This document shows, piece by piece, positions 1-64,000 of a stretch of DNA of 64,000 bases. The position numbers and the translations under genes are program-made. The stretch is from contig CAKNPS010000002.1 in NCBI GenBank assembly GCA_930990515.1, forward strand, positions 62,001 through 126,000, read 5' to 3'. Position 1 is the stretch's first letter. The number at the start of each line of letters is the position of its first letter. The notes under the pieces are model-generated. The model made no database searches. It saw nothing but the letters and a program-made list of their open reading frames with translations, and was not told where the DNA came from. The stretch comes from an uncultured Clostridia bacterium (GTDB lineage: Bacteria > Bacillota > Clostridia > Christensenellales > UBA1242).

Positions 1-3000
1 TAATTCCTGTGAGAGAACCACCTTGTCTTGCCCAACCCATAAAGGTGTAACCAGCAAGATTATAATGTTTAGTGATTGTTCTTGGAGTGTTGTATGTAAG
101 AGTTAATGGACTCATAGTTTCTGTTGCAGTTCCATAATTGCCACTACCAGATGTGTTTACATCGTTTGCGTTAAATTGAACGTTATAAGTGTTTGCTGTC
201 CAAACTGCGTAAACATCGTAAATTCCATCAGTTTCATCAATATTCCAAGTAAAGTTTGCACCAAGGTCATAGGTTATTACATTGCTACCTTCACTTGTTG
301 CCCAGCCACGAAGAGTATAGCCTGTTCTTGTAAACTCTTTATCACCTTGTTCTTTTGTTAAGAATGTGTAATTTTGTCCAAATGTTGCTTTTGTTGTATC
401 ACTGTATGGGTCGCCAGTAGCACCAGTGTTTGCATTATAGCGAACAGTATAAGTTTTTGCTGTCCAAATTGCATACAAATGATATTGTCCGACTGTTTCG
501 TGAGTATATGCATCACCATTACTATATGTCTTTGTGCTATCAGCATTTCTCCAACCAGAGAATCTATAGCCAGTTCTTTCAGCAGTGATAAGAGTTCCAG
601 TTTCTTTTGTTGCGATAAGATTTGTTCCATCGCTTGTTGTGTAGTAACCAATATCACCAGTTCCACCAAAGTTTACATTAACAGCGAATGATGTTTTACC
701 ATTGATTGCACCGCCATCGCCTGCATTATAAACAACTTGGTATTGAATTGGTTGACCATAACCTGTGACAGTCATGTTGCTTGCAGGCATATTAAAGGTG
801 TTTGTGTTTCCAATTGTCATACCAGAAACATTTGTTCCCCATGCTCTGAAACTATAACCATCGGTTAAAGTGTAAGTAAGTTCAATTCTTGTTCCAAAAT
901 CAATATCATTGATTGTAACACTACCTTGTTCAGCAGTAACTGAACCAATTTGTGTCTCAATGTCGCCTTCGCCAACACGATTGATTGTGATGGATGCAAT
1001 TCCAACATCTTCGCCACCAGCAATAGTTACAGTCAAAGCAAAGTCTTGAATTTGCCAAATTGCATAAAGTGTGATTGATGTTCCGTCGCTTGTCGGAGTA
1101 AGAAGATTTGTATAAGGTTGATTAGCCTCATATCTATTTCCAGCGCTTTCGCCAAGTGGAGAAGTTGACCAATATTCAAAAGTATATCCAGTTAGAGTAA
1201 GTGCACTTGCAATTGTCACTGAACTATCAAATTCAACTGTTTGAGGACTTGGAAGTGAAGCACTTGGCAATTTGCTAATTAAATCATCGTCATTAGCATC
1301 ATAAGTAATTGTATATTCTCTTGCTTCCCAAGTTGCAACGAGAACCAAATCACCATAGTTTCCTTGACCAATTGTTGTTGTTCCAGTAAGATCGGCTCCA
1401 GTTGACCAGCCACCTGTTGTTGCATCGCCAGTGTTTGTCACACTTTCCACTCTCCAACCAGTAAATTCGTATCCTGAAACGCTTGCTGTTGCAAGTGTAA
1501 AGCCGTTAACAATATTGTAAGAACCTGAAGTTGTTGAAAGCGAAGCATCGTCCATAGGTGCGTCATTTGCATCAACACCTTTTTGGTATGTGATTGTATA
1601 TTCGTGAGCGGTGAAGCGTGCAGATAAAGTAAGTGTTCCGCTTGTAATATTCCAAACACCATTATTTATATTAATTGCTCCAGCATTTGTGATAATCACT
1701 TGATTTGCATCATTGTAGAAACCATTGAAGTCATAAGCAATCTTAGATGCATTAGGTGTGATTATATGTCCAGTAAGAGCAGTATCATCTTTCCCATAAG
1801 GATTTATATCATAAAGTCTGTTGTCATCATATCTAGCATAAATTGTTTTGCTTGGTGTGATTGTCACACCTGTTTCGTCATTGTATGGAGTAAGGGTAAT
1901 TGTCGTTACATTTGCAGTCCACTGTGCAGTGATTGTTTCACTTCCAGCACCAAATGTATAAATATATCCTTCTCCACTTTCGTTTTCTTCAATGCTACCA
2001 GCATTTGCTGGATCATTCCAACCTGAGAATGTATAGCCCACTCTTGTAGGTTTGTTAATGCTCAAAGTTGATTCAAATTGACGAGTATATGTTGCATTTG
2101 AAGTAACACCATTGTCATTATAATTTACAGTCAATGTGTAAGAATTTCTTGTATAGTAAAGATTGATAACAAGGCTTCCGTCACCATTAATGTTAAGGTC
2201 AGTGTTAGTTCCACCAAAACCAGCACCATTGCCAACATTATAAGTACCACTATAAGTAAAGCCTTCAACATCAACTGCTAATGCTTCAAGTTCATCACTT
2301 GACACATTTGTATCAGTTGTTCCACGACCTGTGGCATTTGGTTGTCTATTAGTGTCGTGAGTATATGTTGCTGCATTTAAATCTTGGAAGTAATAGTGAA
2401 CAGTATAAATTGTATCTGTATTTGCTTGCCAAATTGCATAAAGCGTAACCGCACCATCAGTTGCAGCACCGGCATCAACTGAAGTTGTCCAATTGTCTAA
2501 GAGCGCGCCTTGGTTATTTGTGATAGGAGAGCCATTAATTGTTGTTGCCCAGCCCATAAATGTATAACCATCACGAGTTGGAACGAGAGTTGAAAGAGCT
2601 TCTCCTTTTGGTGTTGTTACATTTATTCTATTTGCATAGATATTAGTTGAATTGTATTCGATATAAACTTCACTATATGTGAATGCATCTGCTTTTGTTG
2701 CACCATTTGTATCATTCAAATTCAATTTCACACGAACAAGATTTGCATCTGTGTTGATTGTGAGAGTGAAGTTTTCTGCTGGCATTGAGAATTCATTGTT
2801 GTTATTGATTGTGATTTCGCTTGTTGCATTGTCAGTGAATCCAACAAAGGAGTATCCAGCATTAACATCAAATGTCACCCTAACAGTGTAGCCATAAACA
2901 ATTCTATATCCATTTTCAGATGGGTCAATTTCAGAATCATTACCTAAAACTGTAATGTTAGTTACTTGTGCATTTGAACTATCAATTGTAAGATAATAAG

Positions 3001-6000
3001 AACGAACTTGCCATACAGCATAAAGAATTGTATCAACACTAAATGTTGAATTTGCAAGCATAGTTCCGTCTTCGCCAATAACATTTGCAATTGCTGCATT
3101 GTTAGTTGTAGCAAAACCTAAGAAATCATATCCTTCACGAGTAAGTGTAACGCTAGAAATTCGATTTTGTGGAATATATGGATAACCTTCTCCGGTTCTT
3201 CCACTATAAATATTTTGTGTTCCATAAGTTATGTAAACCAATCTATTATCGCTATCTACTGCTGGTGTTAAACTATCTGGTGACCAAGTAACATCAGCAT
3301 CAGTATTGACATCAAGAGTAATTTGATATGTGTTTGCAGTGTAATATGCATAAACAGTTGTTCCAGCTGTTCTTTTCCATACATCACTTAATGATCCTGT
3401 TGCAGAAATTAAGTAATTGCTGTCATCAGAAGTTGCACTTTCTGACCAACCATTGAATGTATAGCCAACAAGTGTAACTCTTGGAGAAACAGTTTCGCTA
3501 CCAGTTGATGTCACATATAAGTTTTGAGAATTATATTCTGCATAAACAATGTTATTTTGAATTTGAGTTCCAGTTAAAGTTCCGCCATTCAAAACAAGGT
3601 TAATTGCATATCTATCTGCTCTCCATTGAGCATATAAGTCAATATTCCCACCATTTTCTGAAGTCAAGTTATGAACTTCAGCATCACCAGCATAAGCTGT
3701 TCCTTGACCATTTGCTTTTGTGTTCCAACCAGTAAATGTATATCCAGTTCTTTTAAATGCATTAGGAGATAGTGCAGTTTCTACATCATAAGTGATTGTT
3801 TGTTGATATTCATCACTATCTTCAGCATTAAAACCACCATTTCCATGGAAAGTGATTGTGTAAGTGTTTGCTTGCCATTGAGCATAGATTCTAACTTGTC
3901 CACCATTAGTTGATGTCAAATTAAGAGCAGTCCAAGAACCATCTTGATTTGTTAAACCTGTAGTATCAGTTCCTTCTGCATTTCTTGCCCAACCAACAAA
4001 ATGATATCCAGTTTTTGATAAACCTGTGCCATCAGATAGTGTTGCAGGAGTGTCATAATGTGCCGTAACATTTTCAAGTTGACCTGAGCCAGTATTCATA
4101 TCATAAATGATCGTATAAGTATTAGCTGTCCAAGTTGCTTCCAACGTTACATTGCCATATCTTCCTGTTCCGATTTCTAAATCAGTGATAACATTACCAA
4201 TTGTCCAGCCACCAACAACTTCATCTTCTGTTGTGTTTGTTGTTCCACCGACTTGAACAGAAACAACTCTGTAGCCAGCGAATTGATAGCCAGTTCTTGA
4301 AGAAGCAGAAAGAGTTAAATCTGTTTCAACATTGTATGGAGATGTGCTAGGATTTGGAAGTGTGATTTCTTCTTCTGTAACATCTAAGCTTCCTGCAGTA
4401 TAAATAACATTATATGGAATTGGAGTTGCAGTTGCTGTAAGAGTAACATCGCCAGCACCCATAGTTACTTGGTTATTAGTCATTGTAGAAGGTGTATAAC
4501 TAAATCCAGTTGGAGTTGAACTTGCAGTCCAAGTCGACCAAGAATATCCGCCAGCACAAACAGCAGAAACATTGATTGTTTGACCAAATTTCAAAACTTG
4601 AGGACTATTTGGTGATACGCTTGAAATTCCACGACCTGCAGATACTGTCAAGTTGTAAGAAAGTCTATCAAAGTAAAGATTGATAACAAGGCTTCCATCT
4701 CCTGCAACATTCAAGTCTTGGTTAGCACCGTCAAAGCCTGCATCTAAGCCAACATTATATTTGTTAAATTTAAAACCGACTTGACTATATGTTGAAGATT
4801 GCCCACCAACACCTTGAACAGCAACGGAAACAACATAAGAGCCATCACTACTGTTATTTTCAGTGATTGAAACATCAGTGTCTGTTGTTCCTTGTTGGAT
4901 GTATGTATCAGAGCCTGATAGAGCATACTCACCATCTGTGAGTGTTTCCAAATATTTATTAACTGTAAAGTTTACAACTTGTGGAGTTGCAGAAACCCCA
5001 AAAGTTCTGTCAGTTGTAACTTGTAGGTTTTGAAGTGTTGAATTTGAAACTGTAGAACTATTTTCTGTAAATACAGGAGCATTATAACCCGCCTTAGCTG
5101 TTGCAGAAATAGCCACATTTTCTTGATAGTAAACAACATAAACTCTGTTTTCTTCACTTCCAGTGTTTGAAATTGCAGGAGTTGTTGCTCCGCTAACAAG
5201 AGAATTTACTGAAACAGTGTTAATTCCAGCTCCTACATTAATTCTTACATTATAAGTTCCACGAGTAAAGTAGATATTGATGTTAAGAGAGCCATCACCC
5301 AAAACAACGAGACTGTTATCAACACCACTTGTAGTATAAGTTCCCTTGCGAGTTGCTTTTAATGCTGAATTGTCACTAACAAATTTGTTTGCCCAAGTGT
5401 CAATTTGAGATGTTGAAATTGTTGTTCCAGCCATTGCAGTTAAATTTGTTAAACTTGAATGCAATGCATAGTTTGAAGTTACTAAATCTTCGGTATCTTG
5501 CAAACCATTTCTTGCACTAAGTAAAGTTTCATAATAGAAGTTTACAGTATATGGAACTGGGTCTGCTTCCCAAATTGCATATAAATTAACTTTTCCACCA
5601 GCAACACTAGACAATCCACTATAATAAGATGTATCGTCATATTCTCCTTCTTCTGGATTTGCTGAAGGGTCAAAGTCAGATGCAGTAGCATTTGGATTCG
5701 TGCTCCAACCAATGAAGTGATATCCTTCTCTATCATAAAGTTGAGAAAGTTGAATATTTTGAGTAAATGTAATATCTGCTCTTATTTCATCACTAGATGA
5801 TAGCCCTGATTTTAAAGTTGCAGGGTTTTCAGTTGTTCCATTACCATGGAAGTTAATTGTGTATGTGTTAACTTGCCATTGTGCATAGAAAGTTGTTGTA
5901 TATGTGTTTGGAGTTTCGCTTGTGTTTGTTGTGTAAGCATAATTAAAGTTTGTATTTTCTCCAATTGTCACATCACGACCTTCAGAATCTTTCCAACCTG

Positions 6001-9000
6001 TGAATGTATAGCCTTGACGAGTGAATTTTGTAGTCTCATTACCAAGCACTGTGTATTCACTATCAAATGTTGCTGAAGTTCCTTCGTATGTTGCTGGAGT
6101 TTCACCATAGCCAGCATTATAAACAACATTGATTGTGCGTGCTTGCCAACGCATATAGAGTTTAAGGGTTGGGTTTGCGTCCTCATTTCTCATATATGCA
6201 AGGAAAGTTGAAACGTCTGCACCTGCTGTCATTTGTTGTCCTTCGCCAGAAGCACTTGTGAACCAACCAAGGTCGGTATATCCACGTCTTTCGACTGTTG
6301 GAACACCGATAATTTGATTAGCAGTTACATAAAGACTTTCAAATGTCAAACTGAAGTCAACATACATTGTTTCAGCACCACGAGTAAACGATGCTCTTTC
6401 TGTTCCCGTTTCATCGTTCAAAACAAATGTCACGGTAACAGTTCTTGGTTCCCAAACAGCGTAAAGATTGAGAGTGTAATTTGAAATATATTGTCCGTAA
6501 GTTTCAAGGAAAGATGCATTGATAATGATGCTTGCATTTTCTTCAAAGTTTTCAATGTTTTCATCGCCAGCATTTAATGACCAACCAGCAAAAACATAAC
6601 CATCTCTTTCAAATCTATTTGCTGTAAACTCTGTTGTCACACCATCGAATGTGAATGGTTGTGTGTAAGTTGAGCCAGAAGTTGCATCACTAAGTACACC
6701 ACCATTTGCATTAAATTGAATTGTATAAGTTCTTGCTTGCCAAATTGCATAAAGTGTTGCTCCACCGTCAGAAGATGTTGTTGTCCAAATTGCATTTAAA
6801 ATACCATCATTGTCTGTGATAAGATCATCACCATCTGCTGATAATGACCAGCCAGAGAATGTATAACCTTCTCTTGTTGGAACAAAACCTACTGTTGAAC
6901 TTGCAAGTAAAGTTCCACCTTCACGAGCAGAGTAGATGTTTTGAGTGTCATATTCCACATAAACACCATTTGTTTCATAACCTAACATTGTTGAATCTGT
7001 TACACTTGTTGAACCATGTGCAGTATTTCCTTGTTTAGCCGAAGCATCATTAAGGTCAACATTAACTAAGAATCTTGCATTTTGCCAACTAGCAGTGAGT
7101 GTAACATCGCCGTAATATCTATAAGAACTTTGAGAATTGTCAAAAGTTCCATTCGAAACTAGAGAACCCCAGTTAATTGTTCCAGCAGTTCCTGTTGGAG
7201 TAACAACCCAGCCAGTGAAGTTATATCCAGTTCTTGTTGGAAGTGGAATGATAACACTTGTGCTATCAATTGTGTAATTTACTGTGTAATCTGTTCCTGC
7301 AGTTCCAGTTAAAGCATTACCACCATTTACATCATAGGTAATTTTATAGCCAGTTGCGGTCCAGAATGCAGTAAGAGTAACATCTCCATAAATTCTTGTA
7401 GTTACAGCATCTTCCACTTTAAGAGAAGCACCTTGCGCCACTCTGTTATTAGAGATGCTTGAGCCAAGTCCTAAAGTCCAACTTGCAAGCCCATCACCAG
7501 AAACTGTCCAGTGAGTCAAGTCATAAGCAGTACGTGAAAGGTAATTATCACTAAGAGTTACAAGCCCATCTTGTGTTGTGAAAGTCCAAACATTATATTC
7601 ATAAGTATAGTTATTCCCACTTTGAACATAACCAGATGGGAGTGATGGAGCAAAACTTCCGTTTCCACCAGTTGTGTATGTGATTGTGTATGTGTCATAA
7701 CTATATTGCAATGTAATAATTGTGCTTCCATCACCAGCAATTTGATTATTGTCAGTTCCATAACCATTGGTAATAGCATAGTCTGTCCCCTCAACGAGAG
7801 CACCACTTGCACCGGTTCCAATGTAGAAACCATTTAAATTAACACTATTATCAGCAACTACGCCTAAAACTTTTTGCAAGAATGTTGCATCAATCAAAGT
7901 TTCAGTTGTCGCTTCAACATTATCTAATGTTGTAACATTTTGATAACCACTCAAGGTTTGAATATTAACTTGAATAGTATAAGTTGTTCCAGTTGCTTTC
8001 CAAATTGCAGAGAGTGTAACATCGCCATAAACAGTTTCTTTTGAAATTGAGAAGTTTCCATCAACAAGTGTAATTGTCGAAGTGAATGTATCAATCCAGT
8101 TACCACCATCACTTGTAATTGTAAATCCTGTTAATGTGTAACCTCTTCTTGTGATTTGGTCATTATTATACAAATTAAATGTTTCAGTTTCAAAGTTGTA
8201 TGTTTGTGGGTTTGGTGTTCCAGCAGAAATTTCCCCACCATTTGCTTCATAAGTAATTTCATAGCCTTCAACTTGCCATTGAGCAATCAAAGTTACATTT
8301 CCGTGACGACCTGCGGTCAATTCTCCGTTGAGATAATCATTTCCACTAATTACCCAACCACCATTTCCGCCATCGGCAGTATCAGTAACACTTCCTTCAA
8401 TAGCCCAACCTAAAAATCTATAACCATCTTGTGTTGCAGTTGGCAAATTGATCGTTGAATTAATATTATAATTTGTTGTATATGTTCCAGTAAGAGGATT
8501 TCCACCATTTACATTGTAAGAAATAGTATATGATTTAATTGTCCAATTTGGAGTTAAAGTTACATTTCCATAGAAACCATTTACCCCATTGATTTGAGTG
8601 TTAATGTCAATAACACCTTGGTTGCTTGCCCAACCAGCACCCAATGTTTTATCAGACTCACTAAAATTAACCGTCCAACTTGCAAGTTCATAACCATTTC
8701 TATAAACTTGTTTTGAGTTTGCTTCACTGAAAGTGTCGCCAACAATATATACATCTGAAGAAAGAACTGTATATTCAACTTCTAGTATGTTTTGTGATGT
8801 CGAACCTGTCACAAAACCACCATTATCACTCATATCATAAGTGATTGTATAAGTGTTAACATTCCAATCTGCAAACAATTCTTCGTCAGCATTTGCTGTT
8901 GCTGGATAAACAAAATTATTTTCTGTTGTATAGATAGCATCAGAAGTTGCATCAAGTGCCCAGCCACCAAAGGTATAACCAGCTCTTGCCAAAGCACTTC

Positions 9001-12000
9001 CATCACTATATATACCTTTGTTAAGAGTCAATGCTTTTCCGTGAAGTTTAGTATCGTTATTAATTATACCAGCATCACCACCATTTACATTATAAGTGAT
9101 GGTATATTGTTCATAAAGTGATACGTAAATTGTTACATTTCCCGATAATGCCCATGAATATGTTGTTGTGTCTAGATCACTTGACAATGTCGCATCAGTA
9201 GTTTGTGCAGTTCCAACTGCCACACGATAATGACGAGAAGCATCTGAAACTGTGATGTTTACTGTTTGTGCAGAACCAGTATAAGCAAGAGTAATTGTGT
9301 TTGATGTATCGCTTTCAGAAATATTGATTTCTTGAGCACCAGCACTAATGGTGATTGTTGGTGCTGTTGAAAACCCATGATTTCCTAAGTTAACTGTCAA
9401 TGTATAATTTACAGGAGTAAATCTTGGAGAAAGAGTTGCTCCTGAATTTCTAATCCAATTACCATTACTATCAGTATAGCCACTTACATTTGATTGTAAA
9501 GTAAAGTTTGTTGTTGAACCAGATTGATATCCAATAACAAGATTTCCCTCATCATTTTCCCAACCAACAAAGGTATAGTGATTTCTTTGAGGTGCAGTTG
9601 GGTTAGAAAGTAGTCCGCCAGCATATTGAACTTGTATTGTTTGGGCTTCTGCGTCTTCCATTCCTAAAACAAGGTCATAAGTTTGAGCAGCCCAGTTTGC
9701 TGTCAAAACAACATTACCATGTCTTCCAGTTACATCGTTTTCCACCGCTGAAATAGATGATGGCCAATTACCAACATTTAAACCATCACTAGTTCCAGAA
9801 ACTGCAACTGTCCAGCCAGTGAAATTATATCCTGTTCTTGTAGGAATTAAAACGTCAAATGTTGTGTTGATTGTATATTCTTCAATTGCTTCTTCTGGCA
9901 TTGTTCCGCCAAGAAGATTTTCATAAGAAATTGTGTAAGTTACAAGAGTCCATTGTGCTTCAAACACAACATCGCCAAATCTACCTGTTGTAGAAGATGT
10001 ATAAGTGTTTCCAACAGTCCAGCCACCATAAGAGTAACTTGCAGCCCCATTACCTTCAATAGAAGTAACTAACCAACCAGCAAAATCATAACCATTTTTA
10101 TAAACCGCTTGTGAGCCGAAAGACGCAAGGTTTAAATCTCTTTCAATAGTATAAGTGGTTGTATAAGGATCAGATTTTCCGTCAAACCAACTTCCGCCAT
10201 CAAGATTAAATTTTGCATCGTATGGGTTTGCTCCGCTCCAAACAGCAAATAAAGTTTGTGATGAAACAACACTCAAAAGTTCTGAAGACAATGCTTCAAG
10301 AACATCGCTTGTCGTAAATTCAGCAGAACCAGCATTTTCAGTTGTTGCCCAGCCTTGTAGTGTATAACCATTTCTTGTCGTAATGCTTGAAAGTGTGGAT
10401 AAGTCAAATGACTCATTAATTTTAATATTTCTAGTTGTCGTTCCAGTGCTTGAGCCTTCAATTTGGCCACCATTAGCAGAAACTGTAACTGAAATTTCTT
10501 GCGCAACCCAGTGAGCATAAAGTGTTTCATTATCAACATCATGAGTCCAAAGTCCATTTGTCCCCCAAACACTTAAAAGTCCGCCTTGAGCACTTACGAT
10601 TTGTTGTCTATTAGAGCCATTAGGGTCAGCCACATTATAGAAACCACCAAATGAATAATATTCAGTGCTTGTATCATCATCAGTCCAACTAGGAATTGTG
10701 AAATTTGGTGTTTGGTCATACTTTACTGTAATTTGAGTAGTAGTCCCACCACCAGGGAATGTTGCAGAACCTGAACTTCCTTCTGCTTGATAATATGAAC
10801 TGTTTGCATCAAGAGTTAAAGTGTAACTTTTTGCACTCCAAACAGCATAAATTCTGTTAGGATTTTCAGCAGTTCCGTCTGCAGAAAATAGTGTAAATGT
10901 TCCATTAACTCCGCCATTTTCATTAATAATAATTGAACTATCTCCAGCAGTTGCTGTTTGATTTGAACTAAAACCACGATAGTCATAGCCTTCACGAGTA
11001 ACATTTCCTGAAGTGATGGATATTTGTCCAGAACCTTCAGTTGTGCTTGTTCTTGTTGTATAAATTTCCGTTCCACCATATCTAATATAAACGGTTGTAT
11101 AATCTAAGGCAGGGTTAGAAGAACCACTTCCTTTGTTTCCATCAAGAGTAACTGCAATCAAATTGCCAGTCCAATGAGCAGTAATTGTTGCCTTTCCCGT
11201 TGTAAAGGTTGTGCTTCCAACAATATTTCCGCTTGCATCGATAATTTGAGTGTCATTATAGTAATAACCAGCAAAAGTATAGCCAGTTTTTCTAAGATTA
11301 GAAACATCAATTCTAGTAATTCTGTTTCCTTCTTGTGCATTTACATTATTAAAGAAACCATCACTATATCTCAAATAAATTTGACTTGTAGAAGCACCTT
11401 GACCGCCATCATGATTTAATGTGATAGTTAATATATTAGAAGTCCAAATAGGATAAACATCAATTGTTGCCCCATTTGTTGTTGTCAAGTTTCCAAAAAC
11501 AGTGGAAGTGTAAACTCCACCTGTTCCAATGGTGTTTGTAATATTTGTTGTAGACCCGCCATTTAAAGACCAACCAGCAAAAGTATAACCAGGGCGTGTC
11601 AATTCAAAATCTGATGATGTAATTGTAATTGTTTGGTCATAGGTTGCTGTTCTTGAACTTGGATTTGGTAAAGTTCCTTCAACATCATCTTCTCCCATAT
11701 TGAACTCAATTGTATAAGTAATAGGATTCCAAACAGCATAAACTGAATAAGTATCGCCATTATCTAAATCAATATTCCAAGGGTTTAAAACTTGACCAGG
11801 AGTATATGCAACAACTTTATTGTTTGCATTTTCTTGACTCGTTGCCCAACCTTGCAAAATGTATCCTGTGCGAGTTATAGCACCATCAACATCTTCAAAA
11901 GTATATGGAGAACCAAAAGTTGCATTATTTCGATATTCAGTAGCACCAGAACTTGTTGTCCCACCATTGCCATCATATCTAACTATATATGTGTCAAATT

Positions 12001-15000
12001 CCATAATGGCATTTAAAACAACATCTCCTAATCTACCCGAAGAAATTTGCATTGAAGTGATTTCATTTCCAACAGTCCAGCCACCATAGGTATAGCCACT
12101 TGTTGAGTTTTCGTTGATTGAAACAACAGTCCACCCTTCAAAATGATAGCCAACTTGTGACGCTGTTCCAAGTGTAAAACCACTTGTATAAGTATAAGTT
12201 GTATCTGCAGGTAATGTTACACCATTACCCCCTTGATAATCAATCCTATAATCATACAAATCCCAATTTGCTCTTAATGTAACATCACCATATCTTCCTG
12301 TGCTGTTTTGAATTGTTCCGCTTGAAACAGTTTGTCCAATTGTCCAACCACCATGTGTTCCAGAAGTATAAATTTCATTGCTATCAATTTCTCCGTCAAG
12401 GTCTTCATCAATTGCAACTTGAGTTATTGTCCAATTAAGAAAATCATAACCTGTTCTTACAAAACCATTTTGGCTAACCACAACATTACTACCATAAGAG
12501 TATGTAGAATCAGCAGTTGAACCACTTGTTGCACCATTTCCATCATAAGTAATTGTGTTTTCGCCAAATTCGAATTCAAGATGAAGCCCTGCTTCATTTG
12601 TGCCTGCAGAGATTGTGAAATCTCCTGTGTCAGTTGTTCCATTAGGACCATAAGAGCCGTCAAATGCCCCAACAATGTTATTGCTCCAACCACTTTCAAG
12701 AGTTGCAGTGCTAGCATTGATAATGGCATTTTGTCCGTAATAAACAGTTACATAAACATTAACTGTTGCACCACTTTCATCAGTAACCCATAAGAAAGGC
12801 ATATCAAGAGTAGAACCCGATGAATTTAACAAAGAGTTGCTGCCAAATTGTGCTTGAACAATGTTTGAAGCATAACCCAAACCATAGTTTTCTCCATTAA
12901 CCACAACTCCACTTTCTATAAGAGAAGAGAAATCAAATTTAACATTTCTTGCAGTAAAGTTTGGTTTTAAAGAAAGATTAGCATTGTTTACATAAGTTGA
13001 GCCAAAATCATAAGATGTAGAGCCATCAGTCCAATTTGTAAATGTGTAACCATCTTTCCAAACATTGTTTGGTCTATTAGATATAGTATAAGAGAATTGT
13101 GCAGATGAACTTCTGTTATGAAGTTTATATCCATTTGCAACATTCATAGTCCCTTCTGCTCCAGTATCACCAACAATATAAGATATAGTATATACTTGAT
13201 ATACATATAAGTTATAAGGACTATTTTCATTAATAGTGAAAGTAAATGTATAACTTTGTGTATCTGCATTAACATCACTTGGTGTTGAAGTCAAAGAACC
13301 ATTATTTGATACATAGTAATCTGTTCCATTTGAAACGGTAACTTGAATGGTTGCTTCTGTTCCATAAGTTCCAGTAAGAGTTAAAGATTCTCCATTTGAA
13401 ATTGCTGTGTTAGGAACTGTCACACCAGATGTTTGAGATGTGATTGATATATTTGTTGCAGCTCCAACATAAGCCCCTGCGTAATTAATTCTAAATTCGT
13501 AACCAGTATCAACATCCCAGTGAACATAAATAGGAGTTGTACCTTTTGTTGTTCTTAAATTGTAAACATAATAAACACCATCAACTAAATATATACCAGA
13601 GCTAGTAATATCATCGACACTATCTACTTCGGTTACAGTGCTAGCATTTCCACTAGCGGTTAATTTATAACCACCAAAACTATGCCCCACTCTTACCCAA
13701 GAAACATTATTGATTGCTAAAGGTTCATCATAAGTTGCTGTTTGATTAAATGATGGTTGCCCTGTGGACGTTTTTCCACCATTACCATCTACCGTAACTG
13801 TATATTCAATAGGTGTCCAATCTCCGTATAAATTAACGACCAAATCACTACCACTTGTTGTAACATTCAAACTTGAAACTATCGTTTCCGTTCCTACAAG
13901 ATTTGATTCTGTTTCAGAAGTGCTCCAACCTTCAAAAATATAACCAGTTCTTTCTGCTGTTGGCATAGTCGAAAGCTGCTCATTATATTTTCTAGTAATT
14001 CTTACTGTTGTTCCACTTGCTTCTCCAGTAAATGAAGCATTTTCACCATTTAAATTGTAGATTATTGTAACATCTTTTGGTTTCCAACTTGCTTGAAGTT
14101 CAATATCCCCATAATTAGAAGCAGAAGTTCCTGAATAACTACCTCCAACAGTCCAACCACCATAAGAATAGCCGTTTGTTGCGTTACTGTTGACTGAAAC
14201 AACTGTCCAACCATCAAAAGTCCAACCAAAAGCAGAAATTGTAGGGAAGGTAACTTGTGTTGTTGAACCTGTTGTATAATGGTCAGTTGCAGGGTTATTT
14301 ACTCCACTCATATTCGCATTATACACAATATCATATTCATTCCCTGTCCACACTGCATAGACATCAAAAGTTTGATTGTTTGATGTTGGAACAAAATCTG
14401 TATAAGGAGATTTGTTTGGATTCTCTTTATCAGCATACACTGCTTCACCACCTTCACTTTTTGCCCAACCAGCAAAAGCATATCCAGGTCTAGTGAATTC
14501 ATTAGGATCCATAGTTTGAGACGCTACATTTTCATCACTATATGTAAACCCAGTTTGAGTATATTGTATAGCTCCGGAAGACGTTTGTCCGCCATTCCCA
14601 TTATATCTAAGATTATATGTATAAGGCACCCAATTTGGCGTTAAAATTACATTACCATAAGCAATTTCTGGAATTGTGGCATCAGTATATATTTCACCTT
14701 GCTCCCAACCACCAGAACTACCTTGTCCATTGTCACTTACTGAAACCGAAGCTACGCGCCAGCCTTCAAGACGATAACCGCCACGAGTAATGTATGTCCT
14801 TGAAGATGTTTCAGTTAATAGAGAAATACTATCAGTAGTATCTATAGTATAAGTTATTTTATGTGAATCATTCTCTTCCGAACCACCATGGATTTCACCT
14901 CTACCATCGTCAGTCGAATTAAAAGTTATTGTATATTCAATTGTTTTCCATGCAGCAAAAATAGAAATTCCTTCACTTCCTTCAGGAATAGTAACTTTAG

Positions 15001-15994
15001 CAGCAAAAGTTCCATCTGTAGGTTCTGTTGCAGAAGGGTCATCAATAAGTTCAGGATAAACATACCAACCAATTTGCTCATAACCTGGTCTTGCCAAAAT
15101 ATATTGACTCTCGAGACCAATAGTTCTAGAACCCGGTAAAGTCATAACAATTTTAGAATTGTCTGCCTCGTCAGAAATGCCGGAATACAAATAGACCTTA
15201 ACAGCTTCAGTTCCGCTGATTTTTTCATTAATATAAGAAGCAGGGTATGGATAAACCCCTGTAGGTCTAGAAGTCCAACTTCCACCAACTAACTCGCTTG
15301 CAGCATAAGCCCAGCCTTCATTTGAGAAATTCCAAGAACCTGACCAAATGTTATAGTCAGTTTCTTTATCAGCTTCTTTATGTGTATATGTATTTTGTGC
15401 TAAAAACCTAACTTCTCCAAGAAGTGTAGTTAATGAAACATCAATTTTTGTCCAATCATTCGCATCATCTTCCCAAACATGCGTCACTGGTTCAGAACTA
15501 CCATAAACAAATCCGCCTGACTTCATATCGGTTGTAATGTTACTTACATTGAGCGAACCAGATGAACTAGCATAGAAAATAACATTGTTTAAATATAAGT
15601 CAGTTGGTGTTCCTGAGAAAAGGGAAGCCGAACCAGACCCAGTATAAACAAAAATTGAGTTTGTGATTTCCACATCACTATTTGCTAGACTCCCAAGCAT
15701 TGTTGCGTTATTGTAAACAAACAAGCTGTTTGCAATGCTAACAGTTTTTCCAGCCAAATTTGTTGGAGCCGTTGTAACATACTGCTGATTATAAGTTACA
15801 TCAGCAACAGCCATTGCTCCGATTTCATCTTCAAGTGAATTATCACTCACGTTTTCATTTTCGGTTTCTGCAGCTATGTAATTTTCAGATGCAAAAAAGT
15901 TTGCAAGTGAACTTACTCCCAAACCGAAAGTGGTTGCAAACATCAAAATGCCTGCCAAGATGACAAATCCAAATTTTCTTTTCAGTCTATCCAT
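1..15994 (-). CDS. giant secreted InlB-type repeat surface protein (5' part, runs off window)
   Basis: The start ATG (15994-15992) has a GGAG Shine-Dalgarno seven bases upstream, and the next upstream ATG in that frame hits a stop at once. Reading at the start, near 12.5 kb, near 8 kb and at the left edge stays in one frame with no stop, so at least 5331 codons lie here and the C-terminus is outside. Residues 1-35 are a basic stretch plus hydrophobic segment (MDRLKRKFGFVILAGILMFA), a signal sequence. About 150 residues follow with Ser/Asn-rich, beta-helix-like sequence. From about residue 300 onward the protein is dozens of roughly 80-100-residue units of the type Y-x-I-x-YN-x-NGG ... GY-x-F-x-GW ... 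G-x-V-x-L-x-A-x-W, the pattern of InlB B repeats (Listeria-Bacteroides repeat family). Such proteins are secreted or wall-anchored adhesin-like proteins; any anchor would be in the missing C-terminus. The ligand is unknown. Confidence 0.9.
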   Translation of the reverse strand, partial: MDRLKRKFGFVILAGILMFATTFGLGVSSLANFFASENYIAAETENENVSDNSLEDEIGAMAVADVTYNQQYVTTAPTNLAGKTVSIANSLFVYNNATMLGSLANSDVEITNSIFVYTGSGSASLFSGTPTDLYLNNVIFYASSSGSLNVSNITTDMKSGGFVYGSSEPVTHVWEDDANDWTKIDVSLTTLLGEVRFLAQNTYTHKEADKETDYNIWSGSWNFSNEGWAYAASELVGGSWTSRPTGVYPYPASYINEKISGTEAVKVYLYSGISDEADNSKIVMTLPGSRTIGLESQYILARPGYEQIGWYVYPELIDDPSATEPTDGTFAAKVTIPEGSEGISIFAAWKTIEYTITFNSTDDGRGEIHGGSEENDSHKITYTIDTTDSISLLTETSSRTYITRGGYRLEGWRVASVSVSDNGQGSSGGWEQGEIYTDATIPEIAYGNVILTPNWVPYTYNLRYNGNGGQTSSGAIQYTQTGFTYSDENVASQTMDPNEFTRPGYAFAGWAKSEGGEAVYADKENPNKSPYTDFVPTSNNQTFDVYAVWTGNEYDIVYNANMSGVNNPATDHYTTGSTTQVTFPTISAFGWTFDGWTVVSVNSNATNGYSYGGWTVGGSYSGTSASNYGDIELQASWKPKDVTIIYNLNGENASFTGEASGTTVRITRKYNEQLSTMPTAERTGYIFEGWSTSETESNLVGTETIVSSLNVTTSGSDLVVNLYGDWTPIEYTVTVDGNGGKTSTGQPSFNQTATYDEPLAINNVSWVRVGHSFGGYKLTASGNASTVTEVDSVDDITSSGIYLVDGVYYVYNLRTTKGTTPIYVHWDVDTGYEFRINYAGAYVGAATNISITSQTSGVTVPNTAISNGESLTLTGTYGTEATIQVTVSNGTDYYVSNNGSLTSTPSDVNADTQSYTFTFTINENSPYNLYVYQVYTISYIVGDTGAEGTMNVANGYKLHNRSSSAQFSYTISNRPNNVWKDGYTFTNWTDGSTSYDFGSTYVNNANLSLKPNFTARNVKFDFSSLIESGVVVNGENYGLGYASNIVQAQFGSNSLLNSSGSTLDMPFLWVTDESGATVNVYVTVYYGQNAIINASTATLESGWSNNIVGAFDGSYGPNGTTDTGDFTISAGTNEAGLHLEFEFGENTITYDGNGATSGSTADSTYSYGSNVVVSQNGFVRTGYDFLNWTITQVAIDEDLDGEIDSNEIYTSGTHGGWTIGQTVSSGTIQNSTGRYGDVTLRANWDLYDYRIDYQGGNGVTLPADTTYTYTSGFTLGTASQVGYHFEGWTVVSINENSTSGYTYGGWTVGNEITSMQISSGRLGDVVLNAIMEFDTYIVRYDGNGGTTSSGATEYRNNATFGSPYTFEDVDGAITRTGYILQGWATSQENANNKVVAYTPGQVLNPWNIDLDNGDTYSVYAVWNPITYTIEFNMGEDDVEGTLPNPSSRTATYDQTITITSSDFELTRPGYTFAGWSLNGGSTTNITNTIGTGGVYTSTVFGNLTTTNGATIDVYPIWTSNILTITLNHDGGQGASTSQIYLRYSDGFFNNVNAQEGNRITRIDVSNLRKTGYTFAGYYYNDTQIIDASGNIVGSTTFTTGKATITAHWTGNLIAVTLDGNKGSGSSNPALDYTTVYIRYGGTEIYTTRTSTTEGSGQISITSGNVTREGYDYRGFSSNQTATAGDSSIIINENGGVNGTFTLFSADGTAENPNRIYAVWSAKSYTLTLDANSSYYQAEGSSGSATFPGGGTTTQITVKYDQTPNFTIPSWTDDDTSTEYYSFGGFYNVADPNGSNRQQIVSAQGGLLSVWGTNGLWTHDVDNETLYAHWVAQEISVTVSANGGQIEGSSTGTTTRNIKINESFDLSTLSSITTRNGYTLQGWATTENAGSAEFTTSDVLEALSSELLSVVSSQTLFAVWSGANPYDAKFNLDGGSWFDGKSDPYTTTYTIERDLNLASFGSQAVYKNGYDFAGWLVTSIEGNGAASYSYGGWTVGNTYTSSTTGRFGDVVFEAQWTLVTYTISYENLLGGTMPEEAIEEYTINTTFDVLIPTRTGYNFTGWTVAVSGTSDGLNVGNWPSSISAVENDVTGRHGNVVLTANWAAQTYDLVLGMEDAEAQTIQVQYAGGLLSNPTAPQRNHYTFVGWENDEGNLVIGYQSGSTTNFTLQSNVSGYTDSNGNWIRNSGATLSPRFTPVNYTLTVNLGNHGFSTAPTITISAGAQEINISESDTSNTITLAYTGSAQTVNITVSDASRHYRVAVGTAQTTDATLSSDLDTTTYSWALSGNVTIYVSLYEQYTITYNVNGGDAGIINNDTKLHGKALTLNKGIYSDGSALARAGYTFGGWALDATSDAIYTTENNFVYPATANADEELFADWNVNTYTITYDMSDNGGFVTGSTSQNILEVEYTVLSSDVYIVGDTFSEANSKQVYRNGYELASWTVNFSESDKTLGAGWASNQGVIDINTQINGVNGFYGNVTLTPNWTIKSYTISYNVNGGNPLTGTYTTNYNINSTINLPTATQDGYRFLGWAIEGSVTDTADGGNGGWVISGNDYLNGELTAGRHGNVTLIAQWQVEGYEITYEANGGEISAGTPNPQTYNFETETFNLYNNDQITRRGYTLTGFTITSDGGNWIDTFTSTITLVDGNFSISKETVYGDVTLSAIWKATGTTYTIQVNIQTLSGYQNVTTLDNVEATTETLIDATFLQKVLGVVADNSVNLNGFYIGTGASGALVEGTDYAITNGYGTDNNQIAGDGSTIITLQYSYDTYTITYTTGGNGSFAPSLPSGYVQSGNNYTYEYNVWTFTTQDGLVTLSDNYLSRTAYDLTHWTVSGDGLASWTLGLGSSISNNRVAQGASLKVEDAVTTRIYGDVTLTAFWTATGYKITYDVNGGNALTGTAGTDYTVNYTIDSTSVIIPLPTRTGYNFTGWVVTPTGTAGTINWGSLVSNGTFDNSQSSYRYYGDVTLTASWQNARFLVNVDLNDASAKQGNTAHGSTSVTDSTMLGYETNGVYVEYDTQNIYSAREGGTLLASSTVGFVPTREGYTFSGWSLSADGDDLITDNDGILNAIWTTTSSDGGATLYAIWQARTYTIQFNANGGVLSDATSGSTYTQPFTFDGVTTEFTANRFERDGYVFAGWSLNAGDENIENFEENASIIINASFLETYGQYISNYTLNLYAVWEPRTVTVTFVLNDETGTERASFTRGAETMYVDFSLTFESLYVTANQIIGVPTVERRGYTDLGWFTSASGEGQQMTAGADVSTFLAYMRNEDANPTLKLYMRWQARTINVVYNAGYGETPATYEGTSATFDSEYTVLGNETTKFTRQGYTFTGWKDSEGRDVTIGENTNFNYAYTTNTSETPNTYTTTFYAQWQVNTYTINFHGNGTTENPATLKSGLSSSDEIRADITFTQNIQLSQLYDREGYHFIGWSTNPNATASDFDPSANPEEGEYDDTSYYSGLSSVAGGKVNLYAIWEADPVPYTVNFYYETLLSARNGLQDTEDLVTSNYALHSSLTNLTAMAGTTISTSQIDTWANKFVSDNSALKATRKGTYTTSGVDNSLVVLGDGSLNINIYFTRGTYNVRINVGAGINTVSVNSLVSGATTPAISNTGSEENRVYVVYYQENVAISATAKAGYNAPVFTENSSTVSNSTLQNLQVTTDRTFGVSATPQVVNFTVNKYLETLTDGEYALSGSDTYIQQGTTDTDVSITENNSSDGSYVVSVAVQGVGGQSSTYSQVGFKFNKYNVGLDAGFDGANQDLNVAGDGSLVINLYFDRLSYNLTVSAGRGISSVSPNSPQVLKFGQTINVSAVCAGGYSWSTWTASSTPTGFSYTPSTMTNNQVTMGAGDVTLTATATPIPYNVIYTAGSLDVTEEEITLPNPSTSPYNVETDLTLSASSRTGYQFAGYRVVSVQVGGTTNTTEDEVVGGWTIGNVITDLEIGTGRYGNVTLEATWTANTYTIIYDMNTGSGQLENVTAHYDTPATLSDGTGLSKTGYHFVGWARNAEGTDTTGLTNQDGSWTALNLTSTNGGQVRIYAQWQANTYTITFHGNGGFNAEDSDEYQQTITYDVETALSPNAFKRTGYTFTGWNTKANGQGTAYAGDAEVHNLTSENGGNIDLYAQWRADRYAINLVLNGGTLTGTQIQNNIVYAEYNSQNLYVTSTGSETVSPRVTLVGYTFNGWSESATSDDSNYLISATGSLSDVWKRTAGTTVYAYYTANTYQITLDVNTDADVTWSPDSLTPAVDSDNRLVYITYGTQNIYSGRTGEGYPYIPQNRISSVTLTREGYDFLGFATTNNAAIANVIGEDGTMLANSTFSVDTILYAVWQVRSYYLTIDSSNAQVTNITVLGNDSEIDPSENGYRIVYGYTVRVTFDVNAGYSFVGFTDNATSEITINNNNEFSMPAENFTLTINTDANLVRVKLNLNDTNGATKADAFTYSEVYIEYNSTNIYANRINVTTPKGEALSTLVPTRDGYTFMGWATTINGSPITNNQGALLDNWTTSVDAGAATDGAVTLYAIWQANTDTIYTVHYYFQDLNAATYTHDTNRQPNATGRGTTDTNVSSDELEALAVDVEGFTYSGTYNVGNGAGFGGTNTDLNINGDGSLVINLYYTRNSYTLTVNYNDNGVTSNATYTRQFESTLSINKPTRVGYTFSGWNDPANAGSIEENESGEGYIYTFGAGSETITAQWTANVTTITLTPYNDETGVTITPSKTIYARYDDNRLYDINPYGKDDTALTGHIITPNASKIAYDFNGFYNDANQVIITNAGAININNGVWNITSGTLTLSARFTAHEYTITYQKGVDANDAPMDDASLSTTSGSYNIVNGFTLATASVSGYEFTGWRVESVTNTGDATTGGWSTGADLTGTTTIGQGNYGDLVLVATWEAREYTITYDANDDDLISKLPSASLPSPQTVEFDSSVTIASALTLTGYTFEYWSTSPLGESAGNRYEANQPYTNLLTPTSDGTSITLYAIWQIQDFALTVTIAGGEDVGIASITINRVGEGDIETQIGSVTAEQGSVTINDIDFGTRIELTYTLTDGYSFRAWGTNVSGMTIGNTNTFNMPASNMTVTGYGQPIQYQVVYNAGDGGAINGKTSFAVNVNFGGTGDIGYYTTSDGTNLIATKETGTLITAERTGYRFSGWRNADSTKTYSNGDAYTHETVGQYHLYAIWTAKTYTVRYNANTGATGDPYSDTTKATFGQNYTFLTKEQGDKEFTRTGYTLRGWATSEGSNVITYDLGANFTWNIDETDGIYDVYAVWTANTYNVQFNANDVNTSGSGNYGTATETMSPLTLTYNTPRTITKHYNLAGYTFMGWARQGGSLTGI

Positions 15995-16596
15995 ATACCT
16001 ACTCCATTTTAATTTTAGGTCTTGTCCCTATTCACGCAAAAAACTCTCAAAACATACATTTATTCGAGAGAAGTCAAACTTTTTATCCTTGCGGAAAATT
16101 GACAAGAATTTTCCTATGTAAATATTATAATAAATATGTGCAATATTTGTCAAATTAAACGGGAAAATTTTTATAAAAAAATTTCTCTTAAAACCACTAA
16201 AAGCAATAAGACTTGAAATTGCCGAAAAAGCAGTAATTTAGCAAGATTAAAACCTTTGCAAAAAATTAAGAAAAATCAATTAAAATCAAGTTTTTTATAA
16301 AATTTCGCATTATTTTTTACATTTTTTCATTTTTTATTCAAAAACACAATTAAATTTTTCAAAAATTACCAAAAAATTGCCAAATTCTCGAAATTTTTAT
16401 AGATTTTTTGACTTTATTTGTGAATTTTACCATATTTTTTAAAATTTTACCCTAAAATACTTTTCAAGTTTAAATTTAAATTTAATTTTTTCAAAATTTA
16501 ACAAGAAAACTTTTCTCACATAGAATGATATTAGGTGCAAATTTGTGCTTTTCAAAATACATATTTGCCACCAAATATAGACAAAAGAGAAAAAAA
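15995..16596. other. 602-bp intergenic region with structured leader
   Basis: No gene seen. The leader of the giant gene contains a perfect 8-bp inverted repeat (GGAAAATT/AATTTTCC, 16093-16114). Further down is a CTCTCGAA...TTTGAGAG hairpin followed by a T run on the minus strand (roughly 16034-16067), which looks like a terminator ahead of the coding sequence. The remaining part up to the ZIP gene is almost pure A/T with no structure I could support. Confidence 0.5.
16124..16153 (-). promoter_or_regulatory. consensus sigma-A promoter of the giant repeat-protein gene
   Basis: On the minus strand there is TTGACA (16153-16148), an 18-bp spacer and TATAAT (16129-16124), both hexamers perfect. 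Transcription should start near 16117, giving a leader of about 120 nt before the ATG at 15994. Confidence 0.75.
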
Positions 16597-17361
16597 ATGA
16601 GTGATTTGTTATATATAATTATTGGCTTTAGCATCATTTTTTTAATGACAATTCTTGGTGCTAGTTGTGTATTTTTTCTAAAAAAGCCTTCCAATTTTGT
16701 CAATATGCTCACGGTCGGCTTTGCTTCAGGCATTATGCTTTCAGCATCAATCTGGTCATTATTGTTACCATCAATAGATTATGCGGAAAGTGATTATGGC
16801 AACGTTTTTATCCTGCCAGTTGCCTTAGGTTTTCTTTTAGGTGGAATTTTTATGGTTCTTTTAGACAAAATCACAGGACACTTTTCAAATTTAAAAAACG
16901 ATAAAAGCAAGTTTAAAGCCTATAAGCTTTTTACAGCAGTCACAGTTCACAATATACCTGAAGGACTTTCAGTTGGGTTTGCCTTTGGGGCAGTCGCAGC
17001 AACATCTGGAAATTTTTTGCCGGCTATTATGGTGGCAGTCGGAATTGCCCTTCAAAACTTTCCTGAAGGTCTAGCAGTTGCATTGCCAATGTATAAAACC
17101 CTTGGGAAAAAGGGAAAAGCCTTTGTTTTAGGAAGTTTAAGTGGAATTGTTGAGCCAATTTTTGCTATTATCGGATTTTTCTTAGCCACTGAACTTACAT
17201 TTCTTATGCCTTGGCTTCTTGCTTTTTCTGCTGGTGCAATGATTTATGTCGTCATCGAAGAACTTCTTCCCGAACTTCACATCAACGAAAAGACTACGAT
17301 TGGGACTTGGGCTTTTATGTTTGGTTTTGTCATAATGATGGTTTTAGATTTGTGTTTATAA
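16597..17361 (+). CDS. ZIP-family divalent metal (zinc) transporter
   Basis: 254 residues from the ATG at 16597. An in-frame ATG at 16525 would add 24 poorly membrane-like residues, so I prefer the internal start even though its ribosome site is weak (AGAG). About eight hydrophobic helices are visible. Two metal-site helices carry the ZIP signatures HNIPEGLSVGFAF (TM4) and QNFPEGLAVALP (TM5), and a third motif is EELLPELH near the C-terminus. The short, His-poor loop between TM3 and TM4 and the overall length fit the bacterial GufA/ZupT branch, which imports zinc and other divalent metals across the cytoplasmic membrane. It stands alone and converges on jag across a very AT-rich gap. Substrate preference cannot be read from the sequence. 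Confidence 0.9.
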   Translation: MSDLLYIIIGFSIIFLMTILGASCVFFLKKPSNFVNMLTVGFASGIMLSASIWSLLLPSIDYAESDYGNVFILPVALGFLLGGIFMVLLDKITGHFSNLKNDKSKFKAYKLFTAVTVHNIPEGLSVGFAFGAVAATSGNFLPAIMVAVGIALQNFPEGLAVALPMYKTLGKKGKAFVLGSLSGIVEPIFAIIGFFLATELTFLMPWLLAFSAGAMIYVVIEELLPELHINEKTTIGTWAFMFGFVIMMVLDLCL

Positions 17362-17686
17362 AAAATACAAAAAATTCAATTTAAAATTGTATTTTTTTAC
17401 ATTTTTTAACCTTTTTTTTATAAATTTTTTGTATTTTTTTATTAATTTTTGTTAAAAATTTATAAAAAAATGTTATAAAAATTATTTAAATTATTTTAAA
17501 AGTCATAAATCAACGTATTTTTCTAGCAGATAAATAATAAAAAATTAATATTCTTTTTAATTTAAAATTGATAAAAAAATAAAAATGCATTAATTTTTTA
17601 ATATTTTAATGCATTTTTATTAAATTTTCATATATTTTTTATTTTTAATTTAATTTAAAAATTTCACAATTAATTTTTTTTCGTTT
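17362..17686. other. 325-bp convergent intergenic region, extremely AT-rich
   Basis: Separates the ZIP gene from the jag end. Apart from one strong bidirectional hairpin (17581-17618) it is nearly pure A/T, and I see no gene or RNA in it. Confidence 0.6.
17581..17618. terminator. bidirectional terminator between ZIP gene and jag
   Basis: Perfect 13-bp stem AAAAATGCATTAA / TTAATGCATTTTT with a 12-nt A/T loop, flanked by A and T tracts on both sides. It sits between convergent genes. Confidence 0.8.
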
Positions 17687-18508
17687 TTATTCGTGATATT
17701 CTCTTGGAAAAACAATTAAATATCTATGTGGTTCTTCGCCTTTGCTCATTGTGGTTACTCTGTCATCATTTTGAAGAGCAGTATGAATTATCTTTCTTTC
17801 ACTCGCATCCATAGGTTCAAATTTGTAATATCTACCACTCTTTGCCACTTTTGACGCAACGCGTTTTGCTAAATTTGTTAAAGTTTCCGCTCTTTTATCA
17901 CGATAATTTTCCACATCTAAAACAACTTTCTTTCTGTTTTCAGAACGGCATACAGAACTCAAGAAAGATGATAATGCAAACAGACACTCACCATGGCGAC
18001 CAATTAAATCATTTAAATTTTCACCTTTCAAATTATACCTGATAAACCTATCATCTTCTTCCTTAGTAATTTCTGCGGTTAAGTCTAATGCTTCTAAAAC
18101 TTTTCTCAAAAATTCTTCAGCATCAACCTTCTTATCAAAATATTCTTTCTTTTCTTCTTGAATTTCGCCATCTTTATTCACTTTAACATATTCTTCGTCA
18201 GCAACAATTTGCACTTTTGATGGTTCATTTGTGATTTCAATCTTTTTGGAGATGTATTTTTCTACAAAATCATCTTCACTTTGTTTTTCATCTTCTTTCT
18301 CTTGTTCTTCTTGTTTTTTTAGTTCTTCTTTTTTCTCATATTTTGGAAGAGCATCTTCTGAAATTGTGACCAAAACTTTGGCTTTTTTCAAAAAACCACC
18401 TTCACTTAAAATTTTAATATCGACATCTTCTCTTGACGCTTTAAGTTCAAAGAGAGCATTTTCTATTGCTTGCTCGATATTTTTTCCTGTCGCTTCACAT
18501 GAACGCAT
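17687..18508 (-). CDS. khpB: Jag/KhpB (EloR) RNA-binding protein
   Basis: 273 residues. An N-terminal Jag_N domain (about 1-50; ATGKNIEQAIENALFELKASREDVDIKIL) is followed by a charged, Glu/Lys-rich linker (about 55-130), a KH domain (about 140-215, with IGRHGECLFALSSFL as the GxxG-type loop) and a C-terminal R3H domain (about 215-270, with MDASERKIIHTALQ). KhpB with KhpA binds many mRNAs and influences cell elongation in Gram-positives. It normally follows yidC near the origin. Here it lies 44 kb from yidC, 17 nt downstream of deoD on the same strand and probably co-transcribed with it. Confidence 0.93.
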   Translation of the reverse strand: MRSCEATGKNIEQAIENALFELKASREDVDIKILSEGGFLKKAKVLVTISEDALPKYEKKEELKKQEEQEKEDEKQSEDDFVEKYISKKIEITNEPSKVQIVADEEYVKVNKDGEIQEEKKEYFDKKVDAEEFLRKVLEALDLTAEITKEEDDRFIRYNLKGENLNDLIGRHGECLFALSSFLSSVCRSENRKKVVLDVENYRDKRAETLTNLAKRVASKVAKSGRYYKFEPMDASERKIIHTALQNDDRVTTMSKGEEPHRYLIVFPREYHE

Positions 18509-18525
18509 TACTATATTCCCCCTTT

Positions 18526-19233
18526 TTATTTATCAAAGAGTATTTGAACAGCAACTTTCGAAAGGGTTTCAAACATATCTTCTTTTTCTAATGCAGATAT
18601 ATTTTTCCTAACTGCCCAGCCATCAGAAACTAAACATAATGCAACTGCCTTTTTATTATATTTTTGTGCAGTTAAATATAAGGCTGCGCTTTCCATCTCA
18701 ACACCCAAAAGATTGTATTTCTTTCCTAATGCAACTTGGTCTTCATCGGTATAGAAATTGTCAGAGCAATATATTCTTCCACAAGCATTTTTTAAATTTG
18801 CTTCATCACAAAATTTTTTTGCTTTTTCCACCATTTCAGGATCTGCCTTAATAAAACCAGCACCATTCTTAATGTAAAAATCATCAAAATTTGTTTTTGA
18901 ATAAGACTCTTCTGCAATGATTACACTTTTAATTGGTAAATCTTTTCTTAGTGACCCAATCGTTCCTAGTCTTACAACTTTCTCTACACCATAATAATCA
19001 AAAAGTTCAGTAACATAGATTCCCATTGACGGACACCCCATTCCATGAGGCATTATTGTCAATCTTTTACCATTTACTTTACCAGTATAGGTGTTCATTC
19101 CGCGAATGTTATTCACAAGTTTTGCATCAGGCATCAGAACATCTTTAATTTTTGTTGCCCTAACTGGATCTCCAGTCAAAATAACATATTTTGCAATTTC
19201 TCCTTTGTTAGCTACATTATGCGGTGTTGCCAT
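18526..19233 (-). CDS. deoD: purine nucleoside phosphorylase, DeoD type
   Basis: 235 residues, the usual length for the hexameric DeoD family. Opens MATPHN as in E. coli, followed by GDPVRA (phosphate site), RGMNTYTG, HGMGCPSMGIY, RLGTIGS, GVEMESAALY (ribose/base site) and VSDG with the catalytic Asp. The family cleaves purine (deoxy)nucleosides with phosphate to base plus (deoxy)ribose-1-phosphate in the cytosol. Where E. coli has SDH and a later catalytic-loop Arg, this protein reads SDG and a Lys-like position (SALEKEDMF), a departure worth noting for substrate range. It has a strong promoter and an AGGAGA ribosome site, and lies upstream of jag. Confidence 0.93.
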   Translation of the reverse strand: MATPHNVANKGEIAKYVILTGDPVRATKIKDVLMPDAKLVNNIRGMNTYTGKVNGKRLTIMPHGMGCPSMGIYVTELFDYYGVEKVVRLGTIGSLRKDLPIKSVIIAEESYSKTNFDDFYIKNGAGFIKADPEMVEKAKKFCDEANLKNACGRIYCSDNFYTDEDQVALGKKYNLLGVEMESAALYLTAQKYNKKAVALCLVSDGWAVRKNISALEKEDMFETLSKVAVQILFDK

Positions 19234-19255
19234 TCTTTTCTCTCCTTACATTTTG

Positions 19256-19284
19256 ATTATACCATACTTTTTAGTATTTGTAAA
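19256..19284 (-). promoter_or_regulatory. promoter of deoD-khpB
   Basis: Minus strand TTTACA, 17-bp spacer, TATAAT, about 20 bases before the deoD ATG with AGGAGA in between. Confidence 0.7.
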
Positions 19285-19402
19285 AATTTTTTACTAGATT
19301 TTTTTTGTTTTTCTTTTTATTTTGGATTTTTTCTCATTTTATTTTCAAATTTTTTAAAATTAGTATATAATTAATTTACATATCTAATTTTAGGAGATTT
19401 TT

Positions 19403-19957
19403 ATGATTATTTCATTAACAGGTAAGCCTTGCAGTGGCAAAAGTAGTATTGCTAAAGTTTTAAATGAAAAATACCACTTTAAAATCTACTCTGTCGGAGA
19501 AATGTTTAAAGATGAAGCACACAAAAGAAATATGACATCTGAAGAATTTAATAAGTTTTTGATGTCCGACCCTAAATTCGATAATTTTATTGACGACAAA
19601 ACGGTCGAACTTGGCAACCTTTGGAAAAATGATGATGTGGTTTTTGATTCTCGCCTTGCATGGCATTTCATTCCACATTCTTTCAAAGTGTTTATCGACT
19701 TAGACAACGAGGAAACAGCAAAAAGATTGGCAAATTCTGATAGAGTTGGCAAAGAAAAATATTCAAACTTTGAAGATGCTTATAAAACTGTTATAGAACG
19801 CTTCAATGCAGAAAATGAAAGATATAAAAAATTCTATGGAATTGATAATACGGATTTTAAAAATTATGACTTGGTTCTCTCCAGTAAAAATAAATCCCCC
19901 GAAGAACTTGCCAATTTAATTTATGAAGAATATAAAAAGCATTTTAAATTAAGTTAA
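19403..19957 (+). CDS. P-loop nucleoside-monophosphate kinase, archaeal-type CMP kinase-like
   Basis: 184 residues. P-loop GKPCSGKSS at 7-15, then YSVGEMFKDEAHKRNMTSEEFNKF, DNFIDDKTVELG and DSRLAWHFIP, with RVGKEKYSNFEDAYKTVIERFNAENERYKKFYGID toward the end. This layout (P-loop, 'S-x-GE-x-F' NMP-binding helix, short 'D-x-R-L-A' strand) is that of the compact archaeal/AAA_18-type cytidylate kinase rather than the longer bacterial Cmk. The family phosphorylates (d)CMP with ATP. Substrate is inferred from resemblance only; another small nucleotide or shikimate-type kinase remains possible. Its promoter has TATAAT at 19366-19371 and its ribosome site is AGGAG. Confidence 0.7.
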   Translation: MIISLTGKPCSGKSSIAKVLNEKYHFKIYSVGEMFKDEAHKRNMTSEEFNKFLMSDPKFDNFIDDKTVELGNLWKNDDVVFDSRLAWHFIPHSFKVFIDLDNEETAKRLANSDRVGKEKYSNFEDAYKTVIERFNAENERYKKFYGIDNTDFKNYDLVLSSKNKSPEELANLIYEEYKKHFKLS

Positions 19958-19962
19958 AATGT

Positions 19963-19991
19963 TTGCCATAACTTATAAAATTTCGTATAAT
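19963..19991 (+). promoter_or_regulatory. promoter of desulfoferrodoxin gene
   Basis: TTGCCA, 17-bp spacer, TATAAT, followed by AAGGAG before the ATG at 20018. Confidence 0.65.
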
Positions 19992-20017
19992 GTAACTAGA
20001 TTTAAAAGGAGAAAATT

Positions 20018-20407
20018 ATGAAAGTTTTAAAATTCTATAGATGTAATGTTTGCGGAAATATCGCTATTAAACTTGTTGACTCTGGCATTCCAATGGTATG
20101 TTGCGGACAACCTATGACAGAAATTGTGGCAAACACCACAGATGCCGCACAAGAAAAACATGTCCCTGTTGTCACAAGAAATGGTGATGTTGTCGATATT
20201 AAAGTAGGAAGTGTTCCACATCCAATGACAAACGAACACTATATTCAATTTATTGTCCTTGAAACAGAAGAAAATACATATATCAAAGAATTGCAACCAA
20301 ACGACGCCCCAGAAACAAAATTTTTGCTTAGCAAAGATAAGAAAATTAAGGCAGTTTATGCTTATTGCAACCTTCACAGCCTTTGGGTGTCAACAACACT
20401 TTCTTGA
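20018..20407 (+). CDS. dfx: desulfoferrodoxin (superoxide reductase)
   Basis: 129 residues, normal for two-domain Dfx. The N-terminal desulforedoxin domain has the rubredoxin-like Fe site (YRCNVCGN at 8-15 and CCGQPM at 28-33). The C-terminal neelaredoxin domain shows EKHVPV, GSVPHPMTNEHYI and YAYCNLHSLW, giving the four His and one Cys of the catalytic iron. It reduces superoxide to peroxide in the cytosol without producing oxygen, typical of anaerobes. It has its own promoter. The 3' end of the coding region is partly duplicated just downstream (about 20470-20500). Confidence 0.95.
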   Translation: MKVLKFYRCNVCGNIAIKLVDSGIPMVCCGQPMTEIVANTTDAAQEKHVPVVTRNGDVVDIKVGSVPHPMTNEHYIQFIVLETEENTYIKELQPNDAPETKFLLSKDKKIKAVYAYCNLHSLWVSTTLS

Positions 20408-20473
20408 TTATGAAAAAATTATACTTAGACCAAGTTTTATTTGTTTTATAATTATTTTATAAATCCTAGTTTT

Positions 20474-20546
20474 ACTTGGTGTCAACGCCACTTTCTTAAT
20501 TTTTATATGAGTTTAAAAAATTAAAAGCAGTTTAATTAACTGCTTT
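20474..20546. terminator. dfx/EEP convergent terminator region
   Basis: A perfect 9-bp hairpin AAAGCAGTT/AACTGCTTT (20524-20546) with a T tract lies where dfx and the minus-strand nuclease-like gene converge; its 3' arm holds the last codons of the latter. Upstream (20474-20500) is a degenerate copy of the dfx 3' end containing GGTGTCAACGCCAC. Confidence 0.65.
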
Positions 20547-21800
20547 CTTTTTGTCTTCTATGAATAAACTATCAGCAATATTTTCAACAACTCCTTCATT
20601 TCCATTATCAGTATTTTCTCCACCACCAATTTCTGGAGTTTCTGGTTCAGTTGGTTCTTCAATTTCTGGAGTTATTAAACTGAAACTCATCTTCACAGCA
20701 TTGTGGTCGGAATATAAGAAACTGACATCTTCTCCACCAACTTCTGCGATGTTTGTCACTTCTTCCACTCTCACATTATCCGAAACCAAGAAACCATCAA
20801 TAACAACAGTATAATTCACTCCTTCTGTGTATGGCATTTCTGCGGCACGACAAGTTGGAGCATTTAATGATTTTGCAAAAGAAAAACCTTCTGGAATATC
20901 TTCCGCAGTTATCTGTTGAACCCAAGCCGGCGTTTTTTGTTCGCTAGGGAAAACACCGATGCTGTCTGCGATGTCGTGATTCCAATCTCCACCCGCAATA
21001 ACATAATTTCCTTGCCTATATTCATAGGAAATTAATTCCGTAAGCATATCAAGTTGTTTTGCACGAATTTTTCCACCTTCGTCATAAGCACTCATATGAA
21101 GATTTATGAGAACTAATTGTTTATCTGTTCCATCAATGTTTAATCTATTCACAACAAAGCATCTATCTAAATCAAAAAATTTGTTTACAAAACTTTCATC
21201 AATTGGAAAAGAGCGTCTTACACTTTCTTCAATTTTATATTTTGAAAAAGTCGCAATTCCCGACTCTATGGAACCAATTGGGTCATTAAAAGGATATAGT
21301 AAATATCCTGTGTGAAAATTTGAAGCAAAAGAAGAAGAATAATCACTATAAGCATTTTCGAGCATTTCATATTGGTTCACAAAATAACTCCTTGTTGAGG
21401 CTGTATCCACTTCTTGAAAAAAGGCAAAATCGGTGTTTAAACCAAGTGCAATATTAATTGCTCCGTTCGTATTTTCAAGCACACTTTCCTTGCTTTCTGC
21501 TTTTGCTCTTGTGCCAGTAACCTTTGTTCCGTCCAACATTTCGCCACTATCCATAAAGAAATCATATTCTCTGTCATAAGCACCAAAACCAATATTATAG
21601 GTAGAAATTGAATATGAAGTTTCAAGAGATAATATTTCTTCTTTGTTATTGTTAACCACCAAAGTTTGATAGTCTGAAATTCGATAATAATTCGCAGATA
21701 AATATGTAATATATCCTAGCGCTATCGTCAGTAAAAGTAGAACAACCAGAAGTAAGGACAATCCTGTTATTTTTAATCCCTTTTTTGCTTTTGCAGTCAT
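20532..21800 (-). CDS. membrane-anchored endonuclease/exonuclease/phosphatase-family protein
   Basis: 422 residues from the ATG at 21800, which has GGAGAG six bases before it; an upstream in-frame ATG lacks a ribosome site. Residues 9-33 (ITGLSLLLVVLLLLTIALGYITYL) are a single membrane segment or signal anchor. The rest shows EEP-fold motifs: YNIGFGAYD near 70, FFQEVD (metal-binding Glu), LINLHMSAY, GGDWNHD (catalytic Asp-x-Asn) and a final SDHNAVKMSF. A Pro/Glu/Gly-rich acidic tail follows. The family hydrolyses phosphodiester or phosphomonoester bonds in nucleic acids, lipids or inositides. The anchored, outward-facing form suggests an extracytoplasmic substrate; which one is unknown. Confidence 0.85.
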   Translation of the reverse strand: MTAKAKKGLKITGLSLLLVVLLLLTIALGYITYLSANYYRISDYQTLVVNNNKEEILSLETSYSISTYNIGFGAYDREYDFFMDSGEMLDGTKVTGTRAKAESKESVLENTNGAINIALGLNTDFAFFQEVDTASTRSYFVNQYEMLENAYSDYSSSFASNFHTGYLLYPFNDPIGSIESGIATFSKYKIEESVRRSFPIDESFVNKFFDLDRCFVVNRLNIDGTDKQLVLINLHMSAYDEGGKIRAKQLDMLTELISYEYRQGNYVIAGGDWNHDIADSIGVFPSEQKTPAWVQQITAEDIPEGFSFAKSLNAPTCRAAEMPYTEGVNYTVVIDGFLVSDNVRVEEVTNIAEVGGEDVSFLYSDHNAVKMSFSLITPEIEEPTEPETPEIGGGENTDNGNEGVVENIADSLFIEDKKKAVN

Positions 21801-21936
21801 ATTTCTCTCCTTGTTTAAACGATTATAACATAAATTCTTAAAAATCAAAAACAAATTTTTATATTGATGCCTATTCAATAGATTATTTTATTGTTATCTC
21901 TTTTTTACTAGTAATCTGACAAGTAAAAAATAAAAA

Positions 21937-21951
21937 AGTGGCATAGCCACT
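21937..21951 (-). terminator. terminator of DUF2207-like gene
   Basis: AGTGGC/GCCACT hairpin just after the stop codon, followed on the minus strand by a T-rich tract. Confidence 0.6.
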
Positions 21952-21954
21952 CGA

Positions 21955-23928
21955 CTAAAAGCGACCGCCACCACCGCCTCCGGAGCCACCGCCAGAGAAA
22001 CCACCGCCACCACCAATTCGGCTTACAGCGACACTTGATGCAACGCGTGCAACACTACTTATTATTTGTCTTGCAAGTGTATAGTTAAGTGTGACACTCA
22101 GTGCCAAAATATTTCTATTGAGAAGCATCATAACAAGCCATAAAGTCATTCCATCGCTGAATGTCACCCAGTTAGGATTTTGAAGTGGAACATCAGCAAA
22201 TTTCTTAAGATATACATCAGAAACGCCTAAAACATAGGCATAAGGAAGAACCTTATAGAAAATTTCAGGGTTTTCATTTGCCATTACTTCCATACGGTCT
22301 TTTTCAGCAACTTGAATGTATTGTCTAAGCCCACGAAGTTTCCCTAAACATTCTCTTCCAAGTTTTGTGTATTGCTCCAAAAATGGATAAATAAAGAATA
22401 AAAGTAGTGATAAAATTGGATAAAAACATCTCGTATAGAATGGGTCATTATATCCTTCCGCCCAGAAAATGAAACACGCTTGTGTTCCCAAGATTAATAT
22501 GAGCGGTAAAATGCGATATAGCCATAATTTCCCTTTACTCATTTTATGTTCGTCTTTTTGGATTTTGGTAAGCCACATAAAAGCCGCAAACATTATGAAA
22601 GCCACAATCACTTTAATAAATAATGAGAATGTGTCATAACTTGCAAGAGCAATTCTTACACAATCAACTATTGTTATAACCAAAAGAAATATTGCACACC
22701 AACTAAAATATTTATCTGATTTATTATAAAAATAATTTCCTTTTTCTTTTGCCACTGATTTTCTGATTTTCTCGCCGACAAAGTTGTTTAAGAACTTTAT
22801 CTCATCACAAGCAATCGGTTTATCTGTTGTAAAGACCGCATTAAAGAATATTTTTTCGTGCTCCTTAGCATTTTCTGGCAAATCTTTCAATTTCGTAAGG
22901 TATATTTTTTTATCTTTTTCTTCAATTTTGATTATTCCTTTATCTGCCCAATAAACAATTAACGCGCTTATATCTTTTCCTTTCAATGATTTGTCAATTA
23001 TATATCCCGCTTCAGTTGGCGTCAAATTATCTGGAGCAGAAAACTCCACCACATCAATAATCGGTTCTTTTCTTCTATGTTTTATAATAAGCCAAATGAT
23101 AACTACAAGTCCAATCACAAATAACGCGATCAAAATATAGTCAAAAAGATAACTTCTTGTGACATTAAAATAGCCTTGTTCAAGTGGAAGATAAATGGTG
23201 AGCGCCTCGCCATAGTCTAAATAGACATCATTGCCATTTCCATAAGTCCCAGAAATCGTATGTGTTCCATCTTCGTTCAATGTTGTAGAATATTCAACTT
23301 GTGTTCCAGTAGTATCATCACCAAACAGCCCTACATAAAAACTTGCACCAGAAAAATCAGTTTCCTTTGGAAAAGTTATCGTGAAATTTAGTTGCCTGAT
23401 TATTGTGTCCCAGCCAGTTCCGATTATATTTTGATAAAAGAAATCTTTGGAAGTGTCTCGGTCATCTCCTGGGAAAAGGTCGTAAGAAAATTTGAAAGTA
23501 AAACTCTCTCCGTTTCCTCTTGGTGCATCCATAGCAATCGCATAAAACTCATAGCCTTCACTTATAAAGTTGTCATACAGATAAGTGTTATCATTTAAAA
23601 GCTCAAAATTTGAAATTGTGTTTTCGTAATACTTTACATCTCGTCCGCCATTTCCATTCGGGACTCCAATGGACTGCTTAAGTGGGATATAACGATAAAT
23701 TCCGTTTGTATAATCAAAAAAGTCAGCAGTAATTTCTTCAGTTATGTGCAAATTTTTATCTTCATCAACCACAATGTCCACATTATAGTTAGATATTTCA
23801 TAGCCATAATCTCTTTCTGGCCTATAAACACTAGCATCATAAGTGCAACCAAACAATGATAAAGCAAGTAGGAAGAGCATTCCAATAAGAACTAAATATA
23901 CTGTTAATCTTTTTCTTGTTTTTGTCAC
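21955..23928 (-). CDS. DUF2207-family predicted membrane protein
   Basis: 657 residues from a GTG start (AGGAATAAGG upstream). The N-terminal signal ends in SLFGC, possibly a lipobox. Residues about 40-255 form a beta-rich extracytoplasmic domain (EISNYNVDIVVDEDKNLHITEEI opens it, the DUF2207 pattern). TM helices are near 263-285, 430-450, 462-480, 497-517 and 525-545. The last 25 residues are extremely glycine-rich (GGGGFSGGGSGGGGGGRF), a hallmark of this family. Function in the family is not established; it stands alone, divergent from tdk. Confidence 0.85.
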   Translation of the reverse strand: MTKTRKRLTVYLVLIGMLFLLALSLFGCTYDASVYRPERDYGYEISNYNVDIVVDEDKNLHITEEITADFFDYTNGIYRYIPLKQSIGVPNGNGGRDVKYYENTISNFELLNDNTYLYDNFISEGYEFYAIAMDAPRGNGESFTFKFSYDLFPGDDRDTSKDFFYQNIIGTGWDTIIRQLNFTITFPKETDFSGASFYVGLFGDDTTGTQVEYSTTLNEDGTHTISGTYGNGNDVYLDYGEALTIYLPLEQGYFNVTRSYLFDYILIALFVIGLVVIIWLIIKHRRKEPIIDVVEFSAPDNLTPTEAGYIIDKSLKGKDISALIVYWADKGIIKIEEKDKKIYLTKLKDLPENAKEHEKIFFNAVFTTDKPIACDEIKFLNNFVGEKIRKSVAKEKGNYFYNKSDKYFSWCAIFLLVITIVDCVRIALASYDTFSLFIKVIVAFIMFAAFMWLTKIQKDEHKMSKGKLWLYRILPLILILGTQACFIFWAEGYNDPFYTRCFYPILSLLLFFIYPFLEQYTKLGRECLGKLRGLRQYIQVAEKDRMEVMANENPEIFYKVLPYAYVLGVSDVYLKKFADVPLQNPNWVTFSDGMTLWLVMMLLNRNILALSVTLNYTLARQIISSVARVASSVAVSRIGGGGGFSGGGSGGGGGGRF

Positions 23929-24052
23929 AACCTTATTCCTTATTTATATTATATATGATATTAGGCTTAAATTCAAAATAATTAAAAAAATTTTCTAAAT
24001 TTATTTTGTTTATCTTTTTTAATTGATTTACAATATTTTAAAGGAGAAAGAT

Positions 24053-24634
24053 ATGGCAAAATTATATTTTAAATATGGTGCTATGGGGAGCAGTAAAACC
24101 GCCCAAGCCTTAATGTGCAAATTCAATTACGAACAAAAAGGTTTTAAAGTGTATATCTTTAAGCCTATTGCCGACAACCGAAAAGTTATAAATGGCAAAA
24201 GTGTCATTTATAGTCGCATTGGGCTTACTTCTGACTGCTTCGAATTTGATAAGAATTTCGATTTCTTAAACTATTTCAAAAATGAAAAATTTGACAAAAA
24301 TAGAACTGTCATCATTGTTGATGAATGTCAATTTTTGACCACAAAACAAGTGGAAGAACTCAAAGACCTTTCCTTAGAAATTCCCGTTCTTTGCTATGGG
24401 CTTCTCACAAATTTCCAAACCAAACTTTTTGAAGGCTCAAAAAGACTTGTTGAACTTGCTGAAAGTTTGCAAGAGATTAAATCTGTTTGCCGTTGCGGAA
24501 GAAAAGCCACAATCAATGCAAGACTAGTTAATGGAAAAGCTGTATTAGAAGGCGATGAAGTTCTTATCGGCGGAGATGAAAGTTACGAAGGAATGTGCTA
24601 TTCTTGTTTTAAAAAACTTGTTGAGAAAAAGTAA
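24053..24634 (+). CDS. tdk: thymidine kinase
   Basis: 193 residues from the ATG at 24053, directly behind AAGGAGAAAG; the reading frame is open further upstream but has no ribosome site. The P-loop GAMGSSKTAQ replaces the common SGKT with SSKT, still keeping the Lys. VDECQFLT is the Walker B/catalytic Asp-Glu strand, the lasso region holds CRCGRKATINARLVNG, and Y-x-x-MCYSCF completes the structural zinc Cys set. The enzyme phosphorylates thymidine/deoxyuridine with ATP in the cytosol. With thyA, deoD and the deaminase nearby it forms the pyrimidine/purine salvage complement. Confidence 0.94.
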   Translation: MAKLYFKYGAMGSSKTAQALMCKFNYEQKGFKVYIFKPIADNRKVINGKSVIYSRIGLTSDCFEFDKNFDFLNYFKNEKFDKNRTVIIVDECQFLTTKQVEELKDLSLEIPVLCYGLLTNFQTKLFEGSKRLVELAESLQEIKSVCRCGRKATINARLVNGKAVLEGDEVLIGGDESYEGMCYSCFKKLVEKK

Positions 24635-24727
24635 CCATACAACTTATTTACATAAATTTACCAAACTTAAAAAATTGTAACAATTTGCCAAACTCAATCA
24701 TAAAAAATGATGTATAAAGGAGTTAAA

Positions 24728-25759
24728 ATGGCAAACGAAGATTTTTTAATTGGGGCGAATGACGAACATGGTGTCAATCCGCCAACTGCTGGGAAAAGAA
24801 CCCCTGAAATACCCAGTCTTAATCGTCAAATTTATGAAAATGAATTTAATCGGGCGGCTAAAAACAAATTTATCGAAGCGTGCATGCGACAAGATTTTTC
24901 CGTTTATGATGTCAAGCCTGAACAACAAGATATTTCCATTTCTCAGCGAATAAACAGAATAAATGCTCAAAATTTAACACTGCTTGTCACTTTTGCTTAT
25001 AATGCTTATGGAGAAACTTTCAATAATGCTTCCGGCGTGGAAACATTTTATTCTCCACTCAACCCAAAGGCAACACAAAGCCGTAATTTGGCGGAAAATT
25101 TATATGCCGAACTTATTCAAGGAACAACACAAAATGGTCGTGGTGTTAAGACCTTAGATGTTGGAGTTTTGTCAAATGTCAACTGCACATCTTCTCTTAT
25201 TGAAGCGGGCTTTATGACTAACCTAAGAGAAGCACGACTTATGATTAACCCACTTTTCCAAACTGAAGTTGGCGAAGAAGCCTGCCACGGCGTTTGCAAT
25301 TTCCTTGGAGTGAACTACATTCCAAGAAACAACTTAAACAATTATCCACTTTTAAGAAGTGGCGACAGAGGAAACTTTGTTTATCTTCTTCAATTCATTT
25401 TGAATCAATTTGGCTACAATCTTTCTGTTGATGGAATTTTTGGTTCACGCACTCTAAATGCTGTCAGAGATTTTCAACAGAATAATTCTCTTAATGTTGA
25501 CGGCCTTGTTGGCACAAACACATGGAGAACACTTTTAACACTTCCGCCTTATCCACTTCTTAGGGAAGGTTCCCGCGGGGCTTATGTCAAATTCTTGCAA
25601 CAACTTTTGGAAAGCAATCTTTATCCAGTTGGAAACATTGATGGTATTTTCGGTTCGAGAACACTTAACGCCGTTCGCTCATTCCAAGAAGCAAATAATC
25701 TTACTGTTGACGGACTCGTTGGAAACAACACTTGGGCAGCACTCACAACCTTGGATTAA
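24728..25759 (+). CDS. degenerate amidase_3-like protein with two peptidoglycan-binding domains
   Basis: 343 residues from the ATG at 24728 (AAAGGAG upstream). Residues 1-200 follow the N-acetylmuramoyl-L-alanine amidase (Amidase_3) layout: NDEHG with His14, the TAGKRTP segment, Glu37/39, ISQRINRIN, VETFYS and LIEAGFMTN (position of the catalytic Glu). The strand that should carry the second zinc His (S-x-H-x-NA) reads VTFAYNA, so that ligand is Ala90. Two PG_binding_1 repeats follow (about 210-270 and 280-342; each D-G-I-F-G-S-R-T-L-N-A-V-R...VDGLVG-x-NTW). No signal peptide is visible. It probably still binds peptidoglycan; catalysis is doubtful. Confidence 0.75.
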   Translation: MANEDFLIGANDEHGVNPPTAGKRTPEIPSLNRQIYENEFNRAAKNKFIEACMRQDFSVYDVKPEQQDISISQRINRINAQNLTLLVTFAYNAYGETFNNASGVETFYSPLNPKATQSRNLAENLYAELIQGTTQNGRGVKTLDVGVLSNVNCTSSLIEAGFMTNLREARLMINPLFQTEVGEEACHGVCNFLGVNYIPRNNLNNYPLLRSGDRGNFVYLLQFILNQFGYNLSVDGIFGSRTLNAVRDFQQNNSLNVDGLVGTNTWRTLLTLPPYPLLREGSRGAYVKFLQQLLESNLYPVGNIDGIFGSRTLNAVRSFQEANNLTVDGLVGNNTWAALTTLD

Positions 25760-25887
25760 AAGTCAATGACTTAATTTCTCATTTCAAAATTTTTATAACA
25801 AATTAATTTTCATATTTAATTTTAATTTTGATTTGCTAATTTTATTGTCTTTAAAAGAAATTTTTTTAATCTTCTATTACTATTAAA

Positions 25888-25908
25888 AAAGGTGTCAACG
25901 ACACCTTT
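25888..25908. terminator. bidirectional terminator with AAC triloop
   Basis: Perfect 9-bp stem AAAGGTGTC/GACACCTTT closing an AAC loop, with A and T tracts on the two sides, between convergent genes. Confidence 0.75.
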
Positions 25909-26449
25909 CTTTTTCTTCACTAGATAATTTCACAAATGGATTTTGAATGGAAAAAACTTTGTATAAAGTATACGTTGACAAAACGCCTTCAGTTTTGAGT
26001 GGTAAGATTGAGTAATGCTCAACTCTATCACTCTTCCCCATTTTTCCTGACCACGAGCCATCTTTTTCTTGCAAAAGAAAATGAACATCAATGTCGTCAT
26101 CTGAAAAATACATAGCCACATTCCATTCGTTTTTCTTTAACGTTTCTTTTGCCTTTCCCACATTAAGACTTGTGCTTTTGATTGCTTTTATCACAATTTC
26201 AAAAATTTGTTCGCGTGACAGATTATCATTTTTTAGTTTTGGCAAACTGAAAAAATTTTCCAAGTCACTTTTATCAAAATTTTCTAGTTGCTCATTGGTT
26301 AAGTTGAAACAAGCATGTTCAAAGCAATTTGTAATTTCCGCCAAATCTTTGTCCTGATAAGCAATAAAAGCATATTCTTCCGAACTATCTCGTGATGGAA
26401 GATAACCTTCTTTAAAGATTTTTCTCAATTTCACAATGGTTTTGTTCAT
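25895..26449 (-). CDS. hypothetical protein, paralogue of upstream gene (possible Cys-His hydrolase fold)
   Basis: 184 residues, with a GGAGAG ribosome site. Not a family I can name. It is a clear paralogue of the next gene upstream: both share LRKIF-x-x-GY-x-PSR at the N-terminus, N-C-x-EHA-x-FNL in the first third, LKKNEW-x-VA-x-YF in the middle and HFLLQ-x-KDG-x-W-GKMG toward the C-terminus. The invariant Cys (NC.EHA) and the His in D-V-H-F-LL followed by W-x-GKMG resemble the Cys and His placement of papain-like or NlpC-like proteins, but no third catalytic residue is obvious. No signal or membrane segment. The two genes lie 8 nt apart and must be co-transcribed. Confidence 0.7.
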   Translation of the reverse strand: MNKTIVKLRKIFKEGYLPSRDSSEEYAFIAYQDKDLAEITNCFEHACFNLTNEQLENFDKSDLENFFSLPKLKNDNLSREQIFEIVIKAIKSTSLNVGKAKETLKKNEWNVAMYFSDDDIDVHFLLQEKDGSWSGKMGKSDRVEHYSILPLKTEGVLSTYTLYKVFSIQNPFVKLSSEEKERCR

Positions 26450-26457
26450 AATCTCTC

Positions 26458-26985
26458 CTATTTTTCCAAGGTAGGCACATTATCATTTTTTATTGTGTAT
26501 AAACCATAAAGACTATATTTTCTTTCACCAAATCTTGCATCATTCTGTTTTATCTCTTTTGGTAGTTCTTCAAATATCTCTATCTTATCTTTTATTCCCA
26601 TTTTTCCAGTCCAGACTTTGTCTTGTTTTAAAAGCAAGTGGAAATCTTTTACGCCGTTAAAATATAGAGCAACAAGCCATTCATTTTTCTTTAAAATTGG
26701 TCTTTCAAAATTTTCTCGCTTAACTTTTAGCCCAACATCATCTACCATCGAGAAAATTCGTCCACTTATATCTTCAGGCGTATCATTTGGAGAATTGATA
26801 AAGTTGGCAAAAGTATCTAAATCATAAAAATTAAAATCTGAGATAAGAGTATCATCTTCTAAATTAAAAATGGCGTGTTCAAGGCAGTTGGCAAGTTTGG
26901 TCGAAACTGCGGTATAGTTCTTAATCGCCCGACTTGGAACATAACCTGCCATAAAAATTTTTCTTAATTTTATTAAGGTATCCAT
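26458..26985 (-). CDS. hypothetical protein, first of a tandem paralogous pair
   Basis: 176 residues if the ATG at 26985 is used, which aligns best with the start of its paralogue (MDTLIKLRKIF versus MNKTIVKLRKIF). Alternatives are 27000 and 27018. A TATAAT at 27007-27012 leaves almost no leader before the ATG at 27000. Conserved blocks with the downstream copy: NCLEHAIFNL, LKKNEWLVALYF, DFHLLLKQDKVWTGKMG. Function unknown; the conserved Cys and His and the W-x-GKMG motif hint at a Cys-His hydrolase-like fold, but this is inference. Confidence 0.65.
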   Translation of the reverse strand: MDTLIKLRKIFMAGYVPSRAIKNYTAVSTKLANCLEHAIFNLEDDTLISDFNFYDLDTFANFINSPNDTPEDISGRIFSMVDDVGLKVKRENFERPILKKNEWLVALYFNGVKDFHLLLKQDKVWTGKMGIKDKIEIFEELPKEIKQNDARFGERKYSLYGLYTIKNDNVPTLEK

Positions 26986-27180
26986 TTTTCTCTTATCCAT
27001 ATTTTGATTATACCACAACTAAAATTTATGTCAAGACTAAATTAAAATTTAAACTTTAAAAATATTATATTTTAGACATATTAAAAAGGTTAATTACAAG
27101 ACTTTATTAATGCAAAACTTTTACTCTTAAATAAAAATCTCAACTAAAAAAATTATTTTACCTAAATTTGAAAAATAAAG

Positions 27181-27198
27181 TTATCCACATTTCCACAA
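27181..27198 (+). promoter_or_regulatory. DnaA-box pair upstream of mnmE
   Basis: A perfect DnaA box TTATCCACA (27181-27189) followed directly by TTTCCACA. The same tandem arrangement occurs in the dnaA-dnaN intergenic region at 59108-59125. Confidence 0.6.
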
Positions 27199-27224
27199 AA
27201 CATTTCACTATTTTTTTCTAGCCC

Positions 27225-27253
27225 TTGCGTTTTTTTTATTAAAGTGCTATAAT
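27225..27253 (+). promoter_or_regulatory. mnmE promoter, apparently leaderless
   Basis: TTGCGT, 17-bp spacer, extended -10 TGCTATAAT. The ATG lies 7 bases after the -10 hexamer and no Shine-Dalgarno is present, so the transcript should begin at or next to the start codon. Confidence 0.65.
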
Positions 27254-27260
27254 TTCCACT

Positions 27261-28589
27261 ATGGAAGAACCAATTGTTGCCATATCAACTCCACTAGGGC
27301 GTGGAGCAATATCAATTGTCAGAATGAGTGGAAAAAATTGTTTAGAAATTGCACTCAAAGTTTTTCATTGTAGTTCTAAAGAAATTAAACCTAGATATAT
27401 GTATTTTGGACAACTTGAAATTGAAAATGGCACTTTTGAAGAATGTTTAATGGTATATTTTAAAGCTCCTTTTTCCTACACTGGAGAAGACATTGTAGAG
27501 TTCCAAATTCATGGCGGAATGCTTCTTACTCAAAAGGTTGTGGAACTTTGTGTGAAAAATGGTTGTCGCCCAGCTGAAGCGGGAGAATTTTCCAAACGAG
27601 CCTTTATGAATGAAAAAATAACTCTTGACAAAGCTGAAGCAATCATTGGAGAAATTAACGCAGAAACAGAAGGCGAACTAAATTCTTCTTTGAAAATTAC
27701 AAATGGCAAACTCGCTGAAAAAATCAATAAAGAGCAAAATGATTTAACAAATCTTCTTGCCGAAATTGAAGTTTCTTTGGACTACCCAGAACACGATTAT
27801 GAAGAAATTGTCAAAGAAAAAATATTTGAAAAACTAAAAGAAATTAAAGCACAAAATGACAATATAATTGAAATTTCAAAAAGCGGAAAATATCTTAAAA
27901 ACGGCATAAATGTCGCTTTAGTTGGTAAGGCAAATGTTGGAAAGAGTAGCATTTTGAACAGTTTGCTTGGTGAAGATAGGGCCATAGTCACCGACATTGA
28001 AGGAACAACCCGTGACAGCATTTCTGAAAGTTTCTTTCATAAAGGCGTTAAGATAAATTTAATTGACACCGCAGGAATTCGCGAAACGAGCGATGTTGTG
28101 GAAAAGATTGGAATCCAAAAAAGTTTGGATAGCATAAACGAAGCAGATATTGTGCTTTTTATTCGTGATGGAAGCCAGAAAGAAAGCAAAGAAGATAAAG
28201 AAATTGAAAATTCGCTCAAAGATAAACTAGTAATCAATGTCATAAACAAAACAGATAAACCACGCATTATCTCTAAAAAAGAAAATGAAATTGAAGTTTC
28301 CGCGCTTAAAGAAACAAACATTTCAAAATTAAAAGATATGATTGTTGACTTTGTAATTACTAAAGAAATCTCTGCCGACACTTTGGTTTTGACAAACGAA
28401 AGACATATTCAAATTTTGGAAGAGTGCGACTCTTTAATTCAAGAAATTTTTAGCATCAAAAATGCTTCACTTGATGTCATTGCAATGCTTATCAAAAAAA
28501 TATGGGAAAAATTAGGACAAATAACAGGTAATACAGAAAATGAAGATATCATTTCTCTCATTTTCTCAAAATTCTGTTTGGGGAAATAA
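27261..28589 (+). CDS. mnmE: tRNA modification GTPase MnmE
   Basis: 442 residues, family length. The N-terminal formyl-THF-binding domain (about 1-118) starts EEPIVAISTPLGRGAISIVRMSG. A helical domain follows, into which the G domain is inserted: G1 GKANVGKSS near 220, G2 EGTTRD, G3 DTAG, G4 NKTD. The C-terminus FCLGK is the essential CxGK motif. With MnmG it installs the 5-carboxymethylaminomethyl group on wobble uridine 34 of several tRNAs. It heads the mnmE-mnmG-rsmG operon (gaps of 2 nt). Confidence 0.97.
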   Translation: MEEPIVAISTPLGRGAISIVRMSGKNCLEIALKVFHCSSKEIKPRYMYFGQLEIENGTFEECLMVYFKAPFSYTGEDIVEFQIHGGMLLTQKVVELCVKNGCRPAEAGEFSKRAFMNEKITLDKAEAIIGEINAETEGELNSSLKITNGKLAEKINKEQNDLTNLLAEIEVSLDYPEHDYEEIVKEKIFEKLKEIKAQNDNIIEISKSGKYLKNGINVALVGKANVGKSSILNSLLGEDRAIVTDIEGTTRDSISESFFHKGVKINLIDTAGIRETSDVVEKIGIQKSLDSINEADIVLFIRDGSQKESKEDKEIENSLKDKLVINVINKTDKPRIISKKENEIEVSALKETNISKLKDMIVDFVITKEISADTLVLTNERHIQILEECDSLIQEIFSIKNASLDVIAMLIKKIWEKLGQITGNTENEDIISLIFSKFCLGK

Positions 28590-28591
28590 AA

Positions 28592-30454
28592 ATGGAAAAT
28601 TATGACGCAATAGTAATCGGTGCCGGACATGCTGGTTGTGAAGCCGCCCTGGCACTTGCAAGAACTGGAAACAAAACTTTACTGCTCACCATAAGTCTAG
28701 ATGCAGTAAGTTTTTTGGCGTGTAATCCTTCCATTGGCGGAACTGCAAAAGGACAACTGGTCAGCGAAATTGATGCTCTCGGTGGAGAAATGGGAATAAT
28801 CGCCGACAAAACTGCTTTGCAAATCAGAATTTTGAATCGCGGTAAAGGGCCAGCCGTTCAAAGTTTAAGAGCACAAGCCGATAAAAATGCCTACCACACA
28901 GAAATGAAAAAGGTTTTGGAAAATGAAAAAAACTTATTTTTGAGACAAGGCGAAGTTGTCGGAATTGAAGTTGAAAATGACAACAAAATTGTCACCACGA
29001 GCGTGGGCTTAAAATATTCCGCAAAAGCATTAGTGCTTGCCACAGGTGTATATCTTGAAAGCGAAATAATCATTGGAAAAACTCGTGAGAAAACGGGACC
29101 TAATGGTTTTAAAAACAGTCACGGCCTATCAGAAAGCCTTAAAAAACTTGGAATTGAACTTGTAAGATTCAAAACTGGAACACCTGTGCGTTTACACTCA
29201 AGAAGTGTTGATTATTCCAAAATGGAAATTCAAAAGGGTGATGATGACATCTCCACCTTTTCCTATATGACAGAAAAACCAATTGAAAATAAGGCAGTTT
29301 GCTATTTAACATACACAACACCAAAAACTCACGAAATAATAAGAAATAATCTTGATAAAGCACCAGCAATTTCTGGAGAAATTGTTGGAATTGGTCCTAG
29401 ATACTGCCCTTCAATTGAAACCAAAATTGTTAGGTTCGCAGACAAAGAAAGACATCAACTTTTCTTAGAGCCAGAGTCTGCAAGCACAGAAGAATTATAT
29501 TTGCAAGGCTTTAGCACATCAATGCCTGCTGAAATTCAAAAAGATATGGTTAAAAGTGTTATAGGGCTAGAAAATGCCGAAATAATGAGAGATGCTTATG
29601 CAATTGAATATGATTGTATTGTTCCAACTCAATTAAATCCAACACTTGAACTTAAGACAATCAAAGGAATGTTCTTTGCTGGTCAAATAAACGGCACAAG
29701 TGGTTATGAAGAAGCAGGGGCACAAGGAATTATTGCAGGGATAAATGCTAATCTATATTTAAAAGGACAAGAACAACTAGTTTTAAAAAGAAGTGATGCA
29801 TACATTGGCGTGTTAATTGATGACATAGTAACCAAAGGAACAAATGAACCATACCGAATGATGACATCAAGAGCGGAATATAGATTGCTTCTTAGACAAG
29901 ATAATGCTGATATTCGTTTAACAGAAATTGGAAGACGCGTGGGACTGGTTTCTGACGAAAGATATAAAAAATATCAAGAAAAATTAGAAAAAATGCAAAA
30001 AATAGAGCAAAAATTAGAAAAAAAAGCAAAAATTGATGAAAAATTAATTATTTTTTTTGAAAAACACAATGAAAATCCACCAAAAGAAAGTCTAAAATTT
30101 AGAGATATTTTAAAGCGAGTAAATATTGATATTTTTGATATAGAAAAAGAATATAAAATATTTGATGAAAGTGATTATAATCTACTTGAAAAAGTCAATA
30201 TTAAAATTAAATATGAGGGATATTTAAAACAACAAGAAGAAGACATTGAAAAAATGCTTGCAAATGAAAGATTAACGATATCTGAAGATTTTGATTATAA
30301 AAACATAACTGGTTTAAGAAAGGAAGCAATAGAAAAACTGGAACAAATAAAACCACTTACAATAGCTCAAGCATCAAGAATTTCAGGTGTCTCTCCTGCC
30401 GATATTTCCATACTTTCAATATTAGTTAAAAAGTCCTCAAAAAAAGGAAAATAA
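28592..30454 (+). CDS. mnmG: tRNA uridine-5-carboxymethylaminomethyl synthesis enzyme MnmG
   Basis: 620 residues. FAD-binding GAGHAGCEAALALARTG at 10-26, then NPSIGGTAKGQLVSEIDALGG, GPAVQSLRAQADK, ATGVYLES, KTGTPVRL and GQINGTSGYEEAGAQGI, ending in the GidA C-terminal helical domain (SRISGVSPADISIL). MnmG is the FAD enzyme of the MnmE-MnmG complex acting on tRNA U34. The gene starts 2 nt after mnmE stops. The region coding for residues about 455-560 is unusually A-rich (Lys/Glu-rich helices). Confidence 0.97.
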   Translation: MENYDAIVIGAGHAGCEAALALARTGNKTLLLTISLDAVSFLACNPSIGGTAKGQLVSEIDALGGEMGIIADKTALQIRILNRGKGPAVQSLRAQADKNAYHTEMKKVLENEKNLFLRQGEVVGIEVENDNKIVTTSVGLKYSAKALVLATGVYLESEIIIGKTREKTGPNGFKNSHGLSESLKKLGIELVRFKTGTPVRLHSRSVDYSKMEIQKGDDDISTFSYMTEKPIENKAVCYLTYTTPKTHEIIRNNLDKAPAISGEIVGIGPRYCPSIETKIVRFADKERHQLFLEPESASTEELYLQGFSTSMPAEIQKDMVKSVIGLENAEIMRDAYAIEYDCIVPTQLNPTLELKTIKGMFFAGQINGTSGYEEAGAQGIIAGINANLYLKGQEQLVLKRSDAYIGVLIDDIVTKGTNEPYRMMTSRAEYRLLLRQDNADIRLTEIGRRVGLVSDERYKKYQEKLEKMQKIEQKLEKKAKIDEKLIIFFEKHNENPPKESLKFRDILKRVNIDIFDIEKEYKIFDESDYNLLEKVNIKIKYEGYLKQQEEDIEKMLANERLTISEDFDYKNITGLRKEAIEKLEQIKPLTIAQASRISGVSPADISILSILVKKSSKKGK

Positions 30455-30456
30455 AT

Positions 30457-31149
30457 ATGAAAATAATTGATATTTTTAATAAATATAATTTTAAAATTGA
30501 TGAAAAACAAGCAGAAAAATTTGAAAAATATTATAAATTTTTAGTTCAAGAAAATGAAAAATATAATTTAACTGCAATAACTGACGAAAATGAAGTGATT
30601 TTCAAACATTTTTTGGACAGTATTTTAGCGGAGAAAAATATCTTAAAAAATTCAAAAATAATTGATATTGGCAGCGGTGCAGGTTTTCCAGCCATTCCAT
30701 TGAAAATTTTGCGTCCAGATTTGCAATTTGTTCTTGTTGACAGTCTAAACAAACGGGTTAATTTTTTAAACGAACTTATAAAATTATTAAATTTAGACAA
30801 CACAATAGCCGTTCATAGTAGAGCTGAAGATTATATCAAAAACAATAGAGAAAACTTTGACTATGCTGTAGCCCGTGCGGTTGCACCACTCAATACTTTA
30901 CTTGAATACTTGCTTCCTTACATAAAAGTTGGAGGGAAGTGCTTAATTTATAAATCTCAAAAACTTGATGAAGAACTTGCAAATTCACAAAATGCTTTAA
31001 AACTTTTATGTGGAAAAGTGGAAAAAATTGAAAACTTTTACATTGAAGAATTTGACATGCATCGGAATATATTAATTATTGATAAATTTTCAACAGCTCC
31101 AATAAAATATCCTCGAAGCAAAAACAAACCAAAAACTCAGCCTTTATAA
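30457..31149 (+). CDS. rsmG: 16S rRNA (guanine-527-N7)-methyltransferase RsmG
   Basis: 230 residues. SAM-binding loop IDIGSGAGFPAIPLKI near 68-83, preceded by EKYNLTAI and HFLDSI, followed by VDSLNKRVNFLNEL, HSRAED, YAVARAVAPLNTLLEYLLPYIKVGG and the C-terminal strand with HRNILIIDK. It methylates N7 of G527 in 16S rRNA. It is the last gene of the mnmE operon, followed by a terminator. Confidence 0.95.
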   Translation: MKIIDIFNKYNFKIDEKQAEKFEKYYKFLVQENEKYNLTAITDENEVIFKHFLDSILAEKNILKNSKIIDIGSGAGFPAIPLKILRPDLQFVLVDSLNKRVNFLNELIKLLNLDNTIAVHSRAEDYIKNNRENFDYAVARAVAPLNTLLEYLLPYIKVGGKCLIYKSQKLDEELANSQNALKLLCGKVEKIENFYIEEFDMHRNILIIDKFSTAPIKYPRSKNKPKTQPL

Positions 31150-31189
31150 ATAAAATTTAAGAAAAATAGCAAAAAATGCGAAAATTTTT

Positions 31190-31221
31190 AAGAAAAATCA
31201 TAAAATTTAGTGATTTTTCTT
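31190..31221 (+). terminator. terminator after rsmG
   Basis: Perfect 11-bp stem AAGAAAAATCA/TGATTTTTCTT with a 10-nt loop, followed by a T tract; separates rsmG from parA. Confidence 0.75.
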
Positions 31222-31268
31222 TATTTTTTTATTATTTTTATGTATAATTAGTATTAAAGGAAGGTACT

Positions 31269-32087
31269 ATGGGAAAAATTATTGCTTTTGCAAATCAAAA
31301 AGGTGGAGTAGGAAAAACAACAACCTGCGTTAATGTAGCAACATATATGGCAATGATGGGTAAAAAGATATTAATTTTGGACTTAGACCCTCAAGGAAAT
31401 GCTACAAGCGGTGTTGGAATTAAAAAAACTAAAGAATTAAAGACAATTTATGATTTAATCGATGGCGAATCAAATTTTGATGAAGTAATAAAACCAACAA
31501 TCGTGGAAAATTTATATATCATTCCATCAACAGTAGATTTAGCCGGCGTTGAAGTAGAACTCGTACAAATTCCACAACGAGAAAAAGTTATTAAAAATCT
31601 CTTAAATGAAATTAGAGATGTCTATGACTTTATTCTTATCGACTGTCCGCCATCATTAGGATTAATTACTGTTAACGCACTAACAGCTTCTGATAGTGTA
31701 ATTATTCCTATTCAATGCGAATTTTATGCTCTTGAAGGCTTAACTCAGCTTATGAACACAATAAAACTTATTAAATTCCATCTCAACCCAGACATTGATA
31801 TTGAAGGGGTTGTTATGACAATGAAAGATAAACGCTACAACTTAACAAATCAAGTGAGTAGTGAAATTATCAAATTCTTTAGCAAAAAGGTCTATGTTAC
31901 CACAATTCCAAGAAACATTCGCCTTGCTGAAGCTCCAAGTCACGGCTTACCTGTTGCTCTTTATGATTCTGGTTCAAAGGGTGCAGAAGCATATTTAAGT
32001 TTAGCAGAAGAAATCTTAAAGCGTAGTGGCGCCCCATATAAAAAGATTTCTAAAGTTAAAAAAATAAGATTTTCGGAGGATAGATAA
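31269..32087 (+). CDS. parA: chromosome partitioning ATPase ParA/Soj
   Basis: 272 residues. Deviant Walker A KGGVGKTTTCVNVA at 11-24, switch I/Walker A' DLDPQGNATSG, Walker B FILIDCPPSLG, and RNIRLAEAPSHGLP near the end, all standard for Soj. The protein binds DNA as an ATP dimer and, with ParB-parS, segregates the origin and tunes DnaA. AAGGAAGG precedes the ATG. It is 2 nt from parB, so the two form one operon with its parS targets directly downstream. Confidence 0.97.
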   Translation: MGKIIAFANQKGGVGKTTTCVNVATYMAMMGKKILILDLDPQGNATSGVGIKKTKELKTIYDLIDGESNFDEVIKPTIVENLYIIPSTVDLAGVEVELVQIPQREKVIKNLLNEIRDVYDFILIDCPPSLGLITVNALTASDSVIIPIQCEFYALEGLTQLMNTIKLIKFHLNPDIDIEGVVMTMKDKRYNLTNQVSSEIIKFFSKKVYVTTIPRNIRLAEAPSHGLPVALYDSGSKGAEAYLSLAEEILKRSGAPYKKISKVKKIRFSEDR

Positions 32088-32089
32088 CA

Positions 32090-33049
32090 ATGATTAACAA
32101 TAATAAGCATGGTTTAGGTAGAGGACTTGATGCATTATTTGGCGTTTTTAATGAAGACGATAGTTATAAAAACATAACTTCACATAAAGAAAAATTGGAA
32201 GCAAAAAACACCACAGGTGTAACTGAAGTTGACATTGAAAAAATCAAACCAAATCCTAATCAACCTCGTAAAAATTTTGATGTTGATGCATTAAATGAAC
32301 TTGCTGCATCTATCAAAACTCATGGAATTGTTCAACCAATAGTCGTAAATGATTTGGGTGATGGAACCTATATGATTATTGCTGGTGAAAGAAGATGGCG
32401 TGCTGCAAATATTTGTGGCTTAAAAACAGTTCCTGCCGTAATTCGTAATTACACAGATAAACAAGTAAAAGAAATTAGTATTATTGAAAACTTACAAAGA
32501 GAAGATTTGAATCCAGTTGAAGCAGCACGTGCCATTAAAGAATTAATGGACGAATATGGTTTAACTCAAGATGCCGTTGCTGAACGAATAGGCAAAAGTC
32601 GACCTTCTGTAGCAAACACATTAAGATTATTATCTTTATATCCAGATGTATTAAAAATGGTAGAAGATGGTAAGCTTTCTGCTGGACACGCAAGATGTCT
32701 CGTTGTGGTTGAAGACAAAAACAACCAAATTAAATTAGCAAATGCTGTAGTTCAAAGAAATTTAAGTGTAAGAGATTTGGAGAAAGCAGTTAAAAATCTC
32801 GAAAATCCACAAAGAAGACAAATTGTAAGCCAAGAACAATCATTAGAGCTTAAAGAACTTATTATTCAAATGCAAAAAACATTTGCAACAAAGGTTACTG
32901 CAATCGGAAATGACAATAAAGGTAGAATTTATATAGATTATTATACTCGCGATGATTTAGATAGAATTGCAGAACTTCTTGATCTATTAAATAAAAAAGA
33001 AATGACTTTACAAGATTTACAGAACTTTAATAGACGCCAAGGTAAATAA
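32090..33049 (+). CDS. parB: chromosome partitioning protein ParB/Spo0J (parS-binding CTPase)
   Basis: 319 residues. N-terminal GRGLDALFG (ParA-stimulating segment), ParB/Srx domain about 45-135 with KPNPNQPRKNFD (C motif) and GERRWRAA (CTP-binding motif), NLQREDLNPVEAARA, a helix-turn-helix about 150-200 (LTQDAVAERIGKSRPSVANTLRLL) and a C-terminal dimerisation domain. ParB loads at parS and slides as a CTP clamp. Three perfect parS sites follow within 370 bp of the stop codon. Confidence 0.97.
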   Translation: MINNNKHGLGRGLDALFGVFNEDDSYKNITSHKEKLEAKNTTGVTEVDIEKIKPNPNQPRKNFDVDALNELAASIKTHGIVQPIVVNDLGDGTYMIIAGERRWRAANICGLKTVPAVIRNYTDKQVKEISIIENLQREDLNPVEAARAIKELMDEYGLTQDAVAERIGKSRPSVANTLRLLSLYPDVLKMVEDGKLSAGHARCLVVVEDKNNQIKLANAVVQRNLSVRDLEKAVKNLENPQRRQIVSQEQSLELKELIIQMQKTFATKVTAIGNDNKGRIYIDYYTRDDLDRIAELLDLLNKKEMTLQDLQNFNRRQGK

Positions 33050-33080
33050 CAAGTTTTAAAAATGTATTGATAGGTAAGAA

Positions 33081-33096
33081 TGTTTCACGTGAAACA
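33081..33096. promoter_or_regulatory. parS site 1
   Basis: Exact TGTTTCACGTGAAACA. It is the core of a 26-bp perfect palindrome (33076-33101), followed by a T-rich tract that may let it end parB transcription. Confidence 0.95.
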
Positions 33097-33259
33097 TTCT
33101 TTTATTTTTTTATCAATAATAATTTAATACATTTGCAATTATTAGATTTAATGCTAAGATAAGTTCTATCAATTAAAGTTGTTGACAGGAACTGTATTAT
33201 AATAGTTTGCCCAATTTATAGAGCATAGACTAATTAATTTTTGTCTAACTTTTCTAAAA

Positions 33260-33275
33260 TGTTTCACGTGAAACA
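33260..33275. promoter_or_regulatory. parS site 2
   Basis: Exact TGTTTCACGTGAAACA inside a 32-bp perfect palindrome (33252-33283). Confidence 0.95.
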
Positions 33276-33398
33276 TTTTAGAATAATTATTAAAACCACA
33301 AAATACATATATTCTAAACTCTTATAAAAACTAATTTAGTAATTTATAAGATAAGTCAAAATAAAAAGATAGGTAAGATAGAAAGTAAATACTTAAAA

Positions 33399-33414
33399 TG
33401 TTTCACGTGAAACA
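33399..33414. promoter_or_regulatory. parS site 3
   Basis: Exact TGTTTCACGTGAAACA inside a 32-bp perfect palindrome (33391-33422) whose flanks differ from those of sites 1 and 2. Confidence 0.95.
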
Positions 33415-33583
33415 TTTTAAGTTAAAACACCCATAAAAAGTGAGACACAAAATAGAAATGGATTACATAATAAATTCAATTTCTAAGTTTTATGTTCTTT
33501 CATAATTAAACTTTATAAATTATAAAGTCAAATCCATTAAGATTGGAGGTATTTAAGTTTAAATTATTTTCACATCTTTTTGG

Positions 33584-33613
33584 TTGACTTATGTTAATTA
33601 AAAATGCTATAAT
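33584..33613 (+). promoter_or_regulatory. rubrerythrin promoter
   Basis: TTGACT, 18-bp spacer, extended -10 TGCTATAAT; CGGAGG follows 7 bases before the ATG. Confidence 0.7.
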
Positions 33614-33636
33614 ATGTATGTAATCGGAGGTAATTT

Positions 33637-34179
33637 ATGAAAGAATTAAAAGGTACAAAAACTGAAAAAAATCTTATGGAAGCATTTGCTGGAGAAAGCC
33701 AAGCAAGAAATAAATATACTTTTTATGCTTCTCAAGCAAAAAAAGACGGTTTTGAACAAATCGCCGCGATCTTCACTGAAACTGCTGATAACGAAAAGGA
33801 ACATGCTAAAATGTGGTTTAAAGAATTACACGGCGGACAAGTTCCTACAACTTTAGAAAATCTTTTAGATGCAGCTGCTGGAGAAAGAGGCGAATGGACA
33901 GAAATGTACAAGCGTATGGCTCAAGAAGCAAGAGAAGAAGGGTTTGAAGCAATTGCTAGAAAATTTGAAGGCGTAGCAGAAATTGAAAAAAGACACGAAG
34001 AAAGATATAACAAACTTGTTGAATTAGTTAAAGAAAATAAAGTATTTAAAAAGACTGATAAAAAAGTTTGGGTATGCAGAAATTGTGGTCATGTTTATGT
34101 TGGAAACGAACCACCAAAAGTTTGTCCAGTATGTGCACATCCACAAGCTTACTTTGAAATCCTTTCAGAAGAATTTTAA
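33637..34179 (+). CDS. rbr: rubrerythrin
   Basis: 180 residues. The N-terminal ferritin-like di-iron domain (about 1-135) has the metal ligands in AGESQARNKY, DNEKEHAKM, GERGEWTEMY and EIEKRHEERY. The C-terminal rubredoxin domain has CRNCGHVY and CPVCAHPQAYFE. It reduces hydrogen peroxide in anaerobes with electrons passed through the rubredoxin iron; functional partner of the desulfoferrodoxin encoded 13 kb away. Monocistronic, with its own promoter and a strong terminator. Confidence 0.97.
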   Translation: MKELKGTKTEKNLMEAFAGESQARNKYTFYASQAKKDGFEQIAAIFTETADNEKEHAKMWFKELHGGQVPTTLENLLDAAAGERGEWTEMYKRMAQEAREEGFEAIARKFEGVAEIEKRHEERYNKLVELVKENKVFKKTDKKVWVCRNCGHVYVGNEPPKVCPVCAHPQAYFEILSEEF

Positions 34180-34200
34180 TTATAAAAAGCATTTTTAAAA

Positions 34201-34229
34201 GCATATTAGAAAATCTAATATGCTTTTTT
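34201..34229 (+). terminator. rubrerythrin terminator
   Basis: Perfect 10-bp stem GCATATTAGA/TCTAATATGC, AAA loop, then six T. Confidence 0.85.
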
Positions 34230-34484
34230 CTTTAATAAGCTTTTTCTTAAAGTTAAAAATTAAATAAAATACTCAATATTTATATTAGTTATTTTTTAAT
34301 AATTTATTGCCTTTATTTCAGTTATTAGAACAAATTATTTTTAATTAATAAAGTAGTTAAAATATATTTTGTAAATTTTTGTAAAGTTTTTTTATTTGAT
34401 TTTTCGCTCAAAACTATGTATTATAAAAAAGGCAATCTCATCGAATGCAACATTAATATTTTATTTTAAATTTCACTCAACAAC
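34230..34484. other. AT-rich gap before tRNA-Ser
   Basis: With the flanking terminator and promoter, this fills a 355-bp gene-free stretch. I see no ORF, RNA or repeat in it. Confidence 0.5.
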
Positions 34485-34513
34485 TTGACAAACAAATAAA
34501 AAGATGTTAGAAT
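34485..34513 (+). promoter_or_regulatory. tRNA-Ser promoter
   Basis: TTGACA, 17-bp spacer, TAGAAT, about 20 bases before the mature tRNA 5' end. Confidence 0.7.
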
Positions 34514-34534
34514 GATTTAGCATCTTAAATATTT

Positions 34535-34625
34535 GGAGAGTTACTCAAGAGGTCGAAGAGGCTCCCCTGCTAAGGGAGTAGGGTTGTAAAAGGCCGCGAG
34601 AGTTCGAATCTCTCACTCTCCGCCA
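34535..34625 (+). tRNA. tRNA-Ser (anticodon GCU)
   Basis: 91 nt including an encoded CCA. Acceptor arms GGAGAGT/ACTCTCC, discriminator G, anticodon stem-loop with GCT, a long variable arm typical of serine tRNAs, and a T arm with GTTCGAATC. The 3' end is the left border of an integrated element. Confidence 0.95.
34608..34625 (+). repeat. left attachment-site candidate (tRNA 3' end)
   Basis: ATCTCTCACTCTCCGCCA, the 3' end of tRNA-Ser. Recurs with 16/18 identity at 45419-45436 in the same orientation. Confidence 0.55.
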
Positions 34626-34632
34626 ATGAAAG

Positions 34633-34666
34633 CGTAAATCTACGAACACCTAGATTTGCGTTTTTT
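34633..34666 (+). terminator. terminator behind tRNA-Ser
   Basis: CGTAAATCTA/TAGATTTGCG stem (one G-T pair), 8-nt loop, then six T. Confidence 0.8.
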
Positions 34667-34669
34667 GTT

Positions 34670-34697
34670 TTTACATAATGGATTTAGATGTTATAAT
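34670..34697 (+). promoter_or_regulatory. promoter of HEPN-motif gene
   Basis: TTTACA, 16-bp spacer, TATAAT directly followed by GGGAGG and an ATG at 34712. Confidence 0.55.
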
Positions 34698-34711
34698 GGG
34701 AGGTAAAAAAT

Positions 34712-35473
34712 ATGTTAAATGATAAAATAGCTGAAATACTAAAACCGATAGCAGAATTTTCTGTCAATATGAATAAAACTTTGAAACCACTTACAAATGC
34801 AATATCTTCCATTGTAAAGACTATTTCAGAATTTTATGAAAAATTAAAATATGACAATTTTACAGAACAAGAAATAAATTATTATATTGATATTTATTAT
34901 AGATATGGTGAATTTGGGTGGAGCATTCCTTTTAATACAGAAATTTTATTTAAAAAGGCTCCTGTAAGTTTAGAAAATGCGGATAAAAAGTTAATAAAAT
35001 ATTGTACAAAAAAATCTATGGATGATTGCTTCTTATATATTCTATCAAGTAAATGTGTAAACCAAGAAGATTTTGCAGAAGGTGAATTTTGTTATAGAAA
35101 GAAAAAATATAAGGCTTGTATTTTAATGCTATATTCAATTATTGATTCTTTGATTATTCGTTTACAATCTCCAAAAACTAAAGGACACAGACAAACAAGT
35201 GAAACCTTTAAAAAATTAGATACAGCTATAAAAAACAATGGTAAAGAATATATTTTTTACATGTGCAGATTTTCAGCAACATTGGTGTGTTTAAAAACTT
35301 TATATGCTAATGGAAATGATTTTAAAGTACAACCAAATGTTCCCAATCGCAACTTTATTTCACATGGCATGTTGCTCAGGGAAGTTACTAAAACTGATTG
35401 TATAAAAATTTTTATTTTATTACAAAACTTGTGCTTTATAATTAAACATTTAAAACTTACATTATATAGTTAA
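34712..35473 (+). CDS. HEPN-motif protein of unknown role (candidate ribonuclease/abortive-infection type)
   Basis: 253 residues with a GGGAGG ribosome site. The N-terminus (1-50) is an amphipathic helix run (LKPIAEFSVNMNKTLKPLTNAISSIVKTI), then YYRYGEFGWSIPFN. The C-terminal half is all-helical. A hydrophobic helix CILMLYSIIDSLIIRL is followed by N-R-N-F-I-S-H-G, with Arg213 and His218 forming the R-x4-H signature of HEPN domains (here the RNxxxH form), just before a final helix pair. HEPN proteins with this motif are often metal-independent RNases in defence and toxin systems. Its position as the first gene of the mobile element, with its own promoter and opposite to all other element genes, fits a stand-alone defence cargo. 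Substrate and activity are unproven. Confidence 0.6.
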   Translation: MLNDKIAEILKPIAEFSVNMNKTLKPLTNAISSIVKTISEFYEKLKYDNFTEQEINYYIDIYYRYGEFGWSIPFNTEILFKKAPVSLENADKKLIKYCTKKSMDDCFLYILSSKCVNQEDFAEGEFCYRKKKYKACILMLYSIIDSLIIRLQSPKTKGHRQTSETFKKLDTAIKNNGKEYIFYMCRFSATLVCLKTLYANGNDFKVQPNVPNRNFISHGMLLREVTKTDCIKIFILLQNLCFIIKHLKLTLYS

Positions 35474-35518
35474 AAGCTTTAATTCATTCTAGAGCATGGA
35501 ATAAACAGCTTTTAAATT

Positions 35519-37018
35519 TTAAATATAAAATTCAACTAATATATCAATCATTTCAGGTTGTGGTTTATTTTGAATTATGTGTGGAAGTTTGTAGGTTTTA
35601 GTTTTAAATGGTATTTTTGTTGTGTTGTTTGTTGAAATTGATGGGCTATTAAAGTAAATTTGCATTTTGTCATCATATAAGATTATTTGATTTACAAGAT
35701 AGTTTATAAGTAGTTGTGGTTCAAGTTTTAAAGCATCATTGAAATAATTTAAAATATCTTCTTTTGTTAGTTTAAAATTTGTTTTACTTTTCTCGACTAT
35801 AATTTGCCTTTCAATATCTTCTAATTTCTTTTCAAGTTCAGTCATTCTTTTGCTGGTTGTGTTATTGACGACTCCTTGCTCAACTGCTTTCATAATATTG
35901 TCTAATATCTTTTGAGTTTCGCATTTTTCTTTGTTTAGGCTCGTTAAAAGTGTGTTGCCAGAATCTTCGCTTTCTTGCACTTTCAAAATATTGTTTACAA
36001 TCTTATCTAATGTTTTAGGACTATTTAATTGTTCAATAAGTATTTTGACAACTAAATCTTCTAAAATTTCTTTTCTTACGGTCTGTTTATTGCAATCTGT
36101 GGTATGCCTTTTCTTCCCTAAACATTTATAATATCTTCTTTTCTTTCCTTGACTTGTTGTTCCACATTCAGCACTGATTGGCTCGCCACAATATCCGCAT
36201 TTAAGTTTGTTTCTAAGTAAATACACAACTTCGACACTTCTTTTGCCGTATTTATTTTGATTGGTTTTTTGTCTTACTTTTTCATAAATTTCAGTAGATA
36301 CAATTTGCGGATACATATTCTCAAAAGTTTGATTATTAAATCTATATATTCCAAAATATTTTTCATTTTTCAATATGTTGTATATTGTATTTCTTGCAAA
36401 AGGTCTACCATGATTTAAAATATGCTTGGTTGTTAAATCTGCAATTATATCTTTCACATAAACACCAAGTGCGTATTGCTCATAAATATATCGCACAACT
36501 TTTGCTTGTTCTTCGTTTATTAAAATCTTGTGATTCTCAACTTTGTATCCATAAATTAAATTTCCACCTGTAAAGTTTCCTTTGAGTCTTGTTTCATTCA
36601 TTCCACGTTTTACCTTTTGACTTAATTCTGCTGAATAATATTCAGCCATACCTTCAAGCAAACTTTCTAAGATTATTCCTTCTGGTGTATCAGGTATGTT
36701 TTCCATTGCAGAGAGAAGTTTTACATCATTATCTTTTAGAATCTTCTTATATTTTGCAGTTTCATATTTGTTTCTCGAAAAGCGGTCTAATTTGTAAACA
36801 ATTATGTTTTGCCATTCTTTGTTAGCGCTATCTTTAATCATTTGCTGAAAATCTGGGCGATTATCATTTGTGCCTGTCATTGCTCGGTCAATATATGTTT
36901 TCAAAATCAAAATGTCGTTATTCTTTGCATATTGCTCACAAACACGAAGTTGGCCTTCAATAGATTGCTCTGTTTGATTGTCGCTTGAATACCTTGCATA
37001 GATTACTGCTGTTTTCAC
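35519..37018 (-). CDS. large serine recombinase (site-specific integrase)
   Basis: 499 residues. Resolvase catalytic domain 1-150 with VIYARYSSDNQTEQSIEGQ (nucleophile Ser11 or Ser12), then the recombinase domain about 155-260 (GNLIYGYKVEN, ILKNEKYFGIYRFN), a zinc beta-ribbon about 275-320 (LKCGYCGEPI...YYKCLGKKRHTTDC) and a coiled-coil about 345-410. Large serine recombinases integrate and excise phages and integrative elements through short att cores without host factors. The C-terminus KLPHIIQNKPQPEMIDILVEFYI is like the short tail seen in transposon-borne relatives. It is probably responsible for the element boundaries proposed here. Confidence 0.93.
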   Translation of the reverse strand: MKTAVIYARYSSDNQTEQSIEGQLRVCEQYAKNNDILILKTYIDRAMTGTNDNRPDFQQMIKDSANKEWQNIIVYKLDRFSRNKYETAKYKKILKDNDVKLLSAMENIPDTPEGIILESLLEGMAEYYSAELSQKVKRGMNETRLKGNFTGGNLIYGYKVENHKILINEEQAKVVRYIYEQYALGVYVKDIIADLTTKHILNHGRPFARNTIYNILKNEKYFGIYRFNNQTFENMYPQIVSTEIYEKVRQKTNQNKYGKRSVEVVYLLRNKLKCGYCGEPISAECGTTSQGKKRRYYKCLGKKRHTTDCNKQTVRKEILEDLVVKILIEQLNSPKTLDKIVNNILKVQESEDSGNTLLTSLNKEKCETQKILDNIMKAVEQGVVNNTTSKRMTELEKKLEDIERQIIVEKSKTNFKLTKEDILNYFNDALKLEPQLLINYLVNQIILYDDKMQIYFNSPSISTNNTTKIPFKTKTYKLPHIIQNKPQPEMIDILVEFYI

Positions 37019-37053
37019 TTGTTTTTACTCCTTTTATTCAATATTTTTATTTG

Positions 37054-37193
37054 TCTTTCGACGGAAAGCGTAAAAACGAAAATGACTTATTATCTTTTCC
37101 TTTTATGTTTTAAATTTGTAGTCAAGGGTTGTGAAACAATATATTTTACCCTTGACAACAAAGAGTTTTCGTTTACGCTAAACAGACGAAAGA
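37054..37193. repeat. nested inverted repeats between recombinase and rep genes
   Basis: Outer arms TCTTTCG (37054-37060)/CGAAAGA (37187-37193) and AGCGTAAAAACGAAAA (37067-37082)/TTTTCGTTTACGCT (37166-37179); inner perfect arms GTCAAGGGT (37121-37129)/ACCCTTGAC (37148-37156). No gene in this 179-bp gap. Could be a rep terminator, an att site or a replication-related structure. Confidence 0.55.
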
Positions 37194-37197
37194 TAAT

Positions 37198-38073
37198 TTA
37201 GTTCGACTTTTTCATTTGAGAAATGACTTCTGGACTAACTTCACCAACGAACACACCCTCATCCCAGCATTTAAAGTTATCAAAAAGCAATAACTTTCTA
37301 TCTTCAATTCCAATCGTGCAAACAATATCATCATCCAAAATATCTGAGATAAAATAAGTGGGTAGATTTTTCGAATAAACAATTCTTTCTTCACTCTTTT
37401 CAATGTATTTGGTTATATAACTAATTGATTTAGATAAATTTTGTGAATTTATTTCTTCAAAATCGTTTCTGCCAAATCTATCAAGAAAATATGTGTTTTG
37501 ATAAGTTGTTTGCATCTTGTGATTTTTGGTGGAATAATCTCTCTGTTCTATCAATTCTCCAATCATTGTTGGAGTATAGAAGATACCATGAAAATGAAGT
37601 CTATTGTTTATAGGACTTCGTTCCCAAACTCCAATATATTTCCAGCTTTTTCTATAACTTAATTTTTTAAAGCAATTTGATAACTTCTTTTTAAATTCTT
37701 CTTCGTTTAATTTCTTATCATCATAAGTAAATGTGCAAAAATATGACCAAACTTGCAGGTAGGCTTTTCGATATAGTCTTTTTCTTCGTTCGATTAAATT
37801 TCTTTTCTTTCGATCTAAATTTTCATTAACAAAATTTTGTAATTGTTCTTCACTTTCAAATTGTTCTTTTAATTCTTTGTTTATATTTTCAATCTTTTCT
37901 TTCTTACTTTTATCTTTGTTTTCACTGTATGATTTTTCAAATACTTTCTTTTGTTCTAACTCTTTACTTGATTGAATGTTTACTCTTTTTCTTTTCTTCC
38001 AACTTTGTTTTATTTGGGGGATAGCAATGTAATGACTGCCATCGTTATACACTTTCGCTTGTGGATAAGACAT
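37198..38073 (-). CDS. rolling-circle replication initiator-like HUH endonuclease (Rep)
   Basis: 291 residues. The Lys/Glu-rich N-terminus (to about 105) is followed by a Rep nuclease domain: motif 1 YFCTFTYDD, motif 2 RLHFHGIFY with the metal-binding His160-x-His162, and motif 3 SYITKYIEK with candidate nucleophile Tyr219 or Tyr223. Such proteins nick a double-strand origin and start rolling-circle replication; in integrative elements they copy the excised circle. AAGGAGG before the ATG lies inside the preceding small ORF, so translation is probably coupled. Confidence 0.85.
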   Translation of the reverse strand: MSYPQAKVYNDGSHYIAIPQIKQSWKKRKRVNIQSSKELEQKKVFEKSYSENKDKSKKEKIENINKELKEQFESEEQLQNFVNENLDRKKRNLIERRKRLYRKAYLQVWSYFCTFTYDDKKLNEEEFKKKLSNCFKKLSYRKSWKYIGVWERSPINNRLHFHGIFYTPTMIGELIEQRDYSTKNHKMQTTYQNTYFLDRFGRNDFEEINSQNLSKSISYITKYIEKSEERIVYSKNLPTYFISDILDDDIVCTIGIEDRKLLLFDNFKCWDEGVFVGEVSPEVISQMKKSN

Positions 38074-38197
38074 TATTTTCGCCTCCTTTTTCTTTTGACT
38101 TTTTAAGACTTAAAATTCTTTGATAGATTATTCTGTAAAAGTTTAAATCAAAGATTGATAAGTCTATTTCAGTTGCATTTTGCTTTTCTTCGTTCAT
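38045..38197 (-). CDS. small protein overlapping the rep start
   Basis: 50 residues (MNEEKQNATEIDLSIFDLNF...), with a good AAGGAG ribosome site 10 bases before the ATG. It ends 29 nt inside rep in another frame, and the rep ribosome site is within it. No family recognised; it is charged, with one likely helix (FYRIIYQRILSLKKSKEK). A leader or copy-control role by translational coupling is plausible but inferred. Confidence 0.55.
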   Translation of the reverse strand: MNEEKQNATEIDLSIFDLNFYRIIYQRILSLKKSKEKGGENNVLSTSESV

Positions 38198-38410
38198 TTT
38201 TCTTTAACTCCTTTTTGTAAAATTTGGAATTAAAAAAGGCATAGAGATACTTTTTCTCTAACGCCCAAAAAATGCAACCACTGCCGTACTTTGTGCTTAC
38301 GGATGCCTAATGTAAAAACATTTTCATATATACTCGGCTTGTCATTTTCGCGATGCCTAATTTAATTTCAATGAGAGAATAGCACAAATGATTTAATATT
38401 GTAAGGAACT

Positions 38411-38431
38411 AAACTAGTACAAAACTAGTAC
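38411..38431. repeat. tandem direct repeats upstream of rep
   Basis: Two copies of AAACTAGTAC, 11 bp apart (38411-38420, 38422-38431), each containing palindromic ACTAGT. One helical turn apart, so they look like an operator or iteron pair. Confidence 0.5.
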
Positions 38432-38548
38432 TTTTCCCCAACAAAACCCAAACAAAATTGTAGTTTTTGGTAAAAAGTAGTATATTTTTTGCTATTCTTC
38501 TCTACATATAGCCACGAAAACAAGTTAAAGTTAAGGCTATTCAAAAAA

Positions 38549-38572
38549 TATTCCACTATTTATTGTGGAATA
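38549..38572 (-). terminator. terminator of the sigma-like gene
   Basis: TATTCCAC/GTGGAATA stem with an 8-nt loop, followed on the minus strand by a T tract. Confidence 0.7.
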
Positions 38573-38581
38573 CTTGAAATT

Positions 38582-39214
38582 TTATAGATAATACATTGCA
38601 TATCTATCTTTGAATTTTCTTCTTCGTCTGTAAACTCTATCTACACTAATTCCTAAAAATTCTGCTATAAGTTTTGGTTCAACACCATTGTAATAATATT
38701 CAAATATTTGATATTCAAGTTTGTTTTGTATAATTTTAGATAGTATTTCTTTAACTTTTGTGTAGTCTCGTTTTTCTGGAATTATTGGTCTTTCGTCTAT
38801 GAGTTCAAAACATTCATTTTCATCTATGATGTTGTTGTGAAATTTTAATTCTTTTCGTAGATATACTTGTAATACTCTAATGCAAGCATTTTTAAGATTA
38901 TCAATCTTGCCAGATTTAGACTTTGAATCTTTGCAAAGTTCACCAAGTTTGTGCCCTATAAATTTGCAAAGGAACAAACTTGCTTCTTGGACTAAATCGT
39001 AAGAATCTGAATAAGTATCTAATTTCTTGTGATAGCAAATATCTTGCTTTAACTGACTTTGTAATCTCTCAACTTTTGGTGTTGCACTGTATGCATATTT
39101 TTTAATACCTTTTAATGCACTAAGTGCAAAACATTGAGATAACTTTTCAATGTTTTCTAATGTGATAACCGTGTTTTCATCTAAAATTCCTTTTTTCTTT
39201 TTAACTTCTTTCAT
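38582..39214 (-). CDS. sigma-70-like / sigma-region-4 HTH protein of the element
   Basis: 210 residues with AAGGAG upstream. A middle segment (TYSDSYDLVQEASLFLCKFIGHKL) resembles sigma region 2. The C-terminus (LEYQIFEYYYNGVEPKLIAEFLGISVDRVYRRRRKFKDRY) is a region-4-type helix-turn-helix. Proteins of this kind accompany serine recombinases in Clostridia elements and are thought to control element transcription. It could equally be a plain DNA-binding regulator without promoter specificity. Confidence 0.6.
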   Translation of the reverse strand: MKEVKKKKGILDENTVITLENIEKLSQCFALSALKGIKKYAYSATPKVERLQSQLKQDICYHKKLDTYSDSYDLVQEASLFLCKFIGHKLGELCKDSKSKSGKIDNLKNACIRVLQVYLRKELKFHNNIIDENECFELIDERPIIPEKRDYTKVKEILSKIIQNKLEYQIFEYYYNGVEPKLIAEFLGISVDRVYRRRRKFKDRYAMYYL

Positions 39215-39463
39215 ATATAACTCCTTTTATTTGCCTTTTGGCACAAACAAAAAGAGCATAGTTTGAATAAATGATTAGAAAAGATGTTGTTTTGAAACAT
39301 TTTGGAAAACTGCTTAAACAAATATTTTCGTAAAATTCAAAACTTAATTACACGAAAAAAATATTTGTTTTATATTTACTCGACCAATATTTTATCTTTT
39401 GCTATACAAATCTTGTAAACAACAAGTCAAGAAAAAAGAAATATATATTTTGTGCAAAGAAAA

Positions 39464-39488
39464 AAGACTAAGGTAAAACCTTAATCTT
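39464..39488 (-). terminator. terminator of the leftward defence operon
   Basis: AAGATTAAGGT/ACCTTAGTCTT (minus strand, one mismatch) with a 3-nt loop and then six T. Confidence 0.65.
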
Positions 39489-39582
39489 AAAAGAAAACTA
39501 AAATATATATTTCCCTTGAATTGTTGTGAGAACTATGCCACAAAAACCTGCCAAAAGGCGAAGAAAAGGAGTAAAAACAAAA

Positions 39583-39664
39583 AAAACGGCATCGTAAAAA
39601 AATGAGAAGGCGTTGGGCAATATGGGTTCACCCTTTGCCAGCCTCTCATTTTAGATGCCGTTTT
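39583..39664. repeat. multi-bulged 82-nt hairpin
   Basis: Successive arms AAAACGGCATC/GATGCCGTTTT (11 bp), AAAATGAG/CTCATTTT (8), GGC/GCC (3), GGCAA/TTGCC (5) and GGG/CCC (3), capped by TTCA. Too regular to be chance. Confidence 0.75.
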
Positions 39665-39777
39665 GTTTGCGGAAAATGTTTTATCAAATTGCAATAGCTT
39701 TAAATGCAAGTTTTTGTTATTTTTTAAGTTGCGTATAAAACTTCCTTCTAATTTTATTTTAATAAGTTCATTCATTT

Positions 39778-39838
39778 GCGTGTGCTTGTCTTTCGGTGGA
39801 GCGAAGCGACACCGACTTGTATCAAGACAAGCACACGC
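39778..39838. repeat. 61-nt cruciform with 15-bp perfect outer stem
   Basis: GCGTGTGCTTGTCTT (39778-39792) pairs perfectly with AAGACAAGCACACGC (39824-39838); an inner CGGTG/CACCG stem encloses GAGCGAAGCGA. Confidence 0.8.
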
Positions 39839-39860
39839 CGTAGTGCCATTTTTTTATTTT

Positions 39861-40724
39861 TTAAATATTATCATTCTCTATAGTCCCACTTTCAATATTT
39901 ATAATTGAGTTAGCTATTCTTTTTTCCTTGCTTATGGGTGCTTCATAATATCTTTCTTGTATTCCATAAATAAGTTTTTTAATATCTTCTTCATTATTTA
40001 TTATGAAAGAATTATTTTCATAAATCAATCCAGAATTTTGTTTAGTGTATTCTACAACTTCTTGTTTTTCGCTGTCTGAAAAATTGTTTAATATTATCAT
40101 TGCCATCGCTATTCTTTTTCTGCTTGCTTTACCAATTTTTGAAACTTCTAAGCTTGCAGGAACAGATATAAAATCATTATTTAAAAACTCAACAGTTTCT
40201 TCTTCGGTTGCTTCTTTATATAAAATATCTATTCCTCTAAATATTGTGGATATTGTTTCAAGTTTTTGAAAATACAATGTATCTGTATCTTTTTTGTAAA
40301 TAGCGTCTGGAATAGCGTTTATTACTATACTTGCATTATTTTCGTCATAATTAAAATCATGCCCAAAACTAAACAATATTCTTTTCTTAAACAATAATTG
40401 CGAAGGTCTAATTTTTTGAAAATAAAAATAATTTTCATCTTGATAAGAACATAGATAATCTATTTTCGTAAATTCCTCTCTTTGCAATGTTGAGAAATCA
40501 ACTGAATCAAACCTATCTTGCTTTAATAAGTCTATACAAAATTCTTGTTGTGAAAATTCTGCAATAAAATACCATTGACCATCTTCTAAAAGGGTATTTG
40601 GACTATATTCTAAAGTCTGTATATTATTAGGGAAAAAATAACAATTTCTGTTATCAATTATTTTTTTAAATCCCTCATCAATATTTTGTTTTCTATTTTT
40701 AACCTTTGCTAGTAGTTGATTCAT
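39861..40724 (-). CDS. KwaB-like (DUF4868-type) anti-phage effector candidate
   Basis: 287 residues, no membrane segment or signal. Visible blocks: FYFQKIRPSQLLFKKRIL near 115-135, INAIPDAIY...DTLYFQKLETISTIFRGIDILYKEAT in the middle, then a helical part with GKASRKRIAMAMIIL and EEDIKKLIYGIQERYYEAPISKEKRIANS near the C-terminus. This order, and the gene's position overlapping by 26 nt behind a four-helix membrane protein, match Kiwa, in which KwaB (DUF4868) is the soluble DNA-associated effector and KwaA the membrane partner. The assignment rests on recalled family pattern and synteny, so it is tentative. Confidence 0.55.
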   Translation of the reverse strand: MNQLLAKVKNRKQNIDEGFKKIIDNRNCYFFPNNIQTLEYSPNTLLEDGQWYFIAEFSQQEFCIDLLKQDRFDSVDFSTLQREEFTKIDYLCSYQDENYFYFQKIRPSQLLFKKRILFSFGHDFNYDENNASIVINAIPDAIYKKDTDTLYFQKLETISTIFRGIDILYKEATEEETVEFLNNDFISVPASLEVSKIGKASRKRIAMAMIILNNFSDSEKQEVVEYTKQNSGLIYENNSFIINNEEDIKKLIYGIQERYYEAPISKEKRIANSIINIESGTIENDNI

Positions 40725-41253
40725 TTTCTATTCTCCTTAGTTCAATAAAAGTAGTTTCATTAATCCTTTTTAATTTTGTAAACTCTTCTTGATTTGCATT
40801 TCTTATTTTTCTTCTTGTAATAATAAATAGTCTTGTTCCTTTAGATGACTTAATATGATAAAATTTGTACCCAAATAACAAGTATATTGGATTAAAATAT
40901 TCAGTTTGTGATAATTGGGTAAATATAAATATAATAAAATACACGATTAGAAGTTGAGTAATATTTTCCAAACTTAGTCCAACAAAGAAATAGCCCAAAT
41001 ATGTTGGTATAAAAGAACTATTTGCGTACTCAACTTCGCCACATGAATTCATATTGTCATTTCCGAAAAAATTCGCTAGTAATATCGCAACCAAAGATGT
41101 TAATATTGGTATTGCAAGCAAAATTAAATCGAATATCCAATTTGGAATATTCCATAATGTCCATTCATGTTTCACTCCATATAAAACTAATACCCAAGAT
41201 GTTGAATTAAATGTTAGCAATAACTTATATAAAAAATTCATTAATTCCTCCAT
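40699..41253 (-). CDS. KwaA-like four-helix membrane protein
   Basis: 184 residues. Hydrophobic segments near 5-25, 37-60 (WIFDLILLAIPILTSLVAILLANFF), 82-97 (IPTYLGYFFVGLSLEN) and 100-120 (QLLIVYFIIFIFTQL), then YFNPIYLLFGYKFYHI and a charged cytoplasmic tail (ITRRKIRNANQEEFTKLKRIN). Size, helix number and the overlapping downstream KwaB-like gene fit KwaA, the membrane sensor of the Kiwa system. It sits 16 nt downstream of the restriction endonuclease gene and so shares the RM operon. Confidence 0.55.
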   Translation of the reverse strand: MEELMNFLYKLLLTFNSTSWVLVLYGVKHEWTLWNIPNWIFDLILLAIPILTSLVAILLANFFGNDNMNSCGEVEYANSSFIPTYLGYFFVGLSLENITQLLIVYFIIFIFTQLSQTEYFNPIYLLFGYKFYHIKSSKGTRLFIITRRKIRNANQEEFTKLKRINETTFIELRRIENESTTSKG

Positions 41254-41269
41254 TGTAGTTTGTAAATAG

Positions 41270-42526
41270 TTATTTTGAATATGAGACAGCTAGTTTTGTT
41301 AATATACCATCATAATCTCCATTCTCTATTTTTTCATAAGAGTCATCATTTAACCCAGTGTGAATTACAAATAGGAACTTATTAAATTCATAAATCTTTA
41401 TGGAATTAGTGGAAGTTAAATTCTCTTTTATTGTTGCAGTTTTTGCGACTAAACAAACATATTGAAAATCAACATTAATAGATTGTGTTTTATTATTTGG
41501 ATGTGCTTTTAAAAAATGTTGATTTGGTGTTAAAGCAATGATATTTTCATAATAACCTGAAATTTGTGGAAATTGTCCAGCAGGAAAAATGTGATGCATT
41601 TGAGTTGCTAGGTTTCCTTGTTCACTTTCTTCATAAACTTCTGAATTTCCTCCGTTATAAGTATTGTTAAATACTTTAAGAAATTGTTTTGCTTTGTTTG
41701 ACTGATATTGATAAAATGCTAAACTTGGTTTATATTTTTGTTGTACTTCAAACTCTTTTCTAGATAGTGCCTTTGGTTTGTTCGCATAGATATCTCTAAA
41801 ATTATCACGATTATACATTAACATATCATATGAGATAATATCTTTTGAAATAGTTCCTCTTTCAGAGCCTTTACTTCCTCTAAAATATGCAATAGTGTTT
41901 ATTACTTTAGTAAATATACGACCACATTCTGTTTTGCCTGCATTGATTTGATTCTTTGTTTTACTACCTATATCTGTAAATGTTTTTGTAAATATATAAA
42001 AAGCATCTTTCATTTTGTCATATTTTAACTTTGTTTGATTATTAAAAAATTCTTCAAAAACATTATACAAGTCCGAATCTTTTAAAACCTTTATAATGTA
42101 TGTATTTAAAAAATTAAGTGCATTTCTCTCTCTAATAGCAATATATTGAAGTATATCTTCATTTTCTACGGTATAAAAATTTTCTCTGCCTTTCTTAGTC
42201 TCTTTTAGAACTCCAGCATATGATAATAATTTCATTGGTTGTTGAAAAAATTTATCATATTCATTTTCAGCATTATCAGACTCTACATTAACTTTTTTAA
42301 AAACATTTTGCACATTTTTAATAGAATATTGACTATACCAAATATCTCTTGAAGTAAACTCTATATTTCCTTTTTCTTGAACATACTCAAATATACAGTC
42401 TGCAATGATACATAAAACATCTGGTGTGCATTTCTGGTCAATCCATCTAGCATTGCCAGTTTTTCTTACATCATAATCATGAGTATCTATAAAAGCGTTT
42501 AACTCATTATCTGTTAAAAATCTCAT
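41270..42526 (-). CDS. HNH restriction endonuclease
   Basis: 418 residues. The N-terminal 300 residues are likely target recognition (WIDQKCTPDVLCIIADCI, FTSRDIWYSQYS), and a C-terminal HNH nuclease follows: MHHIFPAGQFPQISGYYENIIALTPNQHFLKAHP, which has the HH, Asn and final His of a beta-beta-alpha metal site. It overlaps the preceding methyltransferase gene by ATGA. With an m5C and an m6A methyltransferase in the same operon it is the expected nuclease of a Type II system. The recognition sequence cannot be read here. Confidence 0.8.
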   Translation of the reverse strand: MRFLTDNELNAFIDTHDYDVRKTGNARWIDQKCTPDVLCIIADCIFEYVQEKGNIEFTSRDIWYSQYSIKNVQNVFKKVNVESDNAENEYDKFFQQPMKLLSYAGVLKETKKGRENFYTVENEDILQYIAIRERNALNFLNTYIIKVLKDSDLYNVFEEFFNNQTKLKYDKMKDAFYIFTKTFTDIGSKTKNQINAGKTECGRIFTKVINTIAYFRGSKGSERGTISKDIISYDMLMYNRDNFRDIYANKPKALSRKEFEVQQKYKPSLAFYQYQSNKAKQFLKVFNNTYNGGNSEVYEESEQGNLATQMHHIFPAGQFPQISGYYENIIALTPNQHFLKAHPNNKTQSINVDFQYVCLVAKTATIKENLTSTNSIKIYEFNKFLFVIHTGLNDDSYEKIENGDYDGILTKLAVSYSK

Positions 42527-43848
42527 ACTTTTCTCCTTACACCAAAATAATATATTGAATTACTATCAATATTTAATGACCTTGTTCCATAATTTCTTGC
42601 AATACGATAATAATCTCTAAAATCTTGACTTTCAAAAATAACCAAATCGTCTTCTACCAGCTTTTCAGAAGTCTCCAATAATGCTACAGAACCATCAGCT
42701 AAGCAATTTTTAGGTAAAAAACAAGCTCTTGGATTATATGATAGATTGGGCAAACAAACAATGTTATCCTTATTTAGAAATTTACTAACTACAAGTGTAT
42801 CTATATTATCTAAATACAAATCATAATTTTCTATATTTACTACTTTATTAGTTGCAATATTTCTGGAACGCAAAACTCTGATATTACCTTCGCTCTTGCA
42901 TTTTTTTGAAGTTATTTGCCTATCTCTAAATACAGAAAACATTCCTAAATTTAGTTGTTTTGCATAATTATCAAATTTTTTATTTCTATAAATTAACCAA
43001 GTAGGAAATTTTATATCTGTAATATAACTTTGATTTTGTAGAATTTCAATTCCATTAGTGATTGATTTAACATATGTTTTATTAGGTTTATTTAATGTAT
43101 TTACAATTATATTTATAGTTTCAATTTTTACTCCATCAAAACCTTTTTCTCCAAAATCTATTATTGATTCAATTTGATAATTATTCAAGTGATTTCTTAG
43201 TTCAATATACTCTGGAGCATTTAATAAACTTTTAGGTATTATTAATGAAACTCTATCTCCATCCTGCATAGCTTTTTCAAAAAAGTAAACAAATAAATTT
43301 GTGGATTTTGTTATTCCTGTTTTAGCCTTGTAAAATGCAATGTTAGCATCTTTTGATTTTAATTTTTGATATGGTGGATTTCCAATAATTAAATCAAATT
43401 TCCTGTTTTTAATTTCAAGTTTTAAGTAATTATCGTTAAAACAATTAATTGCTACATTTGGATATTTATCTCTAAAAAATGTATCAAAAATCAACTTAGA
43501 AAGTTTTAATTCTTCAGCATCAATATCATTTACCCATATTTCAACTATCTCTTTATTTTTAAAATGTTCGGCTATAAATGGTAAAAATGCACCAGCACCA
43601 ACAGATGGCTCTAAAATTCTTATATGCTTTTTTTCATCTAATTTTGGTAATATCTTAAATATTTCCTCACATATTATTTTATCTGTAAAGTATGCAGAAT
43701 TACTATTTTTATTCGGATTTAATAATTCAGCAACACTATATACATTATCAGGATTTAAGCTTTTTCCGTATTTAATAATACAATCTCTTAAATCCTTAAG
43801 ATTCTTTATTTTATATTTTTTTAAAAATAATTCTAGTTCTTTTTTCAT
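42523..43848 (-). CDS. DNA N6-adenine methyltransferase (gamma class, Eco57I/TaqI-like)
   Basis: 441 residues. AdoMet motif I ILEPSVGAGAFLPFI near 80-94, acidic motif II EIWVNDID, motif IV IIGNPPYQKL near 155-164 and motif VI DRVSLIIPKSLL. The C-terminal part (about 240-441) is the recognition domain (FRDRQITSKKCKSEGNIRVLRSRNI). NPPY marks exocyclic amino methylation, most often N6-adenine. It protects host DNA together with the m5C enzyme; two different methyltransferases usually mean an asymmetric target with one enzyme per strand. Confidence 0.88.
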   Translation of the reverse strand: MKKELELFLKKYKIKNLKDLRDCIIKYGKSLNPDNVYSVAELLNPNKNSNSAYFTDKIICEEIFKILPKLDEKKHIRILEPSVGAGAFLPFIAEHFKNKEIVEIWVNDIDAEELKLSKLIFDTFFRDKYPNVAINCFNDNYLKLEIKNRKFDLIIGNPPYQKLKSKDANIAFYKAKTGITKSTNLFVYFFEKAMQDGDRVSLIIPKSLLNAPEYIELRNHLNNYQIESIIDFGEKGFDGVKIETINIIVNTLNKPNKTYVKSITNGIEILQNQSYITDIKFPTWLIYRNKKFDNYAKQLNLGMFSVFRDRQITSKKCKSEGNIRVLRSRNIATNKVVNIENYDLYLDNIDTLVVSKFLNKDNIVCLPNLSYNPRACFLPKNCLADGSVALLETSEKLVEDDLVIFESQDFRDYYRIARNYGTRSLNIDSNSIYYFGVRRKV

Positions 43849-43856
43849 TATGCATC

Positions 43857-45011
43857 CTACAAATATTTCTTTATGTTTTTTGCTATTTGATTAAAAATTA
43901 TAGTTGGAACGGCCTCTCCAATAGATTGTCTTATATTAATATCATTCTGTTTTATAAATAATTGTTTATTGTCATTATCAAGTTTGTTTAATTCATTTAA
44001 TGACTTATCTGTCCATTTAAAGTCTTGAGGAATTGACATAAATCTCATAAGCTCTCTTATACTAAAAACTCTGTCATCATGTGGATGAATAGTATTTTGA
44101 CTAGCAAGAATATCATTTCTTGTATGAATACATGGTGCGACTTTGTCCCAGCATTGTCTTGTGTATTTATCTCCATTTTTTTTCTTGCAATATATTATAT
44201 CTCCATTTTTGTAATAATGTGGAACCTTAGATATATCTATATTGTCAAAAGCGCTTTGTCCTTCTCCTAAATCTTTTATCCATTTTCTCATTTCAGGATT
44301 ATATCTTCTGAATGAGTGAAAAATATCATCTTGTGAAATTTCTCCCATTTTTGATAATGATTTTAAATCCCCAATAACTTGTTTAATTGTTTTTTCAGAT
44401 TGCTTTGCTGGAAAAAGAAATTCAGGGTTGACATCAATATCTTTTCTAACACCAATCACTAAGGTTCTAGTCCTACTTGAATTTGAACCATAATCTTTGA
44501 AATTTAATACTTTACTTTCTATGTTATAGAACTTTGAAAGATTTGAGTTTATAGCTTCACTAATCTTTTTATTTGTGCCATCTATATCAGTGCATAAAGT
44601 ATTCATAAAAGCTCTAACATTTTCTATAATAAATGTTTTAGGTTTTATATCTCTAATTAACTTTAACGATTCTATTACTAATGAATTTCGAGCCTGCTCA
44701 TTTTTCTTTTTATGATTTGCAACAGACATTCCTTGACATGGTGGTGTAGCAATTATCGTAGTAATATCTTTTAAATTTTCATTATTTTTCCAAAATTGTA
44801 TTTCCTGATTAATTTTATCAACAGTTTCTTGTTTTAAAATATCCCCACAGATATATCCAGAATCATATTTGCATTTGTTATTGTATTTTTGTATTTGTAA
44901 TCTTTTTTGCAATAATTCATTTGTTGCAATGCATTCAAAATTTTCTTGCTTAAACCCATAACAACCAACACCAGCACTGCTAAAAAGAGAAATGTAAGTA
45001 TATTTATTCAT
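43857..45011 (-). CDS. DNA (cytosine-5)-methyltransferase
   Basis: 384 residues from the second ATG (45011), which has GGAGGG just before it. The ATG at 45023 adds four residues and contains that ribosome site. Motif I SLFSSAGVGCYGFKQ, motif IV ATPPCQGMS with the catalytic Cys, motif VI FIIENVRAF, motif VIII SSRTRTLVIGVR, motif IX RVFSIRELMRFMSIPQDF and motif X QSIGEAVPTIIFNQI, all in the standard order. It methylates C5 of cytosine in the host's recognition sites. Its 5' end overlaps the regulator gene. Confidence 0.93.
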   Translation of the reverse strand: MNKYTYISLFSSAGVGCYGFKQENFECIATNELLQKRLQIQKYNNKCKYDSGYICGDILKQETVDKINQEIQFWKNNENLKDITTIIATPPCQGMSVANHKKKNEQARNSLVIESLKLIRDIKPKTFIIENVRAFMNTLCTDIDGTNKKISEAINSNLSKFYNIESKVLNFKDYGSNSSRTRTLVIGVRKDIDVNPEFLFPAKQSEKTIKQVIGDLKSLSKMGEISQDDIFHSFRRYNPEMRKWIKDLGEGQSAFDNIDISKVPHYYKNGDIIYCKKKNGDKYTRQCWDKVAPCIHTRNDILASQNTIHPHDDRVFSIRELMRFMSIPQDFKWTDKSLNELNKLDNDNKQLFIKQNDINIRQSIGEAVPTIIFNQIAKNIKKYL

Positions 45012-45225
45012 TTGACCCTCCATTTATTGGTAAAACATCCATAATGTCTGATATGTTACAATTTAAAACATTGCATATCCTTAAAAGTACATCCATGCTG
45101 ACTTGCTCATTTTTTCCCAATTTTGCAAGAGTTGCAGTTCCAATGTCTGCTTTTAATCTTAAATCAGTTTTTGTCATATTTTTATCAATTAATTGTTTCC
45201 ATAGTTTATTATAAGAAATAGCCAT
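45004..45225 (-). CDS. XRE-family HTH regulator (RM controller-type protein)
   Basis: 73 residues with GGAGAAAG upstream. One Cro/C1-type helix-turn-helix (MTKTDLRLKADIGTATLAKLGKNEQVSMDVLLRICNVLNC) and almost nothing else, as in C proteins that delay endonuclease expression until methylation is complete. It starts the leftward operon and overlaps the m5C methyltransferase. A nested palindrome lies directly upstream. Confidence 0.8.
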   Translation of the reverse strand: MAISYNKLWKQLIDKNMTKTDLRLKADIGTATLAKLGKNEQVSMDVLLRICNVLNCNISDIMDVLPINGGSNE

Positions 45226-45247
45226 TACTTTCTCCTATTTGATTTTA

Positions 45248-45267
45248 TATGATGATATCATATCATA
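45248..45267. promoter_or_regulatory. probable operator of the RM controller gene
   Basis: Perfect palindrome ATGATATCAT (45252-45261) nested in TATGAT...ATCATA (45248-45267), 22-40 bases before the regulator ATG; typical of C-box-like autoregulatory sites. Confidence 0.5.
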
Positions 45268-45322
45268 AATGTTTCAAAATTGCAAATATTTTATTCGCAT
45301 TTTTGAATATTTTATTAAAATA

Positions 45323-45349
45323 TAAAAACTCTAAACCATTTAGAGTTTT
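45323..45349. terminator. bidirectional terminator near the right end of the element
   Basis: Perfect 12-bp stem AAAAACTCTAAA/TTTAGAGTTTTT with a CCA loop. Insulates the RM operon from the chromosome side. Confidence 0.75.
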
Positions 45350-45418
45350 TAATAATAACTTAATTTAATTCAAATGAGTAAATTCTATTTATTGGGTTTT
45401 TATTTCTTGTCGATTTAC

Positions 45419-45436
45419 ATCTCTAACGCTCCGCCA
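45419..45436 (+). repeat. right attachment-site candidate (degenerate tRNA-Ser 3' end)
   Basis: ATCTCTAACGCTCCGCCA matches the tRNA-Ser 3' end at 16 of 18 positions in direct orientation. A terminator hairpin follows, as would be expected behind the original tRNA gene. Confidence 0.55.
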
Positions 45437-45443
45437 TTATGTA

Positions 45444-45476
45444 CCCAACTAAGCGCCCTAGTTTAGTTGGGGTTTT
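45444..45476 (+). terminator. terminator behind the right tRNA remnant
   Basis: CCCAACTAA/TTAGTTGGG stem with a 10-nt loop, followed by GTTTT; lies just before trpF. Confidence 0.65.
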
Positions 45477-45494
45477 AAATATGAGGGGTATAAT

Positions 45495-46148
45495 ATGTTA
45501 GTAAAAATATGTGCAAATAAAAATATAAATGATGCCAAGATGTGTATAGACGCAGGGGCTGATTTTTTGGGAATATTGGTAGGCCAAAAACACGTTAGCA
45601 CAGATTTTATAGACAAATATACAGCCAAAGAAATGGTGAATTTTTCAAAAAGAAAAATAAAAACGGTTCTGGTTACACACCTAATAAATAGTGATGAGAT
45701 TATTGAATTGTCCCAATTCATTGGTAACGATGTTATACAACTTCACTCAAATATAGACGAGAGTGAAGTAGAAAAAATCGTAAAAGCTTTACCAAATATC
45801 AAACTTATTCGTCTTATTCATATTTCCCAAAAGGGACAGATCTGTACTAATTATAAAACTATGAAATATGCCGATTATTATCTTTTAGATAGTTTTAATC
45901 TCGAAACTAATCAAGTAGGAGGAACGGGTTTAATTCACGATTGGAATATTGACCGCGAATTGATTGAAAAATTAAGCAAACCAACCTTTATAGCTGGTGG
46001 ATTAACTCCAAAAAATGTTGCTAGTGCGATTAAAGCGGCAAAACCTGGCGGAGTCGATGTTAACTCTGGTTGTAAATTAAACGGAATAAAAAATGAAAGA
46101 CTTGTAAAAGAATTTGTTTTTAATGCTAAAAATGTTCAGTTGGGGTGA
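45495..46148 (+). CDS. trpF: phosphoribosylanthranilate isomerase
   Basis: 217 residues, with GAGGGG 6 bases before the ATG. VKICANKN at the N-terminus carries the catalytic Cys (usually KICG). Then ADFLGILVG, DVIQLHSN (LQLHG in most), YYLLDSF with the catalytic Asp, GGTGLIHDW (phosphate site), FIAGGLTPKNVASAI and GVDVNSGCKLNGIKNERL. The enzyme converts phosphoribosylanthranilate to CdRP in tryptophan synthesis. No other trp gene is in the window, so it is either solitary or serving a partial pathway. It sits directly at the right end of the integrated element. Confidence 0.9.
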   Translation: MLVKICANKNINDAKMCIDAGADFLGILVGQKHVSTDFIDKYTAKEMVNFSKRKIKTVLVTHLINSDEIIELSQFIGNDVIQLHSNIDESEVEKIVKALPNIKLIRLIHISQKGQICTNYKTMKYADYYLLDSFNLETNQVGGTGLIHDWNIDRELIEKLSKPTFIAGGLTPKNVASAIKAAKPGGVDVNSGCKLNGIKNERLVKEFVFNAKNVQLG

Positions 46149-46488
46149 AACGGTTTCCGCCATTGATTCTTTTAAAGTACCAAAGTTATATTGGTATTTT
46201 TTTAATAGTTGGAGAAGTTAAAATTAAATAAATGCTCAGATTATAAAAGATTAGTTTCATATAATTAAAATTCAACAAAGTATACTTCGATAAACAAATA
46301 CTTTCCACTATTTAAAAACCATTACAAAAGCATCTTGCAAACTTTAACCCTATCTACAAATATTACTTACGCCATTTTTCAAAACATTTATTAACTCCAC
46401 AAAGGAAAACTCTATAAGTTTTTTATTTTCAAAAGATTAATACAATTTTATGTTTTTTGTGTTATAATGAGAGTAAAGGAGATTTGAA
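46149..46488. other. 340-bp intergenic region
   Basis: AT-rich, no ORF or RNA recognised. An extended -10 TGTTATAAT (46460-46468) and AAGGAG precede the deaminase gene. Confidence 0.5.
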
Positions 46489-46908
46489 ATGGATATTTGG
46501 GAAAAAATGTATTTAAAAGCGAAAACAGAATATCACCCTGAAGAAGTTTCTCCATTCATAGATGCTCACCACGTCGTGTGTGCAATCGAAGCGGAAAATG
46601 GTGAAATTTATACTGGTTTTTGTATTGAGGGTGCCAGTGGAGTAATAAATTTGTGTGCGGAGAGAGTTGCAGGCCTTAACATGTATATTCAAAGTGGACA
46701 AACGGTTGTAAAAAAACTTATTGCTTTTAGGGACAATCCACCAAGTGGAAACGGAGGAATGCCATGTGGCGCATGCAGAGAATTTTTTATGCAACTTTCC
46801 GCCCAAAATAAAGATATGGAAATATTAACAGATTTCGAAACCCGAAAAACAATTAAACTTATTGATTTACTACCTGGTTGGTGGGGTTGGAAAAGATACA
46901 AAAAGTAA
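46489..46908 (+). CDS. cytidine deaminase-like zinc enzyme
   Basis: 139 residues. Zinc and catalytic motifs are NLCAERVA (C-A-E, the cytidine deaminase form) and GMPCGACREF (P-C-x-x-C). HHVVCAIEAENGEIYTGFCIE forms the preceding strands. These are the three-Cys, one-Glu set of homotetrameric cytidine and blasticidin-S deaminases. It deaminates (deoxy)cytidine in salvage, or a related nucleoside. The N-terminus (WEKMYLKAKTEYHPEEVSPFIDAHH) differs from classic Cdd, so the substrate is left open. Confidence 0.85.
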   Translation: MDIWEKMYLKAKTEYHPEEVSPFIDAHHVVCAIEAENGEIYTGFCIEGASGVINLCAERVAGLNMYIQSGQTVVKKLIAFRDNPPSGNGGMPCGACREFFMQLSAQNKDMEILTDFETRKTIKLIDLLPGWWGWKRYKK

Positions 46909-47289
46909 TTCTCTCCAAGTAACACCAGCAATATATTTATGTTAAGATTATTTACCAATTTTTTGCTATCTAAAAAAATCCAAACCTTTTAGAAATGACT
47001 AAATGGTATTGACTTCATAAAACAAATTGTAAATATATAGCTACTAGAAAAATTACATTCTATTAATCTTCCTTTATCGCACTACAAAATGAATAATAAA
47101 AGCAATCTATATTAGTTTTAATTCCACACTTTACTAAAAATCTCAAAATTTAACAAAAAAGCATAATCTGTCATATTTAAGTTTGACAGATTTTATTTTG
47201 TTTAAATTGTAGATAAATTTAAAATTTGATAATTTAAAAGTCATAATCTACAATTATCAAAATAACATTAGACTTATTTAGGAGAGGAT
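46909..47289. other. 381-bp intergenic region
   Basis: No gene seen. Holds a terminator-like hairpin AATCTGTCA/TGACAGATT (47165-47192) followed by TTATTTTG, and a spaced inverted repeat TTGTAGAT/ATCTACAA (47207-47253) upstream of ddh that could be an operator. Confidence 0.5.
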
Positions 47290-48267
47290 ATGAAAAAAAT
47301 AAATGTAGGTATTGTTGGATATGGAAATCTCGGCAAAGCCTTAGAAGAAATACTTTTAAGCGACAAAAATTTTAATTTGGTTAAAATTTTTTCTAGACGC
47401 GAATATTTGACAAGTAAATATGGAACAGGTTTTGACAAGACAATCAATTTAGAAAAATATAAAAACGACATCGATGTCTTATTTTTATGTGTTGGCAGTT
47501 TCAATGATATTGAAGAAATTGGTATAAAAGCAATTGAAAATTTCAATACTGTCGACAGTTTCGACACCCACAAAAAACTAAAAGATTACATATTTTCATT
47601 GGACACAAAAGGCAAACTATTTAAAAAAGTGGCATTGTCTGCTTTTGGCTGGGATCCCGGCTTAATGAGTTTAATTCGCGTTCTTTTTGACAGTATTTCT
47701 GAAGATGAGGGAGTATCAAATTCTTTCTGGGGAACTGGGGTAAGTCAAGGGCATAGCGATGCTTTAAGACGAGTTAATGGTGTTAAGAATGCCATACAAT
47801 ACACAGTTCCAAATCGAGAAATTATCTTAAAATGCAAAAGACAATTTAAATATACTCCTTCCGATTATGAAAAACATAAACGAATATGCTTTGTCGCAGA
47901 AAATCTTGACGAAAATAAAGATAAGATTGAAACTGAAATTATCAATATGCCTAATTATTTTAGCGGATATGAAACAGAAGTAAATTTTGTCGAAGAAAAT
48001 AAAATTGAAAAAATGCAAAAGAAACTTTCTCATAAAGGTTATATTGTAGATAACTTTAAAATTTTAAATCAATACACTTCCACTCTAGAATTTTCTCTTA
48101 AACTTGCCAGCAATCCACACTTCACTGCCAGAATGATGAGTGTGGGCGGAAAAATTGTTAATAAACTTTTTGAAGAAGAAAAATTTGGGGCATATTCCAT
48201 TTTAGACATTCCAATAAAATATTTTAGCGATTTAAAACGCGATGACCTTTTGTCAAAAAAATTATAA
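47290..48267 (+). CDS. ddh: meso-diaminopimelate D-dehydrogenase
   Basis: 325 residues (family about 320-330), with AGGAGAGG upstream. NADP-binding VGIVGYGNLGKALE at the N-terminus, FSRR, LFLCVGSFND, VDSFDTHKKL, SAFGWDPGLMSLIRVL, WGTGVSQGHSDALRRVNGV (substrate/closure loop) and the C-terminal NPHFTARMM. It reductively aminates tetrahydrodipicolinate to meso-DAP in one step, supplying lysine and cell-wall DAP. Single gene with its own upstream region. Confidence 0.93.
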   Translation: MKKINVGIVGYGNLGKALEEILLSDKNFNLVKIFSRREYLTSKYGTGFDKTINLEKYKNDIDVLFLCVGSFNDIEEIGIKAIENFNTVDSFDTHKKLKDYIFSLDTKGKLFKKVALSAFGWDPGLMSLIRVLFDSISEDEGVSNSFWGTGVSQGHSDALRRVNGVKNAIQYTVPNREIILKCKRQFKYTPSDYEKHKRICFVAENLDENKDKIETEIINMPNYFSGYETEVNFVEENKIEKMQKKLSHKGYIVDNFKILNQYTSTLEFSLKLASNPHFTARMMSVGGKIVNKLFEEEKFGAYSILDIPIKYFSDLKRDDLLSKKL

Positions 48268-48352
48268 AACTCTAACAAAGCATACCTATTAAAGTTTTAA
48301 ATATAAGAACGCAATACACCTAATTGAAAATCGTTGTTTTCAAAAATTTATT

Positions 48353-48380
48353 AATAACGGGCAAAATTTTTCCCGTTATT
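48353..48380. terminator. convergent terminator ddh / Spo0A-C-like gene
   Basis: Perfect 9-bp stem AATAACGGG/CCCGTTATT with a 10-nt loop. The last codons and stop of the minus-strand gene lie in its right arm. Confidence 0.75.
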
Positions 48381-48726
48381 TTCGTTTTAAATAATACTTT
48401 ACAAGTAGTCCTATTAATTTACCACTAGTTAATTTTGTGTCACTTTGAACCACTTTTTTTGAAAACATTTTATTAAGTTCTAAAAAAGATTTTGATTTCT
48501 TTATTAAATTAATTGCAAACCTAATATCTCTTTCAACCGAATGATATGGCGTGTTATACATATCACTGACTTGAACAAATATGCCGTTGCATAAATTTAA
48601 GTCGGGATATAAAATAGACAATTCCACAGCCGTGCACAAGTATTTAAAACCTCTTAAGTTTGCTCTGATTCCTATTCTTAAAAGAGAATATTTAATATCA
48701 TTCCTTAACTTCTCTATTTCTTCCAT
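48376..48726 (-). CDS. orphan Spo0A C-terminal-domain DNA-binding protein (divergent copy)
   Basis: 116 residues from the ATG at 48726, chosen because GAGGTG stands six bases before it; an ATG at 48741 contains that site. The whole protein is a Spo0A-C-type helical domain: ISYS-like LLRIGIRANLRGFKYLCTAVELSI, then VSDMYNTPYHSVERDIRFAINLI, matching the YLYLREAI...VERAIRHAIE recognition-helix region of Spo0A. No receiver domain precedes it, so it cannot be phosphorylated like Spo0A. It is a divergent paralogue of the two identical genes at 50.4 and 56.4 kb. Target genes unknown. Confidence 0.75.
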   Translation of the reverse strand: MEEIEKLRNDIKYSLLRIGIRANLRGFKYLCTAVELSILYPDLNLCNGIFVQVSDMYNTPYHSVERDIRFAINLIKKSKSFLELNKMFSKKVVQSDTKLTSGKLIGLLVKYYLKRK

Positions 48727-48786
48727 TGTAACACCTCGCAATGTTTTAAATTCGACAAAAAGGTTTATCTTTCGACCTATGACGAC

Positions 48787-48815
48787 ATTATAACAAAACT
48801 TGATAAGTTTTGCAA
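48787..48815 (-). promoter_or_regulatory. promoter of the divergent Spo0A-C-like gene
   Basis: Minus strand TTGCAA, 17-bp spacer, TATAAT. Confidence 0.55.
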
Positions 48816-48931
48816 ATATTTTTGTAATATTTTACAAAATTTTTCAAAACAAAACGAGCTTTCAAAATTTTAAATTAAAATTAGTTTGCATTTAGTTTGT
48901 TTTATTTTAAAAAGTTGATATAATATTAATT

Positions 48932-49714
48932 ATGATAAATATAACATGGTATGGGACAGCCACGATATTAATGGAAATTGATGGAACTAAATTGCTTTTT
49001 GACCCATTTTTTAGAATGAATAAAAAATTAGAACACCCTAAACTTGAAGAATTTACTAGGGTGGACTATATCTTTAACACGCACCCACATTTTGACCATC
49101 TTTGTGATTTACCACTTATTTTAAAGAACACTGATGCACAACTATACGGAACTCCAACAGCATATCTTCGCCTTGAGACACAAGGTGTTGATGTTGAAAA
49201 GCAAGTTGTAATTATACATAACAAAGAAATTTTGGAAATGGAGAACTTCTCTATTAAGACACATCAAAGCAAGCATATTGATAACAACTTGAGCATTGTT
49301 CTTTTGACCGCCTTAAAGGTTTTGTTCACTTTCCAAATTCACAAAGCCTACAAACTCTTAAAACTGCACAACAAATATAGAATGGGTGGAGATATTGTTG
49401 CATTTGAGATAAACGCACAAAACAAAACAATTCTTATTTTCGGCTCAGCCGGCATCAGTAACAAAGCCAAACTTCCAAAAAATGTCGATGTTTTAATTTG
49501 GCCTTTTCAGGGGCGAACCAATATGACAAAATATTTTCTGCCTATCATCAAAAAAATAGGACCAAAAACTGTTATTCTTGACCATTTTGACAATGCTTTT
49601 CCTCCAATAACTGAGCACATTAATACAGACAAATTTGTTAAAACAATGGCAAAGAAATTTCCAGATATGAAAGTTATTGTTCCAAAATATCACGAAAAAA
49701 TTGAAATTATTTAA
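48932..49714 (+). CDS. metallo-beta-lactamase-fold hydrolase
   Basis: 260 residues. ITWYGTATILMEIDGTKLLFDPFF opens the fold, HPHFDH (His51, His53, Asp55, His56) is the dinuclear metal motif, and TILIFGSAGIS and ILDHFDNAFPP supply later loops. The layout is UlaG/MBL-fold, acting on a phosphodiester, lactone or similar. An insertion near 125-150 (LSIVLLTALKVLFTFQIHKAYKLL) is hydrophobic and may contact the membrane. Probably co-transcribed with the phosphatase 10 nt downstream. Confidence 0.85.
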   Translation: MINITWYGTATILMEIDGTKLLFDPFFRMNKKLEHPKLEEFTRVDYIFNTHPHFDHLCDLPLILKNTDAQLYGTPTAYLRLETQGVDVEKQVVIIHNKEILEMENFSIKTHQSKHIDNNLSIVLLTALKVLFTFQIHKAYKLLKLHNKYRMGGDIVAFEINAQNKTILIFGSAGISNKAKLPKNVDVLIWPFQGRTNMTKYFLPIIKKIGPKTVILDHFDNAFPPITEHINTDKFVKTMAKKFPDMKVIVPKYHEKIEII

Positions 49715-49724
49715 AGGAGATAAT

Positions 49725-50267
49725 ATGATTTATTTTGTAAGGCATGGACAAACTTTTGACAATTTAAATAACATAATTCAAGGAAATGGCGATTTAACTC
49801 CTTTAGGCGTTGAACAAGCAAAAGAAACTGCGGTAAAATTGAAAGATGTAAAGTTTGATATTTGTTTTTGTTCTCCACTTAAAAGGACGAAACAGACATT
49901 GAAAGAAATTCTTAAATTCCACAAAAATTTAGAAGTCGTCTATGATAACAGATTGATAGAAAGAGATTATGATGAAGTTGTCGGTAAACATTTTAGTGAA
50001 ATAATAAACTTTGAAGGCAGATGGAAAGGCACTGAAACTTTGCCATACAAAATTGAAAGCCTTGACGATTTCTATAATAGAGTGGCTTCTTTTTATAATG
50101 ATGTTAAAAAGCAATACGGCGAAAAAACAGTTTTAGTTGTTTCTCACAATGGTGTGGCAAAAATGTCAAATGCTTATTTTAATGGAATGCCTAAAGACAA
50201 AGATTTCTCAACCTTTTCTCTTAAAAATGGAAGTTTTCATATTTTTCAATATAAGAAAAATAAATAA
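49725..50267 (+). CDS. histidine phosphatase family protein (phosphoglycerate mutase-like)
   Basis: 180 residues from the ATG at 49725 (AAAGGAG upstream; an in-frame ATG inside the previous gene has none). FVRHGQTFDN gives the catalytic RHG, CFCSPLKRTKQTL the second Arg, ERDYDEVVGK the acid loop, and VVSHNGVAKM the second catalytic His. These enzymes remove phosphate through a phospho-His intermediate; substrates include sugars, alpha-ribazole phosphate and nucleotides. The specific one is not readable. Confidence 0.88.
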   Translation: MIYFVRHGQTFDNLNNIIQGNGDLTPLGVEQAKETAVKLKDVKFDICFCSPLKRTKQTLKEILKFHKNLEVVYDNRLIERDYDEVVGKHFSEIINFEGRWKGTETLPYKIESLDDFYNRVASFYNDVKKQYGEKTVLVVSHNGVAKMSNAYFNGMPKDKDFSTFSLKNGSFHIFQYKKNK

Positions 50268-50292
50268 ATTTTGAAAAATATTGTAAAATTGC

Positions 50293-50321
50293 TTTGAATT
50301 TTGTAAACGGTGTGGTATAAT
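50293..50321 (+). promoter_or_regulatory. promoter of Spo0A-C-like copy A
   Basis: TTTGAA/TTGAAT at -35 and TATAAT (50316-50321). Transcription from about 50328 gives a 130-nt leader beginning with an AGTCAG/CTGACT hairpin (50327-50346). Confidence 0.6.
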
Positions 50322-50459
50322 AATAAAGTCAGTTAAAATGCTGACTCATTCATTTGGTTAATTCCTCAGAATTGAGTTTACATACTTTTTACCTTACTTG
50401 GAACTTATGGGTGCCTTTCTTTTTCTGTGCGTAACTGAATGAATTTAAAAGGAAAGTGT

Positions 50460-50864
50460 ATGAAAGAATGTGATTTGATTAAAATTAGAAAAGTTGTAAA
50501 ATACGCACTAATAAGAATTGGGTTCCAAGTTAATCGTATCGGTTTTAGTTATCTTTGCTATGCCATTGAACTTGTCATTCAAGAACCACCTCTTATTCAT
50601 AGATTATGTAAAGGTGTTTATAGCAAAGTTGCTGAAAAATATGGTGTAAGTTTTTCTTGCATTGAAAGAGATATACGCCACTCTATTGAAGCAACTTTCC
50701 TAGATAGAAGTTTCTTAGAAGTGAATCAAATGTTTAAGTTAAATATATTTACCATTGACGATAAACCAACTGCTGGGGAGTTTATTCAACTAATAGCAGA
50801 ATATTATCATTTAGGTTTATATAGTAGAGAACTTGCTTTTCAAAATACAGTCGCCGTGCAATAA
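50460..50864 (+). CDS. orphan Spo0A C-terminal-domain DNA-binding protein, copy A
   Basis: 134 residues from the ATG at 50460, the one preceded by AAAGGAAAG; a second ATG 21 nt upstream lacks a site. Spo0A-C fold: VVKYALIRIGFQVNRIGFSYLCYAIELVI, then GVYSKVAEKYGVSFSCIERDIRHSIEATF, which aligns with the DNA-recognition helices of Spo0A. An extension of about 40 residues (NQMFKLNIFTIDDKPTAGEFIQLIAEYYHLG) follows. No receiver domain. The translated product is identical to copy B at 56414-56818, pointing to recent duplication or gene conversion. It might compete with or replace Spo0A at 0A boxes; this is inference. Confidence 0.8.
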   Translation: MKECDLIKIRKVVKYALIRIGFQVNRIGFSYLCYAIELVIQEPPLIHRLCKGVYSKVAEKYGVSFSCIERDIRHSIEATFLDRSFLEVNQMFKLNIFTIDDKPTAGEFIQLIAEYYHLGLYSRELAFQNTVAVQ

Positions 50865-51025
50865 AAGACGTTGTCTTGATTTAAGTATTTACTTAAAATC
50901 TTCGGTTAAAAACTATATAACCTGAGTAAAATTAAAAAACAAATTTTAAATTAAAAAATAAAAAAAGGCAACACCTCTCAAAAGTAAACATAGGCACCCA
51001 AAGCACATTTGTGTTTTTTTTATTT

Positions 51026-51739
51026 TTAATTTATTACACTTGACTCTTGCTCAGTATTGTTAGAAAAATTTACTGTGACTTTGGCATTAACACTAATTTT
51101 TCCTATAAGTTCACTTCCTGTTGAATTTTCAGAATAAGAACGATATAGAGAACCTGACGAATAAACAGTTTCTTCTTTAAGCCCTATTGCTGTGAGATTT
51201 TCATAACCTAAAAATTTTGCTTTTTCTTCAGCATTTAAAATTGCTTTTTTGATTGCTTCATTATAAACACTATCTAAATTTGACAAAGAATATGTCACGC
51301 TATTAATGGAAGTTGCTCCATTTTCTGTTAAAATATCTACATAAGATTTTATATCTAAATTATCCACACAAACGGAAAAAGTGGTTGAAGTGTGATATCC
51401 TAGTAGAGTTTTTCCATTGTTATAATCGTAGTTTGGATATGATGAATAATAATCTAAAGTGATGTTTTCTTTGGAAATTCCCGCATCAATTAAGGCTTTT
51501 ACCACTTTATCAAAAATTTCAAAATTTTCATTTTTTGATTTAACATTATCCATATCTAAGGTTTCAATACGTGCAGAAATTTCTGCTCTGTCAGGTGTAG
51601 CATAAATTGTGGAATTTCCAGTTATTGTCAAATTTTGGGCAAGAGTGGAAGCAGAAGCAATGTGAAAATTTGTTTGTGATGTCAATAGACAAGCAAACAT
51701 TAAAAGAATGGCAAGACTAAAAATAATTTTCCTTTTCAT
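51026..51739 (-). CDS. SIMPL-domain (DUF541) secreted protein
   Basis: 237 residues from the ATG at 51739 with AAGGAGATAA before it; the longer frame upstream has no site. Signal peptide 1-28 (RKIIFSLAILLMFACLLTSQ). Then the SIMPL pattern: NLTITGNSTIYATPDRAEISARIETLD, GISKENITLDYYSSYPNYDY, GYHTSTTFSVCVDNLD, INSVTYSLSN, AILNAEEKAKFLGYENLTAIGLKEE and a closing ISVNAKVTVNFSN strand. Family members are extracytoplasmic and form oligomeric rings; their role is unclear. The last codons lie at the edge of inverted repeat A. Confidence 0.9.
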   Translation of the reverse strand: MKRKIIFSLAILLMFACLLTSQTNFHIASASTLAQNLTITGNSTIYATPDRAEISARIETLDMDNVKSKNENFEIFDKVVKALIDAGISKENITLDYYSSYPNYDYNNGKTLLGYHTSTTFSVCVDNLDIKSYVDILTENGATSINSVTYSLSNLDSVYNEAIKKAILNAEEKAKFLGYENLTAIGLKEETVYSSGSLYRSYSENSTGSELIGKISVNAKVTVNFSNNTEQESSVIN

Positions 51740-51805
51740 AATTATCTCCTTTTTGCCTATTCTTTTTCTTTGCAAAAGTTTTATTACGAAACGACAAAGA
51801 AAGAC

Positions 51806-51829
51806 AAAAACAGGCAAAAGCCTGTTTTT
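51806..51829 (-). terminator. terminator of the FGase/NUDIX fusion gene
   Basis: Perfect AAAAACAGGC/GCCTGTTTTT stem with a 4-nt loop and T tract. Confidence 0.75.
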
Positions 51830-51981
51830 AATTTAATATATTTTATATTTAATCTAAAAATCGCAAGACCTATTTTATATAACATAAAGTTCATAAAAAT
51901 TTTGATAACCTTTTGCTGATTATTTAAATTTTATTATATTTTAAATTAATTTAAATTTTGTTACCTACAAAATTTTTTCAT

Positions 51982-53022
51982 TTAATTATCCTTTAGTTCT
52001 CCTTGCACAGTTGCGAAGTTTTCCTTCCAAAAGTTTTTCATATTGTCATAACTAAGTTTGTCTAAAACTTCTTCAGCCTTCACCCAGACAAGATTTTCTT
52101 TATTTTCTTCACGAATTATTTTTTTTGTTTTTCCTAAATCCTCGGCAAGAAACATTTTGACAACAACCTTTCCTTCTTTGTTTCGATATTTAATGTCAGA
52201 AAGTGGACAAATAATTTTCCCTTCTCTCCCTGTTTCTTCCGTAGTCTCTCTTAAAGCACATTCCTCAATGTTTTCGCCTTTTTCAAGGTGTCCTTTTGCA
52301 AAAGAATAGTCTTGATGTAAATCTCTAAAAACAAGTCCTACTTTTTTAGTTTTTCTGTTGATTAAAATTGTGCCCGCTTTATATATGATTTTATCGTTGG
52401 CATTTTTTTCGATATATTTAATCCAATCTTCAAACACTGACAATAATTTTTCAAGTTTGTCTTTGTTTTTTAGATTATTGGTTATTCCGCTATTAATTTC
52501 CACCTGAATTGTCCAAGATTTTCCATTAAAAGTTCCAGCGATTGTGCGTGCTGGTGCAAAATACGGAGCGTCAATAGTGACTTTAAACTTATTTTTTTTG
52601 AGTTCTTTAACAAGTTTTTCGAACAAGGAAACATCACTCTTAACATTTTCACCAAAATTTATACCTAAGTTTATATCCATTTCTCTATAACTTGCCAGGC
52701 CGTGAAAATCAATGATATAGTCAATGTTGTCAATCTCACGGGATATTTTTGTTTTGTATGGACTATGTTCATCAAAGTTAGCATCGTCAAAATTGTTTTT
52801 TGTTTTTGCAATAAATTTTGTGTGTAGCCTATTATACAATTCAAGTGCAAACGCAAATGAACCAGGTTCTTGGTGCTTAGGAACGCCAAGTCTTGTTTGT
52901 GGAACACCATGTGGAGCAGAAATTAAAATTTTGCTATCTGAATTTAAATAGACAAAATCATTATCCTTATTTTCTCTTAAAAATGTTTTACGATTACGAA
53001 CAAATTTATTGTAACTGAACAT
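51982..53022 (-). CDS. N-formylglutamate amidohydrolase-like / NUDIX fusion protein
   Basis: 346 residues. The N-terminal part (about 25-205) looks like the zinc-dependent N-formylglutamate amidohydrolase fold: ILISAPHGVPQTRLG (His38), YIIDFHGLASYREMDINLGI (Asp105, His107) and WTIQVEINSGI. The C-terminal part (about 212-335) is a NUDIX domain with the box GHLEKGENIEECALRETTEETG (244-265) and preceding GLVFRD and FAKG strands. NUDIX enzymes hydrolyse nucleoside diphosphates linked to other groups. The pairing is unusual; a role in damage or metabolite cleaning is possible. The ribosome site AGGAG lies within the 3' arm of a terminator-like hairpin. Confidence 0.75.
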   Translation of the reverse strand: MFSYNKFVRNRKTFLRENKDNDFVYLNSDSKILISAPHGVPQTRLGVPKHQEPGSFAFALELYNRLHTKFIAKTKNNFDDANFDEHSPYKTKISREIDNIDYIIDFHGLASYREMDINLGINFGENVKSDVSLFEKLVKELKKNKFKVTIDAPYFAPARTIAGTFNGKSWTIQVEINSGITNNLKNKDKLEKLLSVFEDWIKYIEKNANDKIIYKAGTILINRKTKKVGLVFRDLHQDYSFAKGHLEKGENIEECALRETTEETGREGKIICPLSDIKYRNKEGKVVVKMFLAEDLGKTKKIIREENKENLVWVKAEEVLDKLSYDNMKNFWKENFATVQGELKDN

Positions 53023-53025
53023 AAA

Positions 53026-53052
53026 AAACTCCTATTATTTAAATAGGAGTTT
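53026..53052 (-). terminator. terminator-like hairpin sequestering the ribosome site of the fusion gene
   Basis: Perfect 11-bp stem AAACTCCTATT/AATAGGAGTTT with a 5-nt loop. On the minus strand it is followed by T residues and then directly by the ATG; the AGGAG of that gene is in the 3' arm. Confidence 0.75.
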
Positions 53053-53220
53053 AACACAAAATAATTTTTTTTCAAAATGTTTAGACATAATTGCAAATTC
53101 ATTTTTTATTATGACAATAATGCTACCTAGTTTAAAAATTGTTTTTAATAAGTATAATTGATTTTGAAATGTTTATAAATTAATAAGACCTTTGGAAGAA
53201 TCAAGAATACATCACTGATG

Positions 53221-54414
53221 CTATTCGGCAACAGGAACTTTTGCTTGAAGTTTGATGCCTTCTTTTTCAGGGTAATAGTCTTCAACATTAAAACTTGAGT
53301 TTGGATTGTTTATATTTTTGCCATTTCTATCTTTTGTTTTTGGAGAAACAAAACCGTAGAAATCTTTAACATTTTTGTCTAATACAAGTTTCGGCTCTTT
53401 ATAACCAAAGGCTTGGTCGAAGATAGGATTTTCATACATTGTGTCCACAATTTTGCTTGCTTGTTGAAATTCAAATGTGTCCACAATTTTCTTTTGATAT
53501 TTTCGCATTTCTTCTGTTGAAATGAGTTTATTTTGACAGTCATTTGCAATACGTTCGTAGTTTTGTGCTTCAGTAAGTGCTGGGTCATAATTCGCTTCTT
53601 TAGTTAAGATTTCGTCTTGAAATCTTTCGAACTTTTCTTTTATTTCTGGTAAATTCATTGCACTTATAATTTCACAAACTCTTTCATCTTTTAGCTTTGC
53701 TTGAATTTCTTTTGCTCTTGAAAAAGTTATGTCAATAATGAAAGGAATGTGTCGATCATATATGTGAGCATCAGCGACAACATGTGCTAACTCTCCCACT
53801 TGCATACCGCTAACCTGTGCAAGCATATGAACAAGAGCAGCATATTGTATGACATTCCAATTTCCAGCAGCGAGAGTGTCGTTTGAACGTTGGTTTAAAA
53901 CTAAATTCAATTTGTTTCCGTCAGTAACCACAAAATTTAAACCGTGAACGCAAGGAGATAAATGCATTTTGTTAAGGTCTTCAGGGATATAGAGTTCTGC
54001 AAGTATTCTTCTACTTGATGGGTCATTTTTGAGTTGATATAAAATTCTGTCAATTTGGTCAAAGTCGCCTTCTTTATAATGTGACACCTTTCTTACTTGA
54101 GCACCATAGGCTTCTCCAATACTTCCTTTATCATCTGCCCATTGATTCCATACATTGCTGTGAAGGTCATTTATATTATTACTTTTCTTTACCCAAATCC
54201 ACATCATTTCATCAATTGCCCCACGCCAATTTGTGTTTCTTATTGATGTGATTGGAAATTCCTCGCTTAAATTATAAAGGTTGCAAACCGCGAATTTTTT
54301 GATTGCGTATGCTGGAGTTCCGTCTTCCCATTTTGGACGAACTTCGCCAGTTTCCCAACATCCTTTTAAAATTGAATTTGCTGTTTTTAAGTATGAATAA
54401 TCGGCTTTACTCAT
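53221..54414 (-). CDS. thyA: thymidylate synthase (ThyA), long form with insertion
   Basis: 397 residues against about 260-320 usually. Core motifs are intact: SSRRILAEL (phosphate Arg pair 135-136), HLSPCVHGLNF with catalytic Cys155, QRSNDTLAAGNWNVIQYAALVHMLAQVSG and AHIYDRHI. A charged helical stretch of about 110 residues (about 227-340) follows before the C-terminal FNVEDYYP and the ending AKVPVAE. The enzyme makes dTMP from dUMP with methylene-THF. The gene overlaps the upstream NTPase gene by ATGA, consistent with joint nucleotide-pool control. Confidence 0.88.
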   Translation of the reverse strand: MSKADYSYLKTANSILKGCWETGEVRPKWEDGTPAYAIKKFAVCNLYNLSEEFPITSIRNTNWRGAIDEMMWIWVKKSNNINDLHSNVWNQWADDKGSIGEAYGAQVRKVSHYKEGDFDQIDRILYQLKNDPSSRRILAELYIPEDLNKMHLSPCVHGLNFVVTDGNKLNLVLNQRSNDTLAAGNWNVIQYAALVHMLAQVSGMQVGELAHVVADAHIYDRHIPFIIDITFSRAKEIQAKLKDERVCEIISAMNLPEIKEKFERFQDEILTKEANYDPALTEAQNYERIANDCQNKLISTEEMRKYQKKIVDTFEFQQASKIVDTMYENPIFDQAFGYKEPKLVLDKNVKDFYGFVSPKTKDRNGKNINNPNSSFNVEDYYPEKEGIKLQAKVPVAE

Positions 54415-55037
54415 TTTACATTTCCTCCTTTTCCATTTAATTTTTTAACTGCATTGAAACATTTTTTATCAAGCAATTTAAAGTCTTCAGTCGAAACACT
54501 AGAAATCCAATATTTTCTTTTTATATTTAAATGTTGAAACATTTGTCGGTTTGGATTTTCTATTAAATTGGCTTTTTTGGCATTGCGTATTGCTTTTATC
54601 AATTGTTTTTTTCGGCCGTGCTGAAAATTGCTTAAAAGACTAGTAACACCACCAGGAAAACTTTTGGAAGTATTATTTTCGATTTCGTGAACAAGGTCAT
54701 TGAGATTTCCACCTAGTTTTATATAATCATACATATTTTTGCTAATTTCATAAAAATAACCACAGCCAAATCTAAATCCTTGCGGTTCTTTTATGCAACA
54801 CACATCGCTAATAAAATATCTTCCAGCATTAGAAAAAACGCCATCTTCAATCGAAATGACGGTTTCAAAAGGCGTTGCTGTTGTTTCGTTTGCTCGTCTA
54901 TATGCGCACATAAATGTATCAATGTTTTCAGGCTTATAAGTATAGTAAAATTTTGATGTCCTATCTTCTATATGATATTCAGGAAAACACATTCTAACCG
55001 CTGAAATTTTGCTTGCGTTTTTACTTGCAATAACCAT
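54411..55037 (-). CDS. YjjX/DUF84-like inosine/xanthosine triphosphatase
   Basis: 208 residues. VIASKNASKISAVRMCFPEYHIED at the N-terminus, ANETTATPFETVISIEDGVFSNAGRYFISDVCCI (central Glu-Asp active strand), RFGCGYFYEI, LGGNLNDLVHE and KSFPGGVTSLLSNFQHGRKKQLIKAI follow the house-cleaning NTPase pattern (non-canonical purine NTP to NMP). The C-terminal 45 residues (RQMFQHLNIKRKYWISSVS...) are extra and unassigned. The match is partial, so the substrate is tentative. Located between recF and thyA in one operon. Confidence 0.7.
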   Translation of the reverse strand: MVIASKNASKISAVRMCFPEYHIEDRTSKFYYTYKPENIDTFMCAYRRANETTATPFETVISIEDGVFSNAGRYFISDVCCIKEPQGFRFGCGYFYEISKNMYDYIKLGGNLNDLVHEIENNTSKSFPGGVTSLLSNFQHGRKKQLIKAIRNAKKANLIENPNRQMFQHLNIKRKYWISSVSTEDFKLLDKKCFNAVKKLNGKGGNVK

Positions 55038-55104
55038 TTACATCTCCTATTCAAATTCTATCATAAATAGACAAGGAAATCAATATGCTTTTTGAAATTT
55101 TTTG

Positions 55105-56190
55105 TCACTTTTTGAAGACTTCGCCATTTACAATTTCAAAGATTTCCCCATTGATTTTTTTCTCGTCAGTGCAAGTGATAAAAGTCTGTGTTCTGTCGGC
55201 AAATTTTAAAAGACGCTTTTGTCTGTCAGAGTCAAGTTCGCTGAAAACATCGTCAAGCATAAGAATTGGATATTCGCCTGTTATTGCATTGATGTTTTCA
55301 AGTTCGGCAAGTTTAAGAGAAAGGGCAACCGTTCTTTGTTGTCCTTGAGAACCAAAAGTTTTAACTTCCACTCCGTTTAAATATATATCAATATCATCGC
55401 GGTGAACACCAATTGTGGTATAGCCAAAGCGGAAGTCTTTTTCAAGATTTTTCTTTAAAAGTTTGTCCATATTTTCTTCAAACTTTTCGTCAAGTTTAAC
55501 TCCACAGCCTGAGATATATTTTAATTCAATTTTTTCTTTACCACCACTTAAATATGATTGAGCCTTTTCGGTGTATGGAGTGATATTTTCCACAAATTTT
55601 ACTCTTTCAAAAGCAATCTTTTTTGCTGTTTGCACGAGTGCTCTGTCCCAAATGTCAATGGTGTCTTTGACATAATCAATGTTGTCAGAATTTTTAAGAA
55701 GTTTGTTTCTGTTTGCTAAAATTTTTTCATAGCGAGAAAGTAAATAGAAATATCTTTTGTTTGTTTGTGAGATGTCAATGTCCATAAATTTACGGCGTTC
55801 GTCTGGGCTTTCTTTCACAAGTTTAAGTTCGTTTGGTGAAAAGAAAACGACATTAATTTCCCCAATAAGTTCACCAATCTTTTTGATAGGAAGAGAATTG
55901 ATTAAAACCACTTTTTTGTGAGTTTTTGAAAGTTTGATTTCCACTTTCACATCACGATATTTTCTCTCAGCGGTAAGTCCAATGTAACCATCTTCTTTTT
56001 CCCATTTGATGATGTCTTTGTCTTTAATTGATTTAAAACTTTTTCCAATGCAACAATAAAATATGCTTTCGAGTAAATTGGTTTTTCCTTGTGCATTTTT
56101 ACCCATAAAAACATTAACTTTATCACTGAAATTTATTTTTAAGTTGTCATAGTTGCGAAAATTTCTAAGACTTAACGATGTCACTTTCAT
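55105..56190 (-). CDS. recF: DNA replication and repair protein RecF
   Basis: 361 residues, family length. Walker A MGKNAQGKTNLLESIFYC near 30-47, preceded by LSLRNFRNYDNLKINF. Then VVFFSPNELKLVKESPDERRKFMDIDISQ (the Q/pro-loop region), the ABC signature TFGSQGQQRTVALSLKLAEL, and Walker B PILMLDDVFSELD with the D-loop. It loads RecA with RecO/RecR at gaps. Normally recF follows dnaN on the same strand. Here it is upstream of dnaA on the opposite strand, inside a segment bounded by large inverted repeats. Confidence 0.95.
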   Translation of the reverse strand: MKVTSLSLRNFRNYDNLKINFSDKVNVFMGKNAQGKTNLLESIFYCCIGKSFKSIKDKDIIKWEKEDGYIGLTAERKYRDVKVEIKLSKTHKKVVLINSLPIKKIGELIGEINVVFFSPNELKLVKESPDERRKFMDIDISQTNKRYFYLLSRYEKILANRNKLLKNSDNIDYVKDTIDIWDRALVQTAKKIAFERVKFVENITPYTEKAQSYLSGGKEKIELKYISGCGVKLDEKFEENMDKLLKKNLEKDFRFGYTTIGVHRDDIDIYLNGVEVKTFGSQGQQRTVALSLKLAELENINAITGEYPILMLDDVFSELDSDRQKRLLKFADRTQTFITCTDEKKINGEIFEIVNGEVFKK

Positions 56191-56299
56191 AAGTATATTA
56201 TACCATAATCAATGTTATAATTTAATTGTTTTTAGCAAATTTTCTTAAATTAAAAATAAAAAGCACAAATGTGCTTTGGGTGCTTTATGTTTACTTTTG

Positions 56300-56314
56300 A
56301 GAGGCGTTGCCTCT
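56300..56314 (-). terminator. hairpin with GTT/AAC triloop in repeat B
   Basis: AGAGGC-GTT-GCCTCT with a following T tract on the plus strand and A tract on the other. A second hairpin AGCACA/TGTGCT lies at 56260-56275. Confidence 0.6.
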
Positions 56315-56413
56315 TTTTTATTTGTTCATTTAAAATTTGTTTTTTAATTTACTCAGGTTATATAGTTTTTAACCGAATATTTTAAGTAAATACTTAAATC
56401 AAGACAACGTCTT

Positions 56414-56818
56414 TTATTGCACGGCGACTGTATTTTGAAAAGCAAGTTCTCTACTATATAAACCTAAATGATAATATTCTGCTATTAGTTGAATAAACTC
56501 CCCAGCAGTTGGTTTATCGTCAATGGTAAATATATTTAACTTAAACATTTGATTCACTTCTAAGAAACTTCTATCTAGGAAAGTTGCTTCAATAGAGTGG
56601 CGTATATCTCTTTCAATGCAAGAAAAACTTACACCATATTTTTCAGCAACTTTGCTATAAACACCTTTACATAATCTATGAATAAGAGGTGGTTCTTGAA
56701 TGACAAGTTCAATGGCATAGCAAAGATAACTAAAACCGATACGATTAACTTGGAACCCAATTCTTATTAGTGCGTATTTTACAACTTTTCTAATTTTAAT
56801 CAAATCACATTCTTTCAT
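56414..56818 (-). CDS. orphan Spo0A C-terminal-domain DNA-binding protein, copy B
   Basis: Same 134-residue product as copy A (50460-50864), with the same start context (AAAGGAAAGTGT before the ATG). It is preceded by TATAAT (56962-56957) and TTGGAT at -35. It is divergent from dnaA, so it may share regulatory DNA with the dnaA promoter region. The perfect protein identity next to a slightly diverged leader and tail suggests selection or gene conversion. Confidence 0.8.
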   Translation of the reverse strand: MKECDLIKIRKVVKYALIRIGFQVNRIGFSYLCYAIELVIQEPPLIHRLCKGVYSKVAEKYGVSFSCIERDIRHSIEATFLDRSFLEVNQMFKLNIFTIDDKPTAGEFIQLIAEYYHLGLYSRELAFQNTVAVQ

Positions 56819-57228
56819 ACACTTTCCTTTTAAATTCATTCAGTTACGCACAGAAAAAGAAAGGCACCCATAAGTTCCAAGTAAGGTAAAAAGTATGTAA
56901 ACTCAATTCTGAGGAATTAACCAAATGAATGAGTCAGTATTTTAACTGACTTTATTATTATACCACGCCATTTACAAAATCCAAAACATTTTTACAATAT
57001 TTTTCAAAATTTATTTACTATATTATTATATATAATATATATTATATAATATATATACTTATTTATTACAGTTGAAAATTTTTAAAATAAAAAAATGCAA
57101 AAATTTCACTTTAAAATCACAAATTTTTTAAAAATTATGAATTTTTATTAACTTTTTTAAAAATTATATACAAAATAAGGTTGAAATTTTGTTTCCAATC
57201 TTGTATAATTAAATTAGGTAGGTGCATT
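56819..57228. other. 410-bp dnaA upstream region
   Basis: Left half is the leader and promoter of Spo0A-C copy B. 57011-57180 is almost pure A/T with a run of TATA-type dinucleotides (57017-57060), an easily melted stretch next to dnaA. No perfect DnaA box seen here. Confidence 0.55.
57181..57209 (+). promoter_or_regulatory. dnaA promoter
   Basis: TTGAAA, 17-bp spacer, TATAAT (57204-57209); AGGTAGGTG precedes the ATG at 57229. Confidence 0.75.
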
Positions 57229-58578
57229 ATGCAAGATATTGAAACTTTATGGAAACAAATTTTAGAGAAACTTGAACTTAGAATTTCCTCAGTTTCTTTT
57301 ATGCTTTGGATAAAAACAATTAAGCCACTTGAAATTGATGATAAAGATAATTTTTATATTGTTGCACAATCAGTGACAGCAAAAAATCAAATTTTACGTA
57401 ATTTTATTGATAAAATCAGTGATTGTTGTTATGAAATTGTTGGAAAAAAGTTAAATATCACAGTTTTAGACCAAAATGAAGAAATAGAATATTTAAAAAA
57501 TAATCAAACAAAAGAAACTGTTTCTAAAAGAGATGAAAAATCTCCATTTATGGAAAAATACACCTTTGACAACTTTGTTGTTGGAAAAAGTAACCAATTT
57601 GTTTATGCTGCAGCAAGAACAGTTGCAGAACATCCAGGAAAAAGATATAATCCACTTTTTATTTATGGTGGTGTTGGACTTGGAAAAACACACTTACTTC
57701 ACGCAATTGGCAATTATATTTACGAATTTTCTCCAGAACTCAAAATTAAGTATATTACTTGCGAACAATTCACAAATGACTACATTGCATCTCTTTATTC
57801 TTCCACAAAAAATAAATCTATTATGGAATTTCGTGGGAAATATAGAAATCTTGATGTTTTAATGGTTGATGATATACAATTTATCTATAGAGCAAAAGAA
57901 ACTCAAGAAGAATTTTTCCATACTTTCAATGAGCTTATTATGAATAATAAACAAATCATCATTTGTTCTGACCGTCCACCAAAAGAAATTGAAAATTTGG
58001 AAGATAGGTTACAATCGAGATTTTCAAGTGGACTTATTCACGATATTCAACCACCTGACATAGAAACAAGAATCGCCATTTTACACAAAAAAAGTCAACT
58101 TGAAAAATATTATGCTGAAGACCAAGTAATTAATTATATTGCAGAACATGTTGAAAGCAATATCAGAGAACTTGAAGGAAAATTGTCTGAAGTTTACTTT
58201 TTAGCAACTTTAAATGGAAAAAAAGTAGCAACAATGGAAGAAGCAGAAGAAATTTTCTCAAAATCTAACAAATCTGAAATTAAAGGTGAACTTACACCTG
58301 AAGCAATAATAAATGTTGTTTGTGATTATTTCAAAGTTGATTATAAAGATATTGTGGGTAAAAAGAAAAATAAAGAAATTGTTGAACCAAGAATGATTGC
58401 TGTTTATTTAATTTCTGAACTTTTAAACCTTCCACTTGTCAACATAGGAAAAATTTTTGGCGGAAGAGACCATACAACAATTATGCATTCAAGAGATAAA
58501 ATTACTGAAGAAGTTAAAAACAATAAAAAGACAGCAAACATTGTCAACGAAATTCGCCAGACATTGTCTGTTTCTTGA
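57229..58578 (+). CDS. dnaA: chromosomal replication initiator DnaA
   Basis: 449 residues from the ATG at 57229, the first start behind both the promoter and a ribosome site. Domain I about 1-80 (LWKQILEKLELRISSVSFMLWIKTIKPLEI), a short linker domain II, domain III AAA+ with FVVGKSNQFVYAAA, Walker A GGVGLGKTHLLHAIGN, Walker B LMVDDIQFI, sensor I SDRPPKEI and box VII RLQSRFSSGL. Domain IV contains EPRMIAVYLISELLNLPLVNIGKIFGGRDHTTIMHS, the DnaA-box-binding signature. It opens oriC and recruits helicase. Confidence 0.98.
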   Translation: MQDIETLWKQILEKLELRISSVSFMLWIKTIKPLEIDDKDNFYIVAQSVTAKNQILRNFIDKISDCCYEIVGKKLNITVLDQNEEIEYLKNNQTKETVSKRDEKSPFMEKYTFDNFVVGKSNQFVYAAARTVAEHPGKRYNPLFIYGGVGLGKTHLLHAIGNYIYEFSPELKIKYITCEQFTNDYIASLYSSTKNKSIMEFRGKYRNLDVLMVDDIQFIYRAKETQEEFFHTFNELIMNNKQIIICSDRPPKEIENLEDRLQSRFSSGLIHDIQPPDIETRIAILHKKSQLEKYYAEDQVINYIAEHVESNIRELEGKLSEVYFLATLNGKKVATMEEAEEIFSKSNKSEIKGELTPEAIINVVCDYFKVDYKDIVGKKKNKEIVEPRMIAVYLISELLNLPLVNIGKIFGGRDHTTIMHSRDKITEEVKNNKKTANIVNEIRQTLSVS

Positions 58579-58646
58579 TTCTTATAGGTTCTATCTGTTT
58601 TATAAATTAAAATGCATTACTTTTTTAAAAACAAATAACATTTGTT

Positions 58647-58679
58647 AAAAGTGTAAAATTTAAAAGTTTTTACACTTTT
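58647..58679 (+). terminator. dnaA terminator
   Basis: AAAAGTGTAAA/TTTACACTTTT stem followed by a T tract. Confidence 0.75.
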
Positions 58680-59011
58680 TTTATTTTTTACTATAAAAAA
58701 ATTGTGATTTTTTTAATTTTTAAACTTAAAATGAATAAAAAAACTTAAAATTTAAGATAAATCTTTAAAAAATATCAAAAAAATACTTAAAATTTTAATT
58801 TTTTGTCAAAATTTTATGTTTTTTTGTATATTTTTACTTATTTTTTATAATTTTTTACACATCAACTTTCTAAAATATTATAAAATTTATCAATCGCTAC
58901 AATTCGCTAATTTAAAGGTTTGTAGCAATTTTATTATTATAAATATAGCGTATTATATTAATAAAAAGGGAAAATTTCCCCCACTTTGGAAATGTGGAAA
59001 AATAAAAAAAA

Positions 59012-59020
59012 TTATACACA
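59012..59020 (+). promoter_or_regulatory. DnaA box
   Basis: TTATACACA, consensus TTATNCACA. Confidence 0.8.
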
Positions 59021-59023
59021 ATT

Positions 59024-59032
59024 TTATCCACA
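59024..59032 (+). promoter_or_regulatory. DnaA box
   Basis: TTATCCACA, the highest-affinity form; 12 bp after the preceding box in the same orientation. Confidence 0.85.
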
Positions 59033-59108
59033 TTTTTCAAACACTAAATATGGTAATTTTTTAGGAATTTTTCGACAATTTTTTTCTATATTTTGTGGGT
59101 TAAAAAAG

Positions 59109-59117
59109 TTATACACA
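59109..59117 (+). promoter_or_regulatory. DnaA box
   Basis: TTATACACA, followed directly by TTTCCACAG (weak box). Confidence 0.8.
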
Positions 59118-59178
59118 TTTCCACAGCCATTATAATTATTAGTGTGATGCTATAAATAAAATTAATTTAAAATTTTAG

Positions 59179-59207
59179 TTGCACGCACGCGAAAAGTGTG
59201 TTATAAT
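59179..59207 (+). promoter_or_regulatory. dnaN promoter
   Basis: TTGCAC, 17-bp spacer, extended -10 TGTTATAAT. Confidence 0.7.
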
Positions 59208-59237
59208 ATTAGCGTATAAAAATAAAAGGGGTGTCTT

Positions 59238-60338
59238 ATGTTAGTTAGTTGTCATGGGGTCGAACTTTCTGATGCTTTCCTTAGCGTTAGTAAAGCAATC
59301 TCAAATAAAGTTACAAATCCAATCTTAGAAGGAATCAAAATCACAGCCGAAGATGATACTTTGACTTTGAGTGCAACAGACACTGAACTTTCGATTGAAA
59401 GAAAAATTAAAGCAAACATTAAAACCGAAGGCGAAGCAGTTGTTCCTGGAAAATTTATTACTGAATTTATTAAGAAACTTACCAATGAAATGATTGAACT
59501 TGAACTTAATGAAAAAAATCAAATGCTTATTCGTTATGATGATAGCCATAGTATTATTCAGTGTTACAATGTTTTGGAATATCCTTCCTTTAAGAAAATT
59601 GAAAGTAGTGAATTTTTTGGAATTTCTAAGAAAGATTTAAAAACAATTATTAATAAAACAAGATTTTCTGTTGCTCTTGACGATTCTCGTCCAATTTTGA
59701 AAGGTGTGCTTTTTGATATTAATAAAAATGAATTAAATGCTGTTGCTCTTGATGGGTATAGACTTGCAAAAGTGAAAAAGCAAATTCATTCAAATCTCAC
59801 AATGAGTATTGTTATTCCTGCAAGAAGTTTAGATGAGATTGCAAGAATTTTAGATGATAGTGATGAAATTGTGAATATCTATGTGGACAAGTCCACTCTT
59901 ATGGTTGATTTTGGAGATACAAAAGTCACAACAAGACTTTTGGAAGGAGATTTTGTCAATTACAAACAAATTATTTCTGCAAACTATGAAACAATTTGTG
60001 TTATTAACAAGGCTCAATTTGAAGATGCACTTGAAAGAGCATCACTTTTATCTAAAGTTGGTCAAGGAAATTGTGTTAAATTTGAAATTAAAGAAAAGAA
60101 TTTGTGTATAACATCAAATTCTGAACTTGGTAATGTTAAAGAAAATGTTCCAGTTAATACTTCTGGAAAAGATTTACTTATTGCTTTCAATGCAAGATAC
60201 TTTATCGAAAGTTTAAGAGCAAACCAAGACGAATTTGTGAAGATTTGTTTTAATAGTCCAGCAAATCCTTGTGTTATCGTGCCAATTGAAGGCGATGAAT
60301 TCTTATATCTTATCCTTCCAGTCCGTATGATCGGGTAA
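59238..60338 (+). CDS. dnaN: DNA polymerase III beta subunit (sliding clamp)
   Basis: 366 residues, family length, with GGGGTG before the ATG. Three clamp domains: domain 1 with LSVSKAISNKVTNPILEGIKI and LSATDTELSIE, domain 2 with FSVALDDSRPILKGVLFDI and ALDGYRLA, and domain 3 ending SPANPCVIVPIEGDEFLYLILPVRM, the canonical C-terminal LPVRM-type end. The dimeric ring tethers polymerase to DNA. recF does not follow it, unlike the usual order. Confidence 0.98.
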   Translation: MLVSCHGVELSDAFLSVSKAISNKVTNPILEGIKITAEDDTLTLSATDTELSIERKIKANIKTEGEAVVPGKFITEFIKKLTNEMIELELNEKNQMLIRYDDSHSIIQCYNVLEYPSFKKIESSEFFGISKKDLKTIINKTRFSVALDDSRPILKGVLFDINKNELNAVALDGYRLAKVKKQIHSNLTMSIVIPARSLDEIARILDDSDEIVNIYVDKSTLMVDFGDTKVTTRLLEGDFVNYKQIISANYETICVINKAQFEDALERASLLSKVGQGNCVKFEIKEKNLCITSNSELGNVKENVPVNTSGKDLLIAFNARYFIESLRANQDEFVKICFNSPANPCVIVPIEGDEFLYLILPVRMIG

Positions 60339-60694
60339 CGTTGTTACTCTTTAGATTCTAACAAATTAAAATTATAATAAAAGTTTATTTAATGTGGCAA
60401 AATTTATTAAAAGCCCAGTTATAAACTGGTGACGTTGTCACTTTCTAGATTCTAACTAGGTTAAATTTGGTCAAAAAAAAGATAAAAATCAAGTCAACGA
60501 CTTGTAACATAATTTGTCGATAAGATTTAAAGTTTTGAAATTTTCCAAAAAAACAAAGACTTTTCTAGTTGACAAATTATTTTTTTTTCGTTATAATAAC
60601 GCTAGACCTTAATGCAACTAAGAGTTTTGACAAAAATTTTAGTGAAAATTTCTTTGGACTAATTAAAGTTAACTAGAAGAAAAAGGAGAAGAAA
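60339..60694. other. 356-bp region between dnaN and rpmH
   Basis: No gene seen. Three short hairpins with GTT or AAC triloops (60335-60347, 60429-60441, 60490-60504), two imperfect 23-nt direct repeats (60340-60362 and 60434-60456, 20 identities) ending TAGATTCTAAC, a CCAGTTATAAACTGG hairpin, and the rpmH promoter. Confidence 0.6.
60569..60597 (+). promoter_or_regulatory. rpmH operon promoter
   Basis: Perfect TTGACA, 17-bp spacer, perfect TATAAT; a leader of about 90 nt and AAGGAG precede rpmH. Confidence 0.8.
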
Positions 60695-60829
60695 ATGAAA
60701 AGAACATATCAACCTAAGAAAAGACAAAAACATAAAGTTCATGGTTTCCGTGAAAGAATGAGAACTAAGGGCGGAAGAAATGTTTTAAAAAGACGCAGAA
60801 ATCGCGGTAGAAAGAAGATTGCGGCTTAA
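60695..60829 (+). CDS. rpmH: 50S ribosomal protein L34
   Basis: 44 residues: [18 protein letters not shown] followed by [26 protein letters not shown], essentially the universal L34 sequence. Very basic, binds 23S rRNA. AAGGAG lies 8 bases before the ATG. It is the first gene of rpmH-rnpA-yidD-yidC; rnpA begins 2 nt after its stop. Confidence 0.98.
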
Positions 60830-60831
60830 AA

Positions 60832-61161
60832 ATGCATAGACTTCGTAAAAACAAAGAATTTAATTATATTTACAAAAAAGGGGATAGAGTGTCAACAGAA
60901 CATTTCACCCTTTTTGTTGTTAAAAGTAAATATAATAACTATCGAATCGGTTTTTCTGTAAGCAAAAAACTTGGTAAGGCGAATGTAAGAAACAAATTAA
61001 AGCGAAGATTAAGAGAAATTGTCAGACGAGATATCGATGTGAAAAATTTTCAAAACTATGTTCTACTTGCTAGAGAAGGGGCAGAAAAACTAGAATTTAG
61101 ACCACTTCAAGAAGAAGTTAAAAAGTTGTTTTTTAAGTATGAAAAAAAGAAAATGGTATAA
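60832..61161 (+). CDS. rnpA: ribonuclease P protein component
   Basis: 109 residues. LRKNKEFNYIYKKGDRV at the N-terminus, then RIGFSVSKKLGKANVRNKLKRRLREIVRR, the RNR motif that contacts RNase P RNA. It assists the RNA subunit in tRNA 5' maturation. Overlaps yidD by 23 nt. Confidence 0.97.
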   Translation: MHRLRKNKEFNYIYKKGDRVSTEHFTLFVVKSKYNNYRIGFSVSKKLGKANVRNKLKRRLREIVRRDIDVKNFQNYVLLAREGAEKLEFRPLQEEVKKLFFKYEKKKMV

Positions 61162-61402
61162 AACAATTTTTCTTTTGCCAGTTCTCTTTTTTAAGTATGT
61201 CATTTCGCCACTTCTTCCACATAGTTGCATTTTCACACCAACTTGTTCGAATTATTTTATTAAAGCGGTGGAAGAATTTGGCATTTTTAAAGGCTCATAT
61301 CTTGGAATGAAAAGACTTTTTAGGTGTGTGCCGTGGCAAAAGAAAAGGGGTTACGACCCTGTGCCTATAAATATTAAGGGGGAAAATTTATGGATTCTTT
61401 GA
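61139..61402 (+). CDS. yidD: membrane protein insertion efficiency factor YidD
   Basis: 87 residues. The amphipathic N-terminus (FLLPVLFFKYVISPLLP) is followed by the conserved Cys-rich core CIFTPTCSNYFIKAVEEFG and GMKRLFRCVPWQKKRGYDPVP. It sits at the inner membrane face and helps YidC insert proteins. It overlaps rnpA at its start and yidC by 13 nt at its end. Confidence 0.96.
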   Translation: MKKRKWYKTIFLLPVLFFKYVISPLLPHSCIFTPTCSNYFIKAVEEFGIFKGSYLGMKRLFRCVPWQKKRGYDPVPINIKGENLWIL

Positions 61403-62745
61403 TGGGAATTGTCTTAAATTATCCCGGTGGTATGTGGGAAAGTATCATCGGAGGCTTTAACTCAGCAATGGGTTCATATATTTGGTCGGTAATCTTACTT
61501 GCAGTTATTGTAAGAATTGTTTTTGCTGTTGTAGATATTTTCAATAAATATGCTAGTATGAAAAGTTCTCGTATCAATGAAAAAATGAGACCGGAACTTG
61601 AGGCTATACAAAAAAAATATGGGCACGATAAAGTTTTACTTCAAAAGAAACAACAAGAAATCTATAAAAAATATCAATTTAGTATGGTTGGCACTTGTCT
61701 TCCAATGCTAATTGTGTTAATTCTTCAAATGGTGGTTTTCTTAACTCTTTGGACTGGACTTCAAAATGTTTCAAACTATAATATTGCCAAACAATATGAA
61801 GACACAAAAATGGTTTATTATAATGTTTTACTTCTAAACGAAAATGACAATTTTGTAAGTTTTTATAATGAAAACCTTGATGGTTTGACTTATGGCGAAG
61901 ATTTTAATGTTAATGCAACTATAGATGTTGAAAATAAACAAATGACTTTAGATTTTTATCTAATAGAAAATCCAAATGAAATTATTTACACCATAAGACC
62001 AAGTGATGAACTTACGGAAAATATGATAAACTTTAATGATGACCCGAATGTTAATGCCAATCAAGAAATTTATGAAATAATAACTAATTATGCAGATGAA
62101 TATGTTGATGATGCAGAAGGAAATTCTGTTTCAGCACAAAAAGTTTTAAATGAAATGGAACTTAACATAAAGTCAATGGCAGAAGACATCACTGCAGACT
62201 ATTACACTGAAAATCTTCAAAGTTTTCTTTGGATAAAGAATATTTATAAGGCAGAAAGTCCAACAACAAGCCCTGTCTTTGACAAAAGTGAAATCACAAA
62301 TTATCTTAATAAATATTATTCTGATGCTGAAAAAGAAATTGAAGAACAATATGACTATGAAGGAAAAATTTTTGACTTTGTTGTTGCAGGGCTTAATGAA
62401 AGAGACTTAGGAGCAAATGGATATTACATTCTTGTTATTCTTGCAGTGCTTACATCTTTCTTATCAATCTTTATCAACAACAAACTTATGAAAAAGGGAA
62501 GTGGTGGAGCACAACAACCTGGCGGAAAAGCAATGTATTTCATTATGCCAATCATTCTTGGAATTTTCACTTTGATGTATACAAGTTTGTTTGCAATTTA
62601 CATTATTGTTGGACAAATCGTTATGATGATTTTCTCTCCAATCACAAATCTTATTGTTAGGAAATGGGTGGATAAATCTGGTAAAAAACAGGAAGAAAAG
62701 AGAAAAGCAGTTATAGATGTTGATTATCGTAGAAAAGATATGTAA
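61390..62745 (+). CDS. yidC: membrane protein insertase YidC (Gram-positive type) with large extracytoplasmic insertion
   Basis: 451 residues, much longer than the usual 210-290 of Gram-positive YidC. TM near 29-48 with groove Arg42 (VIVRIV), the cytoplasmic coiled hairpin 58-95 (MRPELEAIQKKYGHDK...QQEIYKKY), and TM 98-120. An Asp/Glu/Asn-rich stretch of about 150 residues (about 130-277) then interrupts the place where other YidCs pass directly to FLWIKNI (279-285). TM near 345-362, 381-395 and 398-420 follow, then a basic tail for ribosome contact. No N-terminal lipobox is seen. Function, insertion of membrane proteins with or without Sec, is expected; the insertion domain faces outside and is unassigned. 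Confidence 0.93.
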   Translation: MDSLMGIVLNYPGGMWESIIGGFNSAMGSYIWSVILLAVIVRIVFAVVDIFNKYASMKSSRINEKMRPELEAIQKKYGHDKVLLQKKQQEIYKKYQFSMVGTCLPMLIVLILQMVVFLTLWTGLQNVSNYNIAKQYEDTKMVYYNVLLLNENDNFVSFYNENLDGLTYGEDFNVNATIDVENKQMTLDFYLIENPNEIIYTIRPSDELTENMINFNDDPNVNANQEIYEIITNYADEYVDDAEGNSVSAQKVLNEMELNIKSMAEDITADYYTENLQSFLWIKNIYKAESPTTSPVFDKSEITNYLNKYYSDAEKEIEEQYDYEGKIFDFVVAGLNERDLGANGYYILVILAVLTSFLSIFINNKLMKKGSGGAQQPGGKAMYFIMPIILGIFTLMYTSLFAIYIIVGQIVMMIFSPITNLIVRKWVDKSGKKQEEKRKAVIDVDYRRKDM

Positions 62746-62761
62746 AAAATAAGAACGATAA

Positions 62762-62796
62762 AAAAAGAAAGATGCAAAATTTGTAACTTTCTTTTT
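62762..62796 (+). terminator. terminator of the rpmH-yidC operon
   Basis: AAAAAGAAAG/CTTTCTTTTT stem with a T tract after the yidC stop. Confidence 0.65.
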
Positions 62797-62890
62797 TTAA
62801 TTTAAAAAATTTATTTTTTACTTTTGAATTTTGTTTGCGTTTTTTTGTATTATATGATAAAATACAAATATGAAACAAAAGGAGGTTTCT

Positions 62891-63799
62891 ATGAGTAAAG
62901 TTAAAAAATTTTCAACTGTGTTTGCACTTGTAATTATGCTTATTTTAGGTAGTTTTGCTTTGGTGGCTTGCTGTGGAGAGCAAAATATAACATTTACTAT
63001 TTCTGAAACACTTAAATCAGAAGCAGAAAATGTTTTGGAAATTATGGAAAATAATGTATTAAATAAATTACCTGCAAAAGAAGGAGAATCAACATACAGT
63101 TATTATACTTATGAAGAGGCTAAAGAGGCAATTCCAGAATTTACTGAATATTATGTTTTAGTTGGAACAGTAAATAATGTTACAGATTTAGAATCAGTAG
63201 GTTTTGGTGATGTTGTTTATGATAAAGATCAAACAATTCCACTTTCTGTTGGTATGAGTCATTTTATTAAAGATAAAATTTATTATTTCGAAGATAATAA
63301 ATTATATATGGCAGCTCCTATTTTACTTTTAGAGTCAGCAGGAGAAACCAAAATTAAACTTAATGGTCAAGAAGTAGATTTTAATATGTTCCCAGCTGCT
63401 GAAGAAATAAGTTTTACAGATATTAAATTCTGTTTTGACACAACAAATGAAGTTGATTTTAATGAAGACACTAATGAATATACTTTAATATATAATGAAG
63501 GGGCACAAAAATCAATGGTTGGTTGTTATTATGATGGTATGGCACAAAACGATATTTCAATCAACAGCCTTTATAAAAATGGAAAATTAGATAGTTATAG
63601 CGTAACAACAAATACTGACAAAGATAAAGATGACAATTATCCTTTAACATATTATTTTGTAAGTTATAAAGAAGATGTAAATGATATTAATGAAAGTTAT
63701 GATGGTGCAAAATTTGAGTTAAAATCTTATATTTATGGTAAAGGTTTTGCAACTGCAACTTTTATAAATCAAATCAACTACACTGAAGAGATAGCTTAA
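62891..63799 (+). CDS. putative lipoprotein of unknown function
   Basis: 302 residues from the ATG at 62891, which has AAAGGAGG five bases before it; an ATG 21 nt upstream has no site. Signal 1-26 (FSTVFALVIMLILGSFALVAC) ends in a lipobox LVAC followed by a second Cys, so it is probably lipid-anchored outside the membrane. The body is acidic and Tyr/Asn-rich without a recognised domain. It follows the yidC operon but has its own -10-like sequence and a strong terminator, so it is probably a separate unit. Confidence 0.8.
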   Translation: MSKVKKFSTVFALVIMLILGSFALVACCGEQNITFTISETLKSEAENVLEIMENNVLNKLPAKEGESTYSYYTYEEAKEAIPEFTEYYVLVGTVNNVTDLESVGFGDVVYDKDQTIPLSVGMSHFIKDKIYYFEDNKLYMAAPILLLESAGETKIKLNGQEVDFNMFPAAEEISFTDIKFCFDTTNEVDFNEDTNEYTLIYNEGAQKSMVGCYYDGMAQNDISINSLYKNGKLDSYSVTTNTDKDKDDNYPLTYYFVSYKEDVNDINESYDGAKFELKSYIYGKGFATATFINQINYTEEIA

Positions 63800-63820
63800 C
63801 AATAAATAATAATATAAATA

Positions 63821-63858
63821 AAAAATGCTAGCAAAAATAAAGGCTAGCATTTTTTATT
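63821..63858. terminator. convergent terminator
   Basis: Perfect 12-bp stem AAAAATGCTAGC/GCTAGCATTTTT with a 10-nt loop and T tract. Confidence 0.85.
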
Positions 63859-63894
63859 ATTTGAGTTTTTTATTTTACTTAATTTTATTATTTT

Positions 63895-64000
63895 TTAAAA
63901 CTTTTTGGTATTCTGCCAATATTGACATTATCTTCTTTTCGGCTTCTTAATTCTTCAACTGGGTGTTCTTTATCTTGCACTCGATAATCTTCTCCAAACA
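63895..64000 (-). CDS. 3' end of an unidentified minus-strand gene
   Basis: The last 34 codons are visible (FGEDYRVQDKEHPVEELRS... ending NIGRIPKSF, stop TAA at 63897-63895); the rest lies beyond the right edge. Highly charged C-terminus. It converges on the lipoprotein gene across a strong terminator, which supports it being a real gene end. Family not recognised. Confidence 0.55.

Follow-up and report, generated by a model that had tools for sequence, protein, structure and literature searches.

The giant gene and its locus

The window analyzed here is a stretch of 64,000 nucleotides (C2:62001-126000, C2 being a contig of the source genome, G000), at whose left end a single frame on the minus strand runs from an ATG start at 15994 down to position 2 without a stop (Table 1). 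A first-pass annotation of the window had described one uninterrupted InlB-repeat frame of at least 5331 codons, encoding a protein of more than about 580 kDa. Both statements hold, as a real observation and an underestimate: the in-window part amounts to 575 kDa, and with the left flank added the frame closes 18,475 bases to the left of window base 1, so that the complete gene spans 34,470 bp and the protein, at 11,489 residues and 1,251,927 Da (1.25 MDa), is twice the size first seen. This one gene takes up 2.9% of a 1.18 Mb genome (1,177,379 bases in 10 contigs, rated 100% complete). An open frame of this length cannot be attributed to chance, because 11,489 stop-free codons have a probability of ~10^-375 at the local base composition; G+C at the three codon positions is 45/45/20%. 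The encoded protein has a pI of 4.1, a strongly negative net charge over its entire length, 14% threonine and two cysteines.

The promoter regarded as convincing in the first-pass annotation proved to be a perfect match to the consensus, and 11 of the 14 sequences compared (G000 included) carry a match of 11-12 out of 12 positions ahead of their giant. The proteins in this comparison are only 13-56% identical to the G000 giant over their first 400 residues, and close relatives also conserve the sequence that separates and surrounds the hexamers (TTGACA...TTGCACATATATATTATAATA). Just past the promoter, at window positions 16093-16114, the leader contains a perfect 8-bp hairpin, GGAAAATT-CTTGTC-AATTTTCC. 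Comparable leader hairpins of different sequence occur in some relatives, a few of them with z values of about -2.6 to -4, and are absent from others; we accordingly make no claim for a conserved 5'-terminal mRNA stabilizer.

The locus has the order ZIP transporter, giant, DapB-like gene and tmk, with the ZIP gene directly upstream and divergent in most congeners, and with at least one of the two downstream genes present in every congener inspected except G027. The thymidylate kinase and the DapB-type dehydrogenase, which were named from sequence alone, both look like housekeeping genes. We therefore reject a functional linkage between them and the giant, and the locus serves only as a marker of orthology. 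Elsewhere in the window, dnaA and dnaN occupy positions 57181-60338, so that the replication origin is likely to lie ~40-75 kb from the giant, which is transcribed away from it. Positions 34535-45023 hold a probable integrated element adjoining a tRNA-Ser(GCT) gene, with a large serine recombinase, an ORF2/G2P-type replication protein, and Eco57I/N6-type and C5 DNA methyltransferases. A search of the window against Rfam returned one tRNA only.

Table 1. Features of the giant gene and its flank, in window coordinates
Feature	Position	Strand	Basis or remark
Giant gene, N-terminal 5331 codons	1..15994	-	runs past the window edge to C2:43525; 11,489 codons in all
Promoter TTGACA-18-TATAAT	16124..16153	-	12/12; ~120-base leader
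Ribosome-binding site GGAGTAGG	15998..16005	-	GGAG ends 7 bases before the ATG; GGAG in most relatives too
Predicted signal peptide, residues 1 to ~35	15890..15994	-	hydropathy; KRK, hydrophobic core at residues 7-31; MDRxKRK start kept in close relatives
Head, residues 57-225, predicted parallel beta-helix	15320..15826	-	model; residues 61-160 at pLDDT 71-90, weaker beyond
First InlB B-repeat fold, residues 263-353	14936..15208	-	low-confidence model; matches 2y5p, Z 5.4, 68 residues
Repeat array inside the window, residues 354-5331	2..14935	-	InlB-type modules of ~80-110 residues and four MucBP-like modules
M-type (MucBP-like) module 1	7694..7990	-	module profile
M-type module 2	5255..5560	-	module profile
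M-type module 3	4658..4978	-	module profile
M-type module 4	2138..2416	-	module profile
ZIP-type transporter	16525..17361	+	divergent from the giant; conserved locus flank, not part of the giant protein

Repeat modules, head and anchor

An iterated profile of the InlB-type repeat (B-type) recovered 82 modules in the protein and a second profile recovered 19 modules of another kind (M-type), a total of 101 that cover 75% of its length. The unmatched gaps left between them resemble further divergent modules, and the true count is probably higher than 101. The B-module profile matches the InlB B repeat as solved by crystallography (2y5p) over the whole domain with E = 3e-5, and all six structures that it finds are Internalin B; a beta-grasp-like fold for the repeat is suggested by this match and by the model of residues 263-353, a low-confidence region. 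In Pfam, Flg_new and/or Flg_new_2 match every piece of ~1000 residues between 1 and 10,332, whereas the final piece of that size is matched by Flg_new_2 alone and below the cut-off, with TIGR02543 matches near its end. Matches to PF18998 and TIGR02543 in the protein exceed their cut-offs. Counting InlB B repeats with PF09479 places 36 of the genome's 59 matches in the giant frame, most of them over the cut-off and 22 inside the window.

The first-pass annotation had read repeats of the type GYTF-x-GW throughout the frame. Their assignment to the InlB family stands, but the strict motif occurs only 15-16 times and most copies are degenerate. Nor do they run throughout, since the first ~262 residues are non-repeat and the C-terminal half interleaves the second repeat type: in G000 and in eight other giants the first half is nearly all B-type and the second half is a mixture of B and M modules. 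The M-type consensus (YTVxYYxQ...GTTD...GF...GDGSxVxxxYYxR) has no significant match in PDB or Pfam; taken as a set, the M-type modules do not match MucBP, one of 18 reaching 0.014. MucBP (PF06458) exceeds its cut-off in the orthologues G069 (6.7e-11), G102, G030 and G089, and in the G000 giant its best match, at residues ~6817-6888, has E = 0.005, below the cut-off. A model of one M-type and B pair reached a pLDDT of 45, too poor to define the shape or the length of the stalk, for which the values given below are guesses.

Hydropathy identifies exactly two hydrophobic segments in the whole protein, at residues 7-31 and 11448-11483. The first follows a KRK triplet and bears out the signal peptide of the first-pass annotation. 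The second is a predicted single transmembrane helix that runs into a lysine-rich tail, KKKKEKDKIRSR. The C-terminal anchoring suggested earlier is thus retained, in the form of a helix with a basic tail and not of an LPxTG or SLH wall anchor. The protein has no LPXTG motif, and a search for sortase was negative for ten genomes of the genus and positive for three controls; anchoring by sortase was accordingly rejected. All ten genomes encode penicillin-binding transpeptidases, and an amidase gene with peptidoglycan-binding domains lies inside the window. As these cells make peptidoglycan and lack sortase, the chain should be rooted in the membrane and pass through the wall.

These results bear on a reading in which the giant would serve to attack other cells or to feed on them, in the manner of the Omnitrophota giants proposed to degrade prey surfaces. 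The pairing of a small genome with a giant gene recalls that group (PMC10066038). However, scanning the full-length protein against Pfam gave Flg_new and Flg_new_2 only, with no enzymatic domain, and the single C-terminal helix differs from the 42 transmembrane helices predicted in an Omnitrophota giant (PMC10066038), which together make such a role very improbable. The same scans matched no LRR family, and thus no N-terminal internalin domain.

Between the signal peptide and the array (residues ~40-262) lies a non-repetitive head. Its model, built from an alignment of six relatives, has a mean pLDDT of 58, the values of 71-90 for residues 61-160 being taken per ten-residue block. Compared with known structures, this better-modeled part resembles parallel beta-helices of many families with Z up to 6.9, a range (below 7) that can reflect a common arrangement alone; the adhesin SRRP of L. 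reuteri (5nxk), with Z 5.6, is one of numerous beta-helices that are unrelated to one another. Foldseek gave no match at E <= 0.001, and a search of PDB with the whole head sequence gave none. We regard a beta-helix as likely for the head, and the match does not indicate a ligand. No head was found outside the genus among 200 genomes of the order, and among the genomes sampled it appears to be specific to the genus. Within the genus a head profile matches approximately 27 of 112 species beyond what the repeats alone would give; about three-quarters of the species have no recognizable head, which implies that its function is dispensable for the genus.

Orthologues and divergence

Many of the giant genes known from small genomes are scattered cases with poor conservation, in which function and accident are hard to tell apart. 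Here, intact orthologues with a start, a stop, a signal peptide and a C-terminal helix with a K/R tail were recovered from ten other species of the genus, ranging from 9,402 to 12,801 residues (G020, 12,129; G030, 12,714; G027, 9,667; G073, 11,100; G069, 12,801; G001, 9,409; G068, 9,402; G102, 12,715; G089, 12,556; G125, 11,304). Three further long frames are known by length alone (G003, 9,215; G119, 8,976; G036, 8,215), and a frame in G064 terminates without a transmembrane helix. In some congeners with smaller or rearranged genomes the DapB-like gene is kept with no remnant of a giant beside it. An 11,342-residue giant in a sister genus (G278) was rejected as an orthologue, as it shares the repeats alone and none of the flanking genes. 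In this gene (G278:C5:24444-58472, L085-L087) the first start codon is not followed by an obvious signal peptide, and the K-rich C-terminal anchor is missing.

The first-pass annotation had raised mis-assembly or an in-frame stop as possible grounds for doubt, and repeat-rich genes are indeed prone to mis-assembly; the G064 frame might also be taken as a sign of an assembly artefact or a decaying gene. Either origin is hardly credible here. The DNA repeats are too short to confuse assembly, eleven intact members in total occupy one locus, ten of them in separately assembled congener genomes, and dN/dS is well below 1. TRF detected no tandem DNA repeats in the gene, its single 33-base hit (L010:1236-1268) falling outside the frame.

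The C-terminal ~5,000 residues of the orthologues are collinear in one stretch, from residue ~6350-6600 to the end, at 25-36% identity; the exception is G068, in which the stretch begins at residue 7663 with 24% identity. Gains and losses are found in the N-terminal half. This pattern is relevant to the proposal that the protein is a precursor, cleaved outside the cell into shorter released fibers that form a matrix. In its favor are the linkers and unmatched gaps of 46-241 residues that separate the modules, and the giants of A. kunkeei have been detected in the supernatant as well as on cells (PMC12863079). Nevertheless, no protease domain was matched in Pfam, and collinearity of the C-terminal half across species without breaks speaks against the proposal, which we hold to be improbable.

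As a whole-protein blastp self-comparison gave nothing off the diagonal, probably a limit of the program's reporting, modules were aligned one by one. The best match of a module within its own protein has a median identity of 40% and a maximum of 56%, and is nearby in only 6 of 101 cases. In contrast, for 76 of the 101 modules the G020 orthologue gives a better score than does any other module of the G000 giant. The modules are therefore old. Expansion by repeat duplication followed by divergence, as envisaged in the first-pass annotation, is thus acceptable as ancient history and not as a recent event, given the lack of tandem DNA repeats and the closeness of the modules to their orthologous counterparts. 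Present divergence is mostly between orthologues, under weak purifying selection. A pair of close relatives (L036, L043), compared with each other, yields a dN/dS of 0.25 over 2,608 codons, with sub-windows at 0.11-0.35, against 0.015-0.075 for six neighboring genes. In a relative whose ZIP protein is 93% identical, the giant is just 46% identical over its first 2,600 residues. Judged from these substitution patterns, the protein is functional and fast-changing.

Proposed role and comparable giant proteins

We favor, with a probability of roughly 0.62, the interpretation that the giant is a long membrane-anchored adhesin or tether with a fast-evolving stalk and an N-terminal binding head. The sequences establish the intact frame, the promoter, the signal and anchor sequences, the identity of the repeats, conservation, synteny and selection; export and topology, adhesion, length and the fold of the head are what we infer. 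In its favor we count the two hydrophobic ends, the InlB and MucBP matches, the predicted beta-helical head, the ten orthologues, the collinear C-terminal half, synteny, the presence of transpeptidases but not of sortase, the strong conserved promoter and the fast but purifying evolution. InlB-type repeats are counted as adhesion factors in gut archaea (PMC7883539, PMC9723798). Against it we count the middling model of the head, the poor model of the repeat pair, the three-quarters or so of the species that have no recognizable head, and the description of InlB itself as acting mainly as a soluble protein, not as an adhesin (PMC8900821).

Under this proposal the protein would be exported as a single chain of 11,489 residues and held in the cytoplasmic membrane by its C-terminal helix, with the short basic tail remaining inside the cell. 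A chain of more than 100 small beta-rich domains, comprising beta-grasp-type InlB B repeats and MucBP-like domains, the latter concentrated in the membrane-proximal half, would cross the peptidoglycan outward and carry the genus-specific beta-helical head at its far N-terminal end. The head, probably aided by the modules, would bind a partner surface, which may be mucus, a plant particle or another microbe. The stalk would set the reach, which comes to ~0.3-0.5 micrometre when extended at an assumed 3-4 nm per domain, a guessed value.

A rather unlikely alternative is that many such acidic, threonine-rich chains form a surface coat, a brush serving the cell as spacer, shield or mechanical support, of the kind proposed for Ebh of S. 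aureus; divergence would then represent escape from phage, immunity or grazers. Topology and size match those of Ebh, which has ~1.1 MDa, a C terminus in the membrane and an uncertain function thought to be steric hindrance (PMC4856396). The strong promoter, the pI of 4.1 with negative charge along the full length, and a constraint that is weak on sequence and strong on architecture would also suit a coat. A pure spacer, however, would need neither a separate conserved non-repetitive head nor MucBP modules.

Giant bacterial surface genes are already known. The signal peptide, the megadalton repeat region and the single C-terminal transmembrane segment of Ebh (~1.1 MDa; PMC4856396) all recur here. 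Yet Ebh-type helical repeats are unmatched in Pfam scans of the giant, which has InlB/MucBP-type beta domains and a predicted beta-helical head, and its host, unlike S. aureus, lacks sortase and has a genome of ~1.2 Mb. Giant1-5 of Apilactobacillus kunkeei (3,000-8,000 residues; PMC12863079) likewise belong to a Gram-positive symbiont with a small genome and bear on a long stalk an N-terminal beta-solenoid head related to that of SRRP, for which the predicted beta-helix would be the counterpart here. Their stalks consist of alpha-helical repeats or of different beta arrays instead of InlB modules, their C-terminal end is SH3b-like and lacks the transmembrane helix seen here at 11448-11483, and they are encoded by five adjacent genes instead of one. 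Internalin B shares the repeat unit itself (PF09479/TIGR02543) and differs in having one B repeat together with leucine-rich repeats and GW domains, as opposed to more than 80 InlB-type modules with no LRR or GW domain matched. The giant ORFs of Omnitrophota, which include a far longer protein of 39,678 residues in V. archaeovorus, resemble the present one in their reduced genomes and in the part suggested for them in cell-to-cell contact (PMC10066038); most of them are said to show poor conservation and few annotated domains, whereas this family keeps its order and position throughout the genus. The best reading of these comparisons is that the giant would work like Ebh or the Apilactobacillus giants and is related to neither by the tests made, which for Ebh repeats were the Pfam scans.

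What is new here is the domain make-up, the sortase-free anchor in peptidoglycan-making cells and, above all, the conserved series across the genus; we found no description of this family in the open-licence literature searched. Because the orthologues, 9-13 thousand residues long, share a locus within a single genus, and because their promoter is conserved and selection on them can be measured, it becomes possible to study what is retained in a megadalton protein, whether selection acts on length itself, and how a cell benefits from devoting ~3% of a ~1.2 Mb genome to one surface fiber. It is a doubtful further step, taken as one claim, that this genus with reduced genomes (~0.6-1.5 Mb) evolved the conserved megadalton tether, with its more than 100 beta domains and genus-specific head, into its principal organ of contact and relies on it for physical attachment to a partner cell or surface, and that the M-type repeat would constitute an undescribed domain family.

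Several other large genes occur in these genomes. A second giant of G000 (C2:227180-246514, plus strand, L012/L013) encodes 6,444 residues with a signal peptide, a C-terminal transmembrane helix, and GLUG, YDG and InlB-type domains in Pfam, and frames of 4,356-6,270 residues with ends similar to it are found in G024, G021 and G016. Near it lies a gene for a putative lipoprotein of 3,603 residues (C2:206364-217175, plus strand, L026; LSSC lipobox), the first 3,000 residues of which matched no Pfam family. InlB-repeat frames of ~1,150-1,360 residues are present on other contigs of G000 (C1, C3, C4, C9 and C10), and the genus is generally rich in the InlB-type repeat, which was detected in 58 of the 61 species sampled.

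Follow-up and report, generated by a model that had tools for sequence, protein, structure and literature searches.

Spo0A usually acts as a lone master regulator gated by phosphorylation, and the 0A boxes at abrB stand in tandem at 10 bp. According to the available text of PMC3485338, the isolated Spo0A DNA-binding domain binds its targets without phosphorylation, and the core site TGTCGAA is contacted at G2, C4 and G5, with a C4A or G5A change weakening Spo0A binding approximately 10-fold in C. difficile. Gut phages carry truncated spo0A genes with the effector domain only, as described in the accessible part of PMC10294663; within the open-licence papers searched and the text of them available, this was the only description of receiver-less Spo0A, and no report of a chromosomal radiation was found. 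A described operator that resembles the one considered here is the WalR/VicR regulon box, with direct TGTAAA-type repeats upstream of promoters, for which the accessible text of PMC9210968 gives the repeat TGTWAH-N5-TGTWAH, with a period of 11.

Here we analyzed a stretch of 64,000 nucleotides (the window) from an uncultured Clostridia bacterium that holds several genes for the Spo0A DNA-binding domain, which we call orphans. Our leading explanation, for which we see as much reason to believe as to doubt, is that the orphans are genus-wide, chromosomal, receiver-less Spo0A paralogues that would form a phosphorylation-independent, Spo0A-derived regulatory layer, with DNA binding predicted. A natural radiation of this kind would directly test how much of Spo0A control requires the receiver.

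Orphan genes and their predicted fold

The window contains orphan copy A1 (50460..50864, + strand; 134 amino acids; alternative start at 50439), the identical copy A2 (56414..56818, − strand; longer frame to 56839), which is divergent from dnaA, and gene B (48376..48741, − strand; start at ATG 48726 or TTG 48741), with approximately 42% identity. For A1, ATG 50460 is the likely start and is favored over ATG 50439; AGGAAAG precedes 50460. The products scored 87.6 bits (A1/A2) and 58.4 bits (B) against PF08769, Spo0A_C, with a curated cut-off of 25, and a domain search of A1, A2 and B returned Spo0A_C only and no receiver domain. A1, A2 and B span 8.5 kb, and A1 and A2 have the same ORF sequence at the DNA level as well as the same product. 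The preliminary description had proposed three genes within 9 kb for a Spo0A DNA-binding domain without receiver, two of them identical and one divergent from dnaA, and in all of these points it was borne out.

The host genome (1.18 Mb in 10 contigs) has five Spo0A_C genes in total. A fourth orphan, D, lies outside the window at C2:133929, 14.7 kb past dnaA, and is 75% identical to A. A full-length Spo0A of 240 amino acids, the protein whose presence the preliminary description had left to be checked, is found at C2:3697, 115 kb away, with both a Response_reg receiver and an effector domain; it scored 230.2 bits against the TIGR02875 equivalog (cut-off 200), which the orphans missed (A, 60.3; B, 37.9; D, 55 bits). 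Spo0A_C match counts in metagenome genomes would overcount Spo0A.

An AlphaFold2 model from 11 input sequences reached a pLDDT of 88.6 and a pTM of 0.84. The top seven Foldseek matches were all Spo0A-C (chains of 1fc3 and 1lq1; probability, 1.00), and these seven chains were the only matches at an E value below 0.001, with TM scores of 0.67 to 0.77 by query. As had been anticipated, the predicted model has the Spo0A-C fold, and the modelling indicates that the orphans retain this fold and its helix-turn-helix without the phosphorylation domain. They resemble the Spo0A effector domain (PF08769; 1fc3, 1lq1) in fold, helix-turn-helix and ER..IRH core, with E values against the PDB chains of 3.8e-11 and 1.6e-10; they differ from it in having no receiver, in an identity of 26 to 28% in structural alignments, in recognition-helix residues that vary by clade, and in a variant tandem box. 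Elsewhere in the window, positions 41270-45225 hold a cluster of a C5-type cytosine methyltransferase, an N6-adenine-type methylase, an HNH-like protein and a Cro-type regulator that, judged by eye, resembles a restriction-modification island.

Duplication, conversion and exchange of cassettes

A1 and A2 lie in an inverted repeat of 773 nt, with one cassette at 50261..51033 (+ strand) and the other at 56246..57017 (− strand), which are approximately 97.8% identical with 16 differences. The 559 nt at 50341-50899, covering the greater part of the leader together with the ORF and its 3' edge, are the same in both copies and hold none of the 16; a difference-free run this long arose in 0 of 200,000 random placements of the 16 differences. 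The cassette flanks differ at approximately 7%, and the neighboring genes of A1 and A2 are unrelated; therefore, A1 and A2 are not an assembly copy, a possibility that the preliminary description had kept in view. Recent gene conversion on top of an older duplication would fit the cassettes best. Identical copies would raise the dose of the product, and gene conversion would keep them alike.

Similar pairs occur in relatives. In G110, two loci are 99.6% identical over 542 nt, a stretch that starts 152 nt 5' of the ORF and reaches the stop codon, with no similarity past it; further duplicate orphan pairs were found in G069, G090 and G113. At the dnaA start of G105, a match of 553 nt has 87% identity, and this homology upstream of dnaA ends at the promoter-side end of the A2 cassette, so A2 is a local gain.

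The D locus (C2:133500-137034; L041 13500-17034) was 97.9% identical to G105 and 97.3% identical to the metagenome-assembled genome BRZ_EA bin76, against mostly 67 to 87% for the other matched regions of their contigs. In BRZ_EA bin76, the D segment follows the metallo-beta-lactamase gene, which is where A1 lies in the window. The segment contains orphan D, two TIGR02206-like membrane proteins (below cut-off), a 177-amino-acid gene of unknown function and a 95-amino-acid gene, and neither a transposase nor an integrase was seen there. We read the D segment as having been exchanged between species, presumably by recombination. Carriage of the orphans by mobile elements was rejected, because no transposase or integrase recurs beside them in the genus loci; in three genomes, an orphan had a recombinase no more than four genes away.

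A family across the genus

A receiver-less match was present in 35 of 37 genus genomes by hand count. From 80 stretches of relatives, which were picked from the best matches and do not cover the whole set, and seven stretches of this genome, we collected 96 orphan frames and 3 Spo0A sequences. Two short orphans were dropped from the tree, in which the remaining 94 formed one group apart from Spo0A (SH-aLRT, 98). The earlier suggestion of a dedicated family was borne out. Sequence comparison indicates purifying selection on the orphans: dN/dS was 0.05 to 0.27 in four of the five pairs compared, and in the fifth, A versus D, dS was saturated and dN was 0.157. Ten clades, hand-picked on a tree, were compared column by column. 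Helix columns 67, 69, 70, 71 and 74 were 93 to 100% conserved within clades, with 4 to 5 residues among the 10 clades, and the columns aligned to R211, E213, R214, A215 and H218, which we take to be the B. subtilis Spo0A residue numbers, are among those with the least variation inside a clade and the most between clades. The clades thus diverge mainly at recognition-helix positions, and from the conservation of this helix we infer that the orphans may bind DNA sequence specifically.

The recurrent neighbors of the orphans are mostly housekeeping genes: yidC-rnpA, parAB, nrdD, dnaX, SIMPL and metallo-beta-lactamase, several of these names being given by sequence reading. This bears on the idea that the orphans are captured phage anti-sporulation genes, that is, truncated phage spo0A. 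Such genes have been published and, in the accessible part of PMC10294663, share with the orphans the effector domain only, a gut habitat and a proposed independence of the phosphorelay; additionally, the D locus moves between species. However, the neighbors are not phage genes, one pattern scan found no relative in viral contigs, and, among 11 phage-collection matches, the 6 examined were full-length-like frames of 253 to 292 amino acids that fall outside the orphan group. The orphans are also set apart from the phage genes, as that part of PMC10294663 describes them, in being chromosomal, several per genome, next to housekeeping genes, under their own promoter class and radiated within one genus. 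Thus, a phage origin was unsupported, and we regard it as quite improbable.

The preliminary description had placed the family near oriC, and in this genome all four orphans are less than 15 kb from dnaA, with the A2 operator approximately 0.2 kb from the dnaA start, as would suit a replication regulator in which A2 controls dnaA or origin firing. Across 37 genus genomes, however, 9 of 66 orphans were less than 20 kb from dnaA, and 5 of 62 when this genome was left out (p 0.10), so proximity to oriC was rejected as a rule of the family. G105 keeps the sequence upstream of dnaA without the copy. The expected enrichment of 0A boxes near dnaA did not appear either, with 7 TGTCGAA in the window versus 5.6 expected and none between A2 and dnaA. 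We consider a replication role at oriC very unlikely. Of the genus genomes, 40 of 41 had SpoIVA and 36 of 37 had SpoIIGA (the SpoIIGA matches being below its curated cut-off); therefore, members of the genus are probably spore-formers.

A tandem box in phase with an extended -10

The orphan promoters, whose -35 and -10 we presume to be sigma-A-like, share a layout of two TTGWAAA boxes 10 bp apart, helix-phased to an extended -10 that is followed by a GTC element. The tandem box lies at 50269..50288 (+ strand; TTTTGAAAAATATTGTAAAA) upstream of A1 and at 56990..57009 (− strand) upstream of A2, and overlapping tandem boxes lie at 48820..48849 (− strand) upstream of B. The extended -10 is TGGTATAAT in A1 (50313..50321, + strand) and A2 (56957..56965, − strand) and TGTTATAAT in B (48787..48795, − strand). 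Within 2 mismatches, the window has 5 sites of TTTTGWAAAATATTGWAAAA versus 0.16 expected, and 4 of the 5 sites precede the three orphans; the whole genome has 6 sites within 1 mismatch, 4 of which are those of the four orphans. Across the genus, at up to 3 mismatches, the tandem box precedes 48 of 92 orphans, versus 11 of 700 other genes, and is absent from the other 44 orphan upstream regions. The distances from the box to the extended -10 were 32-34, 43-45, 54-55, 64-66 and 97, in steps of approximately 10.75, and the phasing was strong (n = 41; best site per promoter, up to 4 mismatches; Rayleigh, ~1e-16). Among 49 pairs of successive boxes no more than 24 bp apart, the spacing was exactly 10 bp in 32 and 11 bp in none. 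Related promoters are not independent, so the p-values of all the promoter comparisons given here are overstated. No earlier report of this tandem operator was found in the open-licence papers searched. The sole non-orphan control gene with a tandem box within 1 mismatch (L167 2823) is one where the box lies upstream of an NrdD-type reductase-like start; nrdD also adjoins orphans in several genomes.

Compared with the 0A core, the shared box keeps TG...AA and has A at positions 4 and 5, so that both C4 and G5 are replaced. Since C4A and G5A lower Spo0A binding, according to the available text of PMC3485338, ordinary Spo0A may not read the tandem box. The canonical TGTCGAA was also enriched, being found upstream of 22 of 92 orphans versus 47 of 908 controls, and scrambled words were not enriched. 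One perfect canonical box lies in the leader of B (48751..48757, − strand), and in G096 two perfect 0A boxes face each other upstream of one orphan. Upstream of spoIIGA, the genus had no clear canonical 0A pair, a result that is uninformative and that we counted against our leading explanation. Clades whose recognition helices are very different have nearly the same tandem box upstream; therefore, a single reader shared by all is likelier than every orphan reading a site of its own.

Other genes behind the box and its possible readers

Of 101 genus genomes, 95 have a gene for a 175-amino-acid protein (G000:C1:34988-35512; L194 1608-2135). The tandem box, at up to 3 mismatches, preceded this gene in 16 of the 17 upstream regions parsed from 30 loci, the other 13 loci being unparseable, and stands before a TTGACT/TATAAT promoter. 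The protein matched no Pfam family, and "HTH-like" is a reading of its sequence. A structured small RNA of 197 nt with no ORF (G000 C2:253806-254002, − strand; L196 1271-1467; fold z, -5.1) has sisters in G105 and BRZ_EA bin76 (L294 1006-1223 and L307 1069-1256; z, -8.1 and -6.9). These small RNAs have a tandem-box promoter as in the orphans and a 3' hairpin similar to the one on orphan mRNAs. In the sisters, whose minimum-energy folds are formed without them, the complementary ends GGGTGTTTT/AAAACACCC become GAGTGTTTT/AAAACACTC. An Rfam search of L196, L041 and L194 gave just a T-box and a tRNA, both in L041; thus, the small RNA at C2:253806-254002 has no match in Rfam. No convincing remnant orphan was found downstream of the promoter at C2:254036. 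Among 20 further box sites fetched, several lay inside or beside genes without a clear promoter. In G020, a second small-RNA-like family with three copies (L289, L290 and L293) has an GTATTTAATAA stem, a GGGGA-type terminator loop and also a tandem-box promoter.

The presence of the box before the core 175-amino-acid gene and the small RNAs, its occurrence in genomes with few orphans, and its resemblance to TGTWAH repeats would all suit a tandem box read by another regulator, either a WalR/PhoB-type response regulator or the 175-amino-acid HTH-like protein, with the orphans as mere members of the regulon. However, the WalR repeat has a period of 11 in the text of PMC9210968 available, and the orphan operator has a period of 10 and never 11, which sets it apart from the 11-bp hexamer arrangement of the WalR type. 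The 175-amino-acid protein is weakened as a reader by G009, where a perfect box stands next to an orphan and no match to this protein was detected. Another regulator is a possible explanation that we hold to be somewhat less than probable.

In our leading explanation, the orphans, which coexist with full-length Spo0A and in about half of the cases have the tandem box of 10-bp period phased to the extended -10, would bind DNA without phosphorylation as a second regulatory layer derived from Spo0A. The reader of the tandem box, Spo0A~P or an orphan, would turn on the orphans, the core HTH-like protein and the small structured RNAs, and each orphan would then bind its own variant box, regulating itself plus further targets. 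We infer such phosphorylation-free binding, a Spo0A-linked network and self-regulation at the GTC palindrome. The full version of this scheme, in which spare Spo0A DNA-binding domains gave rise to a phosphorylation-free network of orphans, HTH-like protein and small RNAs behind one 0A-derived operator, with cassettes copied, converted and exchanged and with clade-specific variant boxes, is put forward tentatively, and as a whole it is doubtful. Clade-specific helices together with a shared, strictly spaced operator would allow a direct test of a master regulator spawning a family.

Start-site element, leader and 3' end

In A1, the GTC element forms the 5' hairpin AGTCAGT-TAAAAT-GCTGACT (50328..50346, + strand), and A2 has the same element with ACTGACT (56932..56950, − strand), both sets of coordinates being counted from the sequence. 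The preliminary description had noted that a base change in the leader keeps this hairpin paired, which was confirmed: G50340 in copy 1 and A56938 in copy 2 close the stem AGTCAGU..RCUGACU as U-G and U-A, respectively. A DNA palindrome would show this single change as well, which makes it weak evidence for an RNA hairpin. Of 55 distinct orphan promoters, 23 had a GTC 4 to 12 nt downstream of the -10, versus 15 of 333 control sites; strong short inverted repeats occupied the start-site position in 12 of 55 orphan promoters versus 16 of 305 controls. The sequences of the start-site elements differ and their position is constant, so an RNA hairpin and a palindromic operator both fit. The GTC/GAC palindrome at the start site would probably be part of the orphan's own binding site.

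Further into the leader of A1, a left arm, AUUCAUUUGGUU (50348..50359, + strand), pairs with a right arm at 50433..50444 (+ strand), directly before the ribosome site. In six sequences, the A/D leader hairpin and 12-bp helix pair in 99.1% of cells; the changes are one-sided (G-U), with no double changes, and the leader fold alone is unremarkable (z, -1.3 and -1.4). Rfam gave no match on 45000-61000. The leader also contains GGGTGCC (50409..50415, + strand; counted by hand), complementary to GGCACCC in the 3' untranslated region (50993-50999); GGCACCC and the terminator-like hairpin after it, AAAGCACATTTGTGTTTTTTT, together occupy 50993..51022 (+ strand). By eye, the complementarity of GGGTGCC and GGCACCC is present in A1 and D, and in A2 one of its seven pairs is lost.
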